The notes beneath the pieces are model-generated. The model had not been told where the DNA came from and did not search any database. It was given only the letters and a program-made list of their open reading frames with translations. A stretch of DNA of 64,000 bases, taken from positions 1 through 64,000 of the IMG/VR virus record IMGVR_UViG_3300042430_000335; one strand, 5' to 3'. The DNA is from a virus. A program made the translations under genes and the position numbers. Shown here piece by piece: positions 1 through 64,000 of the stretch. How positions within the stretch are numbered: the stretch's first letter is position 1; each line of letters starts with the position of its first letter.

Positions 1-47
1 CCCACCCAAAGTGTTACATAACACCCACCCATATATATAATAGCATG

Positions 48-105
48 TTTTGTTTAACGCAAACCTCAAAAAACCCGTGTTTATTTTAGTTAACGTTAAA
101 CAAAA
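48..105. repeat. 12-bp perfect inverted repeat
   Basis: TTTTGTTTAACG (48-59) is the exact reverse complement of CGTTAAACAAAA (94-105), with 34 nt between the arms. It could be a bidirectional terminator with the neighbouring hairpin, or a protein-binding site. A second small palindrome, GTGTTA-CA-TAACAC (11-24), lies between two CCACCC runs. Confidence 0.5.
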
Positions 106-106
106 T

Positions 107-136
107 GAGTTCCCCACTGTGATTAGTGAGGAACTC
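107..136 (-). terminator. Hairpin terminator of the minus-strand gene
   Basis: GAGTTCC (107-113) pairs with GGAACTC (130-136), and CACT (115-118) pairs with AGTG (125-128). On the minus strand the hairpin is followed by ATTTTGTTT. It lies just past the stop codon of the 144-536 gene, as expected for an intrinsic terminator. Confidence 0.6.
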
Positions 137-143
137 GTTAGTT

Positions 144-536
144 TTAGATTGCTACGCTCAACAGATTGCTAATTGCTGCATCTGTCAAACCAATGCTCTT
201 TGCTTGTGATGCAAGTGCATTCTTAGTCTTCAGTCTCAACAAGTCATCAGCATTTGCTGCAGTCATCATGTCATCCTCATTGAGGAAGATGCTGCCTGTT
301 TGAGCACGCTTGAACTTTTCTCCTGTTGGTTGACCACTACCATCAACACTTGAGAATTCACGCTCTACTACCAATGCGTAAAGAGGAAACTTAATTTGTT
401 TCCTGTCTGACAGACCGAGATTTTCCATCTGCCTTGCAGGAACATGAATTCTTTGACCTGCTGCATTGTAACCACTGAAGTTACCTTTTCCTGTGAAATT
501 GCCATCAATGATGGTCACTGTTTGAAAATCGCTCAT
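144..536 (-). CDS. Conserved-looking hypothetical protein, 130 aa
   Basis: This is the only complete minus-strand gene in the window. It is read away from the structural block, so it probably ends the oppositely transcribed half of the genome. The N-terminal half is rich in Gly and beta-type residues (TVTIIDGNFTGKGNFSGYN) and could be a small beta-barrel or OB-like fold. The C-terminal 50 residues look helical (ADDLLRLKTKNALASQAKSIG). I recognise no catalytic motif. A role in single-strand DNA binding is possible from the shape alone, but that is a guess. The reading frame is clean, starts with ATG and is followed by a good hairpin terminator at 107-136, which supports it as a real gene. Confidence 0.75.
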   Translation of the reverse strand: MSDFQTVTIIDGNFTGKGNFSGYNAAGQRIHVPARQMENLGLSDRKQIKFPLYALVVEREFSSVDGSGQPTGEKFKRAQTGSIFLNEDDMMTAANADDLLRLKTKNALASQAKSIGLTDAAISNLLSVAI

Positions 537-573
537 TTGCTTTTCGATTTAAATTTGTTAAAAAATGATTGAC

Positions 574-656
574 GGGGGGTGTCTCCACTCCCAATCTGTA
601 GATGGGGGTTGCTATGTGGAGTAGCCTCCTCTCCCTTCTACAAGGGGGGTGGGGGG
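574..656. other. GC-rich structured divergent intergenic region
   Basis: Within an AT-rich genome this stretch has four G-runs of five or six (574-579, 604-608, 644-649, 651-656). It also has a nested stem: CTCCAC (583-588) with GTGGAG (616-621), and TCCCA (589-593) with TGGGG (603-607). It lies upstream of the minus gene (144-536) and upstream of the plus promoter at 676-706, so it could be a structured 5' leader of the minus transcript. No ORF of its own was convincing. Confidence 0.5.
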
Positions 657-675
657 TTTTTAAAAAAAAAAGTTT

Positions 676-706
676 TTGGTAGCTATTGTAAATGGACATA
701 CCTTTG
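676..706 (+). promoter_or_regulatory. Bacteroidota-type promoter for the 745 gene
   Basis: TTG at 676-678, a 20-nt spacer, then TACCTTTG at 699-706. This matches the Bacteroidota consensus TTG / TANNTTTG. The gene start is 39 nt downstream of the -7 element. Confidence 0.6.
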
Positions 707-744
707 AGGGCGGTGGGTGGGTTATGAATTAAAATAGGTTTATT

Positions 745-993
745 ATGTTAATATTATATGTTGTATTGTTTTTGATTTCTATTGCTGTTGTTTCTGGATA
801 TATTGGTTCTAATGAGATGACGATTGAATTAGAGCTTAATACGTTAAAGCATCCGTTTTATAAGCTTGGTATATTTTCTCAGAGATATACATTAGAAGAT
901 GGTTCTGTAGAGGATGAGGTTGTTTTGGGATTGTTCTTTGTTAATGTGGTTGTTGTTTTTTGGAAGGATGTGGATAATTCAGACATAATATAG
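745..993 (+). CDS. Small membrane protein, 82 aa
   Basis: The first 20 residues form a strong hydrophobic segment (LILYVVLFLISIAVVSGYIG) that would act as a membrane anchor or signal-anchor. A polar middle follows, and then a second hydrophobic stretch near the C terminus (VVLGLFFVNVVVVFW). This gives a two-segment inner-membrane protein with a loop of about 40 residues. No family is recognised. It has its own promoter match at 676-706 and a second promoter follows it, so it is probably an independent transcription unit. Roles such as superinfection exclusion or host-envelope manipulation are possible but unsupported. Confidence 0.6.
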   Translation: MLILYVVLFLISIAVVSGYIGSNEMTIELELNTLKHPFYKLGIFSQRYTLEDGSVEDEVVLGLFFVNVVVVFWKDVDNSDII

Positions 994-1025
994 CAATTAG
1001 TGTATTAAATAATGTAAGTGGTTAT

Positions 1026-1055
1026 TTGTCAATGATTTAATTCCTCCTATCTTTG
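1026..1055 (+). promoter_or_regulatory. Bacteroidota-type promoter for the operon starting at 1072
   Basis: TTG at 1026-1028, a 19-nt spacer, then TATCTTTG at 1048-1055: a full consensus match. The ATG at 1072 is 17 nt past the -7 element, giving a leader of roughly ten bases. It likely drives the run of overlapping genes through TerL and portal. Confidence 0.7.
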
Positions 1056-1071
1056 TATTAGACATCTAAAT

Positions 1072-1434
1072 ATGGAACCAACGGTAAATAAAAGTGTAAT
1101 TGTTCAGAAGCTTAGGAAAGCTGAAGGAGATGCATTTGATGTTGCTCAGAGGTATTACACGATTATTTCTGCTATTAATGATCTTAAGTTGACAGAGAGA
1201 GAACTTCAGTTGACAGCATTTACAGCAGTTAAGGGTAATATTTCTTATTCTAATAATAGGGAAGAGTTCTGTAAGAAGTATAAGAGTTCAGCTCCTACGA
1301 TTAATAATATGATTAGTAAGCTGAAGAAGATTGGTGTGTTGGTGAAGGATGGGAGTAAGGTGAAGGTCAATCCTATGATTACGCTCAACTTTGAGAACAA
1401 TATTGTTTTACAGGTAAATGTGAGTCATGGATAA
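1072..1434 (+). CDS. Winged-helix-like DNA-binding protein, 120 aa
   Basis: The middle of the protein (about residues 38-95) reads as a helix-turn-helix with a wing: TERELQLTAFTAVKGN, then a helix FCKKYKSSAPTINNMISKLKKIG and a short strand pair VLVKDGSKVKVNP. This pattern resembles MarR/replication-initiator winged helices. It is the first gene after a consensus promoter and overlaps the IHF-like gene by 8 nt, so the two are probably co-translated. A regulator of late gene expression or a packaging/replication accessory factor is plausible. The family name is not certain. Confidence 0.6.
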   Translation: MEPTVNKSVIVQKLRKAEGDAFDVAQRYYTIISAINDLKLTERELQLTAFTAVKGNISYSNNREEFCKKYKSSAPTINNMISKLKKIGVLVKDGSKVKVNPMITLNFENNIVLQVNVSHG

Positions 1435-1843
1435 GCCTATGTCAATGTCCGTTAAGGACTACCTCATTAGGATTTTAGCTGTTAAGACAATGACAAGTGA
1501 GAAGACTATTGAGGCAATTGTAAATCATCAGTTTCAGGGAGCTAATGAAGCTCTTGCGAATAATTATAGTGTGGAGATTTCTGGGTTTGGGAAGTTTTAT
1601 TTCAATCACAAGAAAGCTCAAAGGAAGATGGCGAAGATGTTGAGTAAGGCTAATTTGTTCGAAAGACAAATGAATGATGAGGCTCTCTCAGAACAAAAGA
1701 GAGCGTCTGCATCTGTAAAGCTGGCAAATACGTTAATAGGTATAGAGACATTAAAACCAAAGATAGATGTTGAACATATCCCAGATTTACGAAGGGTGGA
1801 GAAACAAGTTGATTCCTCCGTCTCATTTGAAGGAACAGATTAA
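1427..1843 (+). CDS. IHF/HU-like DNA-binding protein, 138 aa (first of two)
   Basis: It shows the HU/IHF pattern: helical N-terminal half (SVKDYLIRILAVKTMTSEKTIEAIVNHQFQGANEAL), then the signature turn EISGFGKFYFNHKKAQRKM corresponding to the 'hxGFGxF' and start of the DNA-binding beta arm. It is longer than bacterial HU (about 90 aa), with a helical C-terminal extension. crAss-like phages carry two IHF-like genes; the second here is at 18929-19402. The predicted role is DNA bending during packaging or virion assembly. Its last 77 nt overlap the next gene in another frame. Confidence 0.75.
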   Translation: MDKPMSMSVKDYLIRILAVKTMTSEKTIEAIVNHQFQGANEALANNYSVEISGFGKFYFNHKKAQRKMAKMLSKANLFERQMNDEALSEQKRASASVKLANTLIGIETLKPKIDVEHIPDLRRVEKQVDSSVSFEGTD

Positions 1844-2078
1844 GAACATTAGTGAGGAGAGATTGAGTGTTTGTGCTAAGTGTTCTTACCAGTCTGACAA
1901 TAGGAAGGCTACAGGAAGATATGAAAGCGTTCGTCCAGATTTACATTGTACAAATTGTGGATGTACGCTTTCTGCAAAAACAGCATGTTTGTCTTGCAAG
2001 TGTCCAATTGATAAGTGGGAGGCAGTGCTTGGTGAGGAAGAGTTTGATGAAATACACAAAGAATTAGGCAATGACTAA
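1767..2078 (+). CDS. Small zinc-ribbon protein, 103 aa
   Basis: Three Cys pairs are visible: CAKC, CTNCGC and CLSCKC (about residues 36-79), a treble-clef or double zinc-ribbon arrangement. The N-terminal IYEGWRNKLIPPSHLKEQI looks like real protein, so I keep the ATG at 1767 although it overlaps the IHF-like gene by 77 nt. A shorter start inside would lose this segment. The function is unknown; zinc ribbons of this size in phages often bind nucleic acid. The stop overlaps the next start by 8 nt. Confidence 0.65.
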   Translation: MLNISQIYEGWRNKLIPPSHLKEQIKNISEERLSVCAKCSYQSDNRKATGRYESVRPDLHCTNCGCTLSAKTACLSCKCPIDKWEAVLGEEEFDEIHKELGND

Positions 2079-2322
2079 TCATATAAAGATTAAGAAGATT
2101 CATTTGAATACGTTCATAGAAATTCTTGTGGGTTTATATGATAAGGGTGTGAACTATGTGGACATTATAGGAACAATGGACGATGAACAAGACTCCGTAG
2201 GAATTTCCTTCTCTAAGGAATATATGGATGATGAGTATAAAGATAATTTTGACAACATCCCTGAAATTGATAGGGATGACCTAAACCTGTCGGATGATGA
2301 CGACTTAAACCAACTAATATGA
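2071..2322 (+). CDS. Acidic hypothetical protein, 83 aa
   Basis: A small protein with a mixed N-terminal part (IKKIHLNTFIEILVGLYDKGVNYVDIIGTMD) and a very acidic C-terminal tail (DRDDLNLSDDDDLNQLI). No family is recognised. It overlaps both neighbours by a few bases in a tightly packed operon leading to TerL, which supports expression. The acidic tail could bind a basic partner such as the IHF-like protein, but this is only a suggestion. Confidence 0.6.
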   Translation: MTNHIKIKKIHLNTFIEILVGLYDKGVNYVDIIGTMDDEQDSVGISFSKEYMDDEYKDNFDNIPEIDRDDLNLSDDDDLNQLI

Positions 2323-2501
2323 ACCCTGTAGTAGAAGCATGGATTGTTATTGAGAAACTTGGAGCTTTGGTGGCCACACCAGGAGTTTCAGAAGAAGTTA
2401 AGAAAGCTGCTAATGAGCAGATTGAAAAGCTCCTGAATGATATTGTTGCGCCAAGCTTGTCTGAGCTTGCAGCAAAGAGAGCAGGGATTTTAATAAAATA
2501 G
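2319..2501 (+). CDS. Small helical protein, 60 aa
   Basis: The protein is predicted helical throughout (VVEAWIVIEKLGALVATPGVSEEVKKAANEQIEKLLNDIVAPSLSELAAKRAG). Its start overlaps the previous stop by 4 nt (ATGA type) and the next gene follows after 5 nt, so translation is probably coupled. No motif is recognised. Confidence 0.6.
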   Translation: MNPVVEAWIVIEKLGALVATPGVSEEVKKAANEQIEKLLNDIVAPSLSELAAKRAGILIK

Positions 2502-2506
2502 AAGTT

Positions 2507-2791
2507 ATGAGCAAGAAGCCAAATTATTATAACCAGGCTATACATGCTCTCCAAGACTTACATAAGCTCTACCCAGAATATAATATGGGTAGACATCTAG
2601 CTACAGCACTGGATGGATATGGGGATGTTTGGGGAGTGACAGATAGAGAGCTAGTGTTTGCGTTAAGTAAGTATATAAGCCAGCTTGACATGGACATCCC
2701 TAGAACAGATGCAGAAGAGCTTGACAGAATAATTAAAGAAGGAATGGATTTAGATAGTCTATTTAAAGAAGAAGATAATGGCGACTATTAA
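2507..2791 (+). CDS. Hypothetical protein upstream of terminase, 94 aa
   Basis: A small, mostly helical protein (YYNQAIHALQDLHKLYPEYNMGRHLATAL ending in DRIIKEGMDLDSLFKEED). It contains no catalytic motif I can name. It overlaps the next gene by 14 nt and sits two genes before TerL. It may be a packaging accessory protein, judged only from position. Confidence 0.6.
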   Translation: MSKKPNYYNQAIHALQDLHKLYPEYNMGRHLATALDGYGDVWGVTDRELVFALSKYISQLDMDIPRTDAEELDRIIKEGMDLDSLFKEEDNGDY

Positions 2792-3110
2792 GAAAACTAC
2801 ATATATTAATACAGAACTTGAGTGGGCTGAAGAGCAACTTAAGAGTTGGAGGGCATATGTTGATGCCAATCCCCTTCATGAGTTGAAGGACAGGATTGAG
2901 TGGAAACCTACAGCCAAAGGAGGAATGCTCCCTATGGTGATAGCATCTATAGAAGCTCAGGGTAAGTTTGTTCAGGAAACTATGAAGAACTACCTAGCTC
3001 TAGTGGAAGTGGTGGATAAGCTCAGGAAAATGGAAGAAGCTAAGGTGGAGGTGAGAGGAAAGGGAGAACTGTCATCAATGGCAGAAGACTTCCTTAAAAG
3101 TAGAGGATAA
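2778..3110 (+). CDS. Hypothetical protein directly upstream of TerL, candidate small terminase
   Basis: This 110-residue protein has a basic, helical character with a central long helix (IASIEAQGKFVQETMKNYLALVEVVDKLRKMEEAKVEV) and a C-terminal SSMAEDFLKSRG. Its stop codon shares one base with the TerL start (TAATG), so the two are translationally coupled. Position and helical content make it the best small-terminase candidate here, but I see no clear DNA-binding helix-turn-helix. The small terminase is not well defined in crAss-like phages, so the call is weak. Confidence 0.45.
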   Translation: MATIKKTTYINTELEWAEEQLKSWRAYVDANPLHELKDRIEWKPTAKGGMLPMVIASIEAQGKFVQETMKNYLALVEVVDKLRKMEEAKVEVRGKGELSSMAEDFLKSRG

Positions 3111-5140
3111 TGATAAACAGCATACAGTCAATAGATTATAAAGATTGGTTCATCAATCAGCCAAGAATTCCAGACAAGGAAAGCTCTGAACATAGAGAGT
3201 TTTTTAATTTCCACAAGGACTTATGTTTAAATGGAGCTATGATGAATGGGGTTTATATAAATCCCTTTCTTTATTGGCACCTAAACTTCTGGAATACAGA
3301 AGTGGATATTATAGATGAACGTGGACGTATTTCTCAGAAGTATGCAAACCCCTATCTACGTGATAATGAGTGGATTATAACAAATGAGATAGATAGAGCT
3401 CAGAACGAAAAGAAAGGACTTGTTATTCTAGGGATAAGACGTTTGGCTAAGTCGGTTATTGAGAGCTCATACATTGCATGGGGAGCTACATTTGATGAGA
3501 ATTCACAGAATATTATTTCTGGTTTGAATGCTCCAGATATTAAACTAATTACAGATAAAATTGACAAGGGATTAAACTTTCTTCCAGAAGCTTGGAGATG
3601 GCAGAGAATTGAGGACAATTGGAAGAATCAAGTGACATTGGGAATCAAAACAAAGGGAGGAGAAAGAATTCCATTTTCCCAGATCCTCATTCGTAACCTT
3701 GATGAAGGTAATAATGAAGAAGCAATCGCTGGTACAAAACCACGTAAACTAATTATAGATGAGATTGGTAAAGGAAATTTTCTACGAGGCTTTCAGGCAG
3801 CTGTCCCTGGTTTCACCACACCATTTGGATGGGGTTGTTCTCCCATTCTTACAGGTACTGGTGGTGATATGAAGAAATTCATGGATGCCAAGAGTCTTAT
3901 GTTCGACGTAGATAATTTTAATTTCCTCACTTACAATAATGAGAAAGATGACAAACGAGTGCACGGGTTGTTCATTTCGTATAAATATAGAATGGAAGCC
4001 AAAGAGCCTTCAACCCTTGGTGCGTTTCTTGAACAACCAGCTGATAGCGATTTACACAAAATATCTATGTTGGTTAGCAATGAGGAGAAAGCAAAAGAAA
4101 TAACAACCAACAACTTAGATAGACTAAAGAAGGCTGGAGACAGAATAGCATATCTTAAAGAAAAGATGTACTATCCATTGGAAGTAGATGATATATTCCT
4201 TAACGAGGATACTAATATATTTGATATTGAAGCTGCCAAGAGGCAAAAGACTAGGCTTCTTCAAGCTGAGCGTACGGGCACTCCTGTTATTTTATTCAAT
4301 GACGAGGATAAGATTGGACACAGTTTTACAGATAAGCAAGCAATCAGTAACTTTCCTCTGAAGAATAGTGACTTAAAGGATGCTCCCGTAGTGATATATG
4401 AATTTCCTGTAGCAAATCCTCCTTATGGGTTGTATGTAGCAGGAGTGGATCCATATAGACAGGGACAATCAGCATATAGCTCCTCTTTGGGAGCAGTTTA
4501 TGTTTATAAACGTATGCATGATATTACAGGTGAGAAATATCAGGATATGTTCGTAGCTTCGTATGTGGCTAGACCTGATAAGAAGGAAACGTGGGAAGAA
4601 CAGGCTAGGCTTCTTATTAAATATTACAATGCTAGAACGCTCTGTGAGAATGATGATATATCATTTATTGAGTATATGAAAGCAAAAGGAGATGCTCACT
4701 ATCTAGAGAAACAACCTCAGTGGTTGATGGAAATTGTACCTAACACTACGGTGAAACGTGAGTATGGTATCCATAGAAGTTCTCAAAAGATAATTGACTA
4801 TCTTCATAACTGTTTAAAGAAGTATTTGGAAGAAACTGTGTTAACAGAGAAAGATGATGCTGGTAACATAACTAAACAAATAATGGGGGTGAGTAAGATA
4901 TTTGATCCTGTTCTTTTGGAAGAGGTGATACAATATAATGATCAGGGTAACTTTGACCGTATTGTAGCAGCAGAACTAGCTATTGCTCAGGCATATAAAA
5001 TGGATCCTATAATGGGCAGAGTTGGTGGTTCAGGAGATGATAGGGTGAGGGCAATGTTTGCTAACAAGTCAAAAAATACACTGTTCTCTGAATCTAGAGG
5101 ACTATTTAATACACAAAAAAGAAATAAACTCTTTACATAA
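3110..5140 (+). CDS. terL: Terminase large subunit (TerL)
   Basis: DNA-packaging motor ATPase and nuclease, 676 aa. The ATPase half shows a deviant Walker A, GIRRLAKS, at residues 108-115 and a Walker B, LIIDE, at 214-218. The nuclease half shows the acidic metal ligands expected of an RNase H-like fold: D447 in AGVDPYRQG, E513 in LCENDD and D616 in FDRIVAAELA. It acts with the portal encoded immediately downstream, which it overlaps by one base, to fill the prohead. Length and the arginine-rich Walker A resemble other crAss-like TerL proteins. Start is fixed by coupling to the preceding gene. Confidence 0.9.
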   Translation: MINSIQSIDYKDWFINQPRIPDKESSEHREFFNFHKDLCLNGAMMNGVYINPFLYWHLNFWNTEVDIIDERGRISQKYANPYLRDNEWIITNEIDRAQNEKKGLVILGIRRLAKSVIESSYIAWGATFDENSQNIISGLNAPDIKLITDKIDKGLNFLPEAWRWQRIEDNWKNQVTLGIKTKGGERIPFSQILIRNLDEGNNEEAIAGTKPRKLIIDEIGKGNFLRGFQAAVPGFTTPFGWGCSPILTGTGGDMKKFMDAKSLMFDVDNFNFLTYNNEKDDKRVHGLFISYKYRMEAKEPSTLGAFLEQPADSDLHKISMLVSNEEKAKEITTNNLDRLKKAGDRIAYLKEKMYYPLEVDDIFLNEDTNIFDIEAAKRQKTRLLQAERTGTPVILFNDEDKIGHSFTDKQAISNFPLKNSDLKDAPVVIYEFPVANPPYGLYVAGVDPYRQGQSAYSSSLGAVYVYKRMHDITGEKYQDMFVASYVARPDKKETWEEQARLLIKYYNARTLCENDDISFIEYMKAKGDAHYLEKQPQWLMEIVPNTTVKREYGIHRSSQKIIDYLHNCLKKYLEETVLTEKDDAGNITKQIMGVSKIFDPVLLEEVIQYNDQGNFDRIVAAELAIAQAYKMDPIMGRVGGSGDDRVRAMFANKSKNTLFSESRGLFNTQKRNKLFT

Positions 5141-7725
5141 TGGCAATTATAAGATATACGAAAGATGCTACGATTAGGTATGCCTATCTGAACATATTTC
5201 CCGATCAGTTCAAAACTGAAAAAGAGAAGAGAGACGAGAGTTGGATTAAGAACACAATGGATTATTTTGCTAACAAGGCATATGCTGAGTATGTAAAAAA
5301 TAGGGATACATTTGTTAAAAACTACGATCTTGTCAAGGGCATCCTTAGAATGGAAGACTTCTATCAGGAGCCACAAGTAAAAAGTTTTACAGATATGCTT
5401 ACGGCTGATTTGAATCTTCCTGCTTATGTAAAACATTATTCAATCATCACTACACCAATTAACGAACTTGTTGGTGAGATATCTAAGCGTCCTGATGCAT
5501 TTAGAATTAAAGCATTTGATGACGATAGTCAATCTGAAGAGCTTGAGTTTAAAACACAGATTCTCCAAGATTATGTAATGGCTCAGGCAAGACAGAAGAT
5601 TATGGAAAAGGTTGCCATGTCTGGAGAAGAAGTTGATGACGAACAAGTTCAACAAATGACTTTCGATGAGGTGAAGGATGAGCTTGACAGTTACACTTCT
5701 GTAGCTGAAAAGTGGGCAAACCATGTTCTCACCTGTCAGAAAGCAGACTTCAATCTGAAAGAGAAATCAGAAGATGCATTTAGAGACATGCTTATTTCTG
5801 CTCGTGAATACTATCACATCTACGAGGATAACTCAAAGGTTGGGTATAACATTGAAGTGGCTAATCCAAAGAACACCTGGTTTTTAACAACACCAGATAG
5901 GAAATATATATCTGATCCTACAGGTAGAGCACAAGGTGCTTATGCTGCTGGTACAGTGCAGGTTATGGAACTTTCAGAAATTATTGAGAGTATTCCTGAC
6001 CTAACCAAAGATGAAATTGACCATTTGAGAAGTTCTCTCCAAGACTATGGACTGATTAATGTCCGTGAATCTAATCTAGGTAATCCGAATGTCAGTCCTG
6101 GTATTGACTCAGTTACTTACGATACATTTGATCCACTGGTCCTTCAAACCCGTATGATTATCGAGAGTGAAATGAAGGAGAACAACGATGGTCTTAAAGA
6201 TTTCTTAGGACTTACATCTAATGTGTCCTCTTTTGGTTACAAGTATGTAGTGGTTAGAACTTATTGGCTTAGTAAAAGAAAAATTGGAAAGTTGATTTAT
6301 GTAGATGAGATGGGAAATGAACAATCTACCCTTGTTGATGAAAACTACAAATCAGGAACTATTCCTACAGAACAATCTTTGGAATGGGGTTGGATTAATC
6401 AGTGGTATCAGGGTACAAAGATTGGACCAGACATCTACCACATCAAACCATTCAATCTTTTGAACTATTGCCCAATTATAGGTATTACTTATGAAGTGAA
6501 GAACACTGAGGCTAAGAGTCTGGTTGATCTGATGAAGCCTTTCCAGGTGTTGTATAATGTATGTATGAATCAGCTTTATAAGCTCCTTGAGAAAGAAGTG
6601 GGTAAGGTTTATTTGACATCTATCAGGCACGTACCAGTTCCCAAAGATGGAGATGCACAAGATGCTCTTGATATTTGGGAAATGGAAGCTAGGAACAGAG
6701 GAGTTGTGTTCATAGATGACTCCCCTGAGAACCTCAAAAGTCCATCTAGCTTCAATCAGTTTAGAGATATTGACCTTACACGTACGCAGGAGATTCAATC
6801 TCGTTATCAACTTGCTATGCAATTGAAGAATGAGTGTTGGGAACTTATTGGTATGTCTAGACAAAGGATGGGATCTATATCAGCCAGTGAATCTGCTACA
6901 GGTACAAATGCTGCAATCCAACAGAGTTATTCTCAAACAGAACCTCTTTTTGTAGCTCATGAGTATGTACTTGGACAATTGTATCAAGCAGTTATTGATG
7001 CTTCTTTGTATGTAGAAAGTAAAAAGCCACAATCCACTCTTTCATATATTACATCTGAAGGAGAGTCTGCATTTGTTCAGGTGAACGGTACAGATCTTAG
7101 ATTCCGTGACCTCAAAGTGTTTGCTACAAATCGTCCTGAAGATAGAGAGATGTTTAGGGAAATCAGAGGCTTGTCTCAAGCTGTTCTACAGAACGGAGGA
7201 TCACTCCACGATGTAATAGAGCTCTATTCTACGAACTCAATAAGAGGAATGAAGAAAGTGTTTAAGACATTAAAAGAAAGGCAGGAACAGCTTCAGGATC
7301 AACAAATGCAGCAACAGCAGCAACAAATGGAACAACAGCAACAAATTGCTGAAGCCCAATTGGAACAAGCTCAACTTCAAAATGAGCAGAAGATTGCTAA
7401 TGATAACTATCAAAAAGAACTTGACAGGATTAGTAAGAAAGAGATTGCCATCATCCAAGCTACAGGATTTGGTAAAGTGGAGAGTGAAGATATTAATCAG
7501 AATGCAGTTCCAGATGTTCTTGAGATGAGTAGGTTTGCAAGCGAGGAAGCCAAAGCTGCAAAAGACTATCAACTTAAGATGTCTGACATTCAAAATAAGA
7601 ACAGGCTTGCTGCTGAGAAACTTCAGCTTGAAAGAGAGAAGTTACAGATTGCTAGAGAGAATCAAGCAAACGACTTAGCTGTTGCTAAAGAAAATGCTAA
7701 AGGACGAGCTAAAAAATCTAAATAA
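5140..7725 (+). CDS. Portal protein, 861 aa
   Basis: Forms the dodecameric ring at the capsid vertex through which DNA enters and leaves. The assignment rests on position straight after TerL, size (crAss-like portals are about 800 aa) and overall alpha/beta clip-and-stem character, including a tryptophan-rich central part (EWGWINQWYQGTKIGPDIYHI). The C-terminal 180 residues form a long helical barrel segment that is strikingly Gln-rich (residues about 718-750, runs of Q with M, E and A) and then Lys/Glu-rich, ending in KGRAKKSK. The start overlaps TerL by one base and the stop overlaps the SPFH gene by one base. Confidence 0.88.
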   Translation: MAIIRYTKDATIRYAYLNIFPDQFKTEKEKRDESWIKNTMDYFANKAYAEYVKNRDTFVKNYDLVKGILRMEDFYQEPQVKSFTDMLTADLNLPAYVKHYSIITTPINELVGEISKRPDAFRIKAFDDDSQSEELEFKTQILQDYVMAQARQKIMEKVAMSGEEVDDEQVQQMTFDEVKDELDSYTSVAEKWANHVLTCQKADFNLKEKSEDAFRDMLISAREYYHIYEDNSKVGYNIEVANPKNTWFLTTPDRKYISDPTGRAQGAYAAGTVQVMELSEIIESIPDLTKDEIDHLRSSLQDYGLINVRESNLGNPNVSPGIDSVTYDTFDPLVLQTRMIIESEMKENNDGLKDFLGLTSNVSSFGYKYVVVRTYWLSKRKIGKLIYVDEMGNEQSTLVDENYKSGTIPTEQSLEWGWINQWYQGTKIGPDIYHIKPFNLLNYCPIIGITYEVKNTEAKSLVDLMKPFQVLYNVCMNQLYKLLEKEVGKVYLTSIRHVPVPKDGDAQDALDIWEMEARNRGVVFIDDSPENLKSPSSFNQFRDIDLTRTQEIQSRYQLAMQLKNECWELIGMSRQRMGSISASESATGTNAAIQQSYSQTEPLFVAHEYVLGQLYQAVIDASLYVESKKPQSTLSYITSEGESAFVQVNGTDLRFRDLKVFATNRPEDREMFREIRGLSQAVLQNGGSLHDVIELYSTNSIRGMKKVFKTLKERQEQLQDQQMQQQQQQMEQQQQIAEAQLEQAQLQNEQKIANDNYQKELDRISKKEIAIIQATGFGKVESEDINQNAVPDVLEMSRFASEEAKAAKDYQLKMSDIQNKNRLAAEKLQLEREKLQIARENQANDLAVAKENAKGRAKKSK

Positions 7726-8255
7726 TGTTTGATAGACTTATAGACTTATTACTAGACTGGTGGCACTATGTGTCACCAGCAATCATTATACCAAGCTATG
7801 AAGAAGCAGTTCTTCTTAGAAATGGTAAGTTTAGAAAAGTGCTAGGTCCAGGGTTCCACGTGAAACTTCCAATATTTGATGACGTTATATCACAGCATGT
7901 GGTAGTAACTACACTCAGTCTTGCTCCACAGTCCTTGTACACACAGGATAAACAGAACATTGTGGTGAAAGGAGTTATTAAATATAAGATATCAGACGTT
8001 AAGATATTCCTTTTGGAAGTCTATGATGCACAGGATGCCTTGTCTGACATTACGCAGTCCATTATAAAAAACATCATAATCACTACATCCTTAGAAGAAT
8101 GTTTAGCTCCAGACATAGATAATGTTCTTACTAAAAAAGTGAGGGTTGAAGCAAAGAAGTGGGGAGTTGATATACAACAAGTGACACTTACAGACATTGC
8201 TCCAATCAGAAGTTTTAGGATAATTAATGACTCCATCATAAACAAACTTGATTAG
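7725..8255 (+). CDS. SPFH/band-7 (prohibitin-like) domain protein, 176 aa
   Basis: The sequence reads as a compact SPFH domain. It has an N-terminal hydrophobic patch (WWHYVSPAIIIPSYEEAVLLRNG) and the typical RKVLGPGFHVKLPIFDDV, then the strand QNIVVKGVIKYKISD. It ends with the helical part DITQSIIKNIIITTSLEEC and VRVEAKKWGVDIQQVTLTDIAP. Family members (stomatin, prohibitin, flotillin) oligomerise at membranes; in bacteria, HflK/C regulate FtsH. Here it sits between portal and scaffold genes and overlaps portal by one base, so it is made with the head. It may assist membrane-associated assembly or modulate a protease. It lacks the long coiled coil of cellular members. Confidence 0.8.
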   Translation: MFDRLIDLLLDWWHYVSPAIIIPSYEEAVLLRNGKFRKVLGPGFHVKLPIFDDVISQHVVVTTLSLAPQSLYTQDKQNIVVKGVIKYKISDVKIFLLEVYDAQDALSDITQSIIKNIIITTSLEECLAPDIDNVLTKKVRVEAKKWGVDIQQVTLTDIAPIRSFRIINDSIINKLD

Positions 8256-8314
8256 AGTAAAAAATATTAATGCTATATTATCTTCAAAATTGGGGTATAT
8301 AGTGTTCGTTCTCT

Positions 8315-8344
8315 TTGCTAATAAATTAAACTACTATACTTTTG
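8315..8344 (+). promoter_or_regulatory. Bacteroidota-type promoter before the scaffold/capsid genes
   Basis: TTG at 8315-8317, a 19-nt spacer, then TACTTTTG at 8337-8344: a full consensus match 30 nt before the ATG at 8374. It would give separate, stronger expression of the scaffold-like and major capsid genes. Confidence 0.7.
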
Positions 8345-8373
8345 TATTGAAAACCAATTAAATAGAACTACAT

Positions 8374-9615
8374 ATGGCCGAAAATCTAGATAATCCCCAA
8401 TTTGGGAACTTCAGTATTCAGGACACCATGGAAATGGGAATGGGCAACACAGATCTATTAAATGATTTGATGGGACCAGAAACCGCTACAGGAAACCCTG
8501 ATGATATCAAAGATATCAACGAACCAGCTCCTGCTCCTGAAAAGAAGGCTTCAGCAAAAACTGCTGCTGCACCTAAAGAAGAAGAAAAGAAGGAAGAAAC
8601 TGTTGACATTCAAAGTTTTCTGTACGGAGAAGATACAGAAGAAGATGATGATAATAACGAAACACCTTCTGCTCCTGTTAAGAAAGAAGTTGCTGCTGAA
8701 GAAACTAAAGATGGTGAAGAAGCTGAAGAAGAGGTTTCCCAATTCACAGCTCTATCTAGAGACCTTTTCAAACTGGGCGTATTCTCCAAGGATGACGAAG
8801 AAGAAGATGTAACAATCTCTACAGCTGAAGAATTCCTTGAAAGATTTAACTCAGAAAAGAAAAAAGGTGCAATTGAGGTGGTTAACAATTTCATTGGACA
8901 GTTTGGTGAAGATTACCAACAAGCCTTTGATGCCATCTTTGTAAAGGGTGTTGACCCCAAAGAATATTTCGGTACATATAATCAAATACAGAATTTTTCA
9001 GAAATGGATCTGTCACAAGAGAATAATCAAGTGGCAGTTATAAAACAAGCTCTTGAAGATCAGGGCTTTGATCCTGAAGACATCACTACAGAAGTGGAGC
9101 GTCTGAAAAACTACGGTGATCTTGAAACTGTTGCAGCAAAACACCACAAGGTGCTAGTAAAAAAAGAGTCAGCTAAGCTGGCTAAAATGGAACAGGAACA
9201 AGAAGTACAATTACAACAACAAGCTGCTTATAAACAGCAATATGTAAATAACGTTCAAACTGTTTTGCAAGAGAAACTCAAAGCAAAAGAATTTGACGGG
9301 ATTCCCATCAATCCCAAACTTGCTGGTGAACTACAAGATTTCCTTCTAGTTGATAAGTACAAAACAAGCTCTGGTGAAAAGCTCACAGACTTTGATCGTA
9401 CCATCCTAGATCTGAAGCGTCCAGAGAATCATGAAATGAAAGTGAAGGTTGCCCTTCTTCTAAAGATCATTGAAAAAGATCCCACCCTTTCTACGATTCA
9501 AAAGACTGGCATCACCAAAAAGTCAAATGAATTGTTTGGTGAAGTTGCTAGACAAGCTAGTAAAGCTTCAGTGAAATCAAGTAAACCTAGTAAGCCAAAC
9601 TCGTGGTTTATTTAA
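8374..9615 (+). CDS. Putative scaffold/capsid assembly protein, 413 aa
   Basis: A highly acidic protein located between portal and major capsid genes, the usual place for a phage scaffold. The N-terminal 110 residues are low-complexity and charged (Ala/Pro/Lys/Glu runs such as APAPEKKASAKTAAAPKEEE). The middle is helical, and residues about 270-300 form a Gln-rich coiled coil (EQEQEVQLQQQAAYKQQY). The C-terminal 30 residues are basic (TKKSNELFGEVARQASKASV), as in the capsid-binding tails of scaffolds. The start follows GAACTACAT-ATG with no Shine-Dalgarno. A T8 run after the stop precedes the capsid gene. Function is inferred from position and composition. Confidence 0.7.
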   Translation: MAENLDNPQFGNFSIQDTMEMGMGNTDLLNDLMGPETATGNPDDIKDINEPAPAPEKKASAKTAAAPKEEEKKEETVDIQSFLYGEDTEEDDDNNETPSAPVKKEVAAEETKDGEEAEEEVSQFTALSRDLFKLGVFSKDDEEEDVTISTAEEFLERFNSEKKKGAIEVVNNFIGQFGEDYQQAFDAIFVKGVDPKEYFGTYNQIQNFSEMDLSQENNQVAVIKQALEDQGFDPEDITTEVERLKNYGDLETVAAKHHKVLVKKESAKLAKMEQEQEVQLQQQAAYKQQYVNNVQTVLQEKLKAKEFDGIPINPKLAGELQDFLLVDKYKTSSGEKLTDFDRTILDLKRPENHEMKVKVALLLKIIEKDPTLSTIQKTGITKKSNELFGEVARQASKASVKSSKPSKPNSWFI

Positions 9616-9652
9616 CTTTTTTTTCTATATTAACTTAAAAAGATAACACAAA

Positions 9653-11206
9653 ATGGCAATTCAAACAATCCCAGGGTTAACTGGTTTCACGTATGCTCGT
9701 GTTGCTTCTATGGACAAACGTGCCGTAGGTAAGCTCACTGATGCTAACCACCTGGAGAGCTTCCACTCAACTGAGCCTGCTGATTACGACAAGAAAATCA
9801 TCAGCCTCTACACACAGAGCTCTCTTTACAGCAATGACTTTTTGGACATGATCAACAAGTCTACTCCTTTTTACATCGACAATAACAGCGATGCATGGAA
9901 GTGGCAGGTTGCGGTTCCTTACAAGTTCCCTAAAATCATCGACATCCCAAGCTCTACAGCAGAATTGCTTAAGCCTGGTATTGATGGTCAAGAGTTCTCT
10001 CTTGTTCTTGATACTAATGAGTTCTCTAAGAATGCTATTATTTCTGTAGGTTCTCGTCAGTATGGTCCTCGTTTCTACGTTATTAAGGATCCAGTTCCTT
10101 GGAACATGGGCTACCTTTATTACTTCACTCTCATCACTGATAACCCAACTGTAGACTTCGTAAGCCCAACTTTCCTGCAATACGGAATTGAACTTGAGCT
10201 TGTTGATGCTGCTATCGGTGAATTTGATCAAGATCTTTTGGGTCTTCCTCGTTTGGGTGAGCAAATCACTATGTTCGAATCTCTTGGTTCTGCATATGGT
10301 TTTGAGCACAAAATCACTGAGTGGGCTGATGACAAAATGATGCGTGATGCTTCTGGCAAACCTTTGGACATTTTGGTTTACGCTCCACAGCGTAGGAACC
10401 AACTTCCTTTGACTAGGAATGATGTTAAATGGGAACCATTCATTGAGTTCTGGATGCGTAAGTCTATGCTTGAGTTGAAAGTTAAGCGTATGATTTGGGC
10501 TAAGCCTGGTACTGTTAAAACAAATGGTTCTAAGCAAGAATTGAAGCGTACTTCTGCTGGTGTTTATCACAGGATGCGTAACAATGGTAACTTGGTTCAA
10601 TATAACCGTGGTGAATTTTCTGCTAACCTTATCCGTTCAGTTTTCGGAGATCTGTTCTATCGTAGGGTTGATGTAAAAGACCGTCGTGTTAAAATGTATA
10701 CAAACGAAGCTGGTTTCGATGTATTCCAGCAAGCTCTTAAGACAGATGCTTTGAATTCTGGCTTGACTTTCATGGCAGATAGCGGTAATCGTTATATGCA
10801 AGGAGAAGGACAGCACATCACTTACAACTTTGCATTTGATGCAATGGTTACTCGTGAGACTGGTCGTGTTGAACTGATTCACTTGAAAGAATTGGATCTT
10901 CCACAATCTAACCTTGAATTTGGTCAGAACAAGAAATCTACTCCTGTATTTATGGTGTTTGACGTATCTCCAATGAGCGATGGTTCAATGGTGAACAACA
11001 TCCGTGAAGTAAGGATGAAAGGTGCTCCTTCTATGACTTGGGGTTATATTGACGGAACTCGTCACCACCTTGGTTTTGCTAAGTCTCAGGGTATGAGCTC
11101 AGCTAACAAGTTCCCTGGTTATGAGATCTGGATGAAAGACCGTTGTGATGTATTCATTGAAGACTTGTCTCGTACAGTTTTGATTGAAGAGATCCCACAA
11201 TTCTAA
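9653..11206 (+). CDS. Major capsid protein, 517 aa
   Basis: HK97-fold shell protein by position after the scaffold-like gene and by length (crAss-like capsid proteins are about 490-520 aa). The sequence is rich in beta-strand and aromatic residues, with no low-complexity parts (for example AWKWQVAVPYKFPKIIDIPS and TWGYIDGTRHHLGFAKSQG). Codon use differs from its neighbours: Arg is mainly CGT with some AGG, while the surrounding genes prefer AGA, and the third position has more C. This suggests selection for high expression. The downstream 218 bases hold several hairpins before the next gene. Confidence 0.87.
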   Translation: MAIQTIPGLTGFTYARVASMDKRAVGKLTDANHLESFHSTEPADYDKKIISLYTQSSLYSNDFLDMINKSTPFYIDNNSDAWKWQVAVPYKFPKIIDIPSSTAELLKPGIDGQEFSLVLDTNEFSKNAIISVGSRQYGPRFYVIKDPVPWNMGYLYYFTLITDNPTVDFVSPTFLQYGIELELVDAAIGEFDQDLLGLPRLGEQITMFESLGSAYGFEHKITEWADDKMMRDASGKPLDILVYAPQRRNQLPLTRNDVKWEPFIEFWMRKSMLELKVKRMIWAKPGTVKTNGSKQELKRTSAGVYHRMRNNGNLVQYNRGEFSANLIRSVFGDLFYRRVDVKDRRVKMYTNEAGFDVFQQALKTDALNSGLTFMADSGNRYMQGEGQHITYNFAFDAMVTRETGRVELIHLKELDLPQSNLEFGQNKKSTPVFMVFDVSPMSDGSMVNNIREVRMKGAPSMTWGYIDGTRHHLGFAKSQGMSSANKFPGYEIWMKDRCDVFIEDLSRTVLIEEIPQF

Positions 11207-11215
11207 GGATCCACT

Positions 11216-11350
11216 CTAGGAATAGTATTCCTAGACCCTATACCGAGAAGAGATTGCCCCCCACGTTCCCTGTGGGGGTGCTCTTCTCAAACTACAGAGT
11301 GTTGGATTGGGGTGTCTCCCATTCGCTACTCCTTCAGTGGAAGCACTCTG
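11216..11350 (+). terminator. Three-hairpin structured region after the capsid gene
   Basis: Hairpin 1 is CTAGGAAT (11216-11223) with ATTCCTAG (11227-11234). Hairpin 2 is GAGAAGAG (11245-11252) with CTCTTCTC (11281-11288), with inner CCCCCAC (11258-11264) and GTGGGGG (11272-11278). Hairpin 3 is CAGAGTG (11295-11301) with CACTCTG (11344-11350). No strong T-run follows, so the region may act as an RNA-stability element or a leaky terminator rather than a full stop. The intergenic interval 11207-11423 holds no other gene larger than a five-codon ORF. Confidence 0.6.
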
Positions 11351-11365
11351 CAACTTAAACTACAT

Positions 11366-11383
11366 ATGGGTAAGTGTAAATAG
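11366..11383 (+). other. Five-codon mini-ORF MGKCK before the 11424 gene
   Basis: ACTACAT-ATGGGTAAG is followed by TGT AAA TAG. The real gene 58 nt downstream starts with nearly the same sequence (ACTACATAAA-ATGGGTAAG). This looks like either a duplicated start region whose first copy has decayed or a tiny leader peptide. There is no evidence yet that it is translated. Confidence 0.3.
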
Positions 11384-11423
11384 AAAAGTCAACTTTTTAT
11401 AAACCAAATCAAAACTACATAAA

Positions 11424-12392
11424 ATGGGTAAGACAGGAAAAATTTCCACAATCAAAAGAGATTACAATAGCACACAATTGCAAACAATGCAAAGTGGTCT
11501 AGCACAAAGAGGACTTACAAGAATACCTGGTACAGGCGTGTTCAAGTATCCATACAAGGAACTTGATGGTCAGTATAGGACAGGACTTAATCCTGAAGCA
11601 TCCTACATCCGTAGAATTTCAGATCCTACAGAAAGAGAAATTGAGGTTGAACGAGTTACAGAACTTTGTGAAAAGCTTCAAAATGCTCTTGGAGGAATTG
11701 ATCTTGGACCACGTTCTAAGTTCTGGAATTATGGACTCTCTACATCTACAGATGATACATTGCATGTACAGCCTGTAAAATTGATAGATGGAGATAACTA
11801 TTTTGATATCTCTGTTCCTCTTCAAGAACTTGCATTTGCATGGCTTAGAGTTCATCCAACAATTGCTTCTAGCTATCAAGCTTGGGAGCGTGGTGAATTT
11901 CCTGCTGACACTCAGTTCTATGTAGCTGATGAAGATATTGAAAATGCTGTAGTGTTCAAAAAGAAACAGCTCATCAATAAGGCTATTGTGAAGTTTGATT
12001 CAATGACTCCTGAGAAGAAGAGAAAAGTTGCAAGGTTGTTAGGTCTTCCTGTTACAGATGATTCTAGAGAAGATTCTGTATACAATCAAGTTGATAACGT
12101 TCTTAAACAAACAGAATTCAAAAACGGAAAATATCAAGGATTGAATCCAGTTGAGATTTTCAACAGGTTTGCTGACATGAAAGAAAACTTACTCCATATT
12201 AAAGATTTGGTAAAGCAAGCTCTGACGCATTCTGTATACAGGCTTAAGCCTAATGGAAAAATTTACGAAGGTGAGTTTGAAGTGGCAAAGGATGAAGAAG
12301 ATTTGGTAAAATTCCTTGCTGATGATGATAATCAGGATGAACTGCTTACCCTTGAACAAAAACTTAAAAGTAAAAAACTAGCTTCTGTATGA
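11424..12392 (+). CDS. Virion-associated hypothetical protein, 322 aa
   Basis: A soluble, mixed alpha/beta protein encoded straight after the capsid gene and overlapping the next gene by 4 nt. The N-terminal 60 residues look extended and basic (MGKTGKISTIKRDYNSTQLQ...GLTRIPGTGVFKYPYKELDG). The C-terminal part is helical with an acidic end. I recognise no enzymatic motif. Position and coupling suggest a capsid accessory or head-completion protein. Start choice: the ATG at 11424 follows the AACTACATA leader also seen before the scaffold gene. Confidence 0.65.
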   Translation: MGKTGKISTIKRDYNSTQLQTMQSGLAQRGLTRIPGTGVFKYPYKELDGQYRTGLNPEASYIRRISDPTEREIEVERVTELCEKLQNALGGIDLGPRSKFWNYGLSTSTDDTLHVQPVKLIDGDNYFDISVPLQELAFAWLRVHPTIASSYQAWERGEFPADTQFYVADEDIENAVVFKKKQLINKAIVKFDSMTPEKKRKVARLLGLPVTDDSREDSVYNQVDNVLKQTEFKNGKYQGLNPVEIFNRFADMKENLLHIKDLVKQALTHSVYRLKPNGKIYEGEFEVAKDEEDLVKFLADDDNQDELLTLEQKLKSKKLASV

Positions 12393-13120
12393 TACCTGTA
12401 GATAGTTTATTGTATAAAATAGATCAGAAACTAAATAAACTATCAACTAACGAACATCAACAGATAGCATTAGAAGATAAGATTTTAGCTTTGAATGAAG
12501 CTCAAATCAAATTGATAAAACAAAAAGTTGATGGTTTCAGTACGGTATCTGGTTTAGGACTTGATTCCTTTAAGAAAAGGTATGAAGATCTTCAAAGTTT
12601 GGTGGTGAACTATGCTCACCAACCACTGACGTTAACTTTAAAAAATATACAACTAAATCAGTGGTTTGCATATTTGCATGAGTTAGATCCTAAATACATG
12701 TTCTATATTGATAGTTATGTATTGGCTGACAAAGGTAGATGTAAAGATAGAAAGATTTGGATAAACAAAGATCTTGCAAAACATGGTGACTTGTCACTTC
12801 TTTTGAATAACGATCATTACAAACCTTCTTTTGAATACCAAGAAACTTTTAACTTTATATCATCTGATGAGATATCAATCTTTACAGATGGTGAATTTAC
12901 CCCCACAAAAATTTACATATCGTACATGAGGTATCCTCAGTACATCAATAAAGAGGGATACATAATGCTTGATGGTGAACCATCATTCGATCAAGATTGT
13001 GAACTAGAACTTTACCTAGAAGATGAACTTCTAGATCTTACAGTTCAAAATCTTGCAATGTACACCGAAAATCAGTCTGCTGTCCAGAATAGTATATATA
13101 GGATACAGACAAATGAATAA
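12389..13120 (+). CDS. Hypothetical structural protein, 243 aa
   Basis: It starts with an ATGA overlap with the previous gene, indicating coupling. The N-terminal third is helical (SLLYKIDQKLNKLSTNEHQQIALEDKILALNEAQIKLIKQ) and the rest is beta-rich with many Tyr residues (KIYISYMRYPQYINKEGYIMLDG). The pattern of a helical stalk followed by a beta domain fits a neck, head-completion or fibre-attachment protein, but no family is recognised. Confidence 0.65.
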   Translation: MIPVDSLLYKIDQKLNKLSTNEHQQIALEDKILALNEAQIKLIKQKVDGFSTVSGLGLDSFKKRYEDLQSLVVNYAHQPLTLTLKNIQLNQWFAYLHELDPKYMFYIDSYVLADKGRCKDRKIWINKDLAKHGDLSLLLNNDHYKPSFEYQETFNFISSDEISIFTDGEFTPTKIYISYMRYPQYINKEGYIMLDGEPSFDQDCELELYLEDELLDLTVQNLAMYTENQSAVQNSIYRIQTNE

Positions 13121-13148
13121 GTTTTTTAATAATTAAAATAAGCACAAA

Positions 13149-14306
13149 ATGGCTGATTTCTCATTAACTACGCTCTTCGTAGTTCCAGTAGGAAACTCTC
13201 TACCTAGCTCTGGTTCTACGCAAGGCCTGTCCGCAGGACAGTTTGGTATCTTTAGAAGTGATTATAGTGTAGCAACTGCTGCTAACATCGCTGCTAAACC
13301 ATACTTTTATCTCGCTCAAGGTAGAACAAACACTTATCTTCAAGGTTCAAAACGCTCTGACAAAATTGCAGGTTGCGTTGAAGGAACTTGTAAATCCAAT
13401 GTAACCGAGTGGTATAAAGTGACTGGTTGTCCAACACCTGCTACTCAAGTTACTGATGTTGATGGTTGGAACGTAAAGTGTGGTGACATTGTTACCCTTA
13501 CACTCCGTGCCCATTCTTCTTATCTGGATACTCTGTATTTCAATGGGTTCACTCGCTCAGTGACTGTTCAAGCTCCTTGCTGTGACTGTGGTGGTGATCC
13601 TTGTGAGAACGTTGATGTTCCTGCATTGATTGATCAGTTTATCTTTCAATTGACTTTGCAAGCTCCTGGTAACAACCCAGACAACATCAACTTCAATGAT
13701 TTCTATCAATTCCAAAGGATTGGTAACGATCAGAATGCTATCCTCCGTATTTCTGGTAAGCCTCTTACCAAGTATGGTCAGCCTTGTGATGTTGCTGCAT
13801 TCCCTTGGGAGTATGACAGAATGTATTTCCGTACATTTGTATACAGTGGACCAGCTACAACTGCTGACTTTATTGTAGCAGATGCTTGTAACATTGTAGC
13901 TAATGCTGAAGTTACTCAACGTGCTTCTTACCCTTCAGGTACTTCTGATGAGATTAAGCAATTGGAGAAAAACTTCTACAGCTATCAAGCTGGTTACCTG
14001 AAGCATCTCTATAGGATGGCTGGTTATAACGAAAACTTTGAGTCTTGGGTAACTGACGGTACTACCTACGATACCTTCTACATCAAGTTTAACGAGTATG
14101 ACAAGTCTGCCTATTCTTGGGGTGATTACATTAAGGAAGATGCAATGGTGATCATTGCTGTTCCTCAGGCACTCACTGCTGCTATTCAAGCGGTTCTTGT
14201 AGCAGGTCTTGGTTCTGTAGCTGATGATAATGCTTGTGTAAGCACTACATCTACTACCACCACTGTATGGCCTACAACTTCTACTACTAGCACTTTGATT
14301 CCTTAA
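13149..14306 (+). CDS. Cys-containing virion protein with Thr-rich C-terminal tail, 385 aa
   Basis: Probably an abundant structural protein. Reasons: it has its own strong terminator just downstream (14338-14379), a codon bias similar to the capsid gene (more CGT and C-ending codons), and a beta-rich, Gly/Ser/Thr-rich composition. Cysteines cluster at residues about 77-83 (GCVEGTC), 95-115 and in APCCDCGGDPCENVD (about 142-156). The C-terminal 20 residues are a Thr/Ser tail ending in LIP, a feature shared with other virion proteins here. It could be a capsid decoration or head-fibre component. I do not recognise its family. Confidence 0.7.
   Translation: MADFSLTTLFVVPVGNSLPSSGSTQGLSAGQFGIFRSDYSVATAANIAAKPYFYLAQGRTNTYLQGSKRSDKIAGCVEGTCKSNVTEWYKVTGCPTPATQVTDVDGWNVKCGDIVTLTLRAHSSYLDTLYFNGFTRSVTVQAPCCDCGGDPCENVDVPALIDQFIFQLTLQAPGNNPDNINFNDFYQFQRIGNDQNAILRISGKPLTKYGQPCDVAAFPWEYDRMYFRTFVYSGPATTADFIVADACNIVANAEVTQRASYPSGTSDEIKQLEKNFYSYQAGYLKHLYRMAGYNENFESWVTDGTTYDTFYIKFNEYDKSAYSWGDYIKEDAMVIIAVPQALTAAIQAVLVAGLGSVADDNACVSTTSTTTTVWPTTSTTSTLIP
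14248..14303 (+). repeat. Thr/Ser-rich coding tract (C terminus of the 13149 gene)
   Basis: Alternating ACT/ACA/ACC and AGC/TCT codons encode a Thr/Ser tail interrupted once by VWP. It is the most degenerate member of the group of Thr-rich tracts at 16713, 24923, 25037, 25312 and 50245. Confidence 0.6.
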
Positions 14307-14337
14307 TAGGGTAGTAAGAAACAATATCATATAACCT

Positions 14338-14379
14338 AAGCCAGAGGGTGAGAGGATTCAATCTCAAATCCTCTGGCTT
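14338..14379 (+). terminator. Strong intrinsic terminator-like hairpin
   Basis: AAGCCAGAGG (14338-14347) pairs perfectly with CCTCTGGCTT (14370-14379). An inner stem, TGAGA (14349-14353) with TCTCA (14362-14366), extends it, and ATTTATTT follows. It lies between the 13149 and 14395 genes. Confidence 0.8.
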
Positions 14380-14394
14380 ATTTATTTAAAAAAC

Positions 14395-14958
14395 ATGGCG
14401 GATCTTAAATTAGACATATTAGTAATCCCTACATACAATATACAAACATTAGGTATTGCTGATGCGTCCACTTATCCAGTGTCCCCTCCTGTATCAGCTC
14501 CTACAATAGAAATTGAAGTTCCTGGGTTTGGTCTTGTAAGTCTTCCGTTTAACATCAATGACTTCAATATCTATAATTCTGCTTCATTAGGATTAACAGC
14601 TGTTGGGGATCCTTTGCTCCCTCTTCCTGATGGAATATATTACATAAAATATTCCGTAGCTCCTGCATATCTAAACTTTGTACAAAAGACAATAATTCGT
14701 GTTGACCATCTCCAAGAAAAATTTGATGATGCATTCATGAGGCTTGATATGATGGAATGTGACATGGCTATAAAAACACAAGCAAAAGTTGACTTGAATA
14801 GTATATATTATTTTATTCAGGGATCTATTGCTGCTGCTAATAACTGTGCTGTGGTTACATCAAACAAGTTGTACAATCAGGCAAACAAGATGTTAACCAA
14901 TTTTATTAAGAACAATTGTAATTGTTACGGAAACAATTACATAAATAATTTTCATTAA
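14395..14958 (+). CDS. Hypothetical virion protein, 187 aa
   Basis: The first half is beta-rich and Pro-rich (TYPVSPPVSAPTIEIEVPGFGLVSLPFNIND), like an Ig- or fibre-attachment domain. The second half is helical and rich in Asn and Cys (MLTNFIKNNCNCYGNNYINNFH at the end). It follows a strong terminator and is separated by only one base from a tiny Cys-rich gene. It belongs to a run of four small genes before the collar-type fibre protein, suggesting they build one appendage. Family unknown. Confidence 0.6.
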   Translation: MADLKLDILVIPTYNIQTLGIADASTYPVSPPVSAPTIEIEVPGFGLVSLPFNINDFNIYNSASLGLTAVGDPLLPLPDGIYYIKYSVAPAYLNFVQKTIIRVDHLQEKFDDAFMRLDMMECDMAIKTQAKVDLNSIYYFIQGSIAAANNCAVVTSNKLYNQANKMLTNFIKNNCNCYGNNYINNFH

Positions 14959-14959
14959 T

Positions 14960-15103
14960 ATGGCAAATTGTAGAAACTGCGGAATGAAATTTGGATGCGG
15001 TTGTCAACTAATCAACGGTCTATGTTCAGCTTGTAATCATGCATTGACTCAAGTAACTCAAAGAATAAAAAATGTTATCACCAAGGCTTACAAATTGCGT
15101 TGA
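14960..15103 (+). CDS. Tiny Cys-rich (zinc-knuckle-like) protein, 47 aa
   Basis: An ATG at 14960, one base after the previous stop, opens a 47-codon frame with the Cys pattern CRNC, CGC and CSAC in the first 25 residues and a basic helical tail (TQRIKNVITKAYKLR). The three Cys groups could bind one zinc ion. It overlaps the next gene by 32 nt in a different frame. Small size makes the call less certain, but the ordered Cys pairs and tight spacing argue that it is real. Confidence 0.55.
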   Translation: MANCRNCGMKFGCGCQLINGLCSACNHALTQVTQRIKNVITKAYKLR

Positions 15104-15338
15104 TTGTTCAACTATAACGTTTCTCTTAGGAGAAATAGATTGTAAGTTGACAGAATTGGCAAACAATGAATATAATAACATTGTTTTCCAACTCAACTAT
15201 CCTGTGCCTGGAATTGTAATAGGTGACCTCTTAAATTACAAAAGAATATTAACGTTCAAGTTTTGTAATTTGGATTATGCATCAAACTTTTCTGTGGAGC
15301 AGATAGCTAGTAAAGTTAAACTTTTAATTAAAAAATAA
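15072..15338 (+). CDS. Small hypothetical protein, 88 aa
   Basis: It contains three early Cys residues (NCVDC and IDCK) followed by a mixed alpha/beta region (YNNIVFQLNYPVPGIVIGDLLNYKRILTFKFCNLDY). The first ATG in frame lies inside the previous small gene (32-nt overlap). No family is recognised. It is probably a partner of the adjacent small Cys-containing proteins. Confidence 0.55.
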   Translation: MLSPRLTNCVDCSTITFLLGEIDCKLTELANNEYNNIVFQLNYPVPGIVIGDLLNYKRILTFKFCNLDYASNFSVEQIASKVKLLIKK

Positions 15339-15347
15339 TAACCTAAA

Positions 15348-16391
15348 ATGGCTTGTTCAAATTGCTATAACGGGTGTGCTGAAATTGTTTCAGATAGATG
15401 TGTTAGATATACAGGCATTGATGTTCCTCTTCTGGGTATTCAGAATGGTGACTCTTTGTCTTTTATTGAAGCCACTTTGATAGAATTTCTCACATCAACG
15501 ATTAACGGTGAAGGTGTTAAACCTATCATCGATCAAACAATTATATGTGAAGTGGTAAGTAAATATCTTCCTGATTGTGGAGAACTTACACTAAATGCCT
15601 ATCTGACAGCTCTAATTAAAGCTGCTTGTGATTTACAAACTCAAGTTACAGTTCTTGATGGAAGAGTTGATGTAATCGAAGCTAGCTATTCAATAGGATG
15701 TCTAACTGGTGTAACTTCTACATCTGGAACACATGCTATTCTTCAAGCAGTGATTACAAAACTGTGTGCTTTGGATGTAGCGTTAGCAGCACTTGCTCTT
15801 GATGTTGATGTTAACTATGTAAAGCTTTCCGATCTAGACACTTTGATTCAAGCCTATCTTGACAGTACAGGTGGTTCTACACAGTATTATAACAGAATGG
15901 TTCCCTACACTGTAGTGGAATATTATGGAGTTCTTTCTAATTTTGATATTACAGGTGCAGGTCTTGGAGATTGGGACAAGATTTATTTGTGTAATGGTCA
16001 GAATGGTACACCAGATAAACGCGGTAGGGTTCCTGTTGGAGCTATACAACTTGTTCCTGGAGGTGTTTTAGCAGCTGCTGTTAATCCTGCCACTCCTACT
16101 AATCCTAATTATGCACTTGGAGATACGGCATATGGAGCTAACAGTGTAGTTCTTGATGTTACGCAAATTCCTTCACACACTCACACTCTTACAGATCCTG
16201 GTCACACACACACGTACGAGGGATCAATTCAACCAGGAGGTGGTGGTGAATCTAGTAGAGATGGTGTTCAAGCAACTTTGACTACTAATTCATCCACTAC
16301 AGGAATAACTATTGCTTCTGCAGGAGGTGGACTTGGTCACTCTAATATTCAGCCAACACTTGCTTGTTATTACATAATGTATATTCCTTAA
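15348..16391 (+). CDS. Tail-collar-domain fibre protein, 347 aa
   Basis: The N-terminal 50 residues carry the Cys-rich module (MACSNCYNGCAEIVSDRCVRYTG...GIQNGDSL) shared with several other proteins of this window. A helical linker follows. The C-terminal 160 residues are a Phage Tail Collar domain: LCNGQNGTPDKRGRVPVGA, then SHTHTLTDPGHTHTY at 276-290 (His pairs H277/H279 and H286/H288, which in T4-type short fibres bind metal inside the trimer), and the closing NIQPTLACYYIMYIP. It is therefore a trimeric receptor-binding or head-fibre protein whose N terminus plugs into the virion. Confidence 0.82.
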   Translation: MACSNCYNGCAEIVSDRCVRYTGIDVPLLGIQNGDSLSFIEATLIEFLTSTINGEGVKPIIDQTIICEVVSKYLPDCGELTLNAYLTALIKAACDLQTQVTVLDGRVDVIEASYSIGCLTGVTSTSGTHAILQAVITKLCALDVALAALALDVDVNYVKLSDLDTLIQAYLDSTGGSTQYYNRMVPYTVVEYYGVLSNFDITGAGLGDWDKIYLCNGQNGTPDKRGRVPVGAIQLVPGGVLAAAVNPATPTNPNYALGDTAYGANSVVLDVTQIPSHTHTLTDPGHTHTYEGSIQPGGGGESSRDGVQATLTTNSSTTGITIASAGGGLGHSNIQPTLACYYIMYIP

Positions 16392-16410
16392 TCTATTAAA
16401 TCTACAATAA

Positions 16411-16746
16411 ATGGCTTGTGTACCAGGTTCTCCTTGTAATCCTGTTGTTGTTAACTCTGTCTATCCAAAGAAGTGTAACAATGGCTGGTTTGCTGGATAT
16501 CCAATAAATTCTAATCTTATTTGCTATAATGGTCCAACTTTACCAAATACAGGTGTAACAACAGGAGATAACTTGAATGTGGTTTTAGAAAAGATTGATA
16601 ATGAACTTGACCCTGTCACATTGGTTCAGACTATTCTTCAGACTATTTTAACAAACCCTTCATTGAATGTTAGCTTTTGTAATTTAGTAAACAATTGCAC
16701 ATATTATTATACAAGTACAACAACAACCACCACTCTTCCTCTTTAA
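16411..16746 (+). CDS. Small virion protein: N-terminal adaptor module plus Thr tail, 111 aa
   Basis: It begins with MACVPGSPCNPVVVN and continues with LICYNGPTLPNTGVTTGDNL and NVVLEKIDNEL, the same ordered features as the N termini encoded at 50098, 50360 and 50571. It ends in YYYTSTTTTTTLPL, a short Thr tail. It probably docks on the same virion site as the fibres but carries only a tail instead of a shaft. Its function may be to cap the socket or to display modified Thr residues; this is inference. Confidence 0.6.
   Translation: MACVPGSPCNPVVVNSVYPKKCNNGWFAGYPINSNLICYNGPTLPNTGVTTGDNLNVVLEKIDNELDPVTLVQTILQTILTNPSLNVSFCNLVNNCTYYYTSTTTTTTLPL
16713..16740 (+). repeat. Thr-rich coding tract (C terminus of the 16411 gene)
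   Basis: AGT ACA ACA ACA ACC ACC ACT codons encode a short poly-Thr tail ending in LPL. Confidence 0.6.
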
Positions 16747-16782
16747 ATAGATATGTAGTAAAATGTTTCGTTAATATTAAAA

Positions 16783-16840
16783 ACCCTGTTTTGTTGGTTT
16801 TACAGGGTGTTTCCCCTGCCCTTTCTAGGGTGGGGGTTTT
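16783..16840 (+). terminator. Tandem hairpins with T-run
   Basis: The first hairpin is ACCCTGT (16783-16789) with ACAGGGT (16802-16808). The second is a 10-bp stem of CCCCTGCCCT (16813-16822) with AGGGTGGGGG (16827-16836), two G-T pairs and a TTCT loop, followed by TTTTATTT. It closes the small-virion-protein operon. The rest of the interval 16747-16947 contains only the promoter at 16890-16920. Confidence 0.8.
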
Positions 16841-16889
16841 ATTTATAATCAATTTGATTACAATAGATAACTTGTTCAGTTAAATAAAT

Positions 16890-16920
16890 TTGGAGAATTT
16901 CAAAAACATTTATACCTTTA
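16890..16920 (+). promoter_or_regulatory. Near-consensus promoter before the 16948 gene
   Basis: TTG at 16890-16892, a 20-nt spacer, then TACCTTTA at 16913-16920 (last base A instead of G). It follows a strong terminator and lies 28 nt before the ATG. Confidence 0.5.
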
Positions 16921-16947
16921 CTGTAATTTTAACCAAATTATTGAGTT

Positions 16948-18201
16948 ATGGTCGGCAACCAACACCTTTTAAATCAGCTTCAAAACATGCTGAATTGGAA
17001 AAAGAGCAAGAAGTTTTATGCTGATAAGTTAGGAGTTACGGAAGCTGAGGTGGATGAACTGTTAAAAGAACTTAGAAATAGTACAAGTAGTATAAGTGAT
17101 GATGCTGAGGCTTCTAGTTACATGACTGAGCTAGAAGATGCAATCATTAAATATCAAGAAGATGTATCTAAAGGAATTGGTGAAGTGGTTTTCAATACTC
17201 CAGATGAGATTAAATCTTTGGAAGAACTGATAGAAAAGAGTAAGATTGACACATCTAAATGGGAAATAACTAAATACGTCCAGAACTATTGGGGAAATTC
17301 TAAAACTCCTCATTGGCAGGTTAAAGCCTGGATGGCTAAGAAAACTAGTGAGCAACTGTTCCAAGACTCATTTGTTGAGTTTCTCAAAGAGTATCAGCCT
17401 AAATGTTCAGAAGTTAAATTGCGTGAACAAAATCCTGATAAGTCTTTAGCATGTTTGATTATCAATAAACAAGACTCCCATCTAAATAAATTTGATGTAG
17501 ATGGGGACAATGATATAAACAAAAGGTTCTCTAATATTCTAAACAAAGTGGAGATCATTGTGAATCAAGCTAGCTTGTCAAATTACATGGAAAGTGTGAT
17601 TTACATTATAGGTTCTGATGAATTCAACAGTGAATTTACAGGAACTACAACTAAAGGAACTCCACAACAGAACCTTCTCACCTATCATGATTCTTTCGAG
17701 AGGATTTGTAATCATGAGGTAGAAATGATAAAGATGCTTCTTGAGAATGTAGATGATGTACAAGTTGTCTATGTAGCTGGAAATCATGATGAGTTTGTGG
17801 GATGGCATATGATTAATTGGTTAAATGCATACTTCAAAAGTAATCTAAGAGTTACATTTGACTGTTCTCCTAGATACAGAAAGTATGTAAGTTATGGAGA
17901 AACAGCAATGATGTTTAATCATGGCGATGCTATGAAGCCTGCAAAGCTTGCTAGTGTATTCCCAATAGAATTTAGAGAAGAATGGTCAAACAACAAGAAC
18001 TTCTATATATTCACTGGAGATAAACATCACGAGCTAAGTATTGACTTTGGTGGAATTAAGTTTTATCAAATACCTGCATTCTCTAATGCTAAGAGTTCTT
18101 GGGATGAGAAAAATGGTTACACAATCTCAAGAGCTGAAGTTACAGGATTTCTTATAGATTTTGAACAAGGAATGACAAATATATTCAAACAGTATTTATA
18201 A
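16948..18201 (+). CDS. Calcineurin-like metallophosphoesterase, 417 aa
   Basis: The metal-binding motifs of the family are present in order: DSH at 176-178, GSDEFNSE (in place of GDxxD), GNHDE at 278-282, NHGD at 324-327 and GDKHH at 357-361. The N-terminal 150 residues are helical, with a possible helix-turn-helix-like stretch (FYADKLGVTEAEVDELLKEL). Substrate cannot be told from sequence; relatives include DNA nucleases of the SbcD/Mre11 type and protein phosphatases. It is first in the neck/tail operon and overlaps the next gene by one base. A nuclease or phosphatase acting during assembly or early infection is possible. Confidence 0.82.
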   Translation: MVGNQHLLNQLQNMLNWKKSKKFYADKLGVTEAEVDELLKELRNSTSSISDDAEASSYMTELEDAIIKYQEDVSKGIGEVVFNTPDEIKSLEELIEKSKIDTSKWEITKYVQNYWGNSKTPHWQVKAWMAKKTSEQLFQDSFVEFLKEYQPKCSEVKLREQNPDKSLACLIINKQDSHLNKFDVDGDNDINKRFSNILNKVEIIVNQASLSNYMESVIYIIGSDEFNSEFTGTTTKGTPQQNLLTYHDSFERICNHEVEMIKMLLENVDDVQVVYVAGNHDEFVGWHMINWLNAYFKSNLRVTFDCSPRYRKYVSYGETAMMFNHGDAMKPAKLASVFPIEFREEWSNNKNFYIFTGDKHHELSIDFGGIKFYQIPAFSNAKSSWDEKNGYTISRAEVTGFLIDFEQGMTNIFKQYL

Positions 18202-18929
18202 TGTCAACATTAAGAAAATTAGTTTCAGACGTACGTTCTATGCATAAGCTGTTGTCTACAGACAACCTTATCACTGACAGAGCTGTGGCTTCTGAAGTCA
18301 AAAATAATGCACTCTTGTTAATCAAGAGAGAAACAAATCTCAGAAAGCTTTGGGCTACTGACACTTTGTTTACAACCATTCCTTGTTTGGAAATGGTGGA
18401 AGTTCCTATTTCCGAATGTTGTGATTTTGTTGATCCTTGCACTGTTGCAAGAACTAGATACAAACTTCCACGCATAGCTGAAGGTAACTATCAATATATT
18501 ATTCAAGGTGTTTATTCTATAAATGCTTTAAGTGGAAGAGGAACTAAGTTTAAAGAGATTACAATAAACAGATATGTAAATCTTATAAAACTTCCCATCA
18601 TAAAGAGAGAAAGTTATTTCTGGATTATGAATGGTTATTTGTACATCAGTAATCCACTTATTCAAGCTATTAGAATTTCAGCTTTGTTTGAACAAGATGT
18701 TCCTAATGAGATTATGTTTCCTGAGTGTGGATGTGGTGGTATAGAATATACTGATTCAGAATGGTGTAAAAACCCTCTCGATAAACCTTATGCTCTTCCT
18801 GGGTATTTGGAAAAACAAGTTTTGGAACTAACTTCTCAAAAGCTCCTCACTACATATTTTAGACTTAAAACAGATCAAACTTCAGAAGGTGTAGATGGGC
18901 AAGCACCTAATTCAACAAATACCCAGTAA
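18201..18929 (+). CDS. Putative neck/ring protein, 242 aa
   Basis: A crAss-like structural gene by position: it lies just before the second IHF-like gene and the next ring candidate, coupled to both by one-base overlap. The N terminus is helical (TLRKLVSDVRSMHKLLSTDNLITDRAVASEVKNNALLLIKRETNLRKL given in pieces: residues about 3-50). A beta-rich domain follows with Cys residues (ISECCDFVDPC, PECGCGG). Such proteins form rings below the portal in crAss-like virions. The precise ring number cannot be assigned without comparison. Confidence 0.65.
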   Translation: MSTLRKLVSDVRSMHKLLSTDNLITDRAVASEVKNNALLLIKRETNLRKLWATDTLFTTIPCLEMVEVPISECCDFVDPCTVARTRYKLPRIAEGNYQYIIQGVYSINALSGRGTKFKEITINRYVNLIKLPIIKRESYFWIMNGYLYISNPLIQAIRISALFEQDVPNEIMFPECGCGGIEYTDSEWCKNPLDKPYALPGYLEKQVLELTSQKLLTTYFRLKTDQTSEGVDGQAPNSTNTQ

Positions 18930-19402
18930 TGAGAGTAAAGATAGATTGGAGAAGTTCGAGTAAAGATAACTACGTTAGTTTTTGTAAAAAGAACCCATCA
19001 ATAAAAATATCATTTGATGAATGGAAAAATATCATCTATTCATTCAATGAGTCTTTCAAAAATTACATATTAGAGACAGGCGAGAAAGCAAAACTTCCTT
19101 TTGGGTTTGGTGAATTCTCAATCAACAAAAAGAAAAGAAGGAAAAGAAAAGGACTTAATGATGAGTTTGTAAATCTCCCCATTGATTGGCAAAAGACCAA
19201 AGAGAAAGGTAAGGTGATTTACAACTTCAACTATCACACTGAGGGATACTTCTTCGGATGGGTTTGGTTTAGAGAAAACGTAAGACTTAAGAATTCAGAT
19301 CTTTGGTACTTTAAACCATCAAGAACCACATCCAGACTCCTGTCTCATTATATAAAAACTAATGAAAAGTATCAGCACATCTACAGAGAATGGAAAAAAT
19401 AA
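18929..19402 (+). CDS. IHF-like protein, 157 aa (second of two)
   Basis: Residues about 30-70 carry the HU/IHF-like pattern: a helix (DEWKNIIYSFNESFKNYIL), then ETGEKAKLPFGFGEFSI, then a very basic NKKKRRKRKG arm. The C-terminal half (YFFGWVWFRENVRLKNSDLWYF) is an extension not found in bacterial HU. crAss-like genomes encode an IHF-like protein in the neck gene cluster, as here between two ring candidates. It overlaps the preceding gene by one base. Given the location, it may be a structural relative rather than a DNA-bending protein. Confidence 0.7.
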   Translation: MRVKIDWRSSSKDNYVSFCKKNPSIKISFDEWKNIIYSFNESFKNYILETGEKAKLPFGFGEFSINKKKRRKRKGLNDEFVNLPIDWQKTKEKGKVIYNFNYHTEGYFFGWVWFRENVRLKNSDLWYFKPSRTTSRLLSHYIKTNEKYQHIYREWKK

Positions 19403-19405
19403 ACT

Positions 19406-20374
19406 ATGTCATACTATTATAAATATAATTTCACTTCACCAGAAGTTGTCTACTCTACAGTCAAAGAAGAACTTAAGTCTTATTTTGACACAGGTGCTGT
19501 AGATGATTTGATGTTTCCTACATATTTGGACAAGTGTTTAAGAAAGCTTGGAAGAACCACATATGTAATTAGTGAACAACCTTTGTATATTGATGATTTT
19601 CAAGCAAGGCTTCCAGACAACTTTTATGCTGTAAGAGAAGCTTGGATGTGTACAGAGATTCCTCAATATCCTTACCAGTCAGCCAATTCATTCTATTCTC
19701 AGGCTGCTGATGTTACAACTATTCAAGTGAGTCCTGTAATATCTGGAGGACAGCCCTGCACAAATCTTGAATGTACAACAGGATGTCCTGAGTGTATGCC
19801 TGAGTTGATACAAGCTGTTTATAAAACAAATAACTCTATAGCCAGATCTTACGAAAGGTCATATTTGTTAAAACCAGGTAATATATCTGCAAGACAAAAC
19901 TGTAGTGTAGAATATAACAACAACTGGGAATTCTATCAACAGGCACCTCCTCTACGTGAGTTCACTCCAGGATCTGCTGGTTATGATTCATTTGACATTA
20001 GAGACAATAAATTTGTAACAAACTTTAGAAACGGAATAGTGCATATGATATTCTACTCTACAGAATATGATGCAGGTGGAAACCAAATGATTCCAGACAA
20101 CTTCCGTATCAGAGAGTATATTGAAGCATTCATCAAATATAAAGTGTTTGAAACTCTGTCTAATCAAATAAACGATGAGACGTTTAATCAAATACAACAG
20201 AAGTTAGGTTATTATAAAAATCTCGCAGATGAGGCATTCATCATGGCAGATATTGAGATTAAGAAGCAGGATGCTTGGACAAAACAAAGGAGAATCAAGA
20301 ATGACCTGAATAGGTTCAACATGTACGAGTTACCAAACAGAGTATCCAGATATGGTTGGAGACGTAATAATTAA
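19406..20374 (+). CDS. Putative neck/tail-ring protein, 322 aa
   Basis: The N terminus (FTSPEVVYSTVKEELKSYFDTGAVDD, then FPTYLDKCLRKLGRTTYVISE) resembles the conserved gene preceding the large tail protein in crAss-like phages. The middle contains Cys pairs (CTNLECTTGCPECMPE). The C-terminal 120 residues are helical (FRIREYIEAFIKYKVFETLSNQIN). By order it should be a ring or tail-hub component linking portal rings to the muzzle. Only 3 nt separate it from the preceding gene and 2 nt from the next. Confidence 0.65.
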   Translation: MSYYYKYNFTSPEVVYSTVKEELKSYFDTGAVDDLMFPTYLDKCLRKLGRTTYVISEQPLYIDDFQARLPDNFYAVREAWMCTEIPQYPYQSANSFYSQAADVTTIQVSPVISGGQPCTNLECTTGCPECMPELIQAVYKTNNSIARSYERSYLLKPGNISARQNCSVEYNNNWEFYQQAPPLREFTPGSAGYDSFDIRDNKFVTNFRNGIVHMIFYSTEYDAGGNQMIPDNFRIREYIEAFIKYKVFETLSNQINDETFNQIQQKLGYYKNLADEAFIMADIEIKKQDAWTKQRRIKNDLNRFNMYELPNRVSRYGWRRNN

Positions 20375-20376
20375 CA

Positions 20377-23300
20377 ATGGCTGATCAAAGACAATCAAAT
20401 ATTATTCAAGAGAATAATGTTGCAAGAACAGGGCTGAACATGGATCAAACTTTGAACCAAGTTCAGAAGGGACAACTCACCTATGCCTTGAATGCAGCTG
20501 TGGAAAACTATGACTCAAATTCTGTAAACTATCAGAATGAGCCAGGTAATGAACTATGTTTAAACTTTCCTGAAGAATACCATTTGATAGGAACTCATTT
20601 TATAAATGAGCAAGCTAAGCATATATTCTTTCTAACCAATCCTAATACAGGAGCTTCTGAGATTGGTTATATGGATAATAATGATTGCATATATCGTAAA
20701 TTCATTAGTGGGAATTGTCTAAACTTCAACATCAACTATCCAATTCATAAGTCTGTACATAAAATAACAAATTGTACAACAGAGATTTATTGGACAGATG
20801 GACTTAATTCTCGTAGGTATATCAACATTGATGATGTCACCAAATCATATAAAATAGAACCTGGCACAGATGTTTGTGACAACAGAACCATACCAGAACT
20901 TGATTGTAACAAGTTAAAAATTCAACCAAACTTTAACATCCCAGCACTTGATGTAGTTGATGTTAACAATACAGGAAACTTGACAGCTGGTACATATCAG
21001 TTTGCAATACAATACTGTGATGCTGATGGAAATGCTTACACATCATATTATTCTGTAACCAATCCTACACCAATTGCAAATCCTCAAATAATTACACCTG
21101 ACTTTAACTATCCTGTTGGTAAGGCTATTATATTGGATATTTCAAACATAGACGTGACTGGTTACTTCCAGTATTACAACCTTGCAGTGATAAAAACTGT
21201 AAACGCCATCACTTCTGTTGAGCTTGTTGGAACTTATTTTATTGATGACTCCACTAATCAAATAACATACACTGGTCAAAATCAAACACAGATTAGACTC
21301 ACTGTTGATGATATATTTGAGAAGTTTCCATATTATGACATTGCACAAGACTTGACAGCTGTTCAAGATGTTCTTGTTTGGGACAATCTCACATCCATAG
21401 ACAGAGTGAATTATCAAAAGATTGCAAGTCAGATAAGTCTTAAGTGGCAAACTTACAAACTCCCTGCAAATGAAGATTATGCAGATGAGTTAAATGCAAC
21501 CAATCTTAGAGGTTACCTTAGAGATGAAGTGTATGCATTTGAAATTGTATTCCTTCTTAAGAACGGTAAACAAACAGATGGTTTTCATATTCCTGGTAGA
21601 GACATTAGCTTTACAGAATTAGTACAACCAAATGTTCCTAGTACCAATCCTGACTTTATAGGAAGTGGTACAAGTGCTCCTTATTGGAAAATATACAACA
21701 CAGCTTCTGTAACTGGACCAGCTACAGGTGAAGATATTGGAAATGCTACACCATATGAATATGGTGAATTTGCATATTGGGAATCTACAGAAGTCTATCC
21801 ATGTAATGAAAATGTTTGGGGAGTTCTTGCGAACAAACCCATCAGACATCATAAGTTTCCAGATGTTCTTGTAAGTCCTATATTTGAAAGTGGTCAGCCT
21901 ACAGTTGAACTTAGTGGTAAATACACTAATTTAAAAATTGAGGATAGAGCTATATTCCCTATAGGTGTTAGATTAGATTCTACTCAAGTAGAAAGTTTAA
22001 TTCTTACATCGGATCTTACACAAGAAGAAAAAGATAATATTGTTGGGTTTAAGATTGTTAGGGGTAACCGTAATGTAAATAAATCAATTGTAGCAAAAGG
22101 TATTCTTAGGAATGTGGGTAAATACGAAAGAGAGGGAACTAAGTATTATTTCCCTAACTATCCATATAATGACCTTAGAGAAGATCCATTCTTACTTGAG
22201 GAAAGTAATTCTTACAATAGTGAGTGTAATATATACGAGTTAGTTCCAACATCTGATGGATCTTATAGTTATACAGATTGTAACACAAACACTCAAAAAA
22301 CAGACAGCTTCTTAAGCGGTGTTAATAAAGTGGTATGTTCTTTAACATTGCCTGTAGTTAACTCAGGTACAATAGTAGGATCTCCAACACTGTTGTATGA
22401 TACAGCACAAAGATTCGTTTATACAACATACGAGCTTACAAGTCAAGGCTCTACTGTGTTTAGTTACACAGATCCTGTAACAAACACTTTACAGAACGTC
22501 ACTGTTAGTTCAGTTATTCCTGTAGTAATTAATGTTAAAGCTTTAACAGTACCTGTAAAAATTGCTGGAGATAATATATTTAGTATCACTCAAACAAGTT
22601 GGAGATACAACAACTATTGCTATCCAGACAACTTGAGCGCATTTACAACAGATGAATCTAGATATAGACAAGTTTTTAATTCTCCTGATACATCTTTTGG
22701 AAGTCCTTTTCTTGGAAATATACTTAAGCTTGAGAATGCAATATTTGGTGCAGGAACTGCACATTTTGTAGAAGTTAAAAAACATGCCTTATATAAACTT
22801 CTTAGTAGAGAAGCTCAAGAAGATGCATTACAATCAAGTGCTGCTGTAGGTGACATCACTTCTACATTCAATGCTTCTGCAATGTTTGCTGTGTATCAAT
22901 CTTACTTGACAATATACATCAACGGTATCACTAGAAGAAACTTTACATATTCTTATAATTCTATAGCAGAATATGATTATTGGGCTCCTATTGCTAACGA
23001 TCTTGGAATCAAGCAAAGAGAACTAGATATTGTTCAATACCTCATCCCTGGAGTACAAAATGTAGGAGATCTATACAATATCAACAATTATGAAAGAGAA
23101 TCATCTATATATTTAAAGACTGATAAAGATGTAATTCCTCTTCCTTTTCCTAGCAACACACAAAGTTTATCACTTGGTTCTGGACAAAGTGCTATTGATG
23201 ATTTGTCAAGATATGTTGTTTCTGAGACACCAAGTCCAAATGGTGGTTTGCAAAGTAATTGTGCTAGACCTAATGAAGAGTTTGCTATATCCACTGTTTC

Positions 23301-25074
23301 GTATTATGGATCTATAAAAAACATATTTGCAAACCAGTGGGGACAAATATATTCTTACACTACGATTGATACAGGGTTTCAGAGAAATATAGATTCTACA
23401 GCTGAACCAATTGTTACAGTTTTTGGTGGAGACACATTCATCAATAAGTTTTCTTTTAAAACTAAACTTCCATTCTTTATTGACAATAGAGTTGGGGCAC
23501 CTGATGACTCAGATATATTCTACGATGAGATAGGTAATATTGCTTATCCAGAGTATTGGTATTCTGCAAGATCTATTCTGTATGATTGGGAAGTGGTTAC
23601 ACCATCTGACACTTATCAGTTTCAAAATATAGTTTCTATAAAAGCTAGTCGTTTGGATTGTCCAAACAATCAGCTTCCTGTTCCTCTTCCTAACTACACA
23701 CCTCCAGTTGTCAATCCTGATAGAACATTCTATGATGGAAAGATGTATCTATTTGCCTATGGTATTCCTACATTCTACTGCGAGTCGTCAGTGAATGTAG
23801 ACCTTAGGCAAGCATTTAACAATAGAGAAGGTGAATTCTATCCACACGTGAGCACAGGTATTCCTGATGAATGGTTGCAAGAAAGCTTTGTAACAATTGC
23901 TCAGGATAATACATATTATTACAATGCTACATTCTCTAAGCAGAATACAGAAAACTTTTTCTCCCATCTGCCTATAAATTGGACTGCTGATGAATGTTTA
24001 ACAAACTATCCATTCAGGGCAATATATTCAGATAAACAAGAGAAGTTTACAGATAACAACACTAACAATTGGCTAATCTATCGCCCATTGTCATATTTTG
24101 ATTTTCCACAGAATTACGGAAATCTTACATCATTGGATGGTATACAAAATAGAAGTATACTAGCAAGGTTTGAAAATAAGTCATTGTTATACAATAACTT
24201 ACTTACAATCAATACAAGTAATCCTCAGGCAGCATATGTAGGTAATCCTGATATGTTCAGTGCTCCTCCAATTGATTTTGCAGAAACTGATTTGGGATAT
24301 GTAGGAAGCCAAAACAAGATGCTTCTAAAGATACCTCAAGGACAAATTACAATAGATGCCAAGAGAGGACAAGTGTTCTTGATAACAGGAAACGGTGCTA
24401 CAGACTTGTCAGGATTTGGTTCAGGACTTAATAGGTTCTTTACAGATCACCTAGCATTTGAAATACTTAGGTATTATCCAAACGTAAACATAGACAACCA
24501 TTTCAATGGTGTTGGTTTACATGGTGTATTTGATAGCAAGTTTGACAGGGTGATTATATCCAAGTTGGATTATATTCCTCTGAATGTTAATATAAAATAT
24601 GATGCCTCTGTTCAACAGTTTTATATTAATAAAACTTATGGAGAAATAATTGTAAAAACATTTATAGATCTTTCAGATTCAGAGTATTTCTGTAATAGGT
24701 CATGGACTCTCTCTTTCAACTTCAATACTAATTCATGGATAAGCTTCCATAGTTATATTCCTAATTGGTATATTGCTGAGAATAATTTCTTCTATTCAGG
24801 AATTAATGGAAGTTGTGATCTTGAAGCAATTGCTGCTGAAGAAGTTCCATGTATTCCAAATTGTGACTTAGCAGGAACCATATCTGCACTTAATTGTAAT
24901 TTGGCTGGTACAATATCGGTTATAACTACGACCACTACAACAAGTAGTAGCACAACCACAACAACTAGTACAAGCACAACTACAACAACTACTACTGCTG
25001 CTCCTCTATGTAATCTTGCAGGAACTATACAACCTATAACCACCACCACAACAACAACTACAGCAATTCCTTAA
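20377..25074 (+). CDS. Muzzle-like large tail protein, 1565 aa
   Basis: A very large beta-rich protein at the end of the neck cluster, the place of the muzzle (distal tail barrel) protein in crAss-like virions. It starts MADQRQSNIIQENNVARTGLN and shows repeated Asn/Tyr-rich beta-propeller-like segments. The C-terminal 110 residues are different: CDLAGTI, CNLAGTI and CNLAGTI occur three times, separated by two poly-Thr/Ser tracts, and the protein ends in TTAIP. The tail extension shares its Thr tract with the next gene. Function: gate for cargo protein and DNA ejection, inferred from position and size. Confidence 0.7.
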   Translation: MADQRQSNIIQENNVARTGLNMDQTLNQVQKGQLTYALNAAVENYDSNSVNYQNEPGNELCLNFPEEYHLIGTHFINEQAKHIFFLTNPNTGASEIGYMDNNDCIYRKFISGNCLNFNINYPIHKSVHKITNCTTEIYWTDGLNSRRYINIDDVTKSYKIEPGTDVCDNRTIPELDCNKLKIQPNFNIPALDVVDVNNTGNLTAGTYQFAIQYCDADGNAYTSYYSVTNPTPIANPQIITPDFNYPVGKAIILDISNIDVTGYFQYYNLAVIKTVNAITSVELVGTYFIDDSTNQITYTGQNQTQIRLTVDDIFEKFPYYDIAQDLTAVQDVLVWDNLTSIDRVNYQKIASQISLKWQTYKLPANEDYADELNATNLRGYLRDEVYAFEIVFLLKNGKQTDGFHIPGRDISFTELVQPNVPSTNPDFIGSGTSAPYWKIYNTASVTGPATGEDIGNATPYEYGEFAYWESTEVYPCNENVWGVLANKPIRHHKFPDVLVSPIFESGQPTVELSGKYTNLKIEDRAIFPIGVRLDSTQVESLILTSDLTQEEKDNIVGFKIVRGNRNVNKSIVAKGILRNVGKYEREGTKYYFPNYPYNDLREDPFLLEESNSYNSECNIYELVPTSDGSYSYTDCNTNTQKTDSFLSGVNKVVCSLTLPVVNSGTIVGSPTLLYDTAQRFVYTTYELTSQGSTVFSYTDPVTNTLQNVTVSSVIPVVINVKALTVPVKIAGDNIFSITQTSWRYNNYCYPDNLSAFTTDESRYRQVFNSPDTSFGSPFLGNILKLENAIFGAGTAHFVEVKKHALYKLLSREAQEDALQSSAAVGDITSTFNASAMFAVYQSYLTIYINGITRRNFTYSYNSIAEYDYWAPIANDLGIKQRELDIVQYLIPGVQNVGDLYNINNYERESSIYLKTDKDVIPLPFPSNTQSLSLGSGQSAIDDLSRYVVSETPSPNGGLQSNCARPNEEFAISTVSYYGSIKNIFANQWGQIYSYTTIDTGFQRNIDSTAEPIVTVFGGDTFINKFSFKTKLPFFIDNRVGAPDDSDIFYDEIGNIAYPEYWYSARSILYDWEVVTPSDTYQFQNIVSIKASRLDCPNNQLPVPLPNYTPPVVNPDRTFYDGKMYLFAYGIPTFYCESSVNVDLRQAFNNREGEFYPHVSTGIPDEWLQESFVTIAQDNTYYYNATFSKQNTENFFSHLPINWTADECLTNYPFRAIYSDKQEKFTDNNTNNWLIYRPLSYFDFPQNYGNLTSLDGIQNRSILARFENKSLLYNNLLTINTSNPQAAYVGNPDMFSAPPIDFAETDLGYVGSQNKMLLKIPQGQITIDAKRGQVFLITGNGATDLSGFGSGLNRFFTDHLAFEILRYYPNVNIDNHFNGVGLHGVFDSKFDRVIISKLDYIPLNVNIKYDASVQQFYINKTYGEIIVKTFIDLSDSEYFCNRSWTLSFNFNTNSWISFHSYIPNWYIAENNFFYSGINGSCDLEAIAAEEVPCIPNCDLAGTISALNCNLAGTISVITTTTTTSSSTTTTTSTSTTTTTTTAAPLCNLAGTIQPITTTTTTTTAIP
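24923..25002 (+). repeat. Thr/Ser-rich coding tract in the muzzle-like protein
   Basis: A run of ACT, ACA, ACG, AGT and AGC codons encodes about 26 Thr/Ser residues followed by AAPLC. The same TTTAAPL ending occurs in the next gene after its own tract (25312-25387). Confidence 0.75.
25037..25068 (+). repeat. Second Thr-rich coding tract at the end of the muzzle-like protein
   Basis: ACC/ACA/ACT codons encode eight or nine Thr, then AIP and the stop. Confidence 0.7.
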
Positions 25075-25085
25075 TAAATAAGAAT

Positions 25086-25715
25086 ATGGCACAAACAGCA
25101 TTAATAACATTAACAACCGCAGGAGCTGATACAGGACCCTTTGATCTTTATTCAGACATTGACGGATATTCAGTTCCTTTTGAAACAGGTGTAAGTAAAA
25201 CTTCTTTAGTTGCTGGATACACTTCTACACTTATTCCTAATGGAGCTACAATAGTTAGGGTGAAATCAGATAATGTTTTATGTACAAACTACATAGATCT
25301 TTATTTGGTTCCCACCACTACAACTACAACTAGTAGTACAAGCACTACATCAACAAGTAGCACTACAACCACTACAACTACAGCAGCTCCTTTAACAGTA
25401 ACAATTGATGCGTGCGGTAGTCAACAGGCTGATCCATCTGGTAATGTATTGATATATGCATATGCTAGTTTTCCTGTAGCTACAACTCTTACAGTTGGTG
25501 TTACATGGACAGCTTCTGATACTAGTACAATATCTGGAACTGTTACAATTTTAGCAGGAGAAACATGTGGAACAACAACGTTGGTAGCTGATCCTAATGA
25601 AACTGGAGCTAATCTAGAAATTACATCAATTACTCCAGGATCATTTGATAATCAAACATATGTTGAAGGTGTAGAAACATTAGCTGATGTATGTACAACA
25701 TGTCCTATACCGTAA
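25086..25715 (+). CDS. Two-domain beta protein with Thr-rich linker, 209 aa
   Basis: Residues 1-76 form a small beta domain (ALITLTTAGADTGPFDLYSDIDGYSVP). A linker of about 24 Thr/Ser residues follows, then a second beta domain from APLTVTIDACGSQ to the end (CTTCPIP). The first domain resembles the N terminus of the next protein: both have the order IxLxxAG, F, D, GxxV, K-x-LI/LVxG, VxVxS, C and a closing P. It lies directly behind the muzzle-like gene, with which it shares the tract and the AAPL junction, so it is probably a muzzle-attached surface protein. Confidence 0.65.
   Translation: MAQTALITLTTAGADTGPFDLYSDIDGYSVPFETGVSKTSLVAGYTSTLIPNGATIVRVKSDNVLCTNYIDLYLVPTTTTTTSSTSTTSTSSTTTTTTTAAPLTVTIDACGSQQADPSGNVLIYAYASFPVATTLTVGVTWTASDTSTISGTVTILAGETCGTTTLVADPNETGANLEITSITPGSFDNQTYVEGVETLADVCTTCPIP
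25312..25387 (+). repeat. Thr/Ser-rich linker tract
   Basis: ACT/ACA/ACC with AGT/AGC codons encode the linker between the two domains of the 209-residue protein. The nucleotide similarity to 24923-25002 is high enough for homologous recombination between the two tracts. Confidence 0.75.
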
Positions 25716-25725
25716 ATGAATAAAT

Positions 25726-26598
25726 ATGTCTAAGACAATTGTCATAAAGTTGAAAAAGGCTGGCAGTAGAGTGACTACATTTTCCATATCTGATGATATG
25801 GGAAATGTACTCGCTACTGATGTGCCCAAGAAGAAGTTGATTGAGGGACTAGCTCTTAGTGTAAATGATTCTGTAAAAGTGGTTGTTCTAACTTCTACAG
25901 GGATAAATTGTTGTTCAAAAGTATGGAACATTCCAGTTACAGAAATTTGTGTAACAGAATTAGCTGCTATTAAGTTTCAAGAAAAGAACACGGCATCTCT
26001 GTGGAGACATCTTACGAATCCTGTAATATACAATACATATTACGGATGTATTAGACCGTACATGATTGAATATCCATTTGCATATCAATATCATGATGAG
26101 ATTTTACAGAATGTAAAAGACTACACTAAGGCATACAGATACTTCCCTAGTACGGATGGTGTATTTGATGACAGTAGGAAAGTACAAACAGACAATCAAT
26201 ATTTCAATAAAGCTGTATTGTACAACGATCAGCAGTCTTCAGGTGTTCTTAAGTTGGTTCCCAAACCAATGCACAACCTAAAAGAATACATGAAGTATCC
26301 TGTGTATAACGTTGATAGTAAGACAATTACGTTCACAAAGAGTGATAACTTCTATCAATATAATACATTCTGGGGATTGGTTAAGGATAAGACAGTTACA
26401 CTATTCAACTCAACTTGTGAGTCTATGTCAATTGATAAAGTTGTTAACCAAGTGAATATGGACTACTCCAAACGCAGTTTCAAAAAAGAACCTCTAAGAG
26501 CTAAAGATCTAAAGGTGAGGCATATATTAGATGACAAAGATGACGTACATTTGGTTAGTCAATTTATTTACACACCTGCTCAAATCTCCTACAAGTAA
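25726..26598 (+). CDS. Muzzle-associated hypothetical protein, 290 aa
   Basis: The N-terminal 70 residues are a beta domain related to that of the preceding gene (TIVIKLKKAGSRVTTFSISDD, ending CCSKVWNIPV). The rest is a distinct globular region rich in Tyr, Lys and Asp (YYGCIRPYMIEYPFAYQYHDE, YFPSTDGVFDDSRKVQTDN). Its stop overlaps the next start by one base. It probably binds the tail through the N-terminal domain. No catalytic motif was identified. Confidence 0.6.
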   Translation: MSKTIVIKLKKAGSRVTTFSISDDMGNVLATDVPKKKLIEGLALSVNDSVKVVVLTSTGINCCSKVWNIPVTEICVTELAAIKFQEKNTASLWRHLTNPVIYNTYYGCIRPYMIEYPFAYQYHDEILQNVKDYTKAYRYFPSTDGVFDDSRKVQTDNQYFNKAVLYNDQQSSGVLKLVPKPMHNLKEYMKYPVYNVDSKTITFTKSDNFYQYNTFWGLVKDKTVTLFNSTCESMSIDKVVNQVNMDYSKRSFKKEPLRAKDLKVRHILDDKDDVHLVSQFIYTPAQISYK

Positions 26599-27941
26599 TG
26601 AAAAAGTGGCTTGATAAATATAAGGACATATCTATAGCACAAAATGGTATAGAAGGAACAATGGGTGGATTGACAGACATTGGTTTCAATTACAATGGTG
26701 CATGGGGTGGCACAATGCAGATGGGAGGATCTATGCCTGGTGCTGTAGGATTCACGTATGCACGTACGGGAGGTATTCCTTCCAATGGTCCTTATGCAAA
26801 GAAGACAAAGGCTAGTGCACAGAATGGAATGGAAATGAAATTCTACCAAGAAGGACTAGATTGGAAACCTAGGAATATTAGTAAGCAGGGATCTAAAATA
26901 AAGAAGGATGACATGGGTTATTGGAATCCTGATAACTGGGGAGAACCTGTAGAAATAGGAAGTAATGAAATAACAATGCAAGGAGTGTATGAACCCCTTC
27001 TTGGCATTTCTGATACAGGAGACACACAAATGATGTATCCTGGAGAAGACTATGAGTTTGATGGAGAATCAGTAACAGAATACCCTGTAATGCAACCAGG
27101 TGGAAAGATAGTTCCAAATCCAGGCGTTGCATATACAAAGAAGTATCCACCTATATATTTAGATAATCCTAAAGATCCTAGAATAGGTATGTATACAGAA
27201 AAAGGTAATCAATATTTATACAAAAAACCTATAGCAAAAGAAAGTCAACTTCCCACTATATATACAGAGAATCCAAAAGATAAAAGAATTAAATCATATC
27301 AAGACAGCTTAAGTTTATATAATAAATTTAAAGACGCTAAAAGTAACTATATAAATACTATTACTTCTAAAGGATTTAATCCTTCTTATGTAGAAGAGTG
27401 GACAACAGATGGATATGTTGACAAGGATGTAAATCCTAAAATAGGAGCAATTAAGTATGGAATTTTACAAAATCCAGGAGGTGGTTTTGATAGAGATGAA
27501 AAAGGGAATCCAAGATATTTTAATTATTATCCTACTAAGTCAGGTAAAGAATTGAAAGTGTATTTAGATACTGACCTTGGTAAAGCTATTAGTACTAGAT
27601 ATCCTATCTATAAAAAACCTGTACAGCCTGTTAAGTATAAAAAGCCTGAACCTAAAAAACCAGAATCAAAACCACAACGAGAAACAAAAAAAGATCTTGT
27701 TGTGCCTATTAGTAAAATGGAAACGCCCACTGCTCTGAATAAAACTGTTCCCAATCTTCCTTACAGAGTAGATTATTCAGGAAACTCACAATACTTTGCC
27801 TCAGATAAAGAAGGTGAAGAATTTATAAAAAATCTGAATAAAGACTTTATGGAAAATAAAATATCAAGTCCTGGAAATGTTTCTGGATATTATGAAACAA
27901 AAAAGAAAAAGAACGGTGGTTGGTTAGAGAAATATAAATAA
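26598..27941 (+). CDS. Gly/Met-rich crAss-like virion protein, 447 aa
   Basis: It starts MKKWLDKYKDISIAQNG and ends KKKKNGGWLEKYK, so the same WL(D/E)KYK motif frames the protein. The N-terminal 60 residues are Gly- and Met-rich (GGLTDIGFNYNGAWGGTMQMGG). A short internal repeat is visible: PIYLDNPKDPRIGMY and TIYTENPKDKRIKSY, about 45 residues apart. A Lys/Pro-rich segment (KKPVQPVKYKKPEPKKPESK) precedes the C-terminal domain. Such proteins lie between muzzle and cargo genes in crAss-like phages and are probably packaged or processed in the virion. Enzymatic activity is not indicated. Confidence 0.6.
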   Translation: MKKWLDKYKDISIAQNGIEGTMGGLTDIGFNYNGAWGGTMQMGGSMPGAVGFTYARTGGIPSNGPYAKKTKASAQNGMEMKFYQEGLDWKPRNISKQGSKIKKDDMGYWNPDNWGEPVEIGSNEITMQGVYEPLLGISDTGDTQMMYPGEDYEFDGESVTEYPVMQPGGKIVPNPGVAYTKKYPPIYLDNPKDPRIGMYTEKGNQYLYKKPIAKESQLPTIYTENPKDKRIKSYQDSLSLYNKFKDAKSNYINTITSKGFNPSYVEEWTTDGYVDKDVNPKIGAIKYGILQNPGGGFDRDEKGNPRYFNYYPTKSGKELKVYLDTDLGKAISTRYPIYKKPVQPVKYKKPEPKKPESKPQRETKKDLVVPISKMETPTALNKTVPNLPYRVDYSGNSQYFASDKEGEEFIKNLNKDFMENKISSPGNVSGYYETKKKKNGGWLEKYK

Positions 27942-27962
27942 AAACCTGTACAATAACATATT

Positions 27963-30900
27963 ATGAAGAAAGACATTTTAAAAATTGCTGGTGTTAAATC
28001 TGAAGCTGAGTTGTACGCTAAGTATGGTACAGAGGCTGAGTTTATGGCTAAACATGGTGGTGCATTTAAAAAAGCTAAAATGGGATCAGCTATGGTTAAG
28101 AAGCAATTGATCCAGCTTACTGATTTTGCTAATCCTCCACAGGCTCAGGATGGTGTAGATGTTCCACAATATCAATATGCAGGAATGCCTTTGAAAGCAA
28201 ATTTGCAAACACCTTCTTTCATGCAGCCATTTAACTTTAATGCTCCTGCTTATCAACAATATCAACCTATGGGTTTACCAGACAGTAGATCTGAAGATAT
28301 AGTGAATTCTTCTGTATATGATATTACAGGAATGGATAGGTATTATGGAAAACCCCTTACACCAAAATCACCCAAACCTTTTGTATCTAAAGTACCCCCT
28401 AAAGAAAATAAATTAACTAAAGATAATATTTTTGATGCAGGTTTAGATATTGTACAAGGCATTGTGCAATCTAAAGAAGACAGAGAAAACATGTTAAGAG
28501 CTAAACAGTTTTCTGCTATGAGCGATGTTGCACTACAAGCTGCTAGCGTGCGTGATGATATTAAAAATAGATATCTTCGTCCTGAAGATATGATGTTTGA
28601 TCCAAATCAACTTTCTCGTTCTTATGGAACAGGATATGATGTGCTTCAAGCAACTGCTGAGGATGGTACAAAGATTGGTGGTAATCCAACAGAGATTCAA
28701 AATATGTACAATCCTGGAGACATCTATTCCAATCTTGGTTATGAACCATTGGATGAAAGCAGTAAGGTGAAACAGTTCCAAGGTGGTGGTGCTATATTTG
28801 CTAATTGGAAACAAGATTTGACATCCTTTGGAGCAGATAGTGCAGGTGATCTTGGTGGTGGACTTGGTAGTTATATTGGTGGAGGAAAAGGTGAAGCCTC
28901 TGGTGCTAGTAAAATTGGTGGTGGACTTGGTCAATTAGCAGGAACAGCATTAGGAGGACCTCTTGGTGGTGTTATCGGTAGTGCTGCTGGTTCCTTACTT
29001 GGTGGTGTAATTGGTGGAGCACAACAAAAGAAAATTGATGATATGTTGGCTCAAGGACAAGCTAATGCAGCAAATGCATCTTTTCAACAATTACAACAAG
29101 GTCGATTTAGTTCATTTATGGAAGATGGTGGAGAAGTTGGACTTAAGTATTTAAGTCATGATTGGCAGCCACAAGTGATTGCTACATTTGGTGAACACAA
29201 ACTAAAAGATTTGTTACGTCCTGATAATCAATCAGATATCATGAGATCTGGTGGTCATCTAAAAGATTATAGTTACACTCCTCCTAGTGCAAGAGCTATG
29301 TCTACAGAAAGACCTAATATGCAAATGGGAGGAAACCTTAAACCTCTTTGGGGTGGTGATATTGAGCCTGTGTCTTATAATCCATATATGCCTGGTGATG
29401 GTATGACGTATGAAGCATTTGGTGACTACCACAAAGATGGTGGTGTAGGAATGGACTATGCAGGATCAAAAGTTGAAGTGCAACCTAAAGAACCTATATT
29501 TGAAACAGAAGATGGTGGATCTATAGGACCTGACGGACAACCTGAGAAATCTGCTACAGTTCTTGGAGGAATGCGTATTGATAAAACATTTGCTCCTGAG
29601 CTTGGTGAAGAAATATCTAAAGGTTTAACATTCCAGAAATACGGACAAAATCTTAGCAAGCTAGAAGTTAAACAGAACAAAATTATGGACAAGGGTGTGT
29701 CTCTTGTAGATGAAATAAATGGTGATAATCCTTTTGACTTGTTAAAGTTAAATTCTGGAAAAGCTCTAATGGCTGGTGCAAATATGAAACTTAAAGGAAT
29801 TGCTGATAAGAAAATTACAGCTGCCAACATTCAACAATCTATACATGAGGAAGCAGAAAAGTATGGATATAAAGATGTTGACAAGTTTAATGAAGATTTA
29901 TTTAAAGGTAAGTTTAAAGGATCGAAGATGGCTAAATTTGGTGCTAAGATGGAAACTGCTCAAGGAGGTCTTCGTTTGTACGGAGATCCTGTAGAACAAT
30001 CTACATTTGGTCCTGGTGGGGGATATCAAGCTCCTTTGCCACCAGCCACAGTTTCTAAAGGTGTTCCTGGTAAAAGAAATGCAGTTGAGGTTACAGACAT
30101 CTCTCAAGTGACAGATAATGATTTGAGAGAACTGTACACTAAGGCAGAAAAATATAAAGGTAAAGGTGCTAACAAAGCTGTAGCTGATTTCCAAAGAGCA
30201 TTCCATGCTAAGTATCCAGAAGTTGCAACACAAATCTTAAGTGAATACGATGTTACGAATCTTGGAAAAACTAAAGGATTAGGTAAATCTAATCTTGAAA
30301 GTAACGTAGATCAATACTTTGGTCCTAGGACAGAGAGGTATAGGGCTGCACTAGAGAACATTGGTCGTAAGCCTATGTTGGAAAAACCCACTAGACTAAA
30401 CAGTGAGCTACCTCCTGCAATTGTTCCACCTAAGACAATTTCTCCAAAAACTCCTACAATGCAAACTTCCACTCCTCCTTTGAAAGGTCCAGGAGTGTTA
30501 GATGTAGCATACTCACTTCTTGAACCATATACAAGGAGAGGATATAAAGTGACTCCTGATTTGTCTTCTGAAATGTTTGCACTAGCGTCAAATCAATTAG
30601 ATCCTGTACAAGCACAAACATTCAAACCTTTGTTAGAAACTCCTCAAACAGTTTCTTATCAGGATATATTAAATGCTAATCAGGCTGACTTCAATGCTTT
30701 GCAAAGAAGAGTGGGATATAATCCAGCAGCTCTATCTGAACTATCTTCAAAGAAATATGCTGCCAATGCTGCTGCAAAAGCACAAGAGTTTAGAGAGAAC
30801 CAAGGACTTGCTATGGGTGCGTACAACAGGAACAGGTCACTATTAAATGATTCCACTTTAAAGAACCTAGCAATTCTAGATACTCAATACCAAAGACAGT

Positions 30901-31154
30901 CTCAGGCTAGATCTAATACAAAAGCACAAGCTCAAGCGGCTCTTAACTCCATCTCAGATAAAATTGCTAAGAGTAAACTTGAGTCTATGACAATGAATGT
31001 TTATCAAAATATGTTCCCTCAGTTTACATTTGATTCTTCAGGAAGAGCAATTAAGACTGGTGCTCCCACTAGGTTTAATATTGGACAGGTAGCTAAGAAA
31101 GGAGCCAAAGTTAATAGAAATGGCTCCATAGTAAAAGCTATCAAAAATCTATAA
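27963..31154 (+). CDS. Virion cargo/ejection protein with glycine-zipper and PG-binding-like segment, 1063 aa
   Basis: A large protein of mixed low-complexity and helical parts. Residues about 295-360 hold a Gly/Ala-rich stretch (GGLGQLAGTALGGPLGGVIG and AAGSLLGGVIGG), which could insert in membranes like other ejection proteins. Residues about 715-795 resemble a peptidoglycan-binding domain: AVADFQRAFHAKYPEVA and, near 785, YFGPRTERYRAALE (compare the FGPRT motif of that fold). The C-terminal 200 residues are helical. It lies directly before two further cargo genes and may help to cross the host envelope. Confidence 0.65.
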   Translation: MKKDILKIAGVKSEAELYAKYGTEAEFMAKHGGAFKKAKMGSAMVKKQLIQLTDFANPPQAQDGVDVPQYQYAGMPLKANLQTPSFMQPFNFNAPAYQQYQPMGLPDSRSEDIVNSSVYDITGMDRYYGKPLTPKSPKPFVSKVPPKENKLTKDNIFDAGLDIVQGIVQSKEDRENMLRAKQFSAMSDVALQAASVRDDIKNRYLRPEDMMFDPNQLSRSYGTGYDVLQATAEDGTKIGGNPTEIQNMYNPGDIYSNLGYEPLDESSKVKQFQGGGAIFANWKQDLTSFGADSAGDLGGGLGSYIGGGKGEASGASKIGGGLGQLAGTALGGPLGGVIGSAAGSLLGGVIGGAQQKKIDDMLAQGQANAANASFQQLQQGRFSSFMEDGGEVGLKYLSHDWQPQVIATFGEHKLKDLLRPDNQSDIMRSGGHLKDYSYTPPSARAMSTERPNMQMGGNLKPLWGGDIEPVSYNPYMPGDGMTYEAFGDYHKDGGVGMDYAGSKVEVQPKEPIFETEDGGSIGPDGQPEKSATVLGGMRIDKTFAPELGEEISKGLTFQKYGQNLSKLEVKQNKIMDKGVSLVDEINGDNPFDLLKLNSGKALMAGANMKLKGIADKKITAANIQQSIHEEAEKYGYKDVDKFNEDLFKGKFKGSKMAKFGAKMETAQGGLRLYGDPVEQSTFGPGGGYQAPLPPATVSKGVPGKRNAVEVTDISQVTDNDLRELYTKAEKYKGKGANKAVADFQRAFHAKYPEVATQILSEYDVTNLGKTKGLGKSNLESNVDQYFGPRTERYRAALENIGRKPMLEKPTRLNSELPPAIVPPKTISPKTPTMQTSTPPLKGPGVLDVAYSLLEPYTRRGYKVTPDLSSEMFALASNQLDPVQAQTFKPLLETPQTVSYQDILNANQADFNALQRRVGYNPAALSELSSKKYAANAAAKAQEFRENQGLAMGAYNRNRSLLNDSTLKNLAILDTQYQRQSQARSNTKAQAQAALNSISDKIAKSKLESMTMNVYQNMFPQFTFDSSGRAIKTGAPTRFNIGQVAKKGAKVNRNGSIVKAIKNL

Positions 31155-31165
31155 TCAACTCAGTT

Positions 31166-31214
31166 ATACCAACTTAATGAAAGTAGTTATTGCTCTTGGT
31201 TGGTATTACTTTTT
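31166..31214 (+). terminator. Possible weak terminator
   Basis: ATACCAAC (31166-31173) pairs with GTTGGTAT (31199-31206) with a 25-nt loop, followed by TACTTTTT. The long loop makes efficient termination doubtful, but it lies right in the 87-nt gap between two cargo genes. Confidence 0.4.
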
Positions 31215-31241
31215 AAATTACATTTGCTAACTTAATCAGAC

Positions 31242-33824
31242 ATGGCTTCATTTACAGACGCAATATCACAATTTAACCCTTATGTTTCCCAACTTCCCGT
31301 AGATGCTATGGTGAAGGTGGGTATGTACAAACAGCAGAAGTATGATGAGGGAGTTCAGAAAATTCAGGGATATATAGATAGTATTGCTGGATTAGATGTT
31401 GTCAAACCTCTTCAAAAACAATATCTGCAGTCAAAGCTTAATGAATTAGGAAGCAAGTTGAAAACTGTAGCTGCTGGAGACTTCTCAAACTTCCAACTTG
31501 TCAACTCTGTAGGAGGAATGTCTACACAGATTGTTAAGGATCCAATTGTAAACAATGCTGTCATGTCCACTCAGAAAGTTAGAAAAGGACAACAAGACAA
31601 AGAGGCAGCAATTAAATCTGGAAAGTCTTCTCCTGAGAATGACTGGTGGTGGGATACCCAAGTAGGAGGCTGGATAAATGATGGAAAACTTGACAGCAGT
31701 TTTAATGGTGGTTATCTAGAGTATATAGATGTTGATTCTAAATTAAGAGAAGTTGCTGAAAAAGTTAAAGAAATAGATAATTCTATTGACATTCCTTACC
31801 AAAGAGATAATGCTGGTAATTATATCCGTGACAAGAATGGTAATTTTTTAGTTGATGATGCAATGCTTCGTGTTAAAACTAAAGGAAAGTCTGCTCAAAA
31901 ACTACTTGATAACTTTTATTCAAGTTTGGATGAAAGAGAAAAGCAGCAACTTAGTGTAACTGGAATGTATCATTACAGAGGAGCAACTAAAGATACGTTT
32001 AAGAGAGACTTACAAACCACATACGATAGAAATAAAAAGATGCTATCTGATGAGATTGTTGATTTGTCTGTTGAACTTAAATCAAACCCAAATCTTACAT
32101 CTGTACAAAAAGCAGAAAAAGAAGCACAGATCAATAGAATAAATGAAACACTCAGGAGTGGTAAACTCGATAGCGAGTTAAGATCTGAACTATCTAGATT
32201 AGATAGTATAACCAATATAGAAGATTATAAATCTAAACTGTATACACAGAAATACTTGACCAACTTAGCTCAAGATATGTCTTATCAGAGCTATGTCCAA
32301 GAAATTCAAAGTAATCCATATGCTCAGATGAATATGGAGAAAAAGAAATTGGAGTTCTCAGTTAATAGAGCTAGACAAGAACACGCAGAGTGGGCAGCTA
32401 CTCATGCTCTAAATATACAAAAGTTTCAAGCTGAAGAAACAGAAAGAGTGAGAAAATCAATGCTTGAAGCTCCTGTTGTAACTCCTGGAGGTCTTTCTAC
32501 AAGTACAAAGATGCCCACTCTTGCTGAACTTAACACACAAATAGAAGCTGCTGGTCAAGCATCAAAACAACTTGATTCAGAATATGCTCCTCAATTATTT
32601 TCAAAATTATCAGCAGGTGAAAGACAAAAGGCTTTACAAAAGCTTGTTGATGATTATAATATTAATCCAAGAAGCATAAAAGATCCTCTACAAAAAGAAT
32701 ATGTAGAAAGAAAGAGAGGATTTGAAATAGACATTGCACAGAAAAACAATTTGTTTAAAACTGTACATGAAGGAAGTAAACAGTTTGATGAGCAGATTGC
32801 TAAAGCGATGGGATCTGAAGGTGGTGTTAATTTTGCAAATGGAAAACAGTTATATAGTGCAGAAGAACTTTTCTCTGTAGTGAATGACGCTAAGAAGTTT
32901 ATAAGAAGTGAAGGTGGAGGTTATGGTGGAACACAAGCAAAAGTTACAATTGATTCTCAAGGACTTTTAGCTAAATATAAAGGAACTAAATATGAACCAA
33001 TTGCAAGAGCTTACAGTAAACGTTTTAGTGGACAACCGTTAACTTCTGTTGAAAGTTCAATAATTAACAAAGGTATTGATCTTGAGAAGAAGTATCAACC
33101 AGCTCTTGCAGGTACAGTAAAACAAAAGCTTGATTATCAATCATCTGAATTGGCAAAAAGAATGCCTGAATATCAAGTGGCTATTGGTACAATAGATTCA
33201 AAGAATGAGAATGTTAAGAGACGCATTGATAATCTTTTAGGAAATAAGTTTCGTGAATACGAAACTCTTGGTCAAGTGGACGTTGAACGTAAAGAACAAT
33301 TTAGTCCATCTGCCCTTACAGAGCTACAAAAGAATCCTAATACAAAATATACTATTGAAAAGAAGTATGATGGTAGTGCTAATATGATTGTTACAGATGG
33401 GTCAACCACTCAAATAGTTCCAATGACTACAAATGAGTTTAGTTCTTTCTTCCCAGACTATGCACAAACACATCCTTTGAACAGTGTTAAGTATGCTGTA
33501 ATGTCATCACCAAATCACACTACAAATCTTGCTGGTGGAAATGATGAATCTGCTGCTGTTAATGCTTATTTTACTGGATACAATATTCCTGGTTTGGCAA
33601 AAACTGCAATAGCTCCTAAAGTTAGACTTGATGTAGAAGGTAATCCTTTTAACAATGGTGGTCCTAGTGATAAGTATAGTGTTAGGATGTATGTATATGA
33701 TGGCAATACATGGAAGACAGATATTCTTAATCAACAAGGATTCCTTACAGAAGATGGTGTAATTGGAGTAATTAACAATATTGGAACAAACACTGTAGAA
33801 GATCTACTGAAAAAAAATAGATAA
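31242..33824 (+). CDS. Virion cargo protein, 860 aa
   Basis: A long, predominantly helical protein (for example YKQQKYDEGVQKIQGYIDSI near the N terminus and QMNMEKKKLEFSVNRARQEH around residue 360). It is rich in Gln, Lys and Glu, with a more beta-like C-terminal 150 residues (NGGPSDKYSVRMYVYDGNTW). Similar 800-1000-residue helical proteins precede the virion RNA polymerase in crAss-like phages and are packed in capsid or tail and ejected. The next gene starts 3 nt after the stop. No enzyme motif was seen. Confidence 0.65.
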   Translation: MASFTDAISQFNPYVSQLPVDAMVKVGMYKQQKYDEGVQKIQGYIDSIAGLDVVKPLQKQYLQSKLNELGSKLKTVAAGDFSNFQLVNSVGGMSTQIVKDPIVNNAVMSTQKVRKGQQDKEAAIKSGKSSPENDWWWDTQVGGWINDGKLDSSFNGGYLEYIDVDSKLREVAEKVKEIDNSIDIPYQRDNAGNYIRDKNGNFLVDDAMLRVKTKGKSAQKLLDNFYSSLDEREKQQLSVTGMYHYRGATKDTFKRDLQTTYDRNKKMLSDEIVDLSVELKSNPNLTSVQKAEKEAQINRINETLRSGKLDSELRSELSRLDSITNIEDYKSKLYTQKYLTNLAQDMSYQSYVQEIQSNPYAQMNMEKKKLEFSVNRARQEHAEWAATHALNIQKFQAEETERVRKSMLEAPVVTPGGLSTSTKMPTLAELNTQIEAAGQASKQLDSEYAPQLFSKLSAGERQKALQKLVDDYNINPRSIKDPLQKEYVERKRGFEIDIAQKNNLFKTVHEGSKQFDEQIAKAMGSEGGVNFANGKQLYSAEELFSVVNDAKKFIRSEGGGYGGTQAKVTIDSQGLLAKYKGTKYEPIARAYSKRFSGQPLTSVESSIINKGIDLEKKYQPALAGTVKQKLDYQSSELAKRMPEYQVAIGTIDSKNENVKRRIDNLLGNKFREYETLGQVDVERKEQFSPSALTELQKNPNTKYTIEKKYDGSANMIVTDGSTTQIVPMTTNEFSSFFPDYAQTHPLNSVKYAVMSSPNHTTNLAGGNDESAAVNAYFTGYNIPGLAKTAIAPKVRLDVEGNPFNNGGPSDKYSVRMYVYDGNTWKTDILNQQGFLTEDGVIGVINNIGTNTVEDLLKKNR

Positions 33825-33827
33825 ATA

Positions 33828-36800
33828 ATGGCTATTTTTGATAACGAACTTATTGATAATGTTTCTAATAGAGCCCCCGAGGCTCCTAAGAAGCTTCTGC
33901 CATCTCCCACTGTAAGAGATGTTGATGTTAGTCTTGGTGGTTTTGAAACATACGGCAGTGCAGGTGTTGGAAAAACAGGGTTGAACATTGATCAACTTTC
34001 TGAGTTTTCTGGACTTAGGACAAATCAATCTTCTTTCAGTAGCCCTGTACAGATGGTTCCAAAAAGTGAACTTCTTGCAAATCAACGTTATACTACTTAT
34101 CAAAGAAATGTAGATCTTGAGAATATATATGGTTTACAACAATCATGGACAGATCAATTAGCTAATGGTGTTATAAAAATGGGAGGCATTGGTGTAGGTA
34201 CATTTCTACAAAGTTTTGCCACTATCCCAAATACAATCTCTGCTATTAAAAATGGTAAACTCTCCAATCTATCTGGAGGAGTGGATGGTTATGAGGCTGC
34301 TATTGATAACTGGACAAAGAACTTGGAAGACATTTTTCCAAACTATTACACTCGTGAGGAACAAAAGCATCCTTATTTGGCAATGCTTCCTTTTGCTCCA
34401 GGTTCTGCAAACTTCTGGGGTGATAAAGTTATTAAAAATCTTGGTTTTACAGCAGGTGCTATTGGTGGAGCAATTGCTCAAGATGCAGCAATAGGTCTTG
34501 TAACAGAGGGTATTGGAGCAATTCCTTTGGTTGCTGGTCAAATAGGTAAAGCTTCTCTTTTTCTAAATAAGCTTTTTGTTGGAACAAACAATGTAGAAAA
34601 AGCTCTTGATGTAGCAAAAACAGCTGGGGTTGCTGCTGATACAATACTAGATGTTAAGAAACTAGGTGACCTTGCTTCATATACAAAAATTACTGATGGA
34701 TTTAGATATGGAATGTCTTTATATGGATCAGCAAGAACTGAGGCTGCTATTGAGGCTAGGGATTCCTATCGCACTGTAAGAGAAGATCTATTAAGACAAT
34801 ATAGACTTGAAAATGCTGGTGTTGATCCTACAGGAGAAGATGCTGAGCAAATTGAAGATTACGCAACAAGTGCAATGAATACCAGATTTGGTATTAACAT
34901 GGCACTACTGACAGCATCTAATGCTATTCAGTTTGGAAATTTATTTAAATCATTTACCTCTGCAAACAAAGCTGTCTCAGGTCAACTTACAAAAGAACTT
35001 GAAGATTTTGGTAAGGTAGGTTTGAAAGAAGGATCTAAAGATGTATTTGAAGCAAAGGTTGCTACAGGATTAGGAGAAAAAGTTTGGGAGTCTGTTAGAC
35101 CAAAGATGGCAAACATCTTGACAGAAGGTGTGTATGAAGAAGGTGGTCAATATGCCACTGAGAAAGGTGTGTATGATTACTATACAAGAAAGTACAAAAA
35201 CCTGTCTGATCCAAAGAATAAAGAAACCTGGAACACTGTAAATGAAACAGTAAACTCTACACTTACAGGATTAAAGAATCAGTTTGGTACTTCTGAAGGA
35301 TTGGAGAACATGATGGTGGGTGCAATTAGTGCACTCATATCAGGTGGTATAATAGGAAGAATTGATGCAGCAAAAGGACAAGGAAAAGAAGCTCGTTTAC
35401 AAAGTGCTATCAATATTCTTAATCAATATGGTCTCACTGGAACTCTTACAAATCAGTATGAAAATACATTAAGTTCTGCAGGTATTGCAAAAGAGATGGA
35501 CGAGGCTGTAAAAGCTGGGGATGTCTTTAAGTACAAAAATCTTAAGGACGACATGTTCATTAAATTTGTACAATCACGTATTCCTTCAGGAATGCATGAT
35601 GTTACAATTGAGCAGTTGAAGATGTTGAAAGATTTGGACAAAACTGAATTTGAGAAGTCATTTGGTATGGACTTCAGTTCTTCCAATAAGTCCACTGTAA
35701 ATGAATATGTAGATTCATTAATCAATGAAGCTAATCAAATTAAGAAGATTAGTAATTCAATTGATTTTACATTCAAGAATCCTTTCAAGAAGATAGATAA
35801 TCCAACCACCGATGAGGAAGGGCTTGAAACATCACGTTTCGATGATTTCAATAAATGGAAAACAGAACTTACATTTCTTGCAGCAAAAGTTCCACATGTA
35901 AATAATAGATTAGATTCTATACAACAAAGTGTTAGTGATATTAGTCCTGCTGTTACAAATGATTTGCTTTCTCAGTTGACTAATAAAGAATCACTAAAAG
36001 ATCTTTCAGCATCATATGAGCAAAGTGCTAATGCTTTAAATAAAACTATCACAGATTTTACATCTGCTCAAGATAGAAAGAATATAAACGATCAGGTTAA
36101 AGCATTGCGTACAGCTTCTGAAAGAATCAATCTTGGTTTGAAAGATGGTGTAGATAATAAGCTATTTGACTACTTGCTCAACTTTGAACTCAATAATCAA
36201 GATCCAAAAGCTGATAGACAAGTTGGTCCAGAAAACGCTCTTGATCTGTTTACATATGGTCATGATATCAATAGACTTAATTCTCTAAAAGACAAAGTGG
36301 TTAAGTTATATGATAACCTTACAAGTGAAGAAGGGTTTAATAAGTATATGGATCAGGGAGAACAATTACGTTCTGGATCTATTCCTGAAGAAGTTAAAGG
36401 AGAAGAAGTTGTTGAGGTTAAAGAAGGTCCTAAGTTTACAAATAAGGCTGGTGTTAAAGAAACATTTGAAGAGGGTAGGGAATATCAGATTCCTGTAGGA
36501 AAGAAAGCTAGAATTGATAAAGTTGCTGATGATAGGTGGCAAGTAACTGCACCTGATGGAAATATCACCTTTCATGGATCTCAAGAAAAAGCACAGGAAA
36601 AAGTTGATTCTATAAACGAAGAACTTGGTAACCTTCAGAAGGTGAAGGTGATTGGTATTAATGATGACGGTACTGTAAAGGTTGAAGATATTAATGGTGA
36701 TATATACAATCTTGATCCATCTAATTTTGATGGATATGAAAAGATAATGAGTGCTCAAGAGAAGTTGATGAAGGATAAAAGTGACATTGAAGCTGAACAA

Positions 36801-39800
36801 GCTGAGATTGAAAAGTCTTCTGGCTCTATAGGTACAGGAAATCTAGATGATGATATTAAAAAGATTGTCATTGAGGATTCTAAAAAGAGTGCTAATATAT
36901 TATATACATCTGATACAGGTGCATCTGAAGATTGGGAAGCAGGTAATCTCAAAGCATATTCTGTTAGAAGGATTGAGTTTCTTAATAATGTAAAGCTTAT
37001 GCCTAATAGGGCAAGGCTCAAAACAATTCTTGTCACTCCTAAACAAAAGATTGTTGGATTAGATAGGCTTCCAGAAATTGCATTTGAAGGAGTTGGTATT
37101 ACAGAGAAGGAATACAATGATCCTATTGTAGGACTTGTAGCTTCAATATATGTAGAGCAGGATGGTAATGATTACTATTATGTAAACGTTGCTGGTAGAA
37201 GACTTGCAAAGGTGGGAGAACCAGTGGATATTGAATCTATTGTGTTTGGTACAATGCCTACAGCTTCTCTCACAAGAAGTGATAAAAAACCTAGGTATAG
37301 GTCTAATCAGAAAGCTGAAGCTGAGCAAATGTCTCAAAGGTGGCAAGCTAAAAGAAATGAACTCTTTGCTGCTCCTGAAGGAACATTCCAAGCATATTCA
37401 TTTCTTGTAAGTAGAGGTATTCCTGAGGTTGTAGACTATTATGATACAAACCTTGTAGGAGATAATCTTATTCCTGAAAACCTTATTCCTACACAAGAAG
37501 GACTTATACAAATATCAAAATCAGGATTCATTGCTCATCAGGGTGAAAACGTAGCTATCCCTAAAGGTAGACCAGCTCTTCAGTTTGGTGAAACTCTCAT
37601 GTTCCTTAATAACAGGAAGTTTACAAAGCAAGAAGCTGAAGCAATATATGAACTGCTAAATCGCATTTCTAATGAAGTGAAAGATCAGTCCGATGCTAAT
37701 GAGAAGATAAAGATTAATAAGAAGATTGCAAGGTTTCTTCAGAATATTTTATTTTGGAAGTCATCTCCTTCAGATGAGAAGGGTAAGATATACATTGATA
37801 CAGATTCTATGAATCTGTTTCTTGGTGGTAAAACTTACGATTTAACAAACATTGAAGCTAGTAAAGACGATATTATTTCTCAGGTTCAGGAAATGTATAA
37901 CAGTGTTAATGATGACACACTTAAAGCATTTGGAGAACCGTTCACGGAATATTACATGAAGGAAGGTAAGGTTGTCACAAATGAATGGACAAACTACCAA
38001 ACCTATCTACTCTCTGCATCTTTCCCTAATGGTACAGCTAGACCTACAAAACAAGCGTTCCTCACTACAGCTGTAGTTAAGCCTACAGAAGCAGTACCAT
38101 ACAACTTCAAACAAAAATATGCTATTCTCCAAGGATTAGATCTTCCTATTGTATCTGTTAAGAAGGAAGAAGTTAAACCTACAGCATCTGCTCCTGGAGC
38201 TCCTAGTGCTGTAAAGATTGGTGATTATGTATTGGATGGTCAAACAAAGAACTCATATCAACTAACTGCTGGTCCTGTTGAATTTATAGCAAACATTGAT
38301 GCAGATGATAACATTTCAGTTAGTGTTGAGTCTAATGATGTAATTAGAAAGATTGCTTCTAACAAAGCAACTATGGCTAGCGTCATTGAAGCTCTTAAGA
38401 GTCAAGATCAATTTGATGCTGCTAAAGATGAAGAGCAGCTTGCTCTTGATTTTGTTGCATTGAGAATTGCAGCAGATTTGAAAAAGCAGAAGTCTGAACA
38501 AGCTCCTGCAGCTATTGTAGAAGAAGTTAAACCTGTTGGTCCTAAGAACTTCAAAGGAACTAAACCTCCAGCTAATAGTGAATATAGGAAAGTGGGTGCT
38601 GAAGGTATTGATAGAATTAGTGACGGAGAGATTGAATTGTTCAAACTATGGGCTGCTAAGAATGTTCCTGGTATTCCTTATGAAATCACTGAGAACATTC
38701 TTATTACACATGATAATGAAAAAGCATGGGGTGCATTTGAGAATGGTGTAGCTAAGTTTTATAAGTCTGCAGCTAGAGGTACAGAATACCACGAGATATT
38801 TGAGGGTGTGTGGAAAGGATTTCTTTCTGAAGAAGAAAGACAAGCTATTCTTGATGAGTTCAAATCTAAGAAGGGTGAGTTCAAAGATAGGCAGTCTGGT
38901 AAAATGATTGCTTATGTAGATGCTACAGATCAGCAAGCTAAAGAAAGAATTGCTGATGACTTTGCTGATTTCAAAGTGGGCAAGCTCCCAGCTCGTTCTT
39001 TGGGAGAAAGAATACTTAGGTTCTTTAGAAGCATCATTGAGTTTGTAAAACAATTTGTAAATAAACCTTCTGGAAAAGAAGAGTTATTTAAGGCTATTGA
39101 TACAGGTAGGTTTAAAGAAAAAGTTCTTCCAGAGAGTGTTAAAAATGACTTTGCTGAATACAGAGCTGTAGAAGGATTGAATGAAAAACAAACTAGAGAG
39201 TTTGTTGAAGACATCACTGCTAGAGCTTTCCAAACTATATTTGGAACTAATACATCACTGTTCTCTCCAGAGAAACTTACAGCTCCTCAGATATTTGATG
39301 ATATAAAAACTCAATATGAGGAAGAAGGTAAGTTGGAAATTCTTGGAGAAACTGCATGGAGTGAGCTTGTTGGAAAGACAAAGGACTTTTTGCGTACCTT
39401 TAAGATTGAGTTTGACGATAATGCTCAAGTGAACATTAATGATGAGAACTATAACAATCGCTTGTATGCTCCAGAAGCATTCTCTGTAGATTTCAAAAAA
39501 CAATCTCCTTATCCAGTAAAACTTTTGTTGGGAACACTGACAGAAGCAGTTGCTACAAATCAGGAGAACTCTAGTAGTTTGGAACTTCCAAAACTAAAAA
39601 CTTCTGATATAATTGGATTAAAACTACTAAATTTTAGTAGGGCATTTGTCACTGTACTTGAGAAACTTTCTAACACAACAAAGGTTGGAAAGATGGTTGA
39701 TAAACTGATTGACCTTGCCAAATATGATGGCAACTATGTTCGTTTGTTTACTCGTCTGAAAGGAGTTAGAAAAGATAATGAAGGTAATGCCACAATTGAT

Positions 39801-42800
39801 TTCTCTAAGTTTGAACCACAAGATTGGAGATTGTTTATCAACTTCTACCAAACTTTCACTAAACAGAAACCAGAAGCATTGATTCAATATATGGATAGTG
39901 GAGAGGTTTATACTGCTCCTGCTAATCTATTCACTGTAATCAAACAAACTCAAAAAGGTTGGACAGAGAACATGAAGGCTCTTTCAAAAGATGCTAGTTC
40001 TTTGATTAGTTATAATAGTGTAGATAAGGTTTACAAAGTTAAAGATCTTACCAATGTTCTTGTAGAATCTCCTCAAGAGATGGTTGAGTTTCTTTCAAGA
40101 ATGGGTATTGATTTCCCAATTGAAGTGTTCTTGAAACTCAAAGAAAAGCAACAAAAAGAATTTATTACAGCTGTAGGCTCACTTCATACATATCTTCAGA
40201 AGGTAGATGAGGTGATGAGTGTTAAAGGAGAAACTTTAAATGTAGGTGGTCAGTTGGCTAAACTTGCTGAGCTCTATGTAAGAGTGACCAATCCTGTACA
40301 TGAGAACACTTACAGAAACGTAGAAGATAAACAAACAAATGCATTTGCTGACAGTAATGCTCCATCTGTATTTGAAAGTGAATTCAATGATGTTAATACA
40401 TTAGATGAACTTCTTGAGGCTAGACCAGAACTTAAAGATGTGTTCTCTAAGAACAGCGTAGTTCTTAAGAAAGGAGGACTGTTCTTTGATAAAGAAGGAA
40501 AGAAGATAAAATCAATTAAGGTTAAATATATCCAGGGGGTTAGAGATAATGATAATAAAAAAGGAACTCCTACAGACAGACTTGGTTTAAACACCAGGGC
40601 TATGTTGGAAGTTAACCAAAATCTCAATGGTGACTACTACATCCTAATTCCTGCAGATAGCTCTACAGAATGGATGATGAACTTAGGCAACATTGTGTCA
40701 TTTGAAGATGTAGAATCTGGAGATGCTTGGCCTACAATCTATAGTATATTCAGAGGTTATTTGGAAGATGAGATTGCTCTGGCAAAAGCTGACAGGAAAC
40801 AACTTAATAATGTTGGTAGCAGAGCACAGGAACTGAGGTTCTTTAAAGATATTCTTCCTATAAAGATTCTTGGAAGAATCAATGATATGATTTTGAATAA
40901 TGAATCTAATGATGCTATCAATACATACATCAGCGATAACATCTCTGACATTAATGAGTCTATTAAAGATTTGATTTCTCAGCAAGCAAGTGAAATTAAT
41001 CTTAGGTCTGAAGAGTTAGATAGTAATTTCCTAAAGAAGGAAAAGTTAGACAAGAGTCTTTCTGAAAAGGAATACAACAGTCTTACAAACTTCTTGGCTG
41101 TAAACTACATCATAAACAATATAGAATACCACAAGATTTTGTTTGGTGATCCTTATCAATTTGAGTTGAAGAATGGTAAGCTTGATGAAACCAAACGTAT
41201 TAAATCTTTCCTTTCTCCAAGAAGAATCACTGCAGACTTCCCAGAGCTTAACTCAGCTCTTAACAGGGATTATAATAAAGCAGGAAATATTGCTCTTGAT
41301 CCTGAGGAACTTGGTTACCACACATTCAAACCATTCACTAACACAGTGACTCTCAATGACTTGAATATAGTTGGTAGCTTGGCAAACATTAATCCTGCAT
41401 ATGCTAAAACAAATGAAGCAGATGCTGCTTCCTGGATTATAGATAATACACATAGGGAAGTTAAACTCAAGAATGGTCAATGGACTGATGATGCAGAAAA
41501 TTGGCATCAGCATGAAATGGCTTACACCAGACTTAAGCTCCATGAGAAAGGATTGTATCAATATAAGAACAATCGTCTCAGAGAACAAGATGCTATTGAA
41601 GCTACTAAACCAAGTCCTAAATATGTAACAGAAGTTCTTAAACCTATTGTATCTGGAAACAAGTTTAACAAGACCAACTTTGATCTTGTATTAGATAAGT
41701 TTTCTCAGATGCCTTTATACTATAGCATGGTTGAAGGAACCAATCTTGAAGCTCTTTATTTGAAAATGTTCAAAGAGAAGATTGGTTATGTTATCATGGA
41801 AAGTGGTAGAAAGGTTGGTAAAGAAGGAAAATATAAGTTGTACAATAATGATGGTACACTTAATCAAAAACCTTTTAACAACCTTGTTCAAGTTCCATGG
41901 AAAGCTTACGGTATACAAGTGGAGAATGCTTTTGAAGGAGCTAAGGTTCAAACCAGAGGTTCTCAGTTGATGAAGATTGCTACACTAGACTTGTTTAATA
42001 ATGGTAAAGCTAGTGCAGAAGCAAAAGAACAATACAACAGACACAAGAGAATACAAGATGCTCTCCACAGGAATGGATATATTGAGCTTCTGAAAAAACT
42101 TGGTATCAAAGACCTTGGTGATAGTTTTGAGCTTGTTGATAGGGCAAGTGTTTCACAACTCCTTGAGCGTGAGATGCTTAGAAGAGAAATGTCTGACAAT
42201 GCTAAAGATACAGTGAGACTTGATGATAATGGACAGTTTAGAATTCCTTTTGAAGCATCTACTGCATATGTACAAATAAGAAATATTCTATTCTCTATGG
42301 TGGACAAGTCTCTTGTTTCTCCAAAGATGAATGGTGGTGCTCATGTACAAGTTCCTGCTACAGGATGGGAAAGTTCTGCAGAAGGAAGGTCTCTTGTTAT
42401 AAAGAGAGATGGTAAGTGGGTTAAGATTAATAGAGGTGAGTTTGAAAAGCTTTCTGATGAAGAAAAATCAAATGTGGCTCTTACAGATACAGCTTTGAAG
42501 TTCTATACAAAAGATGCTCCTTATTGTGAGATTCTTCTTCCTCACTGGTTTAAAGATAAGTTTGCTAATTCTAGATTCTCTACAGAAGAACAGCTTTTAG
42601 ACTATCTTAATAAAAAAGAGAATCAATCTATTCTTAGGGGTATTGGTTTCCGTATTCCTACACAGGCTCTTAGCTCTGTAGAGGTGTTTAAGGTAAAAGG
42701 ATTTCTTCCACAATCTATGGGAGCTACAGTGGTTGTTCCTTCTGAAATCACCACCAAGGCAGGATCTGACTTTGATATAGATAAATTGAATATGTATTTA

Positions 42801-45347
42801 AAGAATACATATGTAACTAAGTCAGGTGACATTAAGCAAGTTCCATTCTTTGGAATTGGTGAAGAAGCAATGAACAAAGCAAAAGAGTTTATCAAAGCTC
42901 AGGATTTGGCTGGTGATAATGGTCAGAGAACTGAAGAGGCTCTTGAAGATGATATTAATACATTAGCAGAGAGATTGTATAAACAATCCCTTGAGAATGA
43001 ATACTATGAATCTCTGGAAAGCCTTCTTACGCTCCCTGAGAACTTTGAAAGACTCATCACTCCAGTAAGCGATGGTGGTTTGAAGAAGATTGCTGATAAA
43101 CTTGACACTCTCAGAAATGAGAAAGAAGAGGACATCAAGAATAAACTCATTAGCAGGAAGTTCATGGATTCAGTGAGACATGCTTTCGTAACTGGTAAAA
43201 AGTGGGTAGGTATTGCTGCTGTAAACATTACAGGTCAATCTCTTACACAGAAGTCAGAAGTGTATATTGATCCTGCAAAGTTTTTAGAATTGTCTGTTAG
43301 GGATAAAAAATTCTTAGGAGATGGTAATATTATTCTTCCTCACAATAGTGTAGAGATTGATGGTCAGAAAAGAATTTCTATATCTGGTGTATACGATGCT
43401 ACAGATAAGAGTTTAATCTCTGATGGTCTGTCTGGATATGCTACATCTTTTGTGGACGTTTCTAAAGATCCATACATCCTTAGAGTAATTCAAAGTGATC
43501 TTGCTGTAGGTACATTCATGTTCCTCCAAAGGATTGGAGTTCCTATTGAGACAGCAGCAATGTTCATGAATCAACCTATCATTTCTGAGTATCTGAATAT
43601 GCTTGATAACTTAGGTGATAAAAACCTATTTAGAAAAGCTAATATAGATCTTATAAAAGATAAATTTTTTGCTGCAGAAGAAGAAATTAAATCTGTAGAG
43701 ATAAGCTTGGGTACATTAGATGAAAATATTAGCGACTATAATAGTGGTATAAGGTTCAGTGGAACAAAAAATGCAGAACAACAAAAGATATTTAATGAGT
43801 TCTTGAAGTATGCTAAGATGGGTGAGTTTAGCTTTAAGCTTACACAGGCATCTAATTATGATACTACTAAGTTTAAGAGTGGTGACACGTTATTCAAAAA
43901 ACAAACAAGAACTGATGTTGCTAGAGAAATTAACATCTTCTCCTCTGTAGATAAGATTCTTGATAATACATTTATTGGTGAACAAGCTAATCTTCTTGAC
44001 AGAGCTGCTGAATCACTGGGTGAGATTCTTAAACTTGATCAAGATCAGTTTACAATCATAACTAATTCAGTATTAAAGAGTTATGCTGAGAGAGAATATC
44101 TATCTGCTGAGAAGTATGAAAAGATAGCAAACAAACTCAAAGCATCATTCCTTGATTATATTATTCAGATCAAGAGTGGAATTAACACTGAGATTAAAAG
44201 TCTATTGGTAGACAAAGGAACTTCTGTAGCAGACAGACTTGCCACTGCTAAGAAAAATCATCCTGAAGTTACTATTCTCAAAGATCTTAAGATAGAAAGT
44301 TCTGATAGAGTGGATGGTGCAAAAAGCATTAAGCTTGCTGCAAACATAAAAGAAGCTTATGATGAGAACTACTACACAGGACTCATGAGGGAAATGAGAG
44401 ACACTCCTGCCACTAGAGATTTGTATTATGATATTGTAATGTTAGCAATATTGCAAGGTACATACCAATCTGCCATCTCTATAAAGAACATTATCCCTAT
44501 CGAAGACTTCAGTGAGACTATTGCTCCCATCATATCAACTATTGTAGCAGATACGGATGTACAAGCATTCTCTCAAGGATGGTTCCAAAGAAACAATTGG
44601 AAAGATAATGACATTTGGAAAACTGTATCTCCTAAGTTTATTTTACCACAAGATGCTGGTCCTGTAGGTATAGATCAGTATGAGAATGAAATATATCAGT
44701 ATACGTCTACATCATATTTTCCAAACATACAAAATCTAAATGTTCTTTCTCTAGAAAGAAGAATACTCACCCTTAGCGAAACGTTTAACTTTTTAGATGT
44801 GAGTGCTGACTTTGTTCTTGTTCCTAGAGTGATCAATCAAGAAGGTGAGCAAATAGACATGGAGACAGGAAAAACAATCACACCATCAATGTTTGCTCAA
44901 AGAAAGGCAAAAGGTGATCTTTCTTTGAAAGAAGTGTATGGATACATGAAGGTTAAGTTTGGAAACGGTGAACCATTAACTTATACAGAAATGTATAAAG
45001 GTGAGCCTATAGTAAAACATGTTTACAAACTCATCAATCTTTATGGTGATGGAGCTCTTGGTTCTGAATACTATCTAGATTTCCAAAAATCTGTTCTTGA
45101 TAATGGTACAAAGAAGATCGCTAACGAGATTCCTGATGCAGACATCTTTAACTACTTTGCACCAGAGGCAGCAAACATTACAACTCTGGAAGGGTTGAAA
45201 GACTTTACAGATGAGCAAAAGAAGAATATATTGACTAACTTTGCTCAGAAATACAATATGACAGAAGCGCAAGCTCTTGATTATATAAATCAAGCTCTGT
45301 CAAAAGACAGAAAGAACGTTATTGATAAACTTAAAGAATGTTACTAA
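33828..45347 (+). CDS. Giant virion RNA polymerase polyprotein, 3839 aa
   Basis: The catalytic signature is GSDFDIDKLNMY with D2981-F-D2983-I-D2985, the DFDID motif of the single-chain crAss-like virion RNA polymerase; the three Asp would hold the catalytic Mg. About 150 residues earlier is SLVSPKMNGG (SPKMNGG at 2831-2837), likely part of the other double-psi beta-barrel. The N-terminal 2800 residues hold other regions. Residues about 205-240 are Gly/Ala-rich and hydrophobic. Acidic linkers occur near 850. A zincin-like segment, TEYHEIFEGVW with H1655, E1656 and E1659, is followed by ERIADDFADF (E1706). The known phi14:2 enzyme is near 2200 aa, so this is much longer. It would be ejected and transcribe early genes. 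Confidence 0.85.
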   Translation: MAIFDNELIDNVSNRAPEAPKKLLPSPTVRDVDVSLGGFETYGSAGVGKTGLNIDQLSEFSGLRTNQSSFSSPVQMVPKSELLANQRYTTYQRNVDLENIYGLQQSWTDQLANGVIKMGGIGVGTFLQSFATIPNTISAIKNGKLSNLSGGVDGYEAAIDNWTKNLEDIFPNYYTREEQKHPYLAMLPFAPGSANFWGDKVIKNLGFTAGAIGGAIAQDAAIGLVTEGIGAIPLVAGQIGKASLFLNKLFVGTNNVEKALDVAKTAGVAADTILDVKKLGDLASYTKITDGFRYGMSLYGSARTEAAIEARDSYRTVREDLLRQYRLENAGVDPTGEDAEQIEDYATSAMNTRFGINMALLTASNAIQFGNLFKSFTSANKAVSGQLTKELEDFGKVGLKEGSKDVFEAKVATGLGEKVWESVRPKMANILTEGVYEEGGQYATEKGVYDYYTRKYKNLSDPKNKETWNTVNETVNSTLTGLKNQFGTSEGLENMMVGAISALISGGIIGRIDAAKGQGKEARLQSAINILNQYGLTGTLTNQYENTLSSAGIAKEMDEAVKAGDVFKYKNLKDDMFIKFVQSRIPSGMHDVTIEQLKMLKDLDKTEFEKSFGMDFSSSNKSTVNEYVDSLINEANQIKKISNSIDFTFKNPFKKIDNPTTDEEGLETSRFDDFNKWKTELTFLAAKVPHVNNRLDSIQQSVSDISPAVTNDLLSQLTNKESLKDLSASYEQSANALNKTITDFTSAQDRKNINDQVKALRTASERINLGLKDGVDNKLFDYLLNFELNNQDPKADRQVGPENALDLFTYGHDINRLNSLKDKVVKLYDNLTSEEGFNKYMDQGEQLRSGSIPEEVKGEEVVEVKEGPKFTNKAGVKETFEEGREYQIPVGKKARIDKVADDRWQVTAPDGNITFHGSQEKAQEKVDSINEELGNLQKVKVIGINDDGTVKVEDINGDIYNLDPSNFDGYEKIMSAQEKLMKDKSDIEAEQAEIEKSSGSIGTGNLDDDIKKIVIEDSKKSANILYTSDTGASEDWEAGNLKAYSVRRIEFLNNVKLMPNRARLKTILVTPKQKIVGLDRLPEIAFEGVGITEKEYNDPIVGLVASIYVEQDGNDYYYVNVAGRRLAKVGEPVDIESIVFGTMPTASLTRSDKKPRYRSNQKAEAEQMSQRWQAKRNELFAAPEGTFQAYSFLVSRGIPEVVDYYDTNLVGDNLIPENLIPTQEGLIQISKSGFIAHQGENVAIPKGRPALQFGETLMFLNNRKFTKQEAEAIYELLNRISNEVKDQSDANEKIKINKKIARFLQNILFWKSSPSDEKGKIYIDTDSMNLFLGGKTYDLTNIEASKDDIISQVQEMYNSVNDDTLKAFGEPFTEYYMKEGKVVTNEWTNYQTYLLSASFPNGTARPTKQAFLTTAVVKPTEAVPYNFKQKYAILQGLDLPIVSVKKEEVKPTASAPGAPSAVKIGDYVLDGQTKNSYQLTAGPVEFIANIDADDNISVSVESNDVIRKIASNKATMASVIEALKSQDQFDAAKDEEQLALDFVALRIAADLKKQKSEQAPAAIVEEVKPVGPKNFKGTKPPANSEYRKVGAEGIDRISDGEIELFKLWAAKNVPGIPYEITENILITHDNEKAWGAFENGVAKFYKSAARGTEYHEIFEGVWKGFLSEEERQAILDEFKSKKGEFKDRQSGKMIAYVDATDQQAKERIADDFADFKVGKLPARSLGERILRFFRSIIEFVKQFVNKPSGKEELFKAIDTGRFKEKVLPESVKNDFAEYRAVEGLNEKQTREFVEDITARAFQTIFGTNTSLFSPEKLTAPQIFDDIKTQYEEEGKLEILGETAWSELVGKTKDFLRTFKIEFDDNAQVNINDENYNNRLYAPEAFSVDFKKQSPYPVKLLLGTLTEAVATNQENSSSLELPKLKTSDIIGLKLLNFSRAFVTVLEKLSNTTKVGKMVDKLIDLAKYDGNYVRLFTRLKGVRKDNEGNATIDFSKFEPQDWRLFINFYQTFTKQKPEALIQYMDSGEVYTAPANLFTVIKQTQKGWTENMKALSKDASSLISYNSVDKVYKVKDLTNVLVESPQEMVEFLSRMGIDFPIEVFLKLKEKQQKEFITAVGSLHTYLQKVDEVMSVKGETLNVGGQLAKLAELYVRVTNPVHENTYRNVEDKQTNAFADSNAPSVFESEFNDVNTLDELLEARPELKDVFSKNSVVLKKGGLFFDKEGKKIKSIKVKYIQGVRDNDNKKGTPTDRLGLNTRAMLEVNQNLNGDYYILIPADSSTEWMMNLGNIVSFEDVESGDAWPTIYSIFRGYLEDEIALAKADRKQLNNVGSRAQELRFFKDILPIKILGRINDMILNNESNDAINTYISDNISDINESIKDLISQQASEINLRSEELDSNFLKKEKLDKSLSEKEYNSLTNFLAVNYIINNIEYHKILFGDPYQFELKNGKLDETKRIKSFLSPRRITADFPELNSALNRDYNKAGNIALDPEELGYHTFKPFTNTVTLNDLNIVGSLANINPAYAKTNEADAASWIIDNTHREVKLKNGQWTDDAENWHQHEMAYTRLKLHEKGLYQYKNNRLREQDAIEATKPSPKYVTEVLKPIVSGNKFNKTNFDLVLDKFSQMPLYYSMVEGTNLEALYLKMFKEKIGYVIMESGRKVGKEGKYKLYNNDGTLNQKPFNNLVQVPWKAYGIQVENAFEGAKVQTRGSQLMKIATLDLFNNGKASAEAKEQYNRHKRIQDALHRNGYIELLKKLGIKDLGDSFELVDRASVSQLLEREMLRREMSDNAKDTVRLDDNGQFRIPFEASTAYVQIRNILFSMVDKSLVSPKMNGGAHVQVPATGWESSAEGRSLVIKRDGKWVKINRGEFEKLSDEEKSNVALTDTALKFYTKDAPYCEILLPHWFKDKFANSRFSTEEQLLDYLNKKENQSILRGIGFRIPTQALSSVEVFKVKGFLPQSMGATVVVPSEITTKAGSDFDIDKLNMYLKNTYVTKSGDIKQVPFFGIGEEAMNKAKEFIKAQDLAGDNGQRTEEALEDDINTLAERLYKQSLENEYYESLESLLTLPENFERLITPVSDGGLKKIADKLDTLRNEKEEDIKNKLISRKFMDSVRHAFVTGKKWVGIAAVNITGQSLTQKSEVYIDPAKFLELSVRDKKFLGDGNIILPHNSVEIDGQKRISISGVYDATDKSLISDGLSGYATSFVDVSKDPYILRVIQSDLAVGTFMFLQRIGVPIETAAMFMNQPIISEYLNMLDNLGDKNLFRKANIDLIKDKFFAAEEEIKSVEISLGTLDENISDYNSGIRFSGTKNAEQQKIFNEFLKYAKMGEFSFKLTQASNYDTTKFKSGDTLFKKQTRTDVAREINIFSSVDKILDNTFIGEQANLLDRAAESLGEILKLDQDQFTIITNSVLKSYAEREYLSAEKYEKIANKLKASFLDYIIQIKSGINTEIKSLLVDKGTSVADRLATAKKNHPEVTILKDLKIESSDRVDGAKSIKLAANIKEAYDENYYTGLMREMRDTPATRDLYYDIVMLAILQGTYQSAISIKNIIPIEDFSETIAPIISTIVADTDVQAFSQGWFQRNNWKDNDIWKTVSPKFILPQDAGPVGIDQYENEIYQYTSTSYFPNIQNLNVLSLERRILTLSETFNFLDVSADFVLVPRVINQEGEQIDMETGKTITPSMFAQRKAKGDLSLKEVYGYMKVKFGNGEPLTYTEMYKGEPIVKHVYKLINLYGDGALGSEYYLDFQKSVLDNGTKKIANEIPDADIFNYFAPEAANITTLEGLKDFTDEQKKNILTNFAQKYNMTEAQALDYINQALSKDRKNVIDKLKECY

Positions 45348-48300
45348 ATGGCTTGTATAAATCCAAATGACGCAAGATTTCAAGAAATTCTAGGAAGAGT
45401 TGAAAACCCTCTCTTGGCAGAACTTGAATTTGAACAGGCAGAAAAGATTGCATCCTCTAAAACTGTAAAGTTAGCAAAAGACTTTCTTAACAGAATTGGT
45501 GTAAAGGTTGAAAACGTTGATGATATTATTGTTAACGGAGTAAAACTGAATGCTAATGGTATAGCTAACATCACTCAGAAACTTGTACAAGTTGTTGAGG
45601 GCAAAGAGGATATAGCACTTCCTGAGGAAGCTATGCACTTTGCTGTTGAGATTATACAACAAACAGATCCTAAGTTATTCAATACACTCCTGAAGGAAAT
45701 CAATGGGTATAGGATTTTACAAAATGTAATTGATACATATGGATCTGATCCTAACTATCAAACAAAAGATGGCAAGCCTGATATATTAAAACTTAAGAAG
45801 GAAGCTATTGGTAAAGTGTTGGCTGAGGTGATTTCAAATAAAGCAGAAGGTTTATCTGAGAATGCCACTAATCTTGCTAAGGTGCAGAACTGGTGGAGGA
45901 CAATCCTTGATGCTCTAAAGCGCATCTTCCAAAAATCTGGATTTGACACAGCAGCAATGAAGGTGTTATCTGGAGAATCTTTTGGTACAGTGGAAGATAT
46001 TAGGGCTGAAGAAGATGCTATATTCTTACAGAAAAGCACATCTCAAGAAGCTGTATACAATAAACTTAAAGACATCCAATCTAAGATTGCTAAGGAGGAT
46101 GATGGATATTATATAGACGGTAAGAAAGTTCCCAGAAGGGTAACTGACTTGGTTAAAGACTGGTATGAGAGAAGGTTTAAGGCTAACGATCTTACCAAGT
46201 CTGACTATCAGAAAGCTGTTGATGATCTCAAGGCTGAGAAAGGTACATCTGGTCATGCTGATGTAGAGTATGCATTCTCTGTATTTGTAGATGATGATGG
46301 ATTCCTAAGAGATAATCCTTTGGATGACTCTGCTTATGTATCTCAACTCAATCCTAATGATAGAGATATGTACGAGATCCTGAGAGATAATCTCAAAGAT
46401 CGTCTTAACTCTTTTCCAAAAGAGAACGGAGGAACCAGATTTATGTCTGAGGTGATGGTGTATGATGCTAAGCGTGGACTGGCTGGTACTATTGATTTCC
46501 TTGCTATCACTCCTGATGGAAAGATGAACATCCTTGACTGGAAGTTTATGGACCTCAATATTGATAAATATGAGGATGTTCCTTGGTATAAAGTGAATGC
46601 TTGGAGAGAACAGATGGAACAGTATAAACTTATTCTGCAGAATGTATATGGTGTTAGGTCACAAGACTTCCAGCAGACAAGGATGATTCCAATCAAAGCT
46701 TTCTACTCTCCTGGAAATGCTAAACTTGGTGTTCTTCCACAATTACAGTCAATCAAAATAGGTGATGTTAATGTAAAGAACATCACAGATGACTATCTTA
46801 TTCCTGTAGGGCTTGAAGGAGAAAGTACAGGAAACAAAAAGATTGATGCTCTCTTAGAAAAACTAAATGCTGTATATAAAAGGATTTCTGAAAAGAAGGC
46901 TCTCCCTAGCGAGAAGTTATCTAAAGCTGAGCAGCTTAATGCTTTGTTCACAGCTATACGCCAATTGCAAATGAAGCAAAACCTGAAACCTTTGCTTCGT
47001 CAGGCTAAGATATTGAACAAAGAGATTCAGAAAACAATTGACAGATATAAGGAAAACTGGGCTGGTAAAGATGTAAAAGATTTTGAACAGAAAGATATTA
47101 GTAAGTTCTATGAGGAATTGGAAACAGCTAAGAACTCATTGATTGCTTACATTACATTAAACACAGACTTGAAGTTTTTGTTCCAGGGAGAACTATCTGA
47201 AGAAGATGGAGCACTTAGAGAAGAGCTTCGTGAAGTGACAGAATTAGCACAAGAACTTGATTCAAATCTTGATGATATATCAGGAGAATTTGTAAATGAT
47301 TTTGTTGCTGGATCTGAAGGAGTTGATAACTACCTCTCTCCAGAGAAAGTTATCAAGGGTATAACTAAATGGTTTGTATCTACATCAAGTTTACAATTGA
47401 AAGCTCTTGAAACTTTGTACAAAAAAGCAAACAGAGCATTTGGGTTTGCATCTATGGACACTATAGATGAAACTAAAAAGCTAGCTGCCCTCAAAGAATC
47501 CTACGATAAATGGGCTCAGGCTAAAGGATTAAACAATAAGAACTACTTTGATATTCTTAAGAAGAAAGATAAGAACGAACTTATTGATGAGTTTCAACGT
47601 GATTTTTATAAAGAACTAAAGTCTAAATCAACTGATAAAGACTTTAGTTGGGTTAGAGACAATATTGATGGGGTTGAATACAACAAGTTCCTTCAAGAAA
47701 AGCTTGCAGAAGAACTTGAGAGAATTGATAATAAGGCAAGAGTTGGTTCTGAAGATGAAGTCAATAGAGAGATTTCTAGAGAGAAGGCACAAGTTCAGAA
47801 TCTTTATAACACATCTACATCTGAATCACCTGGTTGGTTTTTGTACGATCTTACAAAGAAGTTTCCAAAGAGAGATAAATGGGAATCTGCTGAATGGAAA
47901 GAACTTACGAAACCTGAGAACAAGGCTGCATTTGATTTCTACAATTATATCAAAGAAAGAAATGAATACTATCAAGAGATAGGATATATCAGCAAGGCTG
48001 AAGCTAGGATATTCTTACCATTTGTTAGAAAAGGACTAATGGAGAAAATCATCTTTGGTGGAAAAATTAGTCTTGGTGAACAATTTTTAAGAAGTGTTTC
48101 TATTGATGAAGGAGATGTAGGATTTGGTAAAACAGATCCTCTTACAGGTAGACTAATTGATACAATTCCTACATATTTTACTAGAGAGATTGAAGGAGAG
48201 CTAAGCACAGACCTGTTCAGGAACATGGCTTTGTATAATGAAATGGCTATTAAATATAAATATGTAAGTGATATTGAAGCTCAGGCTAGGGCTCTTGTGA

Positions 48301-50015
48301 ATACAGAAAGGAACAAGAAAGCTATTGCCACATCTACATTTGGTAAAACCAAATATAAAGATGGTAAACTTGAATACACAGCAAATAATAACGAGAACAC
48401 TAAGCTTGTTGAGGATATGATGAAGTCCATTATATATGGACAGAAATTTATACAAAGTGAAAGCTTTGATCAACTTCTTGGTAGCCTGAGTGATTTTGGA
48501 GAAAGAGCTAATAAGAAACTTGGAATTAAGATATTCCCAGAGAACTTATCTGGAAGACAGATTAGTATCAACAAGGTGATTGACCAATTGAATAACACAT
48601 TCCAACTCAACGCGTTAGGTCTTAATCCTCTATCTGCTCTTTCAAACCTGTTAGGTGGTAACTTCCAATCTATGATTAATGCTGGAACGTATTTCACCAG
48701 ACAAGACTATTTATCTACAGAACTTTGGATGGCAGGAAATAAAATGACTCGTGGTGAGGATAGGGACAAAATGATTCGTTCAATTGAATACTTCCTTCCT
48801 TTTACAGATAGTTATAATAGAGAGCTTGCTAAAAAGTTGTCTCTCAGTAAGTTAAGTCAAGAGAACATTCAAGAGTTCATGATGGTGCTTATGAGAAACT
48901 CTGACATGTTTGTTCAGTCTGCTAACTTCTTTACATTCCTTAGAAATACAATTGTAGATGGTGACAGGGTGATTAACGTTAGAGAATATCTCAGAGAACA
49001 ACCTGAATACAAGGATATGTATTCTGGTAGTGCTGAAGAAAGAAAGGATAGAGCTAACAAGTTTGAGAAAGATGTTAAGGAACTATTGGAAACTAAGAGT
49101 GTTCTTAAACTTGGAGAAATAAAGAATGGAGAACTTGTTATACCTGGAGTAGATAGAAAATCACAATCTGTAATTGAACTTAGAAGAAAGGTACAACAAG
49201 TTAGTAAAGATGCTCTTGGTAACCTTACAGAGGATGATGTAAGAAACATAAACATGAACATATATGGAAAATCTTTTATGTTATTTAAAAACTGGATTCC
49301 AAGATTGGTGGATGTACGTCTTGGTAATCTTAAATACAATTCTGCGTCTGATGCTTATGAATGGGGAAGAATGAGAAATGTTTTCAGGGTGATATCTGAA
49401 GACGTGGTTGGATCAATTAACAACCTAATCAACTCTGTGCAGGCTAATGATAAAGGTGTGGAATTCATGAGAAACCTTTATGAAAAGAAGAGAGAAGAGT
49501 ATAAAGCTGAAACAGGTAAGGATTTGGAAATGACTCAGTCTCAGTTTATTGACCTTACTAGAAAGAACATCAAAGGACAAATGGTGGATCTGATGTTCAT
49601 GTTAACTATATATGCTCTCTATATTGGACTGAAAGCAAATGCCCCAGACGATGATGAAGATGCAGCGGTTAAGAATCAATACAAGTTTATGCTCAGAGCT
49701 GCTGATAAGATTAAGGACGAGTTGGCTTATTTCTATGATCCTACTAGTTTAACTAGTCTTGTTTCTTCTGGTATATTCCCATCAATTAGTTATTTGAATA
49801 ACTTCAAGAAACTCATAATGAACTTTAATACTGAAATGTTTGGTATGGCTGTAGGTGATGAGGAACTTGTAGAGAAAACCAAGGTGATTAAATACCTAAT
49901 GAAATCATTCCCTATAAGTAACCAAGCTGCTGGTATGCTTCCTATGTTCTATCCAGAGTTGGCTAAAGATCTTGGTATCAGAGCACAGTCACAAGCTAGA
50001 CCAGTTACCTTATAA
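45348..50015 (+). CDS. Giant cargo protein with embedded PD-(D/E)XK nuclease, 1555 aa
   Basis: It follows the polymerase directly, with the ATG adjoining the polymerase stop. Residues about 360-430 read as a RecB/Cas4-type nuclease: E368 (SEVMVYD), GTIDF with D383, ILDWKF with D397 and K399, and QMEQY (Q422-Y426) matching the RecB-family QxxxY helix. The rest is mostly helical. Near the C terminus a hydrophobic segment (VDLMFMLTIYALYIGLKANA, about residues 1410-1430) precedes an acidic DDDEDA patch. It probably travels in the virion with the polymerase. The nuclease may process phage ends or degrade host DNA. Confidence 0.75.
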   Translation: MACINPNDARFQEILGRVENPLLAELEFEQAEKIASSKTVKLAKDFLNRIGVKVENVDDIIVNGVKLNANGIANITQKLVQVVEGKEDIALPEEAMHFAVEIIQQTDPKLFNTLLKEINGYRILQNVIDTYGSDPNYQTKDGKPDILKLKKEAIGKVLAEVISNKAEGLSENATNLAKVQNWWRTILDALKRIFQKSGFDTAAMKVLSGESFGTVEDIRAEEDAIFLQKSTSQEAVYNKLKDIQSKIAKEDDGYYIDGKKVPRRVTDLVKDWYERRFKANDLTKSDYQKAVDDLKAEKGTSGHADVEYAFSVFVDDDGFLRDNPLDDSAYVSQLNPNDRDMYEILRDNLKDRLNSFPKENGGTRFMSEVMVYDAKRGLAGTIDFLAITPDGKMNILDWKFMDLNIDKYEDVPWYKVNAWREQMEQYKLILQNVYGVRSQDFQQTRMIPIKAFYSPGNAKLGVLPQLQSIKIGDVNVKNITDDYLIPVGLEGESTGNKKIDALLEKLNAVYKRISEKKALPSEKLSKAEQLNALFTAIRQLQMKQNLKPLLRQAKILNKEIQKTIDRYKENWAGKDVKDFEQKDISKFYEELETAKNSLIAYITLNTDLKFLFQGELSEEDGALREELREVTELAQELDSNLDDISGEFVNDFVAGSEGVDNYLSPEKVIKGITKWFVSTSSLQLKALETLYKKANRAFGFASMDTIDETKKLAALKESYDKWAQAKGLNNKNYFDILKKKDKNELIDEFQRDFYKELKSKSTDKDFSWVRDNIDGVEYNKFLQEKLAEELERIDNKARVGSEDEVNREISREKAQVQNLYNTSTSESPGWFLYDLTKKFPKRDKWESAEWKELTKPENKAAFDFYNYIKERNEYYQEIGYISKAEARIFLPFVRKGLMEKIIFGGKISLGEQFLRSVSIDEGDVGFGKTDPLTGRLIDTIPTYFTREIEGELSTDLFRNMALYNEMAIKYKYVSDIEAQARALVNTERNKKAIATSTFGKTKYKDGKLEYTANNNENTKLVEDMMKSIIYGQKFIQSESFDQLLGSLSDFGERANKKLGIKIFPENLSGRQISINKVIDQLNNTFQLNALGLNPLSALSNLLGGNFQSMINAGTYFTRQDYLSTELWMAGNKMTRGEDRDKMIRSIEYFLPFTDSYNRELAKKLSLSKLSQENIQEFMMVLMRNSDMFVQSANFFTFLRNTIVDGDRVINVREYLREQPEYKDMYSGSAEERKDRANKFEKDVKELLETKSVLKLGEIKNGELVIPGVDRKSQSVIELRRKVQQVSKDALGNLTEDDVRNINMNIYGKSFMLFKNWIPRLVDVRLGNLKYNSASDAYEWGRMRNVFRVISEDVVGSINNLINSVQANDKGVEFMRNLYEKKREEYKAETGKDLEMTQSQFIDLTRKNIKGQMVDLMFMLTIYALYIGLKANAPDDDEDAAVKNQYKFMLRAADKIKDELAYFYDPTSLTSLVSSGIFPSISYLNNFKKLIMNFNTEMFGMAVGDEELVEKTKVIKYLMKSFPISNQAAGMLPMFYPELAKDLGIRAQSQARPVTL

Positions 50016-50063
50016 AATGGTACATGTATAGCTATATTATATCCAATTTTTTTTCGTAACTCA

Positions 50064-50092
50064 TTGAAAATCATTAATAATCACTAATTTTA
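50064..50092 (+). promoter_or_regulatory. Possible promoter before the fibre genes
   Basis: TTG at 50064-50066, an 18-nt spacer, then TAATTTTA at 50085-50092 (A replaces the final G). The ATG follows only 5 nt later, so a transcript would be almost leaderless. A T8 run at 50047-50054 upstream could terminate the cargo transcript. Weak call. Confidence 0.35.
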
Positions 50093-50097
50093 CAACT

Positions 50098-50355
50098 ATG
50101 CGTATTGCTACAATTTGTCCAACCTGTGCTACACTAGTAAATGCCCTTTGTGTCATTTATGATGGTGACTATCTAGCTAATATTGGAGCTCAACCTGGAG
50201 ATACACTTGAAGATATTCTTGCTAAAATAAATGCAGCTCTTCCAAGTACAACTACTACTAGCACAAGCACAAGCACAAGTACTAGTACCAGTACAACTAG
50301 CACTACAACTAGTAGCTCTAGTACAACTACCACTACTACTACTTCTGCACCATAA
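50098..50355 (+). CDS. Small adaptor-module protein with Thr/Ser tail, 85 aa
   Basis: Residues 1-48 are the shared module (CPTCATLVNALCVIYDGDYL, then GDTLEDILAKINAAL). The remaining residues are almost only Thr and Ser, ending in SAP. It is the first of three consecutive genes that start with the same module, the third being the giant fibre. It may occupy fibre sockets or be a remnant of a swapped fibre. It is a candidate O-glycosylation acceptor because of the Thr/Ser tail, but no experiment supports that. Confidence 0.65.
   Translation: MRIATICPTCATLVNALCVIYDGDYLANIGAQPGDTLEDILAKINAALPSTTTTSTSTSTSTSTSTTSTTTSSSSTTTTTTTSAP
50245..50346 (+). repeat. Thr/Ser-rich coding tract (50098 gene)
   Basis: About 34 codons of ACT/ACA/ACC and AGT/AGC/TCT, the longest pure Thr/Ser tract in the window, with a partial 6-bp period (ACAAGC) at 50260-50280. 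Confidence 0.75.
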
Positions 50356-50359
50356 TGAT

Positions 50360-50542
50360 ATGAATGTCACTTGTGGAACATATTCATGTCCAGTATTATT
50401 AAATAGCACCTGCGTGTTCTACGAAGGTGCTAATTTAATATACATAAATGTTAACTCAAATGACAACATTCAAACTGCATTGGAAAAGGTGAATGATAAG
50501 GTTAGGGAGCTTGAGGAAAGATTGAGGATTTTAGAATCCTAA
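50360..50542 (+). CDS. Small adaptor-module protein with coiled-coil end, 60 aa
   Basis: The ATG at 50360 gives MNVTCGTYSCPVLLNSTCVF and YEGANLIYINVNSNDNIQTA, nearly the same as the first 45 residues of the giant fibre encoded next. It ends in a short charged helix (LEKVNDKVRELEERLRILES) that could trimerise as a coiled coil. It starts 4 nt after the previous stop. A longer frame exists upstream, but this ATG matches the paralogue's start. Probably a socket-filling paralogue of the fibre base. Confidence 0.65.
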   Translation: MNVTCGTYSCPVLLNSTCVFYEGANLIYINVNSNDNIQTALEKVNDKVRELEERLRILES

Positions 50543-50570
50543 TAAGTTCATATAATAAAATTTATATATA

Positions 50571-53500
50571 ATGATTGTTGGTTGTGAAGCAACTCCTTGT
50601 CCTGTTATATTAAATGCCACTTGCGTATTTTACGAAGGTGAGAATTTGATATATACAGGCATTAATACTAATGACAACTTGCAAACTGCACTCGAAAAGA
50701 TCGATGCTAAGTTTCAAGATGCTACTATTGGGTATATATTTGACAACGGAATCATTCAACTTTCTCCTGGTCAACCAGTAAAACTAGGGGGTGCTCTTAT
50801 AGAAGATACAGTAATCAATAGTGCAGGATATACATTTACCCTTACAGGGTCTATTGAAACTGCTGCTTTCATTACAACAGGTGGAACTTCTAATGATTTT
50901 GTTAAAGGAGATGGATCTTTAGATTCAACATCTTACCAGCCTGCTGGTAATTACATCACCAACCTCACTGGTGATGGTACAGCATCTGGTCCAGGCAGTG
51001 TTCCATTTACACTAGCCACTGTGAATGTTTCTCCAGGAACATTTGGATCTTCTACAACTGTTCCTGTTGTAACAGTGAACGGTAAAGGATTAGTAACAAA
51101 CATTACACCAGTACCAATCAATCTCCCATCAGACATCATCATTCTCCAAGGAGATGTTTCTGGTGTTGGTAACACAGGAGTTCCTCTGACAACCACCCTT
51201 GCTACAGTTAACAGTAATGTGTATGGATCAAATACACCTCTAAAGTTTGCTGTAAACGCAAAAGGATTGGTAACCTCCGCTGCTCCCTTGACAGCTGGAG
51301 ACATTATTGGATTATTGGGATATACACCAGTTCCAGACTCTAGAACTATTACAATCAATGGTGTCACTAGAGATCTCACTGCAGATAGAACTTTTAATGT
51401 TGGTACAGTTACAAGTGTACAGGCAGCAGTTCCTCCTGCATTTTCTGTAACCACTCCTCCAATTACAAGCTTTGGAACAATTAATATTGTTGCAACAGGT
51501 AATACATCTGAATATATTAGAGGAGATGGTGCTCTAGCAATTTTTCCAGTTACAACATCTGGAACTGCAGGAAGTTCTGGAACAAGTGGAACCTCAGGTA
51601 GCTCTGGTACAACAGGTACATCAGGAAGTTCAGGAAGCTCATCTACCTCTGGATCTAGTGGTACAAGTGGCACTACAGGAACTAGTGGTAGTAGTGGAAC
51701 AAGTGCTACATCAGGAACATCAGGAACCTCAGGCACTACAGGAACCTCTGGTACCACGGGTACTTCTGGAACGACAGGAACCTCTGGTAGTTCTGGAACC
51801 TCTGGTAGTACAGGTACGTCTGGAACCTCTGGCACTTCTGCAACAAGTGGTACAAGCGGAACTAGTGCTACAGATGGAACAGGGGGTACAAGTGGTACAT
51901 CAGGTACGTCAGCAACTAGTGGAACTAGTGGTACAACAGGAACTAGTGGGTCTAGTGGCACCAGTGGAACAAGTGGTTCATCTGGTACTGATGGTAGTGG
52001 TGGTACAAGCGGTACATCTGGCTCATCAGGAACAGATGGAACTAGTGCAACATCAGGAACTAGTGGTACTACAGGTACCTCAGGAACCTCTGCAACTAGT
52101 GGAACATCAGGAACATCTGGCATCTCTGGTACGGATGGTTCAGGAGGAACAAGCGGTACATCAGGTACATCTGCCACTTCAGGTTCATCAGGATCTTCTG
52201 GAACTAACGGTTCTGCAGGAACATCTGGTACAAGTGGTACGAGTGCTACAAGTGGTTCATCTGGAAGCTCAGGATCTTCTGGCTCAAGTGGAACTACTGG
52301 TACATCAGGAACTGCTGGTACGAGTGGTACATCTGGAACAAATGGTTCAGCTGGTAGTAGTGGAACTAGTGGAACATCAGGAAGTAGTGGAACTACAGGG
52401 ACTTCTGGTACCGCTGGAACATCAGGAACAACTGGTACTAGTGGAACGTCAGGGTCTAGTGGAACTTCTGGAACATCTGCAACCAGCGGAACAAGTGGAA
52501 CTAATGGTACTGGAGGAACTAGTGGTACCACAGGCACATCAGGAACGAGTGGTACTAGTGGCACAAATGGATCTGGGGGCACTTCAGGAACAAGTGCAAC
52601 TAGCGGAACTAGTGGAACAAGTGCTACATCAGGTACTTCTGGTACAGCAGGAACAACAGGTACATCTGGATCTTCAGGTTTGAGTGGTGATAGATTTGCC
52701 ACAACATCAACATCAACATATACATTAGGAGCTGTAGGTACAACGGGAACTATTACAGTGGGAACAGGATTAGCATATACAATTGCTCAGTCTATTATTG
52801 TTGCCTACGATGCTAACAATCACGTAGAAGCTGAGGTTACATCTTATAACCCAGCAACTGGCTCATTGAGCTTTATTGTATTTAGGCTTACAGGGTCTGG
52901 TACATATAGCACATGGCAAGTAAACCTTGATGGTGCTACAGGGGGAGATGGTTCAAGTGGATCATCAGGTACAAGTGGTACGTCTGCAACAGCAGGCACT
53001 TCGGGCACTACAGGTACCTCAGGATCAAGTGGGTCTTCAGGAACTACAGGTACATCTGGTACATCTGGCAGTCCTGGTACATCTGGAACCAGCGCTACTA
53101 GTGGAACATCTGGAACTACGGGTACTTCGGGCACCACAGGAACTAGTGGTACCTCTGGCTCTTCAGGCACTTCAGGAACTAATGGGTCTGGAGGAACAAG
53201 CGGAACCAGTGGAACTACAGGCACATCTGGAACAGCAGGTTCTTCTGGTACAAGCGGTACAAGTGCAACCTCTGGAAGCTCAGGTACAAGTGGCACCAAT
53301 GGAACAGGTGGAACATCTGGTACAAGTGGTACCACAGGTACATCTGGTTCAAGTGGAACATCAGCCACATCAGGATCAAGCGGTTCTAGTGGATCTTCTG
53401 CCACCTCTGGTACATCTGGCACATCTGGTACAAACGGTAGTGCTGGATCAAGTGGATCTAGTGGAAGCTCTGGTAGCTCAGGATCATCTGGTACAGCTGG

Positions 53501-56500
53501 TACAGCAGGTAGTCCAGGTACATCTGGTACATCAGGCTCTAGCGGCACTACAGGAACTAGTGGTACATCTGGCACTACAGGTACAAGCGGTACAACAGGT
53601 ACTTCTGGAACTAGCGGATTGTCTGGATCTAGTGGTACAAGTGGAACAAACGGTACTGGTGGTACATCAGGAACTTCTGGATCTTCTGGCACTGCTGGTA
53701 GCTCAGGAACAGCAGGAAGCAGTGGAACTAGCGGAACTGCAGGCACTTCAGGCACTAATGGCTCAGGAGGAACTAGTGGAACAAGCGGAAGCAGTGCCAC
53801 ATCTGGAACCTCTGGAACAACAGGAACTAGTGGCTCTTCAGGAACAGCAGGTTCAAGTGGTACATCTGTAGCTGTAGCTGGTACGCCAGAATATATAGTG
53901 AAGTTTACATCATCTACAACAATTGGCGATAGTAAAACATGTCAAAAGACTAACGGTGACCTATGTGTCAACCTAGTTGGTGGCAGTGGTGTTGATGTTG
54001 GTAAGGGTGGTGGAAGTATTGCTTCTAACACAATAGTAGGAACTAATGCTCTACAATACAATTCTACAGGAGTACAAAACACAGCTGTTGGATTATATGC
54101 TTTAAGAAATAACAATATAGGTACTTTTAACACAGCTATGGGTTCCCAAGCCCTAAGAGCCAATACTTCAGGAACAGGTAATACAGCTGTAGGTCATCAA
54201 TCTCTTTATAAAAATACAACCGGTATTTCAAATACTGCTGTTGGTCAAGGTGCTTTAATATGTAATACTGTTGGAAACAGCAATACAGCTGTTGGTAGAG
54301 AAGCATTAAACTTAAACACAGCATCAAATAACACAGCATTAGGATTTAGTGCGTTAAGAAATAATACTACTGGTACAGACAACACAGCAGTAGGTAGGCT
54401 AACTTTATCAAACAATACAGTAGGTGCTAGTAACGTAGCAATAGGAGGTTTATCTTTACTTAATAATACATCAGGTGCAACGAATACCGCAATAGGTGCC
54501 AGTACATTAAGGTATAATACAGTAGGTACAAATAATATAGCAGTTGGATTAAACGCTTTGTTTTGTAATACAACTGGTAATTGCAATTTAGCTATTGGAA
54601 TTAATGCTTTATACTGTAACACAGCCTCAAACAACACAGCAGTCGGATTCTGTGCATTAAGAAGCAATACTACTGGTACTTATAACACAGCTATAGGAAG
54701 AAGTTCTCTAGCTTCTAATACTATAGGCACCTACAACTCAGCATTAGGATTTTATGCACTTATAGGTAATACAACCGGTAATTGTAACTTAGCAGTAGGA
54801 GTAAACGCACTACGATGTAATACTGTAGGAGGTAATAACATAGCATTAGGTGTACATGCACTTTGTTTAAATACAGCATCATCCAACACAGCAGTAGGTG
54901 CTAGCGCATTAAGAAATAATACAACAGGAGTATTTAATACAGCAGTTGGATTTAATACACTTCTTAGTAATACCACAGGATATAGTAATACAGCTGTTGG
55001 GTACAGAACACTACAATGTAACACAAGAGGACTTGATAACACGTCTATAGGTACACTTTCTTCCTGCTGTAACACAACAGGATGTTACAACACTGTAGTT
55101 GGATCTTCAGCACTTAGGTATAATACAACAGGAAACAGTAATGTAGCGATGGGTTTCTTTGCCCTTCGTCAAAACACAGCATCAAACAATACAGCAGTTG
55201 GATTCTGTGCGTTAAGAAGTAATACCACAGGAAACAGTAACATAGCTTTAGGTCCTTATGCATTAAGAAAAAACACTACTGCCTGTGCTAACGTTGCGAT
55301 AGGAACAAGTGCACTAGAAAATAATACGACTGGAACTAATAACACAGCAGTCGGTACACTTGCCTTATACACTAACGTTGTAGGTACTAATAACACTGCT
55401 CTTGGTAGAAACGCTTTGTTTGCCAACACAGCCTCAAACAACACAGCAGTCGGGTTCTGTGCATTAAGAAGTAATACAACTGGTACAGTTAATACAGCTA
55501 TAGGTACCGATGCATTATCTTCAAACACATCTGGTGAACGAAATATAGCAATCGGTGCTAATGCTTTACAGAATAATTTAATAGGAAATCGTAATACAGC
55601 TATTGGTCAGGGTTCGTTGTATAAAAATACAGCATCATATAACACTGCTGTCGGATATTTTACTTTAGCATGTAACACTACTGGTATTAGTAATACAGCA
55701 GTGGGTGTAAGAGCATTAACAAAAAATACAATAGGTGTAGGAAATATTGCAGTGGGCGGAGGTGCATTACAATATAACTTGTCAGGAACATGCAATACTG
55801 CTATAGGTTTACAATCGTTATTATGCAATACAGCAGGTGTTAACAATACTGCTATTGGCCATCAATCACTTTATTGCAACACAGCATCAGCCAATACAGC
55901 AGTCGGTTTTTGTGCATTAAGAAGTAATACAACAGGTGCATATAACGTTACTATTGGTGTAAGCTCACTTAAAAATAATACGACAGGTGCCGCTAATACA
56001 GCTGTAGGTGTAGATGCTTTATATTCTAATACTGTAGGTCTTAACAATACAGCCTTAGGCAGAAGTGCATTACTTTGCAATACAGCATCAAATAACACAG
56101 CAGTTGGTTTACAAGCTTTAAGGAGTAATACAACAGGTACTTCAAACACGGCTGTTGGTTTACAAGCATTATTTTCTAATACAGTAGGTATAAATAATGC
56201 AGCGTTTGGTCATGGAGCTCTTTTCAATAATACAACAGGATACAACAACAATGCTTTTGGTAATTCAGCATTAGCAAATAACACAGTAGGTGCTAATAAC
56301 ACCGCTATGGGTCAAACAGCACTGTATAAAAATACTACAGGTGTTAACAACGTAGCAATTGGTAGAGAAGCACTTACACAAAACTTAGTTGGAGCGTGTA
56401 ATACTGCTCTTGGAACAAGAGCTCTTGAATGTAATTTAGCATCAAACAACACAGCAGTCGGGTTCTGTGCATTAAGAAGTAATACTACTGGTACTAGTAA

Positions 56501-58343
56501 TGTAGCAATAGGAGGTAATGCTTTATTATCTAATACAATTGGTGGTTCAAATGTCTCTATAGGTTTTTGCTCATTAGTTAATAACACTTCAGGCGGTAAT
56601 AACACAGCAATAAACAGATACTCATTACTTTATAATACCACAGGTGCTAATAATACCGCGGTGGGTGTTGCTAGTTTGTTTGCTAATACTGTTGGTACTT
56701 CTAATACTGCTATAGGTGTTGACTCGTTAAGATGTAACACAGCATCAAACAATACAGCAGTAGGTTTCTGCTCATTAAGAAGTAATACTACTGGTGCATA
56801 CAATACAGCGTTGGGCTGTAGAGCATTAGTTTGCAATACAATAGGAAACCAAAACACAGGATTAGGTGTTAATGCATTGTTTAGTAACACAACAGGTGTT
56901 TGTAATACTGCTGTAGGTGTAAATGCCTTAAATTCTAATACTGTAGGTAGTAATAATACAGCAGTAGGTCTTCAAGCCCTCTATTCAAACACAGCCTCAA
57001 ACAACACAGCAGTTGGTTTTTGTGCATTAAGAAGTACTACTACTGGTATAGACAACGTAGCAGTAGGAGTCTGTGCATTAGAAGCAAATACAATAGGAAG
57101 TGACAATACTGCTATTGGTTCTTTAGCATTAGCAAGTAACACTACAGGAACTCTCAATATAGCTATTGGTAGACTTGCTTCAGAAAAAAATACAACTGCA
57201 GTCAATAATATATCTATAGGTGTTGAAGCTCTTAGATGTAACACAACAGGCTGTAATAACGTAGCAATAGGTAGAAGCGCTTTAAGAGTAAATACAGGCA
57301 GGTATTTAACAGCAGTAGGTGACAGAACATTATATTCAAACACATCAGGCACAGGAAACTCTGCATTTGGTAGAACAGCTCTATTTACTAATACAACAGG
57401 AATAAATAACACTGCTGTTGGATATTCATCACTACAACAAAACGTTACTGGAGGCGGTAATACTGCTGTAGGGTTTTATTCTCTACAAGCAAATACAGCA
57501 TCCGATAATACAGCAGTAGGATTTTGCGCATTAAAAGCTAATACTACTGGATATCAAAACACCGCTACTGGAAACCTAGCGCTCTCCTGTAACACTATTG
57601 GTTACGGCAACACAGCAATGGGATTCTGTGCATTACGCTGTAATACAACAGGTGCAGGAAATACTGCAGTAGGTAAAGGCGCTTTAAATCTCAACACTAC
57701 TGGTCTTTGGAATACAGCTGTTGGAGATAGAGCTTTAAATTCTAATGATGTAGGTAGAGCAAATATTGCCGTTGGGCAGTTTGCAATGCAATTTAATAGC
57801 AACGGTAAGTATAATATTGCAATTGGTAATAGTTCTGCTGCTAACTTTTATGCTGGTACAGATAATAATATTGTTATAGGAGACAACGCTACAACTTCTG
57901 CAATAGATAATCACACCGTATGGGGTAACGCAAACAACAACGTTTGCAACTGCGTATATGCAGCTTGGTCTGTAGTGTCAGACTGTCGTGATAAGACAAA
58001 TATTAAACCTCTTCCAGATGGTTTAGGTCTCAACTTCATTAAGAAGATTAAGCCTGTAACCTACAATTGGGACAACCGTGATAACTATGTTAAGGAGTGT
58101 GGGTTTGAGTATGGAACAAAAGATGGTACGCTGTCTGGTGTAAGAGAACATTATGGAGTGATAGCTCAGGATGTGAAAGCTGCTATAGATGAGCTAGGAG
58201 TAAAGTTTGATGCTCTGGGACATGATGAAGATAAAGATGCCTATCGTGTAACATATGAAGAACTCATAGCACCAATTATCAAAGCTATACAAGAGCTAGA
58301 TGGAAGAGTGGAAAATCTAGAAAAAAGTTGTGGAAATAAATAA
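50571..58343 (+). CDS. Giant fibre: adaptor, collagen-like tracts, YadA-type repeats, S74 chaperone; 2590 aa
   Basis: Domain order: (1) shared adaptor module, residues 1-48. (2) Tail-fibre base, about 50-325, with ATVNVSPGTFGSSTTVPV-type repeats and LLGYTPVPDSRTITINGV. (3) Collagen-like Gly-X-Y tract, about 330-706. (4) Small beta domain, about 707-790. (5) Second collagen-like tract, about 791-1100. (6) About 76 repeats of NTAVGxxALxxNTTG type, about 1155-2440. (7) C-terminal S74 intramolecular chaperone, about 2465-2590, with S2470-D2471 in SDCRDKTNIKPL and YGVIAQDVKAAI. The trimeric fibre would fold with the chaperone, which then cleaves itself off at the Ser. It is likely the main receptor-binding fibre. 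Confidence 0.88.
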   Translation: MIVGCEATPCPVILNATCVFYEGENLIYTGINTNDNLQTALEKIDAKFQDATIGYIFDNGIIQLSPGQPVKLGGALIEDTVINSAGYTFTLTGSIETAAFITTGGTSNDFVKGDGSLDSTSYQPAGNYITNLTGDGTASGPGSVPFTLATVNVSPGTFGSSTTVPVVTVNGKGLVTNITPVPINLPSDIIILQGDVSGVGNTGVPLTTTLATVNSNVYGSNTPLKFAVNAKGLVTSAAPLTAGDIIGLLGYTPVPDSRTITINGVTRDLTADRTFNVGTVTSVQAAVPPAFSVTTPPITSFGTINIVATGNTSEYIRGDGALAIFPVTTSGTAGSSGTSGTSGSSGTTGTSGSSGSSSTSGSSGTSGTTGTSGSSGTSATSGTSGTSGTTGTSGTTGTSGTTGTSGSSGTSGSTGTSGTSGTSATSGTSGTSATDGTGGTSGTSGTSATSGTSGTTGTSGSSGTSGTSGSSGTDGSGGTSGTSGSSGTDGTSATSGTSGTTGTSGTSATSGTSGTSGISGTDGSGGTSGTSGTSATSGSSGSSGTNGSAGTSGTSGTSATSGSSGSSGSSGSSGTTGTSGTAGTSGTSGTNGSAGSSGTSGTSGSSGTTGTSGTAGTSGTTGTSGTSGSSGTSGTSATSGTSGTNGTGGTSGTTGTSGTSGTSGTNGSGGTSGTSATSGTSGTSATSGTSGTAGTTGTSGSSGLSGDRFATTSTSTYTLGAVGTTGTITVGTGLAYTIAQSIIVAYDANNHVEAEVTSYNPATGSLSFIVFRLTGSGTYSTWQVNLDGATGGDGSSGSSGTSGTSATAGTSGTTGTSGSSGSSGTTGTSGTSGSPGTSGTSATSGTSGTTGTSGTTGTSGTSGSSGTSGTNGSGGTSGTSGTTGTSGTAGSSGTSGTSATSGSSGTSGTNGTGGTSGTSGTTGTSGSSGTSATSGSSGSSGSSATSGTSGTSGTNGSAGSSGSSGSSGSSGSSGTAGTAGSPGTSGTSGSSGTTGTSGTSGTTGTSGTTGTSGTSGLSGSSGTSGTNGTGGTSGTSGSSGTAGSSGTAGSSGTSGTAGTSGTNGSGGTSGTSGSSATSGTSGTTGTSGSSGTAGSSGTSVAVAGTPEYIVKFTSSTTIGDSKTCQKTNGDLCVNLVGGSGVDVGKGGGSIASNTIVGTNALQYNSTGVQNTAVGLYALRNNNIGTFNTAMGSQALRANTSGTGNTAVGHQSLYKNTTGISNTAVGQGALICNTVGNSNTAVGREALNLNTASNNTALGFSALRNNTTGTDNTAVGRLTLSNNTVGASNVAIGGLSLLNNTSGATNTAIGASTLRYNTVGTNNIAVGLNALFCNTTGNCNLAIGINALYCNTASNNTAVGFCALRSNTTGTYNTAIGRSSLASNTIGTYNSALGFYALIGNTTGNCNLAVGVNALRCNTVGGNNIALGVHALCLNTASSNTAVGASALRNNTTGVFNTAVGFNTLLSNTTGYSNTAVGYRTLQCNTRGLDNTSIGTLSSCCNTTGCYNTVVGSSALRYNTTGNSNVAMGFFALRQNTASNNTAVGFCALRSNTTGNSNIALGPYALRKNTTACANVAIGTSALENNTTGTNNTAVGTLALYTNVVGTNNTALGRNALFANTASNNTAVGFCALRSNTTGTVNTAIGTDALSSNTSGERNIAIGANALQNNLIGNRNTAIGQGSLYKNTASYNTAVGYFTLACNTTGISNTAVGVRALTKNTIGVGNIAVGGGALQYNLSGTCNTAIGLQSLLCNTAGVNNTAIGHQSLYCNTASANTAVGFCALRSNTTGAYNVTIGVSSLKNNTTGAANTAVGVDALYSNTVGLNNTALGRSALLCNTASNNTAVGLQALRSNTTGTSNTAVGLQALFSNTVGINNAAFGHGALFNNTTGYNNNAFGNSALANNTVGANNTAMGQTALYKNTTGVNNVAIGREALTQNLVGACNTALGTRALECNLASNNTAVGFCALRSNTTGTSNVAIGGNALLSNTIGGSNVSIGFCSLVNNTSGGNNTAINRYSLLYNTTGANNTAVGVASLFANTVGTSNTAIGVDSLRCNTASNNTAVGFCSLRSNTTGAYNTALGCRALVCNTIGNQNTGLGVNALFSNTTGVCNTAVGVNALNSNTVGSNNTAVGLQALYSNTASNNTAVGFCALRSTTTGIDNVAVGVCALEANTIGSDNTAIGSLALASNTTGTLNIAIGRLASEKNTTAVNNISIGVEALRCNTTGCNNVAIGRSALRVNTGRYLTAVGDRTLYSNTSGTGNSAFGRTALFTNTTGINNTAVGYSSLQQNVTGGGNTAVGFYSLQANTASDNTAVGFCALKANTTGYQNTATGNLALSCNTIGYGNTAMGFCALRCNTTGAGNTAVGKGALNLNTTGLWNTAVGDRALNSNDVGRANIAVGQFAMQFNSNGKYNIAIGNSSAANFYAGTDNNIVIGDNATTSAIDNHTVWGNANNNVCNCVYAAWSVVSDCRDKTNIKPLPDGLGLNFIKKIKPVTYNWDNRDNYVKECGFEYGTKDGTLSGVREHYGVIAQDVKAAIDELGVKFDALGHDEDKDAYRVTYEELIAPIIKAIQELDGRVENLEKSCGNK
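51556..52689 (+). repeat. Collagen-like Gly-X-Y tract 1 in the fibre gene
   Basis: About 125 triplets of the form G-T-S, G-S-S, G-T-T, G-T-A, G-T-N and G-T-D, with occasional A in place of G (SATSG). Almost no Pro or charged residues. Edges approximate. Confidence 0.85.
52944..53869 (+). repeat. Collagen-like Gly-X-Y tract 2 in the fibre gene
   Basis: About 103 triplets of the same Ser/Thr-rich type, with two or three SPG triplets. It is separated from tract 1 by an 85-residue beta domain. Edges approximate. Confidence 0.85.
54031..57900 (+). repeat. About 76 tandem 17-residue YadA-head-type repeats
   Basis: The unit is N-T-T/V-G-x-x-N-T-A-V/I-G-x-x-A-L-x-x (51 nt). Every fourth to seventh unit is a 16-residue variant, NTASNNTAVGFCALRS (48 nt), which marks a higher-order repeat. 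Marker starts lie near 54325, 54627, 54880, 55181, 55434, 55637, 55889, 56092, 56445, 56748, 57000 and 57501. Confidence 0.85.
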
Positions 58344-58361
58344 AACTACATATATTTGCCT

Positions 58362-59021
58362 ATGCGTAGAGTGCTCATAGGTACACCCTCATATGATGGA
58401 AGGATAGATGTTTGGTTTGCAAACTCGCTCTTGGGTACGGTTAAACTGGCTTATGAAAAGGAAATATTTGTCCACGCCATCTATACAAGCTATGACAGTC
58501 TCATCCAAAGAGCTAGAAACAGTCTATTTAGACTTGCTATGGAGGGAGGGTATGACGATCTGTTCTTTATAGATTCTGATGCTGAATGGGAACCAGAATG
58601 GTTTTTCAGGCTTTTGGATAGACCAGAACCATTTATAGGTGGGGCTCTTGTAAAAAAGAGTGATAAGAATGAGGGGTATACAGTGAAGTTGATGGACAAA
58701 ACTCTTAAGAAGTCTAAGGATGAAAAGCTTATAGAAGTGGATGGTGTAGGTACTGGCTTCCTCAAAATAAGTAGATTTGCATTGGAGAAGCTTTGGGATA
58801 TAAGTGATGAGTATATGAGTGAAGGTGAAAAGCATAGAATGGTGTGTGACATAAAGGTGGAGAATGGTGATCTTATATCTGAAGACTACATCCTTTGTAA
58901 CAAGTGGAAATCCTTAGGATATAAGGTGTGGTTAGATCCAACCATTACACTCAACCACATAGGAACAAAGAAATTCAAGGGTGATTTTAATACCTTTATA
59001 ACAAAACACGGATATGTTTGA
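58362..59021 (+). CDS. GT-A-type (family 2-like) glycosyltransferase, 219 aa
   Basis: The fold is indicated by the N-terminal strand VLIGTPSYDGRID and the metal/nucleotide motif FFIDSDAEWEPEW, with D71-S-D73 as the DxD. A short acceptor-side region follows (VDGVGTGFLKISRFAL), and then WLDPTITLNHIGTKKFKG. I take ATG 58362 as start; a TTG two codons earlier is in frame but overlaps a TATATTTG box. It opens the glycan cassette directly behind the fibre gene. Likely transfers a sugar from a nucleotide-sugar donor to a growing glycan in the host cytoplasm. It overlaps the next gene by 8 nt. Confidence 0.75.
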   Translation: MRRVLIGTPSYDGRIDVWFANSLLGTVKLAYEKEIFVHAIYTSYDSLIQRARNSLFRLAMEGGYDDLFFIDSDAEWEPEWFFRLLDRPEPFIGGALVKKSDKNEGYTVKLMDKTLKKSKDEKLIEVDGVGTGFLKISRFALEKLWDISDEYMSEGEKHRMVCDIKVENGDLISEDYILCNKWKSLGYKVWLDPTITLNHIGTKKFKGDFNTFITKHGYV

Positions 59022-59925
59022 TAAACCAATGGGCGGTACAGAGCTTATGTATAATGAACTCATGAGAAGACTGCCTGAAGAATATAAAGACAAATGGTCT
59101 ATATTCAACTACATAGGAGATGCTGACTTTGAAAAACCTACCATCTATTGGAACCAGTTGAGCTATGACCAACAGGCTGTACAATGGTTGACAGATCCTA
59201 AGAACGTTGAAGCAATTGATCAGTTTGTTTTTGTAAGTCACTGGCAATCAGAATATTATAGGAAACTATTCAACATTCCTGGATACAAAACTTCTGTTAT
59301 AAAGAACGCTTGTGTTGGTGTAGAACCACGTAAACCAGGAGAAAGAGATATAGTGAAGCTTTGTTATACGTCCACACCCTTCAGAGGACTTGATGTTCTT
59401 CTAAAGGCATGGGATATACTTAAGCTTAAAAACTGTGAACTACATGTTTTCTCTAGCTGTAAAATATATGGAGAAGACTTTGCTTCTACAGAAGATCCTA
59501 AATATACAGACTTATATAACGCCTGTCTAAACACAGAAGGAATTGTATACAGAGGATCTATTCCTAACGAGGAGCTGAGGAAGGAACTTTCCAGCTTTGA
59601 CATTTTAGCCTATCCCTGTACATTTGAGGAAACCTCTTGTATAGCTGTGATAGAAGCTCTGTCAGCTGGTCTAAGGGTGGTAACAAGTAACATAGGAGCA
59701 CTGCCTGAAACTACAGAAGGATGGGCAACTATCTATCCCTATCTGATGGATAAGGATAAACATGCTGAGGTGTTTGCTTCCATTCTTAAGAAAGAAATAG
59801 AAGCTGTGAGAAACGGAATGCACCTTGAAGAACAAGTGAAGACATATGCTCCTAAGTGGAGCTGGGACAATAGAATAAACCAATGGACAAACTATTTAGA
59901 CACATTGACCCCAAAAGAGCTTTAG
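59014..59925 (+). CDS. GT-B-type (family 4) glycosyltransferase, 303 aa
   Basis: The sequence has the family 4 order: GGTELMYNEL near the N terminus, FVFVSHWQSEYYRKLF, then VIKNACVGVEP, the linker VKLCYTSTPFRGLDVLLKAW, and the C-terminal donor site with the EX7E motif (E206 and E214 in FEETSCIAVIEALSAG). It transfers a sugar from an NDP donor with retention. The N-terminal acceptor domain is shorter than usual (about 350-400 aa is common). The start overlaps the previous gene (ATGTTTGA), indicating coupled translation. Confidence 0.82.
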   Translation: MFDKPMGGTELMYNELMRRLPEEYKDKWSIFNYIGDADFEKPTIYWNQLSYDQQAVQWLTDPKNVEAIDQFVFVSHWQSEYYRKLFNIPGYKTSVIKNACVGVEPRKPGERDIVKLCYTSTPFRGLDVLLKAWDILKLKNCELHVFSSCKIYGEDFASTEDPKYTDLYNACLNTEGIVYRGSIPNEELRKELSSFDILAYPCTFEETSCIAVIEALSAGLRVVTSNIGALPETTEGWATIYPYLMDKDKHAEVFASILKKEIEAVRNGMHLEEQVKTYAPKWSWDNRINQWTNYLDTLTPKEL

Positions 59926-60482
59926 ACATAGGGGCACATGTAGGTTCTTTTACTAAAGAACTCTACTATAAATTCCCTGAGTGTCAAATAGTTATGATAG
60001 AGGCTAACAAAAACTGTGAGCCCTATCTAAGACTGCTGGGTAAGCCCTACGAAATTGTAGCTCTGTCTGATAAAAATGGAACAGCTGAGTTACATATAGA
60101 GGATGTAAATCCAATTGGTACAGGAAGTTCCTTGTATAAGGAGAACACCAATTGGTACACAGAGGGTAAAACACAGACAGTGATTACAAAGCGCCTAGAT
60201 GATTGCAACTACTTTGATGGAGCTCCTATAGATTTCATTAAACTAGATGTACAAGGTTCTGAGTTAGACATAATTAGAGGTGGTGAGAATACAATAAAAA
60301 ATACTACCTTTGTAATGATGGAGGTGTCCTTACTTGAATACAATCAGGGAGCACCTCTCATGGATGCTGTGGTGAACAAGATGATAGACCTTGGGTTTTA
60401 TATTGTAGATATTGTTGACTACCATTGTTCTAACGGCATCATCTTCCAATTGGACTTATTATTTAAAAACTTAAAACAATAA
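59883..60482 (+). CDS. FkbM-family SAM-dependent methyltransferase, 199 aa
   Basis: Motif I is LDIGAHVGSF at 14-23 (SAM binding). Later come IVMIEANKNCEPYLR (acidic ribose-binding residue) and FIKLDVQGSELDIIRGG with D122 and E127, typical for FkbM proteins. These usually O-methylate sugars. The ATG at 59883 lies inside the glycosyltransferase gene (43-nt overlap), but no later Met precedes motif I, so it is kept. In this cassette it would cap or modify the glycan. Confidence 0.82.
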   Translation: MDKLFRHIDPKRALDIGAHVGSFTKELYYKFPECQIVMIEANKNCEPYLRLLGKPYEIVALSDKNGTAELHIEDVNPIGTGSSLYKENTNWYTEGKTQTVITKRLDDCNYFDGAPIDFIKLDVQGSELDIIRGGENTIKNTTFVMMEVSLLEYNQGAPLMDAVVNKMIDLGFYIVDIVDYHCSNGIIFQLDLLFKNLKQ

Positions 60483-60488
60483 TTAGCT

Positions 60489-60839
60489 ATGAAAATGCTT
60501 TTTGCAAAGATCAATCCCGTTGCTGAAATTCCTGAAATGGAATCTCCTTTTGCCTATGATGTTAAAACAGCTGACTATCTAACAGCGGTAGCATCTCCTT
60601 ATCGCTTAGGTGCTGAAGAAGTGAGCTTTAGTCTCATCTATGGTACTGCTACATTTGATGCTGAAGGAAACATGGAAACCTTCAAACGTCTGTTGGGCGG
60701 TAGCCTCAACTTGGGTGCTCCTTACATTCAAGAGTGGGGTATTGATGACACTGTAATTCTTGGCACTATTTGTGAGCAAGTAGGAACAGAAGCTGTTGAG
60801 TTTATTGAAGGAAATCCAAAGGACTTCAATCCATTCTAA
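60489..60839 (+). CDS. Hypothetical protein in glycan cassette, 116 aa
   Basis: A soluble, acidic protein (ESPFAYDVKTADYLTAVA, then GAEEVSFSLIYGTATFDAEG and GAPYIQEWGIDD). Beta-strand content seems high. It resembles none of the sugar enzymes around it and looks more like a small virion or binding protein. It lies between the methyltransferase and the sulfotransferase genes. Function not recognised. Confidence 0.6.
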   Translation: MKMLFAKINPVAEIPEMESPFAYDVKTADYLTAVASPYRLGAEEVSFSLIYGTATFDAEGNMETFKRLLGGSLNLGAPYIQEWGIDDTVILGTICEQVGTEAVEFIEGNPKDFNPF

Positions 60840-60864
60840 TTGAACATTAAAACCAACAAACATA

Positions 60865-61686
60865 ATGGTCAAGAAGATATTCTACAACAGCTCTCTCCCA
60901 AGAGCTGGAAGTACCCTTATTCAAAACATTCTAGCACAGAATCCAGAGATTCATTCCACTCCTACATCTGGCATCTTTGAGATGTACACAAATGCCCGTA
61001 ACTATTTCTCTAACGGATTAGAGTTTAAGGCACAGGATCAACAACTCATGGAAGCAGGGTTTAAGGGAATGTTGAAAGATGGACTCTATGGATTCTATAA
61101 TGCTATAACAGAACGTCCGTATGTTATGGAAAAATCTAGGGGTTGGGCAATGGAGCGTGATTTTCTTCATGCCTTTGATCCCAACCCCAAGATTATTTGC
61201 ATGATTAGGGACATCCGTGCTATATATTCTTCTCTAGAGAAGAAGTATAGACAGAACCCTTTGGTGGACACAAACATTGCTAACTGGGGAAACCTAACAG
61301 GTACCACCACAGATAAGCGTATGGTGGTGTGGTCCAACAATCCTCCTATTGGTCCAGCTCTGGACCGATTATACCAGACACTCGTAGCTGGTACACATCA
61401 ACACATCCTATTTATTAAATTTGAAGAACTGTGTATAGATCCTAATGCGCAACTAAAGCGCATCTATGACTATCTAGAGATTCCGTTCTTCCAACATGAC
61501 TTCAAAAATATTCAACAATACTCCACAGAAGATGATAAGTGGTATGGAATATTTGGAGATCATGTCATTCGTGGTGAACTCAAACCTGTAAAGGATGATT
61601 ATCGTGAAGTGTTAGGACCTAATGCTTGTAAGATAATAGAGGACAGTTATAGATGGTTCTTTAATGATTTTGGATATAAAATATAA
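60865..61686 (+). CDS. PAPS-dependent sulfotransferase, 273 aa
   Basis: The 5'-phosphosulfate-binding loop is LPRAGSTLIQ at residues 11-20 (family consensus PRSGTTLL). The 3'-phosphate-binding motif is IRDIRAIYSS with R115, D116 and R118 (family RDPRD..S). FIKFEELCIDPNAQLKRIYDYL follows as in the Sulfotransfer family. It moves a sulfuryl group from PAPS to a hydroxyl or amine, probably of a sugar given the neighbouring genes. An APS-kinase-like gene that could supply PAPS lies two genes downstream. Start ATG 60865 places the loop at the expected N-terminal position. Confidence 0.85.
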   Translation: MVKKIFYNSSLPRAGSTLIQNILAQNPEIHSTPTSGIFEMYTNARNYFSNGLEFKAQDQQLMEAGFKGMLKDGLYGFYNAITERPYVMEKSRGWAMERDFLHAFDPNPKIICMIRDIRAIYSSLEKKYRQNPLVDTNIANWGNLTGTTTDKRMVVWSNNPPIGPALDRLYQTLVAGTHQHILFIKFEELCIDPNAQLKRIYDYLEIPFFQHDFKNIQQYSTEDDKWYGIFGDHVIRGELKPVKDDYREVLGPNACKIIEDSYRWFFNDFGYKI

Positions 61687-61689
61687 CCA

Positions 61690-62637
61690 ATGAACGTAGG
61701 ATATAAAACAGAAGCAGAAGCAGAAGAAAAACTAACAGTGTTAGAAGACCGTTCTGTAGATAGTAATAAGTATGTTGTATGGCACATCGAAGGTGGGTTA
61801 GGAAAGAACATAGCAGCAACATCTCTTATAAAGGATGTGAAAGAACGCTATGCTGATAGAAAACTCATTATGGTGGTATCCTATCCAGAGATATTCCTAA
61901 ACAACCCTAACATACACAGGGTGTATAGAGTGGGTTCCACTTCTTACTTCTATGATGATTATATAAAGGATAGGGACACTATTGTATTTCGTCATGAGCC
62001 TTATTTCCAAAGTGACCACATCATGCGTAAGAAGCATCTGATACACAACTGGTGTGACCTGCTTGATGTTTCTTATAAAGAACAGCTTCCTCAGCTTCAT
62101 CCCAATGCTGTACAGAAGATGTTGCAATACAACTGGCAAAGAGAAAAACCTGTAATGGTAATACAAACTAATGGAGGTTCATTTAATAGTACATTCTCTT
62201 ATGCTTGGACTAGAGACATGCCTTATGAAGTAGCTGTGGCTATTGCTGAGCGTTATAGTAACACTCATCACATTATACAGGTGACTAGACCAAACACCAA
62301 TCTGATTCCTAATGTAGAACATGTAACACAACAAATGTCCAACTTTGAAATGTTCTCCATCCTTGCCACATCTCAAAAACGTGTGTTAATAGATTCTTTC
62401 TTACAACATGCTGCAGCAGGAATGGGACTTTCTTCTACAGTGTTATGGGTAGGAACATCTCCTGTCAACTTTGGATATAAGATGCACAATAATATTGTCG
62501 CTAAAGATCCTCCTGGCACTACAAAGCTTATAGATAGCTACATCTTTGATTATTCCTTTGAAGGAACTGTTCACGAATGTCCTTACAACAGTATAGAGGA
62601 AATGTTTGACATTAATAACATATTGAAAACTATATGA
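61690..62637 (+). CDS. Heptosyltransferase-like (family 9-type) glycosyltransferase, 315 aa
   Basis: The order of elements resembles GT-B family 9: VWHIEGGLGKNIAATSLIKDV at the N terminus (as pieces GGLGKNIAAT) and LIMVVSYPEIFLNNPNIHRV. The C-terminal half has VMVIQTNGG, HHIIQVTRPN and FEMFSILATSQKRVLIDSFLQH followed by AAAGMGLSSTVLWVGTSP, where family 9 has its H-x-A-AA-x-G-PS-x-x-L element. It would transfer heptose or a related sugar. It starts 3 nt after the sulfotransferase and ends in an ATGA overlap with the kinase gene. Confidence 0.75.
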   Translation: MNVGYKTEAEAEEKLTVLEDRSVDSNKYVVWHIEGGLGKNIAATSLIKDVKERYADRKLIMVVSYPEIFLNNPNIHRVYRVGSTSYFYDDYIKDRDTIVFRHEPYFQSDHIMRKKHLIHNWCDLLDVSYKEQLPQLHPNAVQKMLQYNWQREKPVMVIQTNGGSFNSTFSYAWTRDMPYEVAVAIAERYSNTHHIIQVTRPNTNLIPNVEHVTQQMSNFEMFSILATSQKRVLIDSFLQHAAAGMGLSSTVLWVGTSPVNFGYKMHNNIVAKDPPGTTKLIDSYIFDYSFEGTVHECPYNSIEEMFDINNILKTI

Positions 62638-63080
62638 TTATTGCACTCTTTGGACAACCACATAGTGGTAAGTCAACAATAGCAAACCAGTTTCCTTCTT
62701 ATAAAAATATAGATGGGGACAAGCTCAGAGAGTTATTTGCTAACAAGGACTATAGCAGAGAAGGACGTATTAGAAACTTGAACAGAGCTAGTGATATTGC
62801 TCACTACCTACATAGTCATGGTAATAACATCACTCTATCTCTTGTATATCCATATAAAGAAGCTCGAGACTATCTCAACAGTCTCACAGAAGATGTGTGT
62901 TGGATATATTTAACATATGAAGGAGAAAGAGGAAGAGAGAAGTTTCATGTTCAAGACTTTGAACAACCTTCAGAAGAAGAAGCTTTGTACATTGATACAT
63001 CTTCCTTATCTTTGGATCATTGTGTACAACTAATAAACAACTACATCAATGCAAAACGTTCTAGCAAAAGCAGCAAGTAA
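62634..63080 (+). CDS. Adenylylsulfate (APS) kinase-like protein, 148 aa
   Basis: A P-loop kinase with Walker A GQPHSGKST at 7-15. Then comes NIDGDKLRELF with D27-G-D29, and SREGRIRNLNRASDIAHYLHSHG at 41-63. This order (DGDxxR, then R.xNLxRAxxIA, then SLVYPYKEARDY) is that of CysC, which phosphorylates APS to PAPS. It is shorter than typical bacterial CysC (about 200 aa), mainly at the C terminus. With the sulfotransferase it could form a donor-acceptor pair. A general nucleotide kinase is the alternative. Confidence 0.75.
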   Translation: MIIALFGQPHSGKSTIANQFPSYKNIDGDKLRELFANKDYSREGRIRNLNRASDIAHYLHSHGNNITLSLVYPYKEARDYLNSLTEDVCWIYLTYEGERGREKFHVQDFEQPSEEEALYIDTSSLSLDHCVQLINNYINAKRSSKSSK

Positions 63081-63435
63081 ATCAGGACAATGGGCAATGT
63101 TCATTGGTAGATGGCAACCATGGCACGAAGGACACAGATGGTTGATTGACCAAGCATTTAACGAAGATAAAAAGGTGCTCTTGTGTATAAGGGATGTTCC
63201 TGTGGATGAGAAGAACCCCTGGTCTGCTATTGAAGTGATGATGAACCTCACTAACGAACTAATAGATCTTGTTGAGGAAGGTAAGTTGAGAATCATCATC
63301 ATCCCTGATATTGAATCTATCAATATTGGTAGAGGAGTGGGTTATGATGTTATAGAACATGTTCCTCCTGCAGACATACATGACATCTCTGCTACAAAGA
63401 TTAGAGAACAAATGAAAGCAGAGGGTAAGTTATGA
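63049..63435 (+). CDS. HxGH nucleotidyltransferase (NMNAT/cytidylyltransferase-like), 128 aa
   Basis: GRWQPWHEGH at 20-29 is the nucleotide-binding motif of the nucleotidyltransferase superfamily (GRFxPxHxGH). ISATKIREQM at 113-122 is the second motif (ISxTxIR). The size fits NadM/NadR-type adenylyltransferases or glycerol-phosphate-type cytidylyltransferases. ATP sulfurylase belongs to the same superfamily, but its motifs (HxxH and ISGTxxR) fit less well and it is much longer. It may activate a sugar, an alditol phosphate or, least likely, sulfate. It overlaps the kinase by 32 nt and the next gene by 4 nt. Confidence 0.75.
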   Translation: MQNVLAKAASKSGQWAMFIGRWQPWHEGHRWLIDQAFNEDKKVLLCIRDVPVDEKNPWSAIEVMMNLTNELIDLVEEGKLRIIIIPDIESINIGRGVGYDVIEHVPPADIHDISATKIREQMKAEGKL

Positions 63436-63659
63436 TGCAAGTAGAAAGAAAACGACACATAGCTAAAACTGTTAGCTACCGCCTCATAAGTACACTCATT
63501 GGTGTTCTCACTATGTTTATTGTAACAGGATCTATAAAAGCAGGTGCTGCATTTGGTGTGGCTGAGTTGTTATGGAAACCTATACAATACTACATCCACG
63601 AACGTATATGGTATAAGTGGATTAGATATGGTTTAAAAGGACAAAAACAACCTGACTAG
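63432..63659 (+). CDS. DUF2061-like small membrane protein, 75 aa
   Basis: The sequence KTVSYRLISTLIGVLTMFIV and GSIKAGAAFGVAELLWKPIQ, then YYIHERIWYKWIRYG, matches the DUF2061 pattern: a basic N terminus, two membrane helices and a closing IHERIW. Function is unknown. It is coupled to the nucleotidyltransferase by an ATGA overlap, so it belongs to the same activated-donor module. Its last 38 bases overlap the convergent minus-strand gene. Confidence 0.7.
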   Translation: MMQVERKRHIAKTVSYRLISTLIGVLTMFIVTGSIKAGAAFGVAELLWKPIQYYIHERIWYKWIRYGLKGQKQPD

Positions 63660-64000
63660 CATCTATCTTCTGGTGGCATTCAAACTGTCTGTCTGTTCCC
63701 TTGTGTTCAGGACACCAGTCCCAATCTCCTGCATCAAATCTTACGTCTTCTCTATTCCAACACCCGTGACAAACATTTTTGTTTGTAATTCTAATACAAT
63801 CAAACTCGTGGTTATCTTCAGTGAAATTACTGATCATAACCACTTTTTTATTCATAGCCCAGGCTAACCAACTAAGTCCACTAGATAGTCCTATGAACAG
63901 ATGACTGTGATGAATGATATTCATAGTGTTCTCTATGGATGCATCTTCTATCTGCTCACAATTGTCAAAAGGATTCTTCTCCTTAGATACATTGATAACA
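63622..64000 (-). CDS. Heptosyltransferase-like protein, partial (N terminus outside window)
   Basis: The minus-strand frame stays open to the right edge, so the N terminus lies beyond the window; an internal Met at 63924 is not the likely start. The visible C-terminal 125 residues include TMNIIHHSHLFIGLSSGLSW, LAWAMNKKVVMISNFTE, NKNVCHGCWN and WDWCPEHKGTDRQFECHQ. This is the pattern of autotransporter strand-loop-strand O-heptosyltransferases, which glycosylate Ser/Thr of surface proteins and bind iron through Cys residues. It converges with the DUF2061-like gene (38-nt overlap) and probably ends an oppositely transcribed block. Confidence 0.78.
   Translation of the reverse strand, partial: VINVSKEKNPFDNCEQIEDASIENTMNIIHHSHLFIGLSSGLSWLAWAMNKKVVMISNFTEDNHEFDCIRITNKNVCHGCWNREDVRFDAGDWDWCPEHKGTDRQFECHQKIDASQVVFVLLNHI

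Follow-up and report, generated by a model that had tools for sequence, protein, structure and literature searches.

A phage gene cluster with a proposed sulfation module and a small HxGH nucleotidylyltransferase as candidate for a new class of ATP sulfurylase

Introduction

Bifunctional PAPS synthases, such as animal PAPSS and the Sat-CysC fusions found for example in Aquifex (PDB 2gks), carry out by coupling or fusion of an adenylyltransferase and an APS kinase the same two steps that we propose here for two small, neighbouring phage proteins. In viruses, the nearest described counterparts are the phage cysC genes, which are widespread in freshwater, are likewise APS-kinase-like and have been reported as auxiliary metabolic genes of assimilatory sulfate reduction (PMC10914622; also PMC9611531); in some samples their transcripts were more abundant than those of host cysC (PMC10914622). 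Among openly licensed papers, we found no novel ATP sulfurylase of the type described below, no NMN adenylyltransferase (NMNAT)-like enzyme replacing CysD and no such partner of the kinase, nor any link between DUF2061 and CysC, any phage module of PAPS synthesis and sulfotransferase or any phage sulfation.

The DNA analysed here (the window) is a 64-kb stretch, positions 1 to 64,000 of the IMG/VR virus record IMGVR_UViG_3300042430_000335, which is 88,518 bp long. According to an original prediction, the phage supplies its sulfotransferase with PAPS of its own making. Recurrent gene linkage, protein fold, residue conservation and the surroundings of homologues in cells now support this claim well, while the sulfated glycan of host surface or virion that was also proposed stays conjectural. 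The module is real, conserved and functionally coherent and the earlier idea is right in its core; the larger point to emerge is a candidate class of ATP sulfurylase.

Results

The window encodes a terminase large subunit, a portal protein and a major head protein, whose relatives in sequenced phages, among the matches listed, are mainly from Flavobacterium phages (about 21% identity), with one from a Leptolyngbya phage (26% identity). Between 60865 and 63659, five genes follow one another on the + strand with gaps near zero, in the order sulfotransferase (ST), a 315-aa protein, APS-kinase-like protein (KIN), nucleotidylyltransferase (NT) and DUF2061 protein. The ST and KIN reading frames are present where they had been placed, and the run is, as claimed, closely packed on one strand. 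The label heptosyltransferase-like that had been given to the 315-aa product (61690..62637, + strand) could not be confirmed, since it has no Pfam family at E<=1 and its PHROG match is weak and of unknown function (phrog_8954, 9e-4); we refer to it as a putative glycosyltransferase, and most sister viral loci have kept its gene close to the module. Upstream on the same strand lie genes for a glycosyltransferase-2-like protein (58356..59021; phrog_1574, unknown function, 6.6e-24; PF00535 below its cut-off), a group 1 (GT4-type) glycosyltransferase (59014..59925; PF13692, 7.8e-12; phrog_2170, 2.9e-33), an FkbM-family methyltransferase (59883..60482; PF05050, 2.4e-21) and a 116-aa protein (60489..60839) that gave no match in Pfam, PHROG or curated equivalog profiles and whose homologues (32-39% identity) lie close to the module in several sister loci. 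A 1160-aa methyltransferase/GT4/GT9 protein is encoded on the opposite strand after the module.

ST (60865..61686, + strand) is a sulfotransferase of the PAPS-dependent type, well over the gathering cut-off of Sulfotransfer_3 (PF13469; 2.9e-18, 67.4 bits, cut-off 27) and also matching Sulfotransfer_1 (PF00685; 1.7e-12). Both PAPS-binding motifs attributed to it by the original prediction are borne out: the 5'-PSB-like P12-R13-x-G15-S16-T17 and the 3'-PB-like R115-D116-x-R118....S123 are at least 95% conserved in 42 homologues. On this basis, ST would transfer the sulfuryl group from PAPS. Its resemblance to tyrosine sulfotransferase is confined to a weak PDB match.

KIN (62634..63080, + strand) passed the cut-off of the APS_kinase family (PF01583; 4e-9, 37.1 bits, cut-off 21.1) and matched APS kinases in a sequence-profile search of the PDB. 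The best PDB fold matches of its AlphaFold2 model (pLDDT 94.7) by Foldseek are also APS kinases (7yq1, E 4.6e-9; 2pez, 1m7g and 5cb8), in agreement with the identity first assigned to it. Against the canonical CysC equivalog TIGR00455, it reaches 34.4 bits with a cut-off of 138.7, in line with its shortened version of the canonical lid (KGLY...FTGI..PYE). The P-loop and DGDxxR are kept, G7, G12, K13, D27, R32, R45, P73 and R78 are invariant in 38 sequences that include canonical CysC, and N48 is invariant among 18 close relatives; the conserved Arg, Asn and Pro presumably belong to the APS-binding region. The outcome named in advance as refuting the prediction, a P-loop family other than CysC without APS-binding residues, was tested for and did not occur. 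KIN can moreover be aligned end to end with the full-length canonical CysC proteins encoded beside cellular NT genes, and we propose that it is a divergent member of the APS-kinase family that would work like CysC, rather than a canonical CysC. The window KIN had no match in isolated phages.

NT (63049..63435, + strand), which lies within the range of the original prediction but was unnamed there, is a single-domain protein of 128 aa with an NMNAT-like fold (AlphaFold2 pLDDT 91.4). Its HxGH and SxTxxR motifs and Rossmann-type fold place it in the HxGH nucleotidylyltransferase superfamily; its family matches are PF01467 (1.5e-4) and a single sub-threshold family, and the family search revealed no homology to PF01747 or to CysD/CysN. 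As NT falls outside the known ATP sulfurylase families, it is proposed as a functional analogue of these enzymes and not as a member. Among solved structures, both sequence profiles and Foldseek place it nearest to NMN adenylyltransferases, yet it scores far under the curated cut-offs for that activity (37.9 vs 127 bits for PRK01153 and 31.3 vs 181.2 for TIGR01527). In a profile alignment to MJ0541, the PDIE-GYEV region is about 30 residues shorter in NT, and R48 aligns with a Gly. Eleven residues, G20, R21, H26, G28, H29, R48, G94, R95, G98, S114 and R119, are invariant across 48 diverse sequences, with R48 and R95 as candidate sulfate-binding residues.

Between KIN and NT there is an out-of-frame overlap of 32 bp. 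A programmed frameshift joining the two proteins was considered and rejected: the N-terminus of NT (MQNxLAKA...) is conserved even where NT lies kilobases from KIN (loci L005, L013 and L033), so that separate translation is the simpler explanation.

The last gene of the run (63432..63659, + strand), just beyond the range covered by the original prediction, encodes a small DUF2061 membrane protein (PF09834; 4.1e-14, 53.2 bits, gathering score 23.1). In Chitinophagaceae, DUF2061 forms a fusion protein with APS kinase, and in locus L224 it precedes CysC-CysD-CysN; we propose an accessory role for this membrane protein in PAPS operons.

Searching viral contigs with KIN, we obtained 35 loci; ST (42-76% identity), KIN, NT and DUF2061 occur together in most of those of sufficient length. 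Scans with the NT alignment gave 80 viral loci, some on contigs already found with KIN, and 80 loci on genome contigs; linkage was counted over distinct NT proteins, leaving 77 viral and 80 genome loci. KIN is present in 75 of the 77 viral loci (at no more than 60 bp in 61), DUF2061 in 63 and a window-like sulfotransferase in 43. That the set recurs in so many divergent viral contigs argues that the module is more than a chance assembly. The genome loci contain KIN in 73 of 80 cases, fused to NT in 27 and within 60 bp of it in 38. Fusions exist in both orders and the linkage spans bacteria, archaea and phages, NT itself being found in phages, Bacteroidota, Marinimicrobia, Omnitrophota, Patescibacteria, DPANN and Haloarchaea. 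As for the sulfotransferase, viral locus L184 has one of a different family (PF03567, 1.1e-16), and about half of 49 viral NT records had no match in a Sulfotransfer_3 search, some of them being fragments or carrying another sulfotransferase family. Among isolated phages, a search with NT revealed fusions of KIN and NT, divergent in sequence, in phages of Stenotrophomonas, Clavibacter and Xanthomonas; the records of two of them, Stenotrophomonas phages DLP_6 and Bhz60, annotate no sulfotransferase in the vicinity of the fusion.

Phage sequences group together in the NT tree, with 4 label changes vs 13 in shuffles, and are placed among sequences of Bacteroidota and Marinimicrobia, although some of the contigs labelled cellular could be viral themselves. 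The sequence nearest to the window NT is viral and 81% identical.

The cellular context of NT points to sulfate activation. In a Flavobacteriales locus (L079), the order is canonical CysC, NT, CysQ and two sulfotransferases, with both CysC and CysQ above their equivalog cut-offs. We surveyed 148 genomes of the Bacteroidota order to which L079 belongs, counting NT only at E below 1e-30; weaker matches (E above 1e-8, in frames of about 150-350 aa) were taken to be other adenylyltransferases, such as CoaD. CysC exceeded the TIGR00455 cut-off in 63 genomes, of which 57 have CysD without NT and six NT without CysD, none having both or neither (Fisher p=1.5e-8, a value that is too strong because the six NT genomes are related, and the displacement of CysD may represent one or two events). 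No Sat was found in these six genomes; incomplete assemblies underlie the absence calls throughout. NT follows CysC in all six, the very spot occupied by CysD in the CysD genomes where distances were checked. The two kinds of neighbourhood also have CysQ, DeoC-like, flippase, GcvH-like and TonB-like genes in common, where family matches cover CysQ in L079 and DeoC in L223 and the flippase, GcvH-like and TonB-like labels are our assumption. NT thus shows the genetic position and the exclusivity with CysD expected of an ATP sulfurylase.

More widely, neither Sat nor CysD was found in 35 of 50 NT-bearing genomes, many of them incomplete assemblies, and Sulfotransfer_3 is present in 37 of the 50. 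In all four haloarchaeal plasmids of cultured species that were inspected, a full-length CysC-NT fusion comes after a sulfotransferase. In Nitrospiraceae, NT follows sulfite reductase and APS reductase genes, the kinase being absent there; these bacteria also hold Sat elsewhere, an exception to the exclusivity of NT and Sat.

Discussion

Our analysis makes it probable that ST, KIN, NT and DUF2061 form a self-sufficient sulfation module. In the proposed pathway, NT would convert sulfate and ATP to APS and PPi, KIN would use a further ATP to turn APS into PAPS, and ST would transfer the sulfuryl group to an acceptor with release of PAP. Disposal of PAP is probably left to host CysQ, since we found no Inositol_P-family protein in 12 viral records, that of the window included; some marine phages have a small HAD-like gene between KIN and NT, whose product might take on this role. 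What the sequences show directly is the presence of the genes, their homology, linkage, predicted folds and conserved residues, together with the replacement of CysD by NT in cellular genomes; that each enzyme has the proposed activity, which acceptor is used and how the phage would profit are inferred. We also favour, with somewhat less assurance, the broader proposal that NT represents an unrecognised class of ATP sulfurylase, NMNAT-like and of about 110 residues, which together with APS kinase would constitute a minimal PAPS synthase, and that it serves phages in the sulfation of their own fibres or of the host surface. The proposed assignment of NT as an ATP sulfurylase draws on its displacement of CysD, its company of sulfur-pathway genes, the haloarchaeal fusions and the NT genomes in which neither Sat nor CysD was found.

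A glycan is the likeliest acceptor, carried either by the fibre encoded nearby or by the host surface. The gene preceding the glycosyltransferases (50571..58343, + strand) encodes a collagen-like tail fibre of 2590 aa with a C-terminal S74 chaperone (PF01391, 1.2e-66; PF13884, 1.3e-12), and residues 331-1150 of this protein are 26% Thr, 29% Ser and 29% Gly. Gly-x-y repeat ORFs of a similar kind occur near the module in several sister phages and, together with the Ser/Thr-rich fibre next door, make a fibre glycan plausible. The fibre with its adjacent glycosyltransferases is accordingly one candidate acceptor, and the data equally allow host surface glycans.

The shortened lid and low equivalog score of KIN could also reflect a shifted substrate and NT belongs to no known ATP sulfurylase family, so that the pair might make some other 3'-phosphorylated activated donor, from which the sulfotransferase-fold enzyme would move a group other than sulfate. 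Such a donor has a precedent in the methyl-phosphoramidate pathway of Campylobacter with its CysC-like kinase. We nevertheless judge this improbable: relatives of NT replace CysD beside canonical CysC and accompany CysQ as well as sulfite reductase and APS reductase, a context explained, in our analysis, only by sulfate chemistry, and the conserved residues are common to these cellular members and the phage copies. It seems no more probable that NT is an ATP sulfurylase in cells and has drifted to a regulatory or other role in the phage clade, where the host enzyme would provide the APS and only KIN and ST would count. Identity between phage NT and the L079 protein that replaces CysD is only 39%, and a host sulfurylase may suffice, but the signature residues are all retained in phage NTs and their link to KIN is near-universal.

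We give slightly less credence to KIN and NT as a NadR-like NAD salvage pair, that is, a ribosylnicotinamide kinase and an NMN adenylyltransferase that serve NAD supply or counter-defence, with ST as a chance neighbour. The nearest profiles and folds of NT agree with this, NT weakly matches NadM-type enzymes of some isolated phages, and the fused KIN-NT gene of phage Bhz60 adjoins a NADAR gene. The profile and fold of KIN are those of an APS kinase, however, and the low NMNAT scores of NT, its shortened PDIE-GYEV region, its Arg in place of Gly and its cellular association with canonical CysC, CysQ, APS reductase (CysH) and sulfotransferases rule out NAD salvage as the main reading. Equally unlikely is a kinase for cysteine assimilation during infection with an incidental ST: this is the published interpretation of phage cysC (PMC10914622; PMC9611531), but a domain search found no PAPS/APS reductase domain in the virus record and a sulfotransferase adjoins the kinase in many relatives.

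If the sulfation pathway is correct, NT would be a new class of enzyme in sulfate activation, which is central to sulfur metabolism, and would explain why some genomes with APS kinase, sulfotransferases and PAP phosphatase lack a recognisable ATP sulfurylase. Some phage genes now ascribed to cysteine assimilation would become part of a sulfation system, and sulfated phage fibres or phage-driven sulfation of the host surface would represent a new layer of phage-host interaction.

The module resembles the bifunctional PAPS synthases in its coupling or fusion of the two activities and in the match of KIN to their kinase domains, but differs in that NT is a single domain of about 110 residues outside PF01747, the sulfurylase part thus belonging to another family. 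Compared with the CysC-CysD-CysN operon, near which DUF2061 is also found in L224, the Bacteroidota NT holds the position of CysD beside CysC, with CysQ, as one small HxGH protein without the PP-loop CysD or the GTPase CysN. The nearest fold is that of the archaeal NMN adenylyltransferase NadM (PDB 1f9a, 1ej2, 2qjo), with which NT has GRxQPxHxGH and SxTxxR in common and from which it departs by its shorter PDIE-GYEV region (about 30 residues less than in MJ0541), the invariant R48, a GRxVGY motif and its sulfur-pathway neighbours. The phage cysC auxiliary metabolic genes have been given a role in assimilatory sulfate reduction, the part of the source available mentioning neither an NT partner nor a sulfotransferase link (PMC10914622). 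Also comparable are the KIN-NT fusions of phrog_10255, annotated as kinase, and of Stenotrophomonas phages DLP_6 and Bhz60, both halves of which match the window proteins and which, though divergent, have kept the signature residues of NT.

Neighbours of the kinase and nucleotidylyltransferase

A tandem DUF2061 protein lies immediately before CysC-CysD-CysN in locus L224 (2406-2804), and this position suggests that DUF2061, a small membrane protein, is an accessory of sulfate activation generally. Some phages carry a small HAD-like hydrolase gene between KIN, the short APS-kinase-like protein, and NT, the HxGH nucleotidylyltransferase (L035:6440-6784, L169:7666-8004 and L170:7666-8004), whose product is a possible PAP phosphatase. 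The gene flanked by CysC and NT in L087 (7548-7946), L090 (7548-7946) and four similar loci, all from marine Bacteroidota genomes, appears from its sequence to encode a second small nucleotidylyltransferase-like protein.

In Nitrospiraceae (L064, L065 and L068), NT immediately follows the APS reductase gene cysH (NT of L068, 7932-8438) and the kinase is absent; sulfite reductase is encoded upstream of the pair in L064 and L068. Despite the presence of NT, these genomes also have a Sat.

Glycan-related and structural genes

The 1160-aa protein with methyltransferase, GT4 and GT9 domains is encoded on the minus strand (L002:3623-7105; in part, window 63622-64000), and the end of this protein scores 129 bits against TIGR04414, the model for autotransporter O-heptosyltransferase, short of that model's cut-off of 200. 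The 2590-aa fibre (window 50571-58343) has a long Gly-Thr-Ser collagen-like part, followed by many TAVGFCALRSNTTG-like repeat units and a C-terminal S74 chaperone.

Related cassettes in plasmids and isolated phages

Haloarchaeal plasmids carry a cassette of a sulfotransferase and a CysC-NT fusion (L225-L228, about 5900-9120), which possibly serves to sulfate archaeal surface glycans; a YqcI/YcgG gene is found nearby in all four regions. Divergent KIN-NT fusions also occur in isolated Stenotrophomonas phages (L218:5587-6327 and L219:5593-6324), adjoined by NADAR and methyltransferase genes in Bhz60 and near phosphatase and oxygenase genes in DLP_6, and these two cultivable phages provide test systems.
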